DNA of 23,521 nucleotides, from positions 1 through 23,521 of the IMG/VR virus record IMGVR_UViG_3300024348_000258. One strand, 5' to 3'. Below the pieces are notes generated by a model. It made no database searches. It worked only from the letters and a program-made list of their open reading frames with translations, and was not told the DNA's origin. Positions 1-23,521 of this stretch are shown here, in pieces (position 1 is the first letter of the stretch; every line of letters starts with the position of its first letter). The position numbers and the translations under genes were made by a program. This DNA comes from a virus.

Positions 1-288
1 ATAGTTGACGCCATCCTTTTGAAACTCACAAGTTACAAGCATTTGCTTGTTGTTTGTCTTGTTTACAAGGTTATCTTTTTTAATGTTGTATAGTGCGTTA
101 CCGTAAAGTGCGAAGCTCAATGCGTTAATGATAGTTGTTTTACCAGTACCATTACGTGAACCATCGCCACCCAAGTCCATGTTGTTGCCCAACACCAGTG
201 TAAGCCCAGCATTATCAAACTGTACGGCTTGTGTGACGTTACCAACACTCATGAAATTCTTCACAGTAATATTTTTAACTTTAAGCAT
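1..288 (-). CDS. 46: Recombination endonuclease subunit gp46 (SbcC/Rad50-like ATPase), partial
   Basis: This is the N-terminal 96 residues of the T4 gp46 family; the gene continues past the left edge. In T4, gp46 with gp47 forms the Mre11/Rad50-type complex that resects DNA ends for recombination-dependent replication. The start MLKVKNITVKNFMSVGN matches the usual first beta strands of SMC/Rad50 heads. A P-loop is visible at about residues 44-51 (SRNGTGKT), with Ser in place of the first Gly of the classic Walker A motif; a short Gly/Asp-rich insertion precedes it. The following INALSFALYGNALYNIKKDNL segment matches T4 gp46 in character. The ATG overlaps the gp47 stop by one base (TAATG), so the two subunits are probably translationally coupled. 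The coiled coil, zinc hook and Walker B region lie outside the window. Identification is firm. Confidence 0.93.
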   Translation of the reverse strand, partial: MLKVKNITVKNFMSVGNVTQAVQFDNAGLTLVLGNNMDLGGDGSRNGTGKTTIINALSFALYGNALYNIKKDNLVNKTNNKQMLVTCEFQKDGVNY

Positions 289-1313
289 TATTTGTTTAGT
301 CCATTATAGATATCAATTAGTAAACTGTTGCGAATAGTTGTGCTTTCAATAGCTTTAAGTTGCGTTAGCACAATACTGTCAACGTTCTCAATCTCGATAT
401 CTCCGCTACCCTGCCATTCTTGTGACAAGTCATCTTTCTTGCTGGGCATTAGTGCAATCTCACGAAGATTGTACTGCTTTGCAAATGTTTCCTTGATAAA
501 GTTAGCTTCTTCATAGCTGATAGGAACATCTAAACTAATGCGGCAATAAGTGTTATTAGACAATATTTCGTCAGGATTGTCAATAAGTTTGCTGAGTGCA
601 ATGCTGCGATATTTTGGGGCACCTGGCCAAGTTTTATACTCTACAGTGCCGTCCCACTTTAGGAACACTAGCCCACGAGCATCATCCCACGCATCACTGA
701 AGTTGTGTGGGAAGGCATTACCCATGTAGATGACGTTGCCGCGTTCCTGTCGCTTGTGGAAGTGTCCTGAAAACACTTTTTCCGCTTTAGCCATGTCTTC
801 AGCCTTTAAACCATGTCCATGATCTGGCATCTGAACCATAGCGTTCATATAAAAATTAGGAAGTTCAAAATGGCCGAAAATAAACTTCGATTTTAGCTCT
901 TTGAGCCGTTTCCATTCATCTTCAACAAGCCAGGGAACGAAAGCAACGCCATCTTCTTCGTAGATCCCATCATTGATCATACGAATATTCTTGTAACGAT
1001 CCACCATTGGAATACTGTGAATCTCACGTTTCTCTCTGTAATATAAGTCGTGGTTGCCAGTAATCATAATGACTTCATCAAACGCATCGTTCAATCGTTG
1101 CAGATTACTGGTAGTGTAGTTAAGTGTACTGACGTTAATGCTAGCACGATTATGGTGCCAGTCACCCAGGAAGAAACACTTGCGAATACCTCGCTGGTGT
1201 GCTTCGTCAATCATCCAATATATAAATTGTTCACAATCGTCGTTATGTTGACGACTATTATTTTTCATACCAAAGTGGATATCGGTGAACAACACCGCTT
1301 CATCAAACATCAT
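288..1313 (-). CDS. 47: Recombination endonuclease subunit gp47 (SbcD/Mre11-like nuclease)
   Basis: A 341-residue metallophosphoesterase, almost the same length as T4 gp47 (339 aa). All five signature motifs are intact and in order: DIHFG (residues 11-15), GDWHH, GNHD, GHFE and GHFHK. These residues normally bind the two Mn/Mg ions of the nuclease centre. The C-terminal third has the less conserved look of the Mre11 cap region. It pairs with gp46, which follows with a one-base overlap, and it starts 12 bases after gp55. Translation could begin at the first or second ATG of an ATGATG pair (1313 or 1310); the upstream Shine-Dalgarno (AAGAG) is weak, so coupling to gp55 is plausible. It is probably transcribed from the sigma-70-type promoter upstream of gp55. 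Confidence 0.93.
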   Translation of the reverse strand: MMFDEAVLFTDIHFGMKNNSRQHNDDCEQFIYWMIDEAHQRGIRKCFFLGDWHHNRASINVSTLNYTTSNLQRLNDAFDEVIMITGNHDLYYREKREIHSIPMVDRYKNIRMINDGIYEEDGVAFVPWLVEDEWKRLKELKSKFIFGHFELPNFYMNAMVQMPDHGHGLKAEDMAKAEKVFSGHFHKRQERGNVIYMGNAFPHNFSDAWDDARGLVFLKWDGTVEYKTWPGAPKYRSIALSKLIDNPDEILSNNTYCRISLDVPISYEEANFIKETFAKQYNLREIALMPSKKDDLSQEWQGSGDIEIENVDSIVLTQLKAIESTTIRNSLLIDIYNGLNK

Positions 1314-1325
1314 GTATTACTGCTC

Positions 1326-2165
1326 TTACTCTAGATTATCTCGTTGCATTGCTTCCCATTCTGCACTAAACAGTCTGGTTGAACTTGGGTCTAAACCTGC
1401 TTGTTCTAACAGGTCGTCTCTAATGTTTTGTCCACGCTTCTCTAAGTTGAGAACACGTGTAAAGCTGTTGTTGATTGCTGCGGTGTAATACGCAAAAGGG
1501 TTCTGACTCTTAGCTTCATTAAACTGCAATCCAATTTGTGTTAGCTGTAGTAGTGCTTGTCCACGCATTTCATCTACGTAAGTATAGCCACGCCAGTTGC
1601 CACGCATACTATAACGCTCACATAGCTTGATATACATACTAGCTAAACGATTGTTTGTTTTACCATGTTCAACGCTAAAGTGACCGTTGTCTATTCCGCC
1701 TTGCCAGTGACTACGTGCAACTTCAGTTAGATCACCGTCTACTAGTGAAATATGCTTGTATGGTGGGAAGTTACATTTGGAATAGTTATCAGCTTCAGTT
1801 TTTGGATTAGTTTTGCGCTTTTCTTCTGGTACGTGTCCAAATGTCATAAGCCTAAAAACAACATCTGTGTCAGCAATAGACTCCAAGTCTACTGAAAAGT
1901 CAGCAGCACGTGGTTTTGTCTTTTTACCAGTTAAGCCATTTTCCCAGGCTTTAACTTCAGCATCATAGGCATTTTTTTGCAAACGTGCTGCGCGACTTTC
2001 TTTTGCTAGTTGTATTGTTTCTGGAGTAATTTCGTTTAGTGAATTTACAATGTAATCGTAGTAAAAGTATTTTTCATCCTTTACCCAGCAGTAGCTCATC
2101 TTGCTGTTGTGGATTTCTTTTAATAATTCTTTGTTAGAAAGGTAATGTGTTGTTGATCGTGCCAT
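1326..2165 (-). CDS. 55: Late-transcription sigma factor gp55
   Basis: A 279-residue homologue of T4 gp55, the small sigma-like factor that directs host RNA polymerase to late promoters. Two blocks match T4 gp55: the N-terminal YLSNKELLKEI (residues 8-18; T4 has NYVNNKELLQAI) and the C-terminal core from about residue 185, including NPFAYYTAAINNSFTRVLN (about 222-240; T4 NPHAYITQACFNAFVQRI), which corresponds to sigma region 2. The protein is about 95 residues longer than T4 gp55 (185 aa); the extra length lies between these blocks (about 25-170) and is rich in charged and aromatic residues. The acidic, hydrophobic end (RLFSAEWEAM) could serve as a sliding-clamp contact as in T4; that is inference. 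The start is supported by AGGAGA 10 bases upstream. First gene of the leftward operon 55-47-46. Confidence 0.9.
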   Translation of the reverse strand: MARSTTHYLSNKELLKEIHNSKMSYCWVKDEKYFYYDYIVNSLNEITPETIQLAKESRAARLQKNAYDAEVKAWENGLTGKKTKPRAADFSVDLESIADTDVVFRLMTFGHVPEEKRKTNPKTEADNYSKCNFPPYKHISLVDGDLTEVARSHWQGGIDNGHFSVEHGKTNNRLASMYIKLCERYSMRGNWRGYTYVDEMRGQALLQLTQIGLQFNEAKSQNPFAYYTAAINNSFTRVLNLEKRGQNIRDDLLEQAGLDPSSTRLFSAEWEAMQRDNLE

Positions 2166-2175
2166 TCAAAATGGT

Positions 2176-2181
2176 TCTCCT
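2176..2181 (-). promoter_or_regulatory. Ribosome binding site of gp55
   Basis: AGGAGA on the minus strand, 10 bases before the gp55 ATG at 2165. It fixes the start codon and lies just inside the short leader expected from the promoter at 2192-2219. Confidence 0.7.
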
Positions 2182-2191
2182 ATTAACTTTC

Positions 2192-2219
2192 AGTATAACA
2201 TTTACAACATCGTTGTCAA
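2192..2219 (-). promoter_or_regulatory. Sigma-70-type promoter for the 55-47-46 operon
   Basis: On the minus strand a perfect -35 box TTGACA (2219-2214) is followed after 16 bases by TATACT (2197-2192), five of six matches to TATAAT. The start would fall near 2185, giving a leader of about 20 bases that contains the gp55 ribosome binding site. This suits transcription by unmodified host polymerase before the late phase, when gp55 and the recombination nuclease are needed. No MotA-like box was evident. Confidence 0.7.
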
Positions 2220-2234
2220 CCGGTATTCTGTGGT

Positions 2235-2242
2235 AATAAATA
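2235..2242 (+). promoter_or_regulatory. T4-late-type promoter for the 2263-7507 operon
   Basis: AATAAATA matches seven of eight positions of the T4 late -10 element TATAAATA, and no -35 box is needed for that class. With T4 geometry (element at -13 to -6) transcription would start near 2248, about 15 bases before the ATG at 2263, leaving AGGAGA as leader. It sits back to back with the sigma-70-type promoter of gp55. Confidence 0.55.
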
Positions 2243-2250
2243 CAATATAC

Positions 2251-2256
2251 AGGAGA
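2251..2256 (+). promoter_or_regulatory. Ribosome binding site deciding the start at 2263
   Basis: AGGAGA six bases before the ATG at 2263. It favours that ATG over the in-frame GTG at 2230, which lies upstream of the predicted late transcription start and has no ribosome binding site. Confidence 0.75.
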
Positions 2257-2262
2257 ACTCAG

Positions 2263-2871
2263 ATGCGCTATCATGACCTTATAACTGAAAGTATGACTAA
2301 CAACGTCACCGTGTTTTACGGCGGGCGTTTCCAGCCTATGCACCAAGGACACTTTGCATTGTATAAAAAGCTAGTGTCACGCTTTGGCGCAGACAATGTA
2401 TTTATTGCTACAACCTTTAGTAAGGATGCGCAAAAACAACACTCGAACGGCGATTACACCAAAAATCCATTCAGCTTTGAAGAGAAGGCGGGTATTATTA
2501 GCAAGATGTTTGGTATTCCAAGTAACCACATACTAAACACAAGTCCTTATCGTCCAAACGTAGAGCTAGCGGGCCGCAAGCCAAATGAAACTGCGGTTGT
2601 ACTGGCGTTTAGTGAGAAAGATGATGACCGTTTGATGAGCGGTGGCGCACTTGCACCACTACCAGACTCAAATGATGAACTACAAGCTGCTGATGAGAAT
2701 CGTGCATACTTTGTAAAAATGCCAGTAGAGCAAGGTGGTATGAGCGCAACAGACTTCCGTAATACTATGGCAAGCGATGCAGCGCCTGAAGAAAAGAAGC
2801 GAGTTTTCCAACAATTTTTTGGTAAGTTTGACCAAGAAGTATTCAACTTTATTGAAGAGAGATTGAAATAA
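2263..2871 (+). CDS. HIGH-superfamily nucleotidyltransferase (cytidylyltransferase/NadM-like), possibly packaged in the capsid
   Basis: A 202-residue protein with the nucleotidyltransferase signature GGRFQPMHQGH (about residues 20-30): the GRFxPxHxGH loop that binds the nucleotide phosphates. NPFSFEEKAGII follows, as does a C-terminal SATDFR block resembling the ISxTxxR motif that contacts the triphosphate. These features fit the nucleotidyl/adenylyltransferase family that includes NMN adenylyltransferases; the substrate cannot be read from sequence. The first ten residues, MRYHDLITES, resemble T4 capsid-targeting peptides (short amphipathic N-termini cut after [LI]xE by the gp21 protease). 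The gene leads a late operon of tail-tip genes rather than a metabolic cluster, which fits a virion-packaged enzyme. The start at 2263 was chosen for its Shine-Dalgarno. The stop overlaps the next ATG (TAATG). The enzyme family is firm; packaging is inference. Confidence 0.82.
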   Translation: MRYHDLITESMTNNVTVFYGGRFQPMHQGHFALYKKLVSRFGADNVFIATTFSKDAQKQHSNGDYTKNPFSFEEKAGIISKMFGIPSNHILNTSPYRPNVELAGRKPNETAVVLAFSEKDDDRLMSGGALAPLPDSNDELQAADENRAYFVKMPVEQGGMSATDFRNTMASDAAPEEKKRVFQQFFGKFDQEVFNFIEERLK

Positions 2872-3473
2872 TGGTAAGCGGCGTAAGCAGTAGCCAAAAA
2901 GTACGTTTAACTTGTCCTAGTTTTGGATTCAGTGGATTATTGGCTCCGCTTCGCCAAACAAACGGAGTTACATTCCCTTATACTCCAACTATACAATTAG
3001 GTCATGCCGCTAACTATGGAACATATGATATCACGCACAGCGTATATCAACAACAATACTTTATTAACACACCTAATCCCAGTATAAGTGTAACAGCAAC
3101 ATTCACTGCTCAAACAACTGGAGAAGCGGCATACAGCGCCGCTGCACTGCACTTTTTTAAAGCTGCAACTAAACCAGAATTTGGCGGAACATTTTCATCA
3201 CGTGCGGGGGTCCCACCACACGTAATGAATTTTAGTGCATATGGCGCCCTACATGTGCAAAATGTTCCAGTAGTAGTAAAATCATTTACCTACACATTAA
3301 CTGAAGAATCTGACTATGTTACTTTCAATTCAGCAGTTGGTGAAGTATCACTGCCTACTATCTTTATCGTAAGTTTAGATTTAGGGGTACAGTATCCACC
3401 AAGCACAGTCAAACGTTCTTATAGTTTAACTAACTATAAAAGTGGCAACGGACTAAAGAGAGGATTTATTTAA
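2871..3473 (+). CDS. 48: Tail tube cap-like baseplate/tail protein (gp48-like)
   Basis: A 200-residue protein with the pattern seen in marine T4-like tail-tube-cap/structural proteins: an N-terminal LLAPLRQTNGVTFPYTPTI segment (about 24-42), a beta-rich ISVTATFTAQTT stretch, ALHFFKAATKPEFG, then PPHVMNFSAYG and a C-terminal beta-rich part. In T4, gp48 and gp54 cap the baseplate hub and start tail-tube polymerisation. The protein is clearly shorter than T4 gp48 (364 aa) and gp54 (320 aa), so it may combine their roles or be a minimal version. It lies between the nucleotidyltransferase and gp53 with TAATG overlaps on both sides; GAGAGG near the end serves the next gene. A structural role is likely; the exact T4 equivalent (48, 54 or another tube-related protein) is uncertain. 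Confidence 0.55.
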   Translation: MVSGVSSSQKVRLTCPSFGFSGLLAPLRQTNGVTFPYTPTIQLGHAANYGTYDITHSVYQQQYFINTPNPSISVTATFTAQTTGEAAYSAAALHFFKAATKPEFGGTFSSRAGVPPHVMNFSAYGALHVQNVPVVVKSFTYTLTEESDYVTFNSAVGEVSLPTIFIVSLDLGVQYPPSTVKRSYSLTNYKSGNGLKRGFI

Positions 3474-3763
3474 TGGCAACCAAGTACGATCCAGGAAGTA
3501 ATTATAGAAATACTTCTATAGTTGATAACAAATATTTGGATATATATGTATCTCCTATCGTAGGAGACATTAATGATTATGAGTTGCAGGATATTGTTGT
3601 TGAAAACAAATATAATCAGCGTCCAGACTTATTAGCATACCATCTTTATGGTAATGCAAAACTATGGTGGGTTTTCGCAGAATATAATCCTGATATACTA
3701 GTTGATCCAATTATTGATTTCGTAGGCGGAATGAAGATAACAGTACCGACAAGGTTTGGATAA
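3473..3763 (+). CDS. 53: Baseplate wedge protein gp53-like
   Basis: A 96-residue protein whose core (about 46-93) has the gp53 signature: YNQRPDLLAYHLYGNAKLWW, then a conserved AEYNPDILVDPIIDF and a closing GGMKITVP that resembles a LysM-type strand. T4 gp53 binds the wedge and helps wedges join around the hub. T4 gp53 is 196 aa, so this version retains only about half the length, essentially the conserved core. TAATG overlaps at both ends place it in one coupled operon with the putative tube-cap and hub genes. Recognition rests on the RPDLLAYxLYGxxxLWWxFAxxNP pattern and on gene order. Confidence 0.75.
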   Translation: MATKYDPGSNYRNTSIVDNKYLDIYVSPIVGDINDYELQDIVVENKYNQRPDLLAYHLYGNAKLWWVFAEYNPDILVDPIIDFVGGMKITVPTRFG

Positions 3764-5571
3764 TGACTATATCAGAAAATTGGCTATCAACAGTTAACAG
3801 CCCAACTTACAATTTTACATTATATCTTGTAAAAGCAGAAGTTGCAAATGCTCCAGAGCAGTTATCAAATGATTCATCATTTCTTAACACTGGTAGAGCT
3901 TACATAATTGCGAAGTCAGGTTCTGAAACAACATATAATATAGACAACGTTGTCTTTACTTCAACACTTGTTCCAGGAGAACGAAGTGGAAACGTACAGA
4001 TTTCTAATATAAACTTTGATATAACAGAGGTATTAGGATTTGACTTATTGGACCGCGTGTTATCTGTTAGTAGTGATTTTGGATTTAACAACATAACAGA
4101 CGCGGCGTTTGTTTTAAAATTAGAATTCAAAGGCAGGAACCCTGTTACAGGATCATTTGCATTTTACCCTGGTATATTTTTCTATCCAATACGTTTAAAC
4201 GCAATAAGTGCATCTGTTGGCCCTGATGGCGCCAGATATAACATTACCGCTGTAATGAATCCATCCATAGCACTAACGCAAGCCCGTGTAGAGACAGACA
4301 TTAGTTTTACTGGTGTAAGAACAGTAAGTGACTACCTAAATAATTTACAATCTAGATTAAACCAATACGAATCAGACATCAGAAAAAGCGACCAGAATGA
4401 TATAACTGAACCTGGACGTAAACATTCAATAAGAATGGGATCAAGATTTGCAAGTGCTTTAGCTAATGCTGAATTTGCTGGCCTAGCATCAAGCAGTGAT
4501 GGTACTGCAACTGCGTTAGAGAAAGCTGAAACTCTCTCCTTTTCAGTCAATGTCAATAGCAGTGTACCTACTGTTATATCAGACACATTGACTAAAGAAA
4601 TACCAGCATATCAAGAAATGTTAAGAATCGCAACGCAGACTAGGTTATCAGGTGCGGCTCGATCAGAGGGATTCTCGCAGAACGCATATCCATATATTGT
4701 TGTTAACATGGATATAGAATATGGGACAACGACAGATATAGATCCGCACACACTACAGCGTATAGATACAATAGTATATACAGTTGAGTTATTTTATTCA
4801 ATGACCAGGCCCGATTCTGAAGTACCATCTGATGAAGTTAGCTATAGGACAGATCCATACCGTCAAGCTCGTTTATTTCAACAAATGCGTCAGTTTATGG
4901 CTAAGAGGTATAGTTATTTGTTTAGCGGTGATAATACTGAAATTTTAAATCTAGATTTAAACTATGACATGCTTTATTTTTCTGCCAAAGCACCATCTAG
5001 CGGATTGAATTATACAAATCCTGCACAGGATTTTCAACCACAGGTGGCAGAACCAGCAATCAGGTCAGCTGGTGGATTTTTATCTGGCAGGACAGTTGTT
5101 CCGCGGATTAGAGGGTTAATAACACCTGTCTATGATTATACAAATGCTAGTGCATATAGACAACGTGTTTCAGAAACAACAGGATCAGTTGATCCTGTTG
5201 TTACTACTGAAGCAAAAGAATATTTTGGACAATTTAATAAGGTAATTAATTTACAGATAACCATTAAGGGTGATCCGTTCTGGATGGGACTGCCTGGAAC
5301 AGACACGTCTGGTGGAACACTGTCAAATGCACAAGATGTTCTTAAAAATGATTCACTAATAGGACTAGTAAACTTCCTACCGCACGAATCTGTAACTTAT
5401 ACTACCAATAGACATCGAGGACGTATGGATCCATTTACTACTGGGGTATATAGAGTTACGCAAATATCAAGTAGATTCCAGATGGGAAAATTTACACAAA
5501 CTTTATCAACTACAAAGCACACTGAATTAACAACGGCGTTAGTAGAAAACGCATTTATGGGGCTATTATAA
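3763..5571 (+). CDS. Putative baseplate hub protein (gp27-like by position)
   Basis: A 602-residue, mostly beta-rich protein without a clear enzymatic motif. The segment with LFSGDNTEILNLDLNYDMLYF (split around residues 385-407) is of a kind repeatedly seen in structural proteins of large marine myoviruses. The C-terminus carries GVYRVTQISSRFQMGKFTQ followed by TLSTTKHTE, like the strand pair found near the end of phage hub proteins. It sits immediately upstream of the gp5-like spike with a TAATG overlap; in many contractile systems the hub gene adjoins the spike gene, and gp5 binds gp27 in T4. T4 gp27 is shorter (391 aa). I infer a hub from position and C-terminal pattern, not direct similarity to gp27. 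An inverted repeat at 5175-5202 lies inside the gene. Confidence 0.5.
   Translation: MTISENWLSTVNSPTYNFTLYLVKAEVANAPEQLSNDSSFLNTGRAYIIAKSGSETTYNIDNVVFTSTLVPGERSGNVQISNINFDITEVLGFDLLDRVLSVSSDFGFNNITDAAFVLKLEFKGRNPVTGSFAFYPGIFFYPIRLNAISASVGPDGARYNITAVMNPSIALTQARVETDISFTGVRTVSDYLNNLQSRLNQYESDIRKSDQNDITEPGRKHSIRMGSRFASALANAEFAGLASSSDGTATALEKAETLSFSVNVNSSVPTVISDTLTKEIPAYQEMLRIATQTRLSGAARSEGFSQNAYPYIVVNMDIEYGTTTDIDPHTLQRIDTIVYTVELFYSMTRPDSEVPSDEVSYRTDPYRQARLFQQMRQFMAKRYSYLFSGDNTEILNLDLNYDMLYFSAKAPSSGLNYTNPAQDFQPQVAEPAIRSAGGFLSGRTVVPRIRGLITPVYDYTNASAYRQRVSETTGSVDPVVTTEAKEYFGQFNKVINLQITIKGDPFWMGLPGTDTSGGTLSNAQDVLKNDSLIGLVNFLPHESVTYTTNRHRGRMDPFTTGVYRVTQISSRFQMGKFTQTLSTTKHTELTTALVENAFMGLL
5175..5202. 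repeat. 28-bp inverted repeat inside the hub gene
   Basis: Two perfect 13-base arms, AACAACAGGATCA (5175-5187) and its reverse complement (5190-5202), are separated by two bases (GT). As RNA it could fold into an 11-bp stem with a four-base loop. It encodes residues around 471-480 of the hub protein. No U-tract follows, so it is not a typical terminator. Confidence 0.85.
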
Positions 5572-6773
5572 TGGGCGGAGATGTAAAAACAACAGGTATA
5601 AACATTCCAGAACGTGGTAGGCGCGGTGATACACGCAATGTAAACTTGCCAAATGGAACATACACTGCTACTGTAGTATCAAACGAAGATGTAAATCGTA
5701 CAGGACGCATTACGGTTAGAATTGGTGAACACGGATCTCCAGAAGACAATCCTGCTGAACACGTTGTACTACTCATGTCACCTATGGGCGGCTCTAATGG
5801 ACACAAGGCATCGTCAGCGGATGTAGAAGATTCAAATACTACCGCACAGTCTTTTGGTATGTGGCCGCAGCCACCGGCGCCTGGTACAAACGTAGTAGTA
5901 CAGTTTAGTCCAGGTATGCAGCAGGGCATATTAATGGGGTCATTACTTACTGCACAAACCAACCATAATATGGGAGGCAATGCCAGTTCTGAAGATAAGG
6001 ATGGAAACATTGGACCAGTTGGCGAACAGAACCCATATGACACTGATCCACAAACACGCCCAACTGACACCGCACGTGGTGAACAACTAGCTGAACAAGG
6101 TTTGGAAGATGATTACGTTCGTGGACACAGTATGAGTAGTGCTAGACGTGAAAGTCCAAGCAAAGTTTTTGGTATTACAACTGCCGGCGGCGCTGTATTA
6201 ACTATGGATGATGGCGCCGCTGATGGTAGCGGCAGTCAGAACATACGCATACGTACACCGGGCGGCGGACAAATACTTATTGACGACAGCACGGGCATAG
6301 TATTCATTACTAACCAGAGCGGTAGCACACATATTGAAATGAACGCTGCCGGCTGTATTGACATTTTTAGTGAGAATAGTTTTAGCGTTGCATCAGCACA
6401 GGACATCAATTTCCACGCACAAGGCAATATTAACATGCAAGCTGATCAAGGTATCAATATTCAAGCAGGCGGCGATGGTATAAGAGCTGCAACTGATGGA
6501 CCACTGCATATGAAATCAACAGGTGTTGCCAACGTTCAAAGTGATGCTTCACTAAGTTTGAAATCCTCTGCTGCTATTAAAATGACAGCACCCAAGGTTA
6601 ATTCAAACAGCGGAGCAAGTGCTGACGCTGCTGAAAAGCCAACCCCAAATGGCCTAGTAGAAAACAGTGGCGTGTCACAAAGCGCAGCTAGCCGTGTTCC
6701 AGAGCGTCATCCATGGAACGGTGTGCCTGGAGTTCAAGAATCATTTACAACAGGGCAAGGGAAACCAGTATAA
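5571..6773 (+). CDS. 5: Baseplate central spike protein, gp5-like (OB fold plus beta-helix, no lysozyme domain)
   Basis: A 400-residue protein with the two outer modules of T4 gp5. Residues about 30-130 look like the N-terminal OB fold shared with VgrG (NGTYTATVVSNEDVNRTGRI, then GTNVVVQF and GILMGSLL). Residues about 195-345 form a repetitive beta region (KVFGITTAGG, then GGQILIDDSTGIVFITNQSG and alternating units such as GNINMQADQGINIQAG), matching the intertwined triple beta-helix that makes the membrane-piercing needle. The T4 lysozyme domain is missing; only a polar linker (about 131-190) joins the modules. The C-terminus ends in a Ser/Ala/Gly-rich tail and RVPERHPWNG. The next gene, overlapping by one base, encodes a lysozyme-fold protein. 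No PAAR tip protein gene is seen in the window. The spike assignment is strong. Confidence 0.85.
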   Translation: MGGDVKTTGINIPERGRRGDTRNVNLPNGTYTATVVSNEDVNRTGRITVRIGEHGSPEDNPAEHVVLLMSPMGGSNGHKASSADVEDSNTTAQSFGMWPQPPAPGTNVVVQFSPGMQQGILMGSLLTAQTNHNMGGNASSEDKDGNIGPVGEQNPYDTDPQTRPTDTARGEQLAEQGLEDDYVRGHSMSSARRESPSKVFGITTAGGAVLTMDDGAADGSGSQNIRIRTPGGGQILIDDSTGIVFITNQSGSTHIEMNAAGCIDIFSENSFSVASAQDINFHAQGNINMQADQGINIQAGGDGIRAATDGPLHMKSTGVANVQSDASLSLKSSAAIKMTAPKVNSNSGASADAAEKPTPNGLVENSGVSQSAASRVPERHPWNGVPGVQESFTTGQGKPV

Positions 6774-7507
6774 TGCCTAATTATGTAGTACGCCCAACAA
6801 CTGTAACAAGTGAAATGCTAAAAGACTTTAGCATATATCCCATCACTGATGAAACAGCCGTTACTGAACTAAAAGAATTCCGTACACTAGAAGCAAGCCC
6901 ACTACTACTTAACTTTGCGTTGCGACAGTACAAATGGACACCCTATCAGTATGCTGATGCTGAAGGAGTCAAACGCATTGGCTACAATACAACAAAAGGT
7001 AATGATGGTGTAGGACTAACGGAAACCCAGTCATACAGCTATTGGTTGGAAGATTTTAAAAATAAAGAAAGACGTTTTAAGAGCTTGTTTCCACTTGACA
7101 GTATGACGCAATCACAGTATGATGCTATGGTAAGCCTTCATTACTTTACGGGAAGATTTGAATATGTAGGAACAGACATCTGTAGATATGATCTCAGAGA
7201 CTACATTAGAGAGCGCAAGTGGGATCATATTGGAACAGTATTCATTTACAATGGTGCTGATCGTATGAGAACACAAGCAGAAGCAAAGATAATGATGCTT
7301 GGAAATTATGGAAGATACACAGACAGAAGTTTGTTAAAGGAACGTGGACTACAGTTAATCAGAGGGAATTATCCAAACAGAATCAAAGACGCACTCGCAC
7401 GGCAACAGGCTGAATACATATATTACGTAGAGACGCGGCGATTCTTACCCGGATTAACACAGGCTAGAAAACGGCAGATAGTAGATCAAGAACAGCGGTT
7501 AAGTTAA
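6773..7507 (+). CDS. Lysozyme-fold (GH24/T4-lysozyme-like) protein, probably catalytically inactive
   Basis: A 244-residue protein starting at the ATG that overlaps the gp5 stop; an upstream in-frame ATG at 6713 lies inside gp5 and is less likely. Residues 58-72 (YQYADAEGVKRIGYN) align with the T4-lysozyme core YKDTEGYYTIGIG, and SMTQSQYDAMVSLHYFTG plus a C-terminal FLPGLTQARKRQ match the helical lobe and the LPGLxxRR end of phage endolysins. Counting back from the conserved Asp62 (T4 Asp20), the catalytic Glu11 position holds Tyr53, and the Thr26 position holds Arg68; the His31 position is Thr. The fold is therefore probably retained with lytic chemistry lost. Given its coupling to gp5, which lacks its lysozyme domain, it may be a detached spike-associated module with a structural or glycan-binding role. 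Fold assignment is moderate; inactivity is inferred. Confidence 0.6.
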   Translation: MPNYVVRPTTVTSEMLKDFSIYPITDETAVTELKEFRTLEASPLLLNFALRQYKWTPYQYADAEGVKRIGYNTTKGNDGVGLTETQSYSYWLEDFKNKERRFKSLFPLDSMTQSQYDAMVSLHYFTGRFEYVGTDICRYDLRDYIRERKWDHIGTVFIYNGADRMRTQAEAKIMMLGNYGRYTDRSLLKERGLQLIRGNYPNRIKDALARQQAEYIYYVETRRFLPGLTQARKRQIVDQEQRLS

Positions 7508-7517
7508 GGATTACAAA

Positions 7518-8075
7518 ATGGCTAGGGTGTTAATACTAAACGCAGATGCACAACCGCTAAGTTTACTACCACTTAGTACCATTAGCTGGCAAAACGCTGT
7601 TAAAGCATACTTTCAAGATAAAGTAAAAATACTCCACAGTTATGACCGCGTATTACATGCTGCAAACTTCCAAATGCAGATGCCCAGCATTGTTATGCTA
7701 AATGAGTATCAAAAGTCTCCAGCAACCGCAAAATTCACACGTAAGAACTTATATCTGCGTGACAGTAATCAGTGCCAATACTGTGGCAAAAGATTTAGTT
7801 CAGGTGACCTAACCATTGACCACGTGATTCCACGTGCGATGGGCGGACGTACTACTTGGATGAATACTGTTAGTGCTTGTATGCCCTGTAATAGTCGCAA
7901 AGGTAAACAACTTCTGCGACCATTGCGTGATCCATTCCGTCCAAGCTGGCACGAAATGAACAGCAATGCTAAGAAATTTGACGTTATTATACCAGATCCC
8001 GCCTGGCAATACTACATACAATGGCCAGAAGAACATTTAATAGTAGACGAACGTCATAACGGAATGTCAAACTAA
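7518..8075 (+). CDS. HNH endonuclease (free-standing)
   Basis: A 185-residue protein with a clear HNH module at about residues 75-135: FTRKNLYLRDSNQCQYCG, LTIDHVIPRAMGG, TTWMNTVSACMPCNSRKGK. The Cys pairs (CQYC and CMPC) form a zinc site around the DH...N...N catalytic residues. The N-terminus (ARVLILNADAQPLSLLPLSTISWQ in two parts) is typical of a widespread bacterial/phage HNH family whose members carry this extra domain. It may nick DNA as a homing-type element or take part in DNA processing; the sequence does not decide. AAGGAT eight bases upstream is its ribosome binding site, and it is separated from the lysozyme-like gene by 10 bases, unlike the overlapping upstream junctions. A hairpin follows directly. 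It interrupts the baseplate cluster between the spike and gp25. Confidence 0.85.
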   Translation: MARVLILNADAQPLSLLPLSTISWQNAVKAYFQDKVKILHSYDRVLHAANFQMQMPSIVMLNEYQKSPATAKFTRKNLYLRDSNQCQYCGKRFSSGDLTIDHVIPRAMGGRTTWMNTVSACMPCNSRKGKQLLRPLRDPFRPSWHEMNSNAKKFDVIIPDPAWQYYIQWPEEHLIVDERHNGMSN

Positions 8076-8078
8076 AAA

Positions 8079-8104
8079 AATACCCAGTGGAGACACTGGG
8101 TATT
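8079..8104. terminator. Hairpin between HNH gene and gp25, possible bidirectional terminator
   Basis: An 11-bp perfect stem (AATACCCAGTG with CACTGGGTATT) closes a GAGA tetraloop of the stable GNRA class, three bases after the HNH stop. On the plus strand the tail is only moderately T-rich (ATCTTA). On the minus strand the stem ends in a run of seven T, an ideal intrinsic terminator. It divides two late transcription units. Confidence 0.75.
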
Positions 8105-8124
8105 ATCTTAGCAGTTAATTTCTG

Positions 8125-8132
8125 CATAAATA
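8125..8132 (+). promoter_or_regulatory. T4-late-type promoter for gp25
   Basis: CATAAATA matches seven of eight positions of TATAAATA and lies just after the hairpin. With T4 late geometry the transcript would begin at position 8138, the A of the gp25 ATG itself. No Shine-Dalgarno is present between the promoter and the ATG. Confidence 0.6.
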
Positions 8133-8137
8133 TTATT

Positions 8138-8506
8138 ATGGCGGAAATTATAGGCATATCAAACTCAGGAACTACTTGTACAAGCGTGACGCTTACAGAC
8201 TTAGATCTGGCTTTATCAGATCTGAGAAATCATTTTTCTATTGTACCAGGTGAAAAATGGACACTGCCTGATTTTGGTAGCTATATATCGCATTATATTT
8301 TCGAACCACTTGACGAAGGTACTATTGAATTAATTCAACAAGATGTTGAACGTGTAGTTGCTTATGATCCAAGATTCGTTTTGGATAGTAGTAGTATAGA
8401 TGTTATAGAACGCGAGCACAAGGTAACAGTTAATATGAGTTTAACTTATATTCCACTGAGCCAAGTTACACAACTATCAATTGATTTTGATCGCGAAGTA
8501 TTATAA
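8138..8506 (+). CDS. 25: Baseplate wedge protein gp25
   Basis: A 122-residue member of the gp25/TssE family (T4 gp25 is 132 aa), which joins the wedge core and is thought to start sheath assembly. Visible signatures are EKWTLPDFGSYISHYIFEP (residues 39-57), where PDFG and FEPLDE are characteristic, followed by a helix and YDPRF (76-80). The family's conserved EPR motif appears here as DPR (77-79), a conservative change. The reading frame is open from 8087, but the start is placed at 8138 because everything upstream is hairpin and promoter and because the family begins near this point. gp6 follows after 11 bases, matching the usual 25-6 order. Confidence 0.88.
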   Translation: MAEIIGISNSGTTCTSVTLTDLDLALSDLRNHFSIVPGEKWTLPDFGSYISHYIFEPLDEGTIELIQQDVERVVAYDPRFVLDSSSIDVIEREHKVTVNMSLTYIPLSQVTQLSIDFDREVL

Positions 8507-8517
8507 GAGACAAAAAG

Positions 8518-11500
8518 ATGGCACAACGAGTAAGACAAACAAGATTATTTGCAGCAGAAGATTATATGGCTGTTTATGATTCTTATCTAAACGCAAACTT
8601 TAAGGCATTTGATTTCGACACCATTAGAGAATCAATGGTAGAATACATTAAATCAAATTATCCCGAAAGTTTTAATGACTGGATTGAATCCAGTGAATTT
8701 GTAGCATTGCTTGATGTTGTAGCTCAATTTGGACATAACTTGGCATTTAGACTTGATTTGAATGCACGTGATAACTTTTTAAGTACTGCTAAAAGACAAG
8801 ATTCAGTTTTTAAACTAGCTGAATTTTTAGGTTATCACCCGCGCCGCAATATGCCAGCCAGTGGCGAGTTAAAAATTGTTAGCGTAAAAACAAATGAAGA
8901 TGTATTTGGTGGTAGTGGAACAACACTGGCAGGCAAGGAAATTCGTTACGAAAATTCAAAAAATAATAACATTGATGACTTTATTACTGTACTAAACGTG
9001 GCACTAGCACAAAATAATCAATTTGGAAATCCAAGATCACAGGTAGGAATCAATGGTGTTACTACCGAAATTTATAGTTTTAACAATACCTCAAATCAAA
9101 TTGTTTTTGAATTATCAGGTGCAGTATCAGGCAGCAAACGGCCATTCAACGCTGTAGGTGTAGATTATAACTTTTTGAATAGAACATTAGAAGAATCAGA
9201 TCCTGATCCTGCTAAAGCATTTAATATTGTTTTTAGAAATGATGGTACAGGAATTAATAGTGACAGTAGTGGTTTTTTTGTAAACTTTAAGCAAGGCTCG
9301 CTTGCTTTTAAAGATTTTAGTATTGACTCACCTATAGGAAATTTATCTCTTGACGTTAACGTCAACAATGTGAATAATAAAGACGTCTGGGTACAATCAA
9401 TTAACGACAATGGAAATGTTATTAAGAATTGGAAAAAGGTTGATAACGTTTGGGGATTGAACGAAATATACAGTGTGTCATCTAAGGAAGATGAAAACAC
9501 TACGAGTAGAGATATTTTTGCTGTAAAAACTCGTGAAAATAATCAAATAAGTATTTTGTTTGCAGACGGACATTTCGGAAATTTACCTAAAAATCTTATT
9601 CGTGTATGGTATAGAGTTAGTGAAAACTCAACATATGTATTGCGTCCTGATGACATTGGATCAAAGAAAATAAATCTCCAGTATACTGGAATCGATGGAA
9701 ATATATACACTCTAACACTTACAGTTCAACTTAAGAAAAGTGTATCAAACGCTAGTGTGTCAGAGTCACTTGACGATATAAGAGAAAACGCACCAAAAAT
9801 ATATTCTGCGCAGGATAGAATGATCACTGCTGATGATTATAATAATTATATATCATCACTGAGTACAGGTATAATTAAATCAAAAAGCATAAACAGAACA
9901 CACAGTGGCCATACTCGTCATCTTGATCTTAAAGATCCAACAGGTGAATATGGTAAAGTTAGACTATTTGCTACAGATGGCTTATTAAAAAAAGCCGACA
10001 ATACAAAGACTGATGTTGCGAATAGCCTGACAAGTTATTCAATATTTGAGAATTATGTCAAGCCACTTTTGTCTGATCATGAATTGCTATCACTGTATTA
10101 TGATAAACATATAAATTATTTCTTAAGCACTAGGGATGCCTTCCCTGGAGTTTTCTATTGGAATACATACGACGGCATGACAGGATATATTACGGACGCA
10201 ACATCCAATGTGGTGGGAAATAATAATGAAAGCATTTATACATATTTCCTACAACCTGGGGCAATGGTAAAATTTGTTAATGGTAACAATGTTTACTGGG
10301 CAAGTGTTTCTAAAATGTTTGCTAACGGGTTGGGTGTTGACAATAATCTTGGAAACCCAAGCGGTTTGACAACCACTGGGCAGGGCGCAATCACTCTTGA
10401 TGTTGAAGTGCCTACTGGATCAACGATTGAAATTATATATATGGCATTTTCTAGACAGTTCACTACAGATGAAAAAACAGAAATCCTGACCGAAATAGAA
10501 AACAAAAGAAATTTTGTCATCAAATACAAACCATTTAATGGTACATGGCAAACAGCGATCAATCCAACTATTTCGTCTGCTCCTTCGCAATATAATTTTA
10601 ATGGTAACGAACCTAATGACTGGATGATCCTTTTTGAATACACTGGTAACACAAATGCCGAGACAAGTAGATTTAGCTATAGTATTACAGTGCGTGGGGT
10701 AAGATATGTATTGGAATCATCTCAAATAAGATTTAGTAATACCAGTAATGAATACAGACTTGATGGATATACTAAGAAAAAAGTAAGAGACACCATATTG
10801 TGTTTTAGAGAAGGAAATGAATTTGAGAAATTTTATGTATACGGATACGATGTTGACGAAAATGGATATTTCACCCCAAACCGTGTTAATTTGTCATTAA
10901 TAGATGATGATGAAAACTCACGACCTGACAATCCAGAATCATTTACTGATATTGTTGGCGGAGAAAATACTCAAATAGCTGATCAAAGATTTGAATGGAC
11001 ACACATTCCTGCTGTAAATGAATTAATAGATCCTAGTTTTAGTAATATAATAGATGTGTTTGTATTAACTAATTCGTATGATACAATTTATAGAAATTGG
11101 CTATTTAATGACTCAAATTTTACAGGTGAGCCACTTTCACCAACAATAGATGAATTAAATCAACAATTTTCCGATGTTGCATATAAAAAATCAATCAGTG
11201 ATTCCGTAATTTATAGACCGGTTAAGTATAAGGTATTGTTTGGTAATAAAGCATCATATGATTTACGGGCAAAATTTAAAGTTATAAAGGTAGCCGGAAC
11301 AAAGTATACTGACAGTGATATTAAATCAATGATACTAAAATTAGTATACGATTTTTTTGATACACGAAATTGGGATTTTGGAGAAACATTTTATTTTACT
11401 GAATTAGCATCATACATCCATAAGAATATGACCAATATTGTAAGTAGTTTTGTTATTGTGCCAGACGATCAAAACAGTGTGTTTGGAACATTGTTCCAGA

Positions 11501-11601
11501 TCACACCAATGAGTGATGAGCTGTTTATACCAGACGTATCACTAAGTGATATAGAAATTATAAGTTCAATCACAAAAGAAAATATTAGAGCAATAGGATA
11601 A
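8518..11601 (+). CDS. 6: Baseplate wedge protein gp6
   Basis: A 1027-residue gp6-family protein; gp6 forms the continuous ring of the T4 baseplate. The N-terminus (about 30-120) has the family pattern SEFVALLDVVAQFGHNLAFR, then NARDNFLSTAKRQDSVFKLA and LGYHPRR. The baseplate-J-like core appears around 345-375 (FADGHFGNLPKNLIRVWY) and around 424-445 (APKIYSAQDRMITADDYNNY), matching T4 gp6 at QRCVTATDYDTF. The C-terminus (about 905-1027) contains NWDFGETFYFTELASYI and SSFVIVPDDQ, as in marine T4-like gp6. It is about 370 residues longer than T4 gp6 (660 aa); the extra length lies between the J-like core and the C-terminal block (about 480-900). It follows gp25 by 11 bases and precedes the giant protein by 4 bases. 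Confidence 0.88.
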   Translation: MAQRVRQTRLFAAEDYMAVYDSYLNANFKAFDFDTIRESMVEYIKSNYPESFNDWIESSEFVALLDVVAQFGHNLAFRLDLNARDNFLSTAKRQDSVFKLAEFLGYHPRRNMPASGELKIVSVKTNEDVFGGSGTTLAGKEIRYENSKNNNIDDFITVLNVALAQNNQFGNPRSQVGINGVTTEIYSFNNTSNQIVFELSGAVSGSKRPFNAVGVDYNFLNRTLEESDPDPAKAFNIVFRNDGTGINSDSSGFFVNFKQGSLAFKDFSIDSPIGNLSLDVNVNNVNNKDVWVQSINDNGNVIKNWKKVDNVWGLNEIYSVSSKEDENTTSRDIFAVKTRENNQISILFADGHFGNLPKNLIRVWYRVSENSTYVLRPDDIGSKKINLQYTGIDGNIYTLTLTVQLKKSVSNASVSESLDDIRENAPKIYSAQDRMITADDYNNYISSLSTGIIKSKSINRTHSGHTRHLDLKDPTGEYGKVRLFATDGLLKKADNTKTDVANSLTSYSIFENYVKPLLSDHELLSLYYDKHINYFLSTRDAFPGVFYWNTYDGMTGYITDATSNVVGNNNESIYTYFLQPGAMVKFVNGNNVYWASVSKMFANGLGVDNNLGNPSGLTTTGQGAITLDVEVPTGSTIEIIYMAFSRQFTTDEKTEILTEIENKRNFVIKYKPFNGTWQTAINPTISSAPSQYNFNGNEPNDWMILFEYTGNTNAETSRFSYSITVRGVRYVLESSQIRFSNTSNEYRLDGYTKKKVRDTILCFREGNEFEKFYVYGYDVDENGYFTPNRVNLSLIDDDENSRPDNPESFTDIVGGENTQIADQRFEWTHIPAVNELIDPSFSNIIDVFVLTNSYDTIYRNWLFNDSNFTGEPLSPTIDELNQQFSDVAYKKSISDSVIYRPVKYKVLFGNKASYDLRAKFKVIKVAGTKYTDSDIKSMILKLVYDFFDTRNWDFGETFYFTELASYIHKNMTNIVSSFVIVPDDQNSVFGTLFQITPMSDELFIPDVSLSDIEIISSITKENIRAIG

Positions 11602-11605
11602 GAAT

Positions 11606-14600
11606 ATGTCAGATTTTAAATCAGATAATAACGAAAAAGCGGTAAACAAAACTAGAGCAGGTCGACGACCAGTAGTAAACATTGATACATCTGAATTCTT
11701 ACCTAAGACTTTTAGAACTCCGCTAAATCGTAAATGGTTAGACGCTACACTAAATCGGATGGTTTCAAAAGGAGATCTTGAAGATATTCATGGCTTTGTA
11801 GGAAAATATACTGGAGAAGTACTGGACAAATACGACGATGTATATATTAACACTGGATACGAAAATCAACTAAGCGCAGCAATTGTCTCTGAATTTAATG
11901 ACGTTGTGGTAGACCATATATCAGGCAATGATATCCTTAATAATATCAATTACAATTTTGAAAACTATTCTCTCAATGGCGCATATAATAGTCAAGCATA
12001 TGTTTTTGCTCCACCCATCAATATTGATAAGTTCTTAAATTACAGTCAGTATTTCTGGGCTCCTATATTGCCAATAATTGAAATAATTGATAATAGTGCT
12101 CCAGAAATTCTGGATCCTACTGTTGTATACGCTGGCAGACCATTCGCATCATTTACAACAACTGACGGTCCAATAACATTACATAATGGTATGATCGTAA
12201 AATTTGTTGGTAGCAGATGGCCAGTAGACATTATTAATAATGTATATCTGGTAACCGGTGTTGGAAAAAATATACGTTTTAAAATTTTAACAACGACAAT
12301 TTCAGTTACTGATATTTCAGAGACATACGATCTGGAGTTAGAAGTCTATACTAGCGTAGTACCACATACAGACAAAATATCTGGAGAGTTTTCTGTTAAT
12401 AATAAAAAGGATTATATAGTTATTAATAATTCTGACGAAATTTCGTCTGCATGGTCACGTGCAAACTATTGGGTTCATAGAGAGACATTATCATACATTC
12501 TAGAATTGAATAGCTCATTTGATATCAAGTCAGTCTTAAAGACAGAAAACCAAGCTAAACGCCCAATCATTGAATTTAATCCATTTATAGTTATGATGGA
12601 CAACGCATATGTTTCTTCTGTAACAAGAGATGAGCCAAAATTAACCCATTACAAGGGCAAGGTTAATTATCTTCTAGGAGTCAATCATTTGCCAGACTCT
12701 GGTTCTCTTGGAGGTGGTAATGCGCAGTATACTACTGTCATTGGAGACACAGTTGAAATTAATGGTGAATACGTTAAGGTAGACAGTTTAGTCGCATATC
12801 AATTGGATTCATATTCAGGTGAATTTGGAATATTCTTAATTAAAAGATCCGGCCAAGTAGAACTTTATGAAAATCTATCCCCTAACAATACATTTACAGT
12901 AATAAACGATTATGCATCTGGTGGCACGTATAACCAGCGAGATCTTTATGTAGATCAGGATTATCGTTTCCAGATATCTCAAGTAAAACTAGCACCAAAT
13001 ACTGCGCCAATGTTTAAGCTAGCGGACAAAAATAACGTATGGCTAGACGATTTCGACAGTTCAACTTTTACAGGCAGTAAGATCTTTTCTTATAAATCCA
13101 GTAACAGTTCAATAATTGACAGCGAATTGGGTTTTCCGCTCGCGTATAAAGATGCTGGTCTAAAAAGTGAAATATTATATGAAAACAATATAATAAACGA
13201 GAGACACACTTATCAAGAGGCATCAAGCAACGTTGAAAAAGAAATCAAAGGATACTATTTCTTTAAAATAGGAAACAATTTTTATTCATCATATTTCCCT
13301 TCAGCATTTTCTTTAGGTGCTAAAGAGCATGTTCAGGTAATTGCAGATTCAGGTTCAGATGTTGTTATTCCTTACGGTACTGATAATTGGAGCGTTAATA
13401 AAGAATACCTTGTTTTTAATTTAAATGGAAAAATTTCAACCAGCGAAATTTTAACAGAGGGCAGTTATAATAGATCTAGAACTAATCAAACAAACATCAC
13501 TTTGGGCGGCGGTAAGACATATACATTCCATAATTTACTGCCAGATGAAGAACTAAAGTTTTGGGATGTAGACACTGGTAATGATATTGAAACAATACCT
13601 GGCTACGAAGTTACAGTAGTAAGAGATGGTCCGTACATATATCTCCAGGTACCTGAATCATTTATCAGTCTGAACATCCTTTATGGAACTGTAGATATTA
13701 ACAACAGAGGCATTATAACAGTTGTTCCTAATACTGAAGATTTCTATCACCACCTTTACGTCAATGGTGTACATTTAGATGTAAGTGCGTATTCAATTAG
13801 TTCTAATTCAATAGTTATACCGTCTGCTCAATTAGTCGATGGTAAAAATATTATTGATTTAGAATACTATAGTAACAGCAATACAAATACTGGCAATACT
13901 GAGCTTCCAGAAATTCATAACCATAATAGTAATAATCTTCCACTCAGAGAATTTACTATTAGCGATACGCATGAACACTGGGAAAGTTTAATACGTTTTA
14001 CACCTGGTTTTACGGGCCAGACATATGGAGAAAACAATTATCATCTATCACTACAAAATAACGCATATGGTGGTGAAATATTCATGCATGAAGATATTAG
14101 TATTATGCATGACTATGCCTTTTCAAGTAATGAATTAAACATTTCAACTGCTATAGAAAATCAAGCAGCTGATTGGTATTCCTTTAAGAAACGTTTTATA
14201 AATCAGGTTAAACGAATTGCTATTAAAAATAACATAGAGTCAGTAAGTAAACTAGTTGACGATGTGTGCAATAATATTATCAAAGTATCAGATAATAATA
14301 ATCTTCACGCAGACTCCAATATGTATTTCCCACACAAGAGTCATTATAGAGAATACGTATATGTTCCTGGAGATACGTATAGATCCGCAAACGTACACTT
14401 CAATATTGACGAACACAAACAAGATCATATTTACATCTATGTTGTCCACAATCGCGATTCTGATAATATACCTGTTGAAGAAATGCTTCAATATAATATT
14501 GATTATGAGATTAACGGATCAGTAATAAACATTAGTAGTGAGCTGGTATTGAATCCTTTCACCAATGGTGAAGATATTAAAATAAAGATATATTATCATG

Positions 14601-17600
14601 ACATGGATGAGAAAAGCTATATTCCAGCCAGCATGACAAAACTAGGACTTTCATACCTATATAGACCACGTCTGATGGGAAATAAAATTATCTGTCACGA
14701 CGGTGAGGAAATAGAAGTGCCTGGGGGTACTGAAATATTTAAAGTTTCTGCAGAGGAGTTCAATCCTCTATTAGCTGCACTTTATGATTTAGAAACAAAG
14801 ATATACACTGGTATCAAGAAAACAAGTTATAGAGCCACATATAGCCCATTAAAATACTTCTCATCACAACACAGAGGACAATGGTATTCTCGTAATGATG
14901 TTGACGGTTATATTAAACGTTATTTTGATCTTTGGTTTAATAAATCAAATTACACTGATTTAAATGATGCTATTCATGTTTACAGAGATGAAAACGATGC
15001 ATGGACCTGGAATTATTCAAGCATTGCTCTTGATGAACAAGGGCATCTAAATTCATCACTACCTGGGAATTGGCGCGGTGCATATGTGACATTGTTTGGT
15101 ACATCCACTCCACATTTAACACCATGGCATATGCTTGGATTTAGAAACCAACCTTCATGGTGGGGTGAATTCTATAGCTGGACAGATCCAATCAAAAGAG
15201 ACAGGCTAATCAAGTCACTGAAATATGGCATTGTGAGCCGTCCAGACGAACAAATAGTACAGGATCTTTATTATGCAAGATATTACTGGGATTTTGATAC
15301 AAAATGCCCAGTAGACACAAACAGAGATTTAGTAAGTCCTGATTTAATTTTAGGAGATCCTGGCGATAGTAAGCTAGATGAATTTGTATTTGGTGATTGG
15401 TCGCCAATTGAATTTATCTGGAGAAGTTCTGTTCTTGGACAAGCTGCTCACCTGGATGCCGTTATTAAATTGTTACCTGCAAAAGCCTGGACTGATTTCT
15501 TTAAAGTTGGCCAGTATATTAGAATGCCAAATTCTGATATGATAATTGACAAAGAATCTGGACTCTTTATATCAAATCTTGACATGAGATATCACGACGA
15601 TTCCGATGGTAAAATGGTGGGAACCGTTATTATTAATAGATCAGACAGCGGATTTCCATCCGGAACAGAAATATTGTTTGTTGGCGGGACCCCAGACACT
15701 TCTGCAACTGCTACGTTAGACATAGACACAGATGGAAAAATAGTAGCCGTTAACTTAACAGGACGTGGCTATGGATACGATTCTAATCCTGCATATCAGT
15801 TTTTGTTTCCTGAAGGATATGTTCCATCCGGCGGCATGTCGCCAACAGCAGAATTAGAATTTAATATGGTCACATCTTCTAATTGGACTATGGGAATTAA
15901 CCACCTACAGCAGAATTCGATTAAAAGAGAAAAACTCAGTAACCCAATCCAACTTGGTAATATTTACCGTGGTTTAGATACAAGACTATTACAGGATATT
16001 GCAGGTTTTACAAGAAGTGACCTAATTAAGGTAGAAACAGAGTCTGGCGCAGCTGGTAAACATGTTCTGTCTAACTCCGATTTTAACATTGTTATGAATG
16101 AAAGTTCTCCTAAAGATTTATATATTGCTAGCGAGATTTATATTACTAAAACTGATAGTGGTTATAATATTTCTGGTATAAGCCCGACCAAACAACAATT
16201 CAAGTTTTTTGAACCAGCACCAATCAGTTCAAATGATTTTGTTCCTGTTACTGTAAACAATAGCTTTGTTGTTAAAAAGTACAAAACATTTAGTAGCAGT
16301 GTCTCGATAATCGAGTTCAATTCAAAACTTGCCAGAATTCAGGATGTTTATAATTTTATTAGAGGATATTATTCATATTTGGAAAGTGTTGGGTATGTCT
16401 TTGTAGATTCATATGAGGCAAAAGCGATTGACTTTGCAACATGGGCATCAACGACAGATATAAATGAAAAATATACAGTAGCCATTGGAACCAGCGTTTC
16501 TTTTGTGGCAACAGGCGGCGTTGCCGCGGAATATGGAAGTATGCCAGGCGGAGTTAATAGTATACTCGCTTATAACGAAAATGGCGAATTAGTAGAAATT
16601 AACTACAGTGATTTATGTATCACAAGAACAGACAATTCTATACAGATACACCCAAGAGGTTATCCTGTAGATCTAAGTGAACCAAGCGAATCAATTGTCA
16701 CATATACGTACCAGTCATCTACAAGTACACAATACAGTGATATTCAAGACATTAGATCAGTTTCAAGTAAAAATGCGGACAAAATTGCATGTGTTGCAAC
16801 CGCTGTGATTGAATATGATCATGCAATAATCTTTAAAAATACCACACAGTTTAATGAAATAATTTACGATGATGTAGTAAATCACAGACAACAGCGTTTA
16901 AAAATTTCTGGGCAGCGTACCAGAGATTGGGCTGGCGTAAAATCAGCGCCAGGATATTTAATTAAAAACAATACTATTATACAAAACTATGACACTGCGG
17001 TTTCTGACATTAGTGACATTTATAATCTTAACGTCACAAAATTTAATAAAGATTATGAGGCAGCTGAATTATTAACAGTGGGAAATACACTTAAAGACTG
17101 GATTAATAATTTAAACTTGGCATCAAATACATCTTCAAAACTATATCAAGGATTGATTAGAAGAAAAGGTTCTAATGGTGTCCTAGGTATTATGAATATA
17201 TCAGACTTAATCCACGGCGGCAGAGGGCGTATAAACGTCAATGAAGAATGGATGTTTAAACACAGTAGTTATGGAGATACAGTACGTGAAAATGCTACTG
17301 AGATAGAATTAAACACAGGTATGTTTGTTAATGATCCAGTGGTTATTAATTTCGAGGATCCTAGTATTGTCTTTATAAACAGACAATCAGATCAGGAATT
17401 CAGAGTACGATCACAGGATGAAGTAAAACTATCCTTGCCAGTAGCAGGAAATCTACAGAAAGGCGATGCTGACTATACAGCATTTAAAGTTGAAGAATTA
17501 CCAAACCTATACAATAGTGATTCAGTTTATGCCAATATTCCTACATGGAGCCCAAGAAAATCTTATAGACTGGGCGATACTGTACGTTATAAAGGAAACT

Positions 17601-20600
17601 TATGGGAAGCCAGTGAAAATATTTCATACATAGACCAGTTATCACCACTGGTGTTTACTGGAACAGAAGTTGTTACTAATACACAATTCACACACAGAAA
17701 TGAAATTGATGATCCCAACACACCTTCAGCTGAAATAGACGGTGTAAAAATTTGGTTTGATAAAACAGGTATTACTTGGCCAGCTATAACAGTAGAAGGC
17801 GATCCTAACCCAACCATTACATCGCCAACAACGTTGTATGTTGCAACAGGACCAGCATCAAACGATACTATAGAAATACCATTGGAAAAATATATAAACG
17901 TAACAGTTGTAGATGATACTGCCATTTACGACGGTAATCCATATGTAACTACAGTTTCAAATCCGTCTAGCTCTGATGTAACTGGTGAGACAATCATTAT
18001 TAATGGTGAAACAATTAACCTTCAAGACTTTGGTACAGCAGCATACACTAATTCATCTGAAAATCTTACAGGTGTAGCAGCGCAACAAGTTTATACACTT
18101 ACAACCAATTTAACGACACATAATATAACCGCTATAGAAGTAGACTCTGTAACATACAATACTCCTGCTGACTGGACAGTGGTTGGACAGGATATAACGT
18201 TTACTAATCCAACGTTTGTGGGCGGCGAAGCAATTGTAGTTAGCTTATTAACAATAAATCCAACCAGCTATAGTATGAATAAGGCACAGTTAAAAGACGC
18301 AATAAACAGCAATACGTTGGGAAATGTTTTCTGTCAAAACCATGTTAGTGATGCTACAAAACTAGCAATAGTTAAAGACGTTGCGGGTGATATCAATAGT
18401 AATCTTGTTTTAAGTGGCACTGGACTAACACAGTTCGGATTAAGTGCAGGGTCAACTCCGCCAACTACACGAATAGATTCAATAAACACTACAACGATGG
18501 ACATTGACGACATACTTGCTGCTATAGACCAAGTTAACACCACTGGTTATGCATTTAGTAAAACAGTTGATAATAGGCTTGAAATAATAAAGTTTTCTAA
18601 TACCAATTGGACTGTTAACACTACACTAGAGATAAGCGGTCCAGCACAATCGCCACTTGGATTGCCAACGTCTACAATTGTTGGTGCTTATTCTGAAACG
18701 GGTATTACGTCTAGCATCAATGACGTAATTCAATATATTAATGATGCCAGTATACCTGGAGTAACAGCATCTGCGATATCCGGAAGAATACAGATAAGCA
18801 GCACAAATGAAGTTCTGGATTTAGGAAACAGAGAATTCAATTCACAAGCCACACTTCCAACAGGAGTTTACTATGCTGATATTGGCTTTGTTGATAATGA
18901 ATTTGTAACTTCTCAGTGGGGAGGATCTCCAGTAAACGTTGATGATGCAGCAAGATTTAGTGTCTGGCTAGCAAATGATGCGGGCTTAGAGAAAACATCA
19001 ACAAACGGCGTTACTTCTAAATTCTTTGGATGGAATGTATTACAACCGCAAGTATTCCGCATGTGGGCTACAATTGATGCAGCAAACGAAACAGACGACG
19101 GTAACGATGCAGCACTAACACTGTACACTGATGATGATCAAATAAGAAATATAGACTCGATGAGAGTTGGTGACTATGTGCTGGTTTTAAATTCAAATAC
19201 ACAGCCAAATATTGATGGTATACATCGTGTAACACGTGTGAGCGCAACTGACAAAGCTACATTCTATATAGATAAATTTATCGAAACTTCGGGTAACTGC
19301 CAGAGTGTAATGGTATTGAGATCACTTCGCTTTAATACATTCACAGGTCTACAATCTACACTAAGTATGCCATCCTTCTACAACTGGCAAGTTGGTGACA
19401 AAGCATGGGTTACTGAGAATAATACAACCAATAAAGTATATGAATATAACGGATCTACATTTGAATTAGTATTTGAAAATTCTGACAGAATAGATAGTGA
19501 TCAAATCGAATCTGTTCTTATCTACAATGGAGACATTCAAGAGATAGGAATAGAGTTAGAATTGTTTGATCCGATTAAGGGATACGTACCAGGGGTTGCT
19601 GATAGAGAAATAAACAAGAAATCAACTGTAGACCTAGCAACATATAATATGTCAAATGACGCAGATTATGTAACAACACAGCGCGGTGCGTGGGGCGATG
19701 ATGAGGTAGGAAAAACTTGGTGGGATACAAGTAAGGTAAGATACTACGACTATGAACAGGGTGATATAGATTATAAAGTAGATATGTGGGGGGAACAATT
19801 CCCAGGATCATCTATAGATATTTACGAATGGACAAAGAGTAGTGTTCCACCAGATGAGTGGGAAAACGTAGTAAAATCTCAATCAGAACAATACGGTGTA
19901 GAAGCATCTGGGGTAGCTTATAGTGTGTTCAATGCAGCAAGCGACGAATACTATTATTACTATTCATTAATTCAAGAATGGAATGAGAAATATGCTAGAT
20001 ATGATGACGTATATTATTTCTGGGTAAAAGATAAAACTACAGTATCAGGAAATAATAGAAAGTTGTCAACAAGTCAGATGGCAAGTATAATAAGCAATCC
20101 AACAGCCAATGGAATATCATGGTTTGCACCAATTGGATCATCACAACTCATATTGGCAAATATAAAAAACAGTGTCAATGATATAAACAGTATATTGCAA
20201 ATATCATTTAAATCATCCAAGCCATCACACCAGAGTTGGATTACACTAACAGAAGGATCAGACTTGATTCCTGATTATTGGTATATTGGTCTGAACGATA
20301 ACCTGCAGGGAACACAGCGTGTAACTGGATATCCTCTACCAGATCTTGACATTCACAGATTTAATCGTTACGGAGATAACAGAAAGATAACATCAAATGG
20401 CGATACGTTTGCGCAAGGTTGGTTTAAAGATCCATGGCATGCAAGACGAGAAGCAATAAAAGTTATTAACCGTCTATTAAAGAATGAAAATCTTCTGGAT
20501 GATCTGTCTGGGAAATGGCATAGAAATATAACAAAAACTTTATATTTCTTTAATGATGATACTGTTTATGGGACATCAATTGACGATGTGGGGATAATTG

Positions 20601-22144
20601 ACTGGCCGTATATAGGTGCGACATTCTATAATACTGACACAGATACCTTCTATACATGCACAAGTTTTGATGAATCTACCAACAATGCAGAATGGAATAT
20701 AAATCCAGGCTTCCAGATGGTTAACACTTGGAATTGGACAAGCTATATTTCAAAACAAAGATCAGATGATGCGCAACCAAGTATTGAAATTACTAGCCCA
20801 GCTAGTCTGGATAGCATAGATCCAGCAAATCATAGAGTTGTTCTACTACGTGTTCCTTACGATAGTACAGGATTGGAACGAGATGAAATTTACGAATACC
20901 TATTTGGTAATTGGGTTCTGGTTGAAAAGAAAAACGCAACGGTTGAATTTAATGATCTAGTACATAACAAGAATAATGTTTATTCATGGGACATATTTAC
21001 TTGGGAAGGAGTCTGGGACTTTGATCCTGGATTTATGATGGGTTATATTCTCAAAGCATGTCGTGAAGATTTGTTTATTGAACGATATATAGACAATTTT
21101 AATGAGTTATTCTTTGCAATGATAAAATACACAGCAAGTCTGCATAATCAAATTGATTGGTTCTATAAAACAACATATGTAAGACTTGATATTGAATCAA
21201 GACTTTCAAGCGATGTTAAGAAATATACAAAGTCACATGTTTCTGAAATAGAAGGATTTGTTAATAGTGTTAAACCTTTCCATACAAAGATTAGAACTAT
21301 ATTTGATAAACACACTGCAACAGAAGAAGTGTCACTAACTATTGAAGAACTAAATTCAGGTAACAAGAGTATAGATATAAAATTTGATCTATTGGATGGT
21401 GTATATCAGACTAAAGGGACTACATATCTGGGTGGCATATTTACTGAAGAACCAGATGAAGGTCTATTCAATGAAAACGATCATTTATTTACAGTAGAGC
21501 CGGATGACACTTTCATTGAAGATGTGACAGCATTAGAAATGAATTTTGGAGAGGCATTCGACGCAGCATATAACTGGAATGACACATTAGGAATTGAAAG
21601 ACGTAATCTAGTAGAATTAGTTCTGACAGAAAACTTAGCTATTAACGTTGTAACCAATGTATCAGGATCAACCGATGACAACGATACTAGAACATACGTT
21701 TACATTAAGAATAATTTAGCCAGCACCGCAAGTTATAGTTTGACAGAATCCAATGCTACTACTATAGTGGGTGATGTCACACAGGATGACGATGTTATTG
21801 TTTTAAGTAACGGCGCCGCATTTAACGCACTTGGCGGATACGCATATATCAATGGTGAAGTTATACAGTATATGCAAAACGACAGCGGCACCCTATATGG
21901 TGTAAAGCGCGGCATTGGAAATACATTAGCTAGATCACATGTTGGCGGAACACAAATTATAGATATCACTGATATGCAAATAAGCAGCAATGCGGCATTC
22001 CAATCAGACTGGTTCTACGATGATGGATACTATAAAACATATCCTGGTTACGATGTATTCTCAGAAGAGAGTATACTAAGTAATAACGCAGTAAACCTTG
22101 AATCAATTAGACTTAAAAACACATCTAAAGGGGTACTGGTATGA
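11606..22144 (+). CDS. Giant virion structural protein in the gp7 position
   Basis: A 3512-residue uninterrupted ORF taking 45% of the window. It occupies the slot of T4 gp7 (1032 aa), directly after gp6 with an AGGA ribosome binding site inside the gp6 end. The N-terminus (about 35-150) includes PLNRKWLDATLNRMVSKGDL and FAPPINIDKFLNYSQYFW, and about residue 1155-1195 contains LPGNWRGAYVTLFGTSTPH and PWHMLGFRNQPSWWGEF; both recur in very large tail proteins of marine and jumbo myoviruses. About 1340-1420 is a beta unit with GRGYGYDSNP. W1981 begins a CBM5/12-like patch (W-SY-GD-V-Y-G-W). About 2220-2410 has three units like flagellar IN motifs. Near 3080-3200 come DPGFMMGYILKACRED and VNSVKPFHTKIR, and about 3400-3460 an INGEVIQY...RGIGNT...H unit. 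A tail/baseplate role is likely; identity with gp7 is positional inference. Confidence 0.7.
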   Translation: MSDFKSDNNEKAVNKTRAGRRPVVNIDTSEFLPKTFRTPLNRKWLDATLNRMVSKGDLEDIHGFVGKYTGEVLDKYDDVYINTGYENQLSAAIVSEFNDVVVDHISGNDILNNINYNFENYSLNGAYNSQAYVFAPPINIDKFLNYSQYFWAPILPIIEIIDNSAPEILDPTVVYAGRPFASFTTTDGPITLHNGMIVKFVGSRWPVDIINNVYLVTGVGKNIRFKILTTTISVTDISETYDLELEVYTSVVPHTDKISGEFSVNNKKDYIVINNSDEISSAWSRANYWVHRETLSYILELNSSFDIKSVLKTENQAKRPIIEFNPFIVMMDNAYVSSVTRDEPKLTHYKGKVNYLLGVNHLPDSGSLGGGNAQYTTVIGDTVEINGEYVKVDSLVAYQLDSYSGEFGIFLIKRSGQVELYENLSPNNTFTVINDYASGGTYNQRDLYVDQDYRFQISQVKLAPNTAPMFKLADKNNVWLDDFDSSTFTGSKIFSYKSSNSSIIDSELGFPLAYKDAGLKSEILYENNIINERHTYQEASSNVEKEIKGYYFFKIGNNFYSSYFPSAFSLGAKEHVQVIADSGSDVVIPYGTDNWSVNKEYLVFNLNGKISTSEILTEGSYNRSRTNQTNITLGGGKTYTFHNLLPDEELKFWDVDTGNDIETIPGYEVTVVRDGPYIYLQVPESFISLNILYGTVDINNRGIITVVPNTEDFYHHLYVNGVHLDVSAYSISSNSIVIPSAQLVDGKNIIDLEYYSNSNTNTGNTELPEIHNHNSNNLPLREFTISDTHEHWESLIRFTPGFTGQTYGENNYHLSLQNNAYGGEIFMHEDISIMHDYAFSSNELNISTAIENQAADWYSFKKRFINQVKRIAIKNNIESVSKLVDDVCNNIIKVSDNNNLHADSNMYFPHKSHYREYVYVPGDTYRSANVHFNIDEHKQDHIYIYVVHNRDSDNIPVEEMLQYNIDYEINGSVINISSELVLNPFTNGEDIKIKIYYHDMDEKSYIPASMTKLGLSYLYRPRLMGNKIICHDGEEIEVPGGTEIFKVSAEEFNPLLAALYDLETKIYTGIKKTSYRATYSPLKYFSSQHRGQWYSRNDVDGYIKRYFDLWFNKSNYTDLNDAIHVYRDENDAWTWNYSSIALDEQGHLNSSLPGNWRGAYVTLFGTSTPHLTPWHMLGFRNQPSWWGEFYSWTDPIKRDRLIKSLKYGIVSRPDEQIVQDLYYARYYWDFDTKCPVDTNRDLVSPDLILGDPGDSKLDEFVFGDWSPIEFIWRSSVLGQAAHLDAVIKLLPAKAWTDFFKVGQYIRMPNSDMIIDKESGLFISNLDMRYHDDSDGKMVGTVIINRSDSGFPSGTEILFVGGTPDTSATATLDIDTDGKIVAVNLTGRGYGYDSNPAYQFLFPEGYVPSGGMSPTAELEFNMVTSSNWTMGINHLQQNSIKREKLSNPIQLGNIYRGLDTRLLQDIAGFTRSDLIKVETESGAAGKHVLSNSDFNIVMNESSPKDLYIASEIYITKTDSGYNISGISPTKQQFKFFEPAPISSNDFVPVTVNNSFVVKKYKTFSSSVSIIEFNSKLARIQDVYNFIRGYYSYLESVGYVFVDSYEAKAIDFATWASTTDINEKYTVAIGTSVSFVATGGVAAEYGSMPGGVNSILAYNENGELVEINYSDLCITRTDNSIQIHPRGYPVDLSEPSESIVTYTYQSSTSTQYSDIQDIRSVSSKNADKIACVATAVIEYDHAIIFKNTTQFNEIIYDDVVNHRQQRLKISGQRTRDWAGVKSAPGYLIKNNTIIQNYDTAVSDISDIYNLNVTKFNKDYEAAELLTVGNTLKDWINNLNLASNTSSKLYQGLIRRKGSNGVLGIMNISDLIHGGRGRINVNEEWMFKHSSYGDTVRENATEIELNTGMFVNDPVVINFEDPSIVFINRQSDQEFRVRSQDEVKLSLPVAGNLQKGDADYTAFKVEELPNLYNSDSVYANIPTWSPRKSYRLGDTVRYKGNLWEASENISYIDQLSPLVFTGTEVVTNTQFTHRNEIDDPNTPSAEIDGVKIWFDKTGITWPAITVEGDPNPTITSPTTLYVATGPASNDTIEIPLEKYINVTVVDDTAIYDGNPYVTTVSNPSSSDVTGETIIINGETINLQDFGTAAYTNSSENLTGVAAQQVYTLTTNLTTHNITAIEVDSVTYNTPADWTVVGQDITFTNPTFVGGEAIVVSLLTINPTSYSMNKAQLKDAINSNTLGNVFCQNHVSDATKLAIVKDVAGDINSNLVLSGTGLTQFGLSAGSTPPTTRIDSINTTTMDIDDILAAIDQVNTTGYAFSKTVDNRLEIIKFSNTNWTVNTTLEISGPAQSPLGLPTSTIVGAYSETGITSSINDVIQYINDASIPGVTASAISGRIQISSTNEVLDLGNREFNSQATLPTGVYYADIGFVDNEFVTSQWGGSPVNVDDAARFSVWLANDAGLEKTSTNGVTSKFFGWNVLQPQVFRMWATIDAANETDDGNDAALTLYTDDDQIRNIDSMRVGDYVLVLNSNTQPNIDGIHRVTRVSATDKATFYIDKFIETSGNCQSVMVLRSLRFNTFTGLQSTLSMPSFYNWQVGDKAWVTENNTTNKVYEYNGSTFELVFENSDRIDSDQIESVLIYNGDIQEIGIELELFDPIKGYVPGVADREINKKSTVDLATYNMSNDADYVTTQRGAWGDDEVGKTWWDTSKVRYYDYEQGDIDYKVDMWGEQFPGSSIDIYEWTKSSVPPDEWENVVKSQSEQYGVEASGVAYSVFNAASDEYYYYYSLIQEWNEKYARYDDVYYFWVKDKTTVSGNNRKLSTSQMASIISNPTANGISWFAPIGSSQLILANIKNSVNDINSILQISFKSSKPSHQSWITLTEGSDLIPDYWYIGLNDNLQGTQRVTGYPLPDLDIHRFNRYGDNRKITSNGDTFAQGWFKDPWHARREAIKVINRLLKNENLLDDLSGKWHRNITKTLYFFNDDTVYGTSIDDVGIIDWPYIGATFYNTDTDTFYTCTSFDESTNNAEWNINPGFQMVNTWNWTSYISKQRSDDAQPSIEITSPASLDSIDPANHRVVLLRVPYDSTGLERDEIYEYLFGNWVLVEKKNATVEFNDLVHNKNNVYSWDIFTWEGVWDFDPGFMMGYILKACREDLFIERYIDNFNELFFAMIKYTASLHNQIDWFYKTTYVRLDIESRLSSDVKKYTKSHVSEIEGFVNSVKPFHTKIRTIFDKHTATEEVSLTIEELNSGNKSIDIKFDLLDGVYQTKGTTYLGGIFTEEPDEGLFNENDHLFTVEPDDTFIEDVTALEMNFGEAFDAAYNWNDTLGIERRNLVELVLTENLAINVVTNVSGSTDDNDTRTYVYIKNNLASTASYSLTESNATTIVGDVTQDDDVIVLSNGAAFNALGGYAYINGEVIQYMQNDSGTLYGVKRGIGNTLARSHVGGTQIIDITDMQISSNAAFQSDWFYDDGYYKTYPGYDVFSEESILSNNAVNLESIRLKNTSKGVLV
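22127..22133 (+). promoter_or_regulatory. Ribosome binding site for the 19-codon ORF
   Basis: AAAGGGG inside the 3' end of the giant gene, seven bases before the ATG at 22141. It is the main reason to treat the short ORF as possibly translated. Confidence 0.45.
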
Positions 22145-22200
22145 TGCGGGCATTAACTAGTATTTTAAAAATAGCTAAATACATTAGCGGAGATTTATGA
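22141..22200 (+). CDS. Possible 19-residue coupling/leader ORF
   Basis: A very short ORF begins at an ATG overlapping the giant gene's stop (ATGATGA). It has a good Shine-Dalgarno at ideal spacing and ends with TGA one base before the next gene's ATG. The product would be a small basic, amphipathic peptide (MMRALTSILKIAKYISGDL). It fills the gap between two genes exactly, so its translation could carry ribosomes to the 22202 start. The late-promoter-like octamer at 22174 lies inside it. No family is recognisable; it may be a chance ORF. Confidence 0.3.
   Translation: MMRALTSILKIAKYISGDL
22174..22181 (+). promoter_or_regulatory. Weak T4-late-type promoter for the 22202 gene
   Basis: GCTAAATA keeps six of eight positions of TATAAATA. 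With T4 geometry the start would be near 22187, giving a 15-base leader with GGAG (22189-22192), the same leader length as predicted for the 2263 gene. It is a weaker match than the other two sites. Confidence 0.4.
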
Positions 22201-22201
22201 A

Positions 22202-22786
22202 ATGAAAAACACTTTTAACGATAATTCATTACTTAGTATTGATGGACATGTAATTATCAAAGACCCAGATTCTGGTGAAGTATTGCTTGATAAGCATAAT
22301 GCTATCAACTTTGAAAACATGACTGTTGCAATTGCACATTTGTTGGCAAATCAATACGATGGTAGTAATGCTTACTTTATAACACGACTTGATTACGGAA
22401 ATGGTGGCACATTTATTGACGGTGTCGGACTTGTGTCATATAGATCTCCGTTAGTTAGTGGTGAGTCGGGTGGAATGTATAATAAAACATACGAAAAATC
22501 TGTTAATACTGTTGATCCTGAAAATAGTATAACAGTTGTACCATATGCATCAAATAACTATACAGACATTGTATTAACAGCAACACTAGATTGGAATGAA
22601 CCAGCTGGTCAAGCACTAACTGATACATCATCTGGTGATGGCGTTACAGACTTCATATTTGATGAGATTGCTATAGCTACAGAGGCAGGCCTGTATTTAA
22701 CACATCTAATCTTCCATCCTATCGAGAAGAGCGCTAACCGTAGAATACAAATTGTTTATACAATAAGAATAAGGGCAGGAAACTAA
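22202..22786 (+). CDS. Conserved-type tail/baseplate-associated structural protein
   Basis: A 194-residue protein. The N-terminus (residues 12-48) reads LSIDGHVIIKDPDSGEVLLD followed by a KHNAINFENMTVAIA segment. The C-terminal half has YTDIVLTATLDWNEPAGQAL, FIFDEIAIATEAGLYLTHLI and HPIEKSANRRIQIVYTIRI. I recall this arrangement (an 'own' beta domain announcing an attribute, then an EPAGQ block and an HPxxKSxNR block) from uncharacterised structural proteins of cyanophages and other large myoviruses, but I cannot assign a T4 gene number. No signal peptide or membrane segment is present. GGAG nine bases upstream supports the start. It lies between the giant baseplate protein and a tail fibre, so a role at the baseplate periphery or fibre attachment is plausible inference. 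Confidence 0.6.
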   Translation: MKNTFNDNSLLSIDGHVIIKDPDSGEVLLDKHNAINFENMTVAIAHLLANQYDGSNAYFITRLDYGNGGTFIDGVGLVSYRSPLVSGESGGMYNKTYEKSVNTVDPENSITVVPYASNNYTDIVLTATLDWNEPAGQALTDTSSGDGVTDFIFDEIAIATEAGLYLTHLIFHPIEKSANRRIQIVYTIRIRAGN

Positions 22787-22787
22787 T

Positions 22788-23521
22788 ATGGCGTACAGAG
22801 TAAACAGTTTTAATCAAGACACTGCACTGCTAGTTCAAGATGCTACCCTAAACAAAGAAAGTCATCTGACACTGGTTGGTAAAAACTGGTATGGCTATGG
22901 TGAAATCATGGCTGAAAATTTGTATCATATAACAGAGAACTTCGCAAAAGAATCAAATCCAGATTCAGCTAAATCTATCCGTGGACAAATTTACTATAAT
23001 ACCGCAGAAGAAAAATTTTATTATTTTGATAAAAAACCAACAGATGGCGGCCAGTGGCGAGATATGAGACTCGGATCAGTTATTCCTCTAACTATTAAAG
23101 ACACTGGTAATAACGACCACTATGTAACAATTATTGCTGACGACAATAATAATATTATTTCTCTTGCATCTAACGACTCTTTTGATATTAGAAGTGATCA
23201 GGACAGTTTACCATACGATGTCTATACTACATTTTTTAATGTGTCATCATCTACGTCTCCAATCGGTCGCGGAATTAATTTAAATCCTACCGCAGATTAT
23301 AAATTCCATGGTACTGCAACAAGCGCACAGTATGCTGACCTTGCAGAATATTATAGCAGCGATGCAGAGTATGAGCCAGGCACAGTACTAAAGATTGGTG
23401 GCGAAGCAGAAGTAACACAGACAACAACAGCATTTTGCCCAGATGTATTTGGCGTAGTATCAACAGATCCTGCATATTTGATGAACAGTAATTTAGGCGG
23501 AACACGTGTAGCAGTTGCACT
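22788..23521 (+). CDS. Tail fibre protein, 3'-truncated by the window edge
   Basis: An open frame from the ATG at 22788 to the right edge (244 codons seen), with AGGA about eight bases upstream. The N-terminal part (about 25-85) shows SHLTLVGKNWYGYGEIMAEN followed by LYHITENFA, then RGQIYYNTAEEKFYYFD. This matches the repeated N-terminal module of fibre-type proteins in marine T4-like phages (LTLxGxxxxxYGExxxENxxxxxENFA...GQxYYxT). Further on (about 185-240) ATSAQYADLAEYYSSDAEYE, PGTVLKIGGEAEV and VFGVVSTDPAYLMNS match the conserved block that often precedes the fibre C-terminus and is associated with self-processing or chaperone regions. The protein probably binds the host surface or links a fibre to the baseplate. 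The receptor-binding tip, if any, is outside the window. Confidence 0.8.
   Translation, partial: MAYRVNSFNQDTALLVQDATLNKESHLTLVGKNWYGYGEIMAENLYHITENFAKESNPDSAKSIRGQIYYNTAEEKFYYFDKKPTDGGQWRDMRLGSVIPLTIKDTGNNDHYVTIIADDNNNIISLASNDSFDIRSDQDSLPYDVYTTFFNVSSSTSPIGRGINLNPTADYKFHGTATSAQYADLAEYYSSDAEYEPGTVLKIGGEAEVTQTTTAFCPDVFGVVSTDPAYLMNSNLGGTRVAVA

Follow-up and report, generated by a model that had tools for sequence, protein, structure and literature searches.

The 3,512-residue protein encoded directly behind gp6 is probably a greatly enlarged gp7-type wedge protein from a jumbo phage of the T4 superfamily, and not a fusion with gp8-gp11. Throughout, the window denotes the whole stretch of DNA analysed, the 23,521 bases of the IMG/VR record IMGVR_UViG_3300024348_000258. 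The giant protein (P0001, predicted mass 395 kDa) is encoded on its plus strand by an unbroken, ATG-start open reading frame (ORF) at 11606-22144, separated from the gp6 stop (11601) by 4 nt. At 37% GC, the chance of an open frame of this length is about 10^-107. The complete ORF recurs unchanged in two further IMG/VR contigs, L001 and L002, and is thus no assembly accident of the present record. As the record is only a fragment of a virus known over 54 kb in all, the absence of gp8-gp11 was assessed in relatives. The baseplate neighbourhood comprises the genes below; the single 10.5-kb ORF after gp6, followed by a 194-aa protein and a fibre gene, was seen just as the original prediction had described it.

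3473..3763, plus strand: gp53 wedge protein, 96 aa (PF11246 over its cut-off)
5571..6773, plus strand: gp5-type central spike without lysozyme domain, 400 aa (phrog_13211, E 2.3e-22)
6713..7507, plus strand: separate tail lysozyme, phage lysozyme family (PF00959, E 6.9e-7)
8087..8506, plus strand: gp25 sheath initiator, 139 aa (PF04965 over its cut-off)
8518..11601, plus strand: gp6 baseplate wedge protein, 1027 aa, J-type, presumed partner of the giant (phrog_10646, E 3.6e-264)
11606..22144, plus strand: giant virion protein P0001, wedge protein in the gp7 slot (PHROG_10938, E 4.5e-182; 99 non-redundant co-linear relatives)
22202..22786, plus strand: 194-aa protein directly 3' of the giant (phrog_11259, E 3.5e-54)
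22788..23519, plus strand: fibre-like gene, cut at the end of the window (312 aa when complete, in L002)

The gp6 of the window also matches the T4 gp6 family phrog_219 (E 4.9e-26), the match to the T4 gp6 N-terminal family being kept. The lysozyme-family ORF overlaps the end of the gp5-type spike, so its annotated start is uncertain. On the plus strand, the gene order runs from a structural gene through gp53, a 602-aa structural gene, the gp5-type spike, the lysozyme, an HNH-like gene, gp25 and gp6 to the giant, the 194-aa gene and the fibre. On the minus strand, synteny with 121Q and RaK2 identifies a gp46-like gene (its start only), a gp47-like phosphoesterase and a late sigma factor. An identical order is found in 121Q, PA5oct, GAP32, RaK2 and XbC2 as far as the giant; the genes beyond it differ. 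In Phosso (L006 27129-39654), the giant and fibre genes are closely followed by several radical SAM genes. Between the sigma factor and the baseplate genes of the window, a 213-aa ORF (2230-2871) contains GRFQPMHQGH, which by eye is typical of nucleotidyltransferases.

The giant is a further member of an already known but uninterpreted orphan family. It matches PHROG_10938, listed as a "virion structural protein" family of jumbo phages (121Q, RaK2, GAP32, PA5oct, SCTP-2, Phosso), in four stretches over much of the chain, and the same profile is matched by all nine relatives compared (9/9). By tblastn, the C-terminal part was found in 82 phage records and the N-terminal part in 74, and profile-guided scans of IMG/VR confirmed 556 and 455 relative-encoding stretches. 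Over 70 sequenced phage records and over 450 viral contigs contain the family. Complete members measure 2918 to 4654 aa (median 4085), and 99 non-redundant members are co-linear in the alignment. Conserved blocks lie at about residues 50-200, 450-550, 750-1300, 1450-1650, 1720-1950, 2640-2900 and 3050-3250, with variable inserts between them. With the named members (121Q gp582, RaK2 ORF070, GAP32_230, PA5oct gp355, CBB_236, phAPEC6 gp245, SCTP-2 gp140 and Phosso 294), the giant shares the co-linear blocks and the slot after gp6 at about 21-30% identity, while having an insert of its own at 1960-2640 and a shorter C-terminal tail. The gene is flanked constantly: gp6 stands directly 5' in 143 of 143 loci, mostly overlapping or no more than about 20 nt away, and a gene of about 200 aa, related to the 194-aa protein, stands 3' in 63 of 63. 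Family members are also present in virions. The 381.9-kDa gp245 of phAPEC6 was detected by mass spectrometry (PMC7247149) and CBB_236 by proteomics (PMC5259590), and the PA5oct record carries a note of ESI-MS/MS detection of its giant relative. The gene is thus genuine, conserved and fixed in its place directly behind gp6, and its family encodes components of the virion. None of the phAPEC6, CBB and PA5oct sources calls the protein gp7, nor is a gp7 annotated in 121Q, RaK2, GAP32, PA5oct, CBB, phAPEC6, SCTP-2 or Phosso. In phage AP-J-162, too, a gp6-type wedge protein is followed by a 4455-aa 'structural protein' (PMC11242549), and elsewhere the family is misnamed in records as 'D-alanyl-D-alanine carboxypeptidase' or 'chitin-binding type-3 domain-containing protein'.

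Along the chain, the following parts can be distinguished.

11606..15505, plus strand: N-part, residues 1-1300, a separate gene of about 1.1 kaa in one clade of relatives (split ORFs; AlphaFold2 model of 1-1000)
15503..15865, plus strand: natural fission zone, residues ~1300-1420, a low-occupancy linker (split ORFs; occupancy 0.39-0.57 at residues 1301-1450)
16982..17245, plus strand: candidate gp7 core, residues 1793-1880, motif FYQG..(R)KG(S/T) (best window for T4 gp7 and cyanophage gp7 profiles)
17483..19525, plus strand: variable insert of beta modules, residues ~1960-2640 (occupancy mostly 0.44-0.66)
19523..21385, plus strand: conserved C-block, residues 2640-3260, ending in VKP(F/Y)HTK at ~3222-3228 (family alignment; AlphaFold2 model of 2600-3512)
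21785..21985, plus strand: beta module (..ING.VIQY..RG..), residues ~3394-3460, common to cyanophage gp7 chains (cyanophage gp7 ORF matches)

The AlphaFold2 model of residues 1-1000 (pLDDT 78, pTM 0.75) is beta-rich with only Ig-like matches; that of residues 2600-3512 reached pLDDT 74 and pTM 0.51. Together they open 1,913 of the 3,512 residues to structure comparison, for which the best 50 PDB matches per search were considered. Foldseek returned generic Ig-like and beta matches for both models, and from the viral library chiefly the family itself. A PDB sequence search with profiles of the two end blocks gave no match, and the single match of the middle-block profile, to a Legionella effector chain, was dismissed as chance-like. 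Within the variable insert, residues 1980-2001 form a CBM5/12-like motif (PF02839, E 0.003, under its cut-off); PF02839 is found in 10 of 29 sampled family members, with a best E of 1.9e-7. This motif would be compatible with host-contact modules on the arms of the giant, a fit that proves nothing. The ING.VIQY..RG module near the C-terminus was matched by 81 cyanophage gp7 ORFs (best E 1e-8; hhalign 62.9%).

The identification as a gp7-type protein starts from position. The gene after gp6 is gp7 in T4, gpI in P2 and gp48 in Mu, and a gp7-core giant in a cyanophage. The wedge of T4, XM1 and related systems comprises two gp6-type chains and one gp7-type chain, and in XM1 and T4 the N-terminal part of gp6 pairs with gp7 (PMC10457771). 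As the position is conserved and gp6 keeps its N-terminal family match, the giant is the likely gp7-type partner. Like T4 gp7, P2 gpI, Mu gp48 and XM1 gp17, it occupies the slot directly after gp6 and has a candidate core stretch. In contrast to T4 gp7 (1032 aa), it is 3.4 times longer, and neither a significant standard profile match nor a counterpart of the T4 beta-domains was found.

Standard comparisons were indeed negative. Aligning T4 gp7 by hhalign with 300-residue windows of the giant gave no significant similarity along the whole chain, while the T4-cyanophage control worked; the giant core against the cyanophage gp7 core reached E 0.03 only, which is not significant; and Pfam gave no significant gp7-core match. 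These results, with the lack of gp7 among the best 50 PDB matches of the two modelled ends (1-1000 and 2600-3512), speak for an unrelated wedge or periphery protein that has taken over the gp7 position. We consider this doubtful, since the position behind gp6 is conserved and a column-score scan of our own, in which gp7 profiles were compared with 171 giant windows and 600 column shuffles, brings T4 and cyanophage gp7 to one site. Residues 640-765 of T4 gp7 and 150-225 of cyanophage gp7 both rank residues ~1781-1880 of the giant first among the 171 windows, in the same register as in the T4-cyanophage gp7 alignment. The cyanophage score there is 26.4 (shuffles 12.5 +/- 2.4), reached by 0 of 600 shuffles; the T4 score is surpassed by 21-34 of 600 (about 3-6%). 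For the middle segment of P2 gpI as well, windows 1821/1841 come out on top, with 1121-1161 almost level. In the reverse direction, an HMM of giant residues 1790-1895 matched 33 of 818 frames, 32 of these on the gp7 core, and only one of 33 tiled giant windows, 1803-1908, which overlaps the former, did likewise (34 of 35 matches); the remaining 32 gave no HMM match on the gp7 core.

T4 and cyanophage gp7 are homologous and hence not independent witnesses, and the many gp7 ORF matches count as one event. The same HMM method also linked giant residues 743-848 to the cyanophage gp6 N-terminus (E 7e-5); this candidate was rejected, the jumbo gp6 profile scoring under the shuffles there, and it indicates that chance links of such strength occur. 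Resemblances to N- and C-terminal motifs of P2 gpI and Mu gp48 (LLP.., KP.H) gained no high rank in the scans and remain leads; the IMG/VR relatives of these two proteins are too similar for deep profiles. Judged by these sequence comparisons, a gp7 core at about residues 1793-1880 is a rather likely candidate. The giant gp7 of cyanophages (PHROG_2885; 2995 aa in Synechococcus phage Sf-FS3) likewise follows gp6 directly; common to it and the jumbo giant are a beta module of the ING-VIQY-RG type and, as a candidate in the latter, the gp7 core. That core lies at ~150-225 in the cyanophage protein, as against ~1793-1880 here.

One clade of relatives carries residues ~1-1300 and ~1420-3512 as adjacent genes, so that the giant has two separable halves. 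Nine contigs form this clade, in which the N-part gene ends at residue ~1300; two of the nine, L123 and L261, come from a single contig, and split ORFs are seen in L121, L122, L123, L257, L260, L261 and L262. Where complete, the N-part gene comprises 1120-1823 aa (in L259 it runs off the contig), and the second gene starts at ~1332-1425 where the contig extends that far. The candidate gp7 core resides in the second gene, not in the gp6-adjacent one, which counts against the gp7 reading. No relatives of the split-clade N-part were found in a search of bacterial and archaeal genomes. An apparent split in L071 looks like a frameshift, and further ones in L075 and L108 are undecided.

Such an arrangement could mean that two proteins of different function are united in the giant, one a gp6-adjacent N-part (~1-1300), the other a gp7-core protein (~1420-3512). 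Separate genes with the same boundary agree with this, as do an extra ORF of 330 aa between the two genes in L121 (9101-10093) and an extension of about 700 aa in the first gene of L123/L261 (L261 10001-15472). We regard it as improbable. When the FastTree tree computed for the N-part is rooted at its midpoint, the split clade, with support 1.0, falls within the fused members, which makes fission of an old single chain the simpler course unless the root lies on the branch of that clade; moreover, the two parts may still work as one unit. The L123/L261 extension has Thr-rich linkers and a Gly-rich tip and, by eye, looks like a receptor-binding end. Either this extension or the 330-aa ORF suggests an outward-facing attachment point.

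The original prediction held that gene fusion or expansion may have let the giant take the place of several wedge and periphery proteins. Its premise that gp8-gp11 are missing is borne out by the profile searches. No match to the gp8, gp9/10 or gp11 families was found in the 54 kb known of the virus itself, and the Pfam families for gp8, the gp9/10 N-terminus and gp11 gave nothing over cut-off in eight complete or near-complete relatives (121Q, PA5oct, SCTP-2, Phosso, Vibrio 2.275.O, deposited as partial, GAP32, RaK2 and XbC2), with the T4 control genes found. The T4 gp7 family phrog_964 matches T4 and the cyanophage only, not the jumbo relatives. Nor was gp8 found in 13 more long viral contigs (113-340 kb), among which the gp9/10 N-terminus gave one 38-residue match over cut-off and two weaker ones. 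These absences are sequence-profile results, which strongly diverged copies may escape.

The missing families would suit a fusion of gp7 with gp8, gp9, gp10 and/or gp11, and the giant with its 3512 aa exceeds the T4 length sum of 2475 aa. A fusion with gp8-gp11 is nevertheless unlikely, indeed very much so for any combination of these proteins. Pfam and PHROG searches over the whole of P0001 recognised no gp8, gp9, gp10 or gp11 domain. Structure comparison likewise brought up no T4 baseplate protein among the best 50 PDB matches of modelled residues 1-1000 and 2600-3512. Matches of the Phosso giant to the gp8-like phrog_438 were rejected, as they fall on profile positions 191-262, outside the stretches that match T4 gp8 (3-86, 139-185 and 441-478). 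The T4 proteins differ in oligomeric state, with monomeric gp7, dimeric gp8 and trimeric gp9-gp11 (PMC3004832), so that one covalent chain fits poorly and would need another stoichiometry. Finally, in cyanophage Sf-FS3 the T4 gp7 core is found within the 2995-aa protein after gp6 (hhalign 97.6%, E 3.6e-12), and this phage also has separate gp8 and gp9/10-type genes; a giant gp7 therefore needs no loss of the others. Of the two routes proposed, expansion of a gp7-type protein reads better and fusion finds no support, and of the replacement itself the non-detection of the families in the eight relatives stands. A differently built baseplate periphery is a fair inference for these relatives, in which the gp8-gp11 families were not found.

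For the expanded gp7-type protein, we postulate that its gp7-like core (~1793-1880) would hold together the pair of gp6 chains of each of the six wedges. The long flanking arms, largely beta modules, would make up the outer part of the baseplate and offer the fibre network its docking sites; standing in for T4 gp8-gp11, they would extend to the rim, bearing fibres and host-contact modules. Tentatively, and with less confidence than in the gp7 identity, one chain of about 3,500-4,600 residues per wedge may, throughout this phage lineage, combine gp7 scaffold, outer baseplate and fibre-docking platform, rendering gp8-gp11 unnecessary, with the fission boundary between the outer arm and the gp6-binding half. 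If the giant is the gp7 of these phages, it supplies the missing wedge subunit of jumbo-phage baseplates and indicates that complex baseplates can also be built in ways other than with the gp8-gp11 periphery of T4. The split clade offers a natural boundary for expression and structure solution of the giant in two pieces.

Although the classical periphery genes of T4 cannot be recognised, fragments of their products turn up repeatedly in fibre proteins. In PA5oct, the fibre gene two genes past the giant (gp358, L004:32308-34053) contains the T4 gp10 C-terminal domain PF21939 (E 9.8e-24), and RaK2 fibre proteins include gp10- and gp9-like domains (PMC10253068). The PA5oct gene is a weak instance of the gp7, gp8 or gp10 homologues elsewhere in the genome that the original prediction had named as evidence against it. 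On the contig of L176, a 2852-aa ORF is headed by a gp9/gp10-type segment (G007:C1:51949-52062; PF07880 positions 1-38, E 1.5e-7), which may anchor a large fibre to the baseplate.
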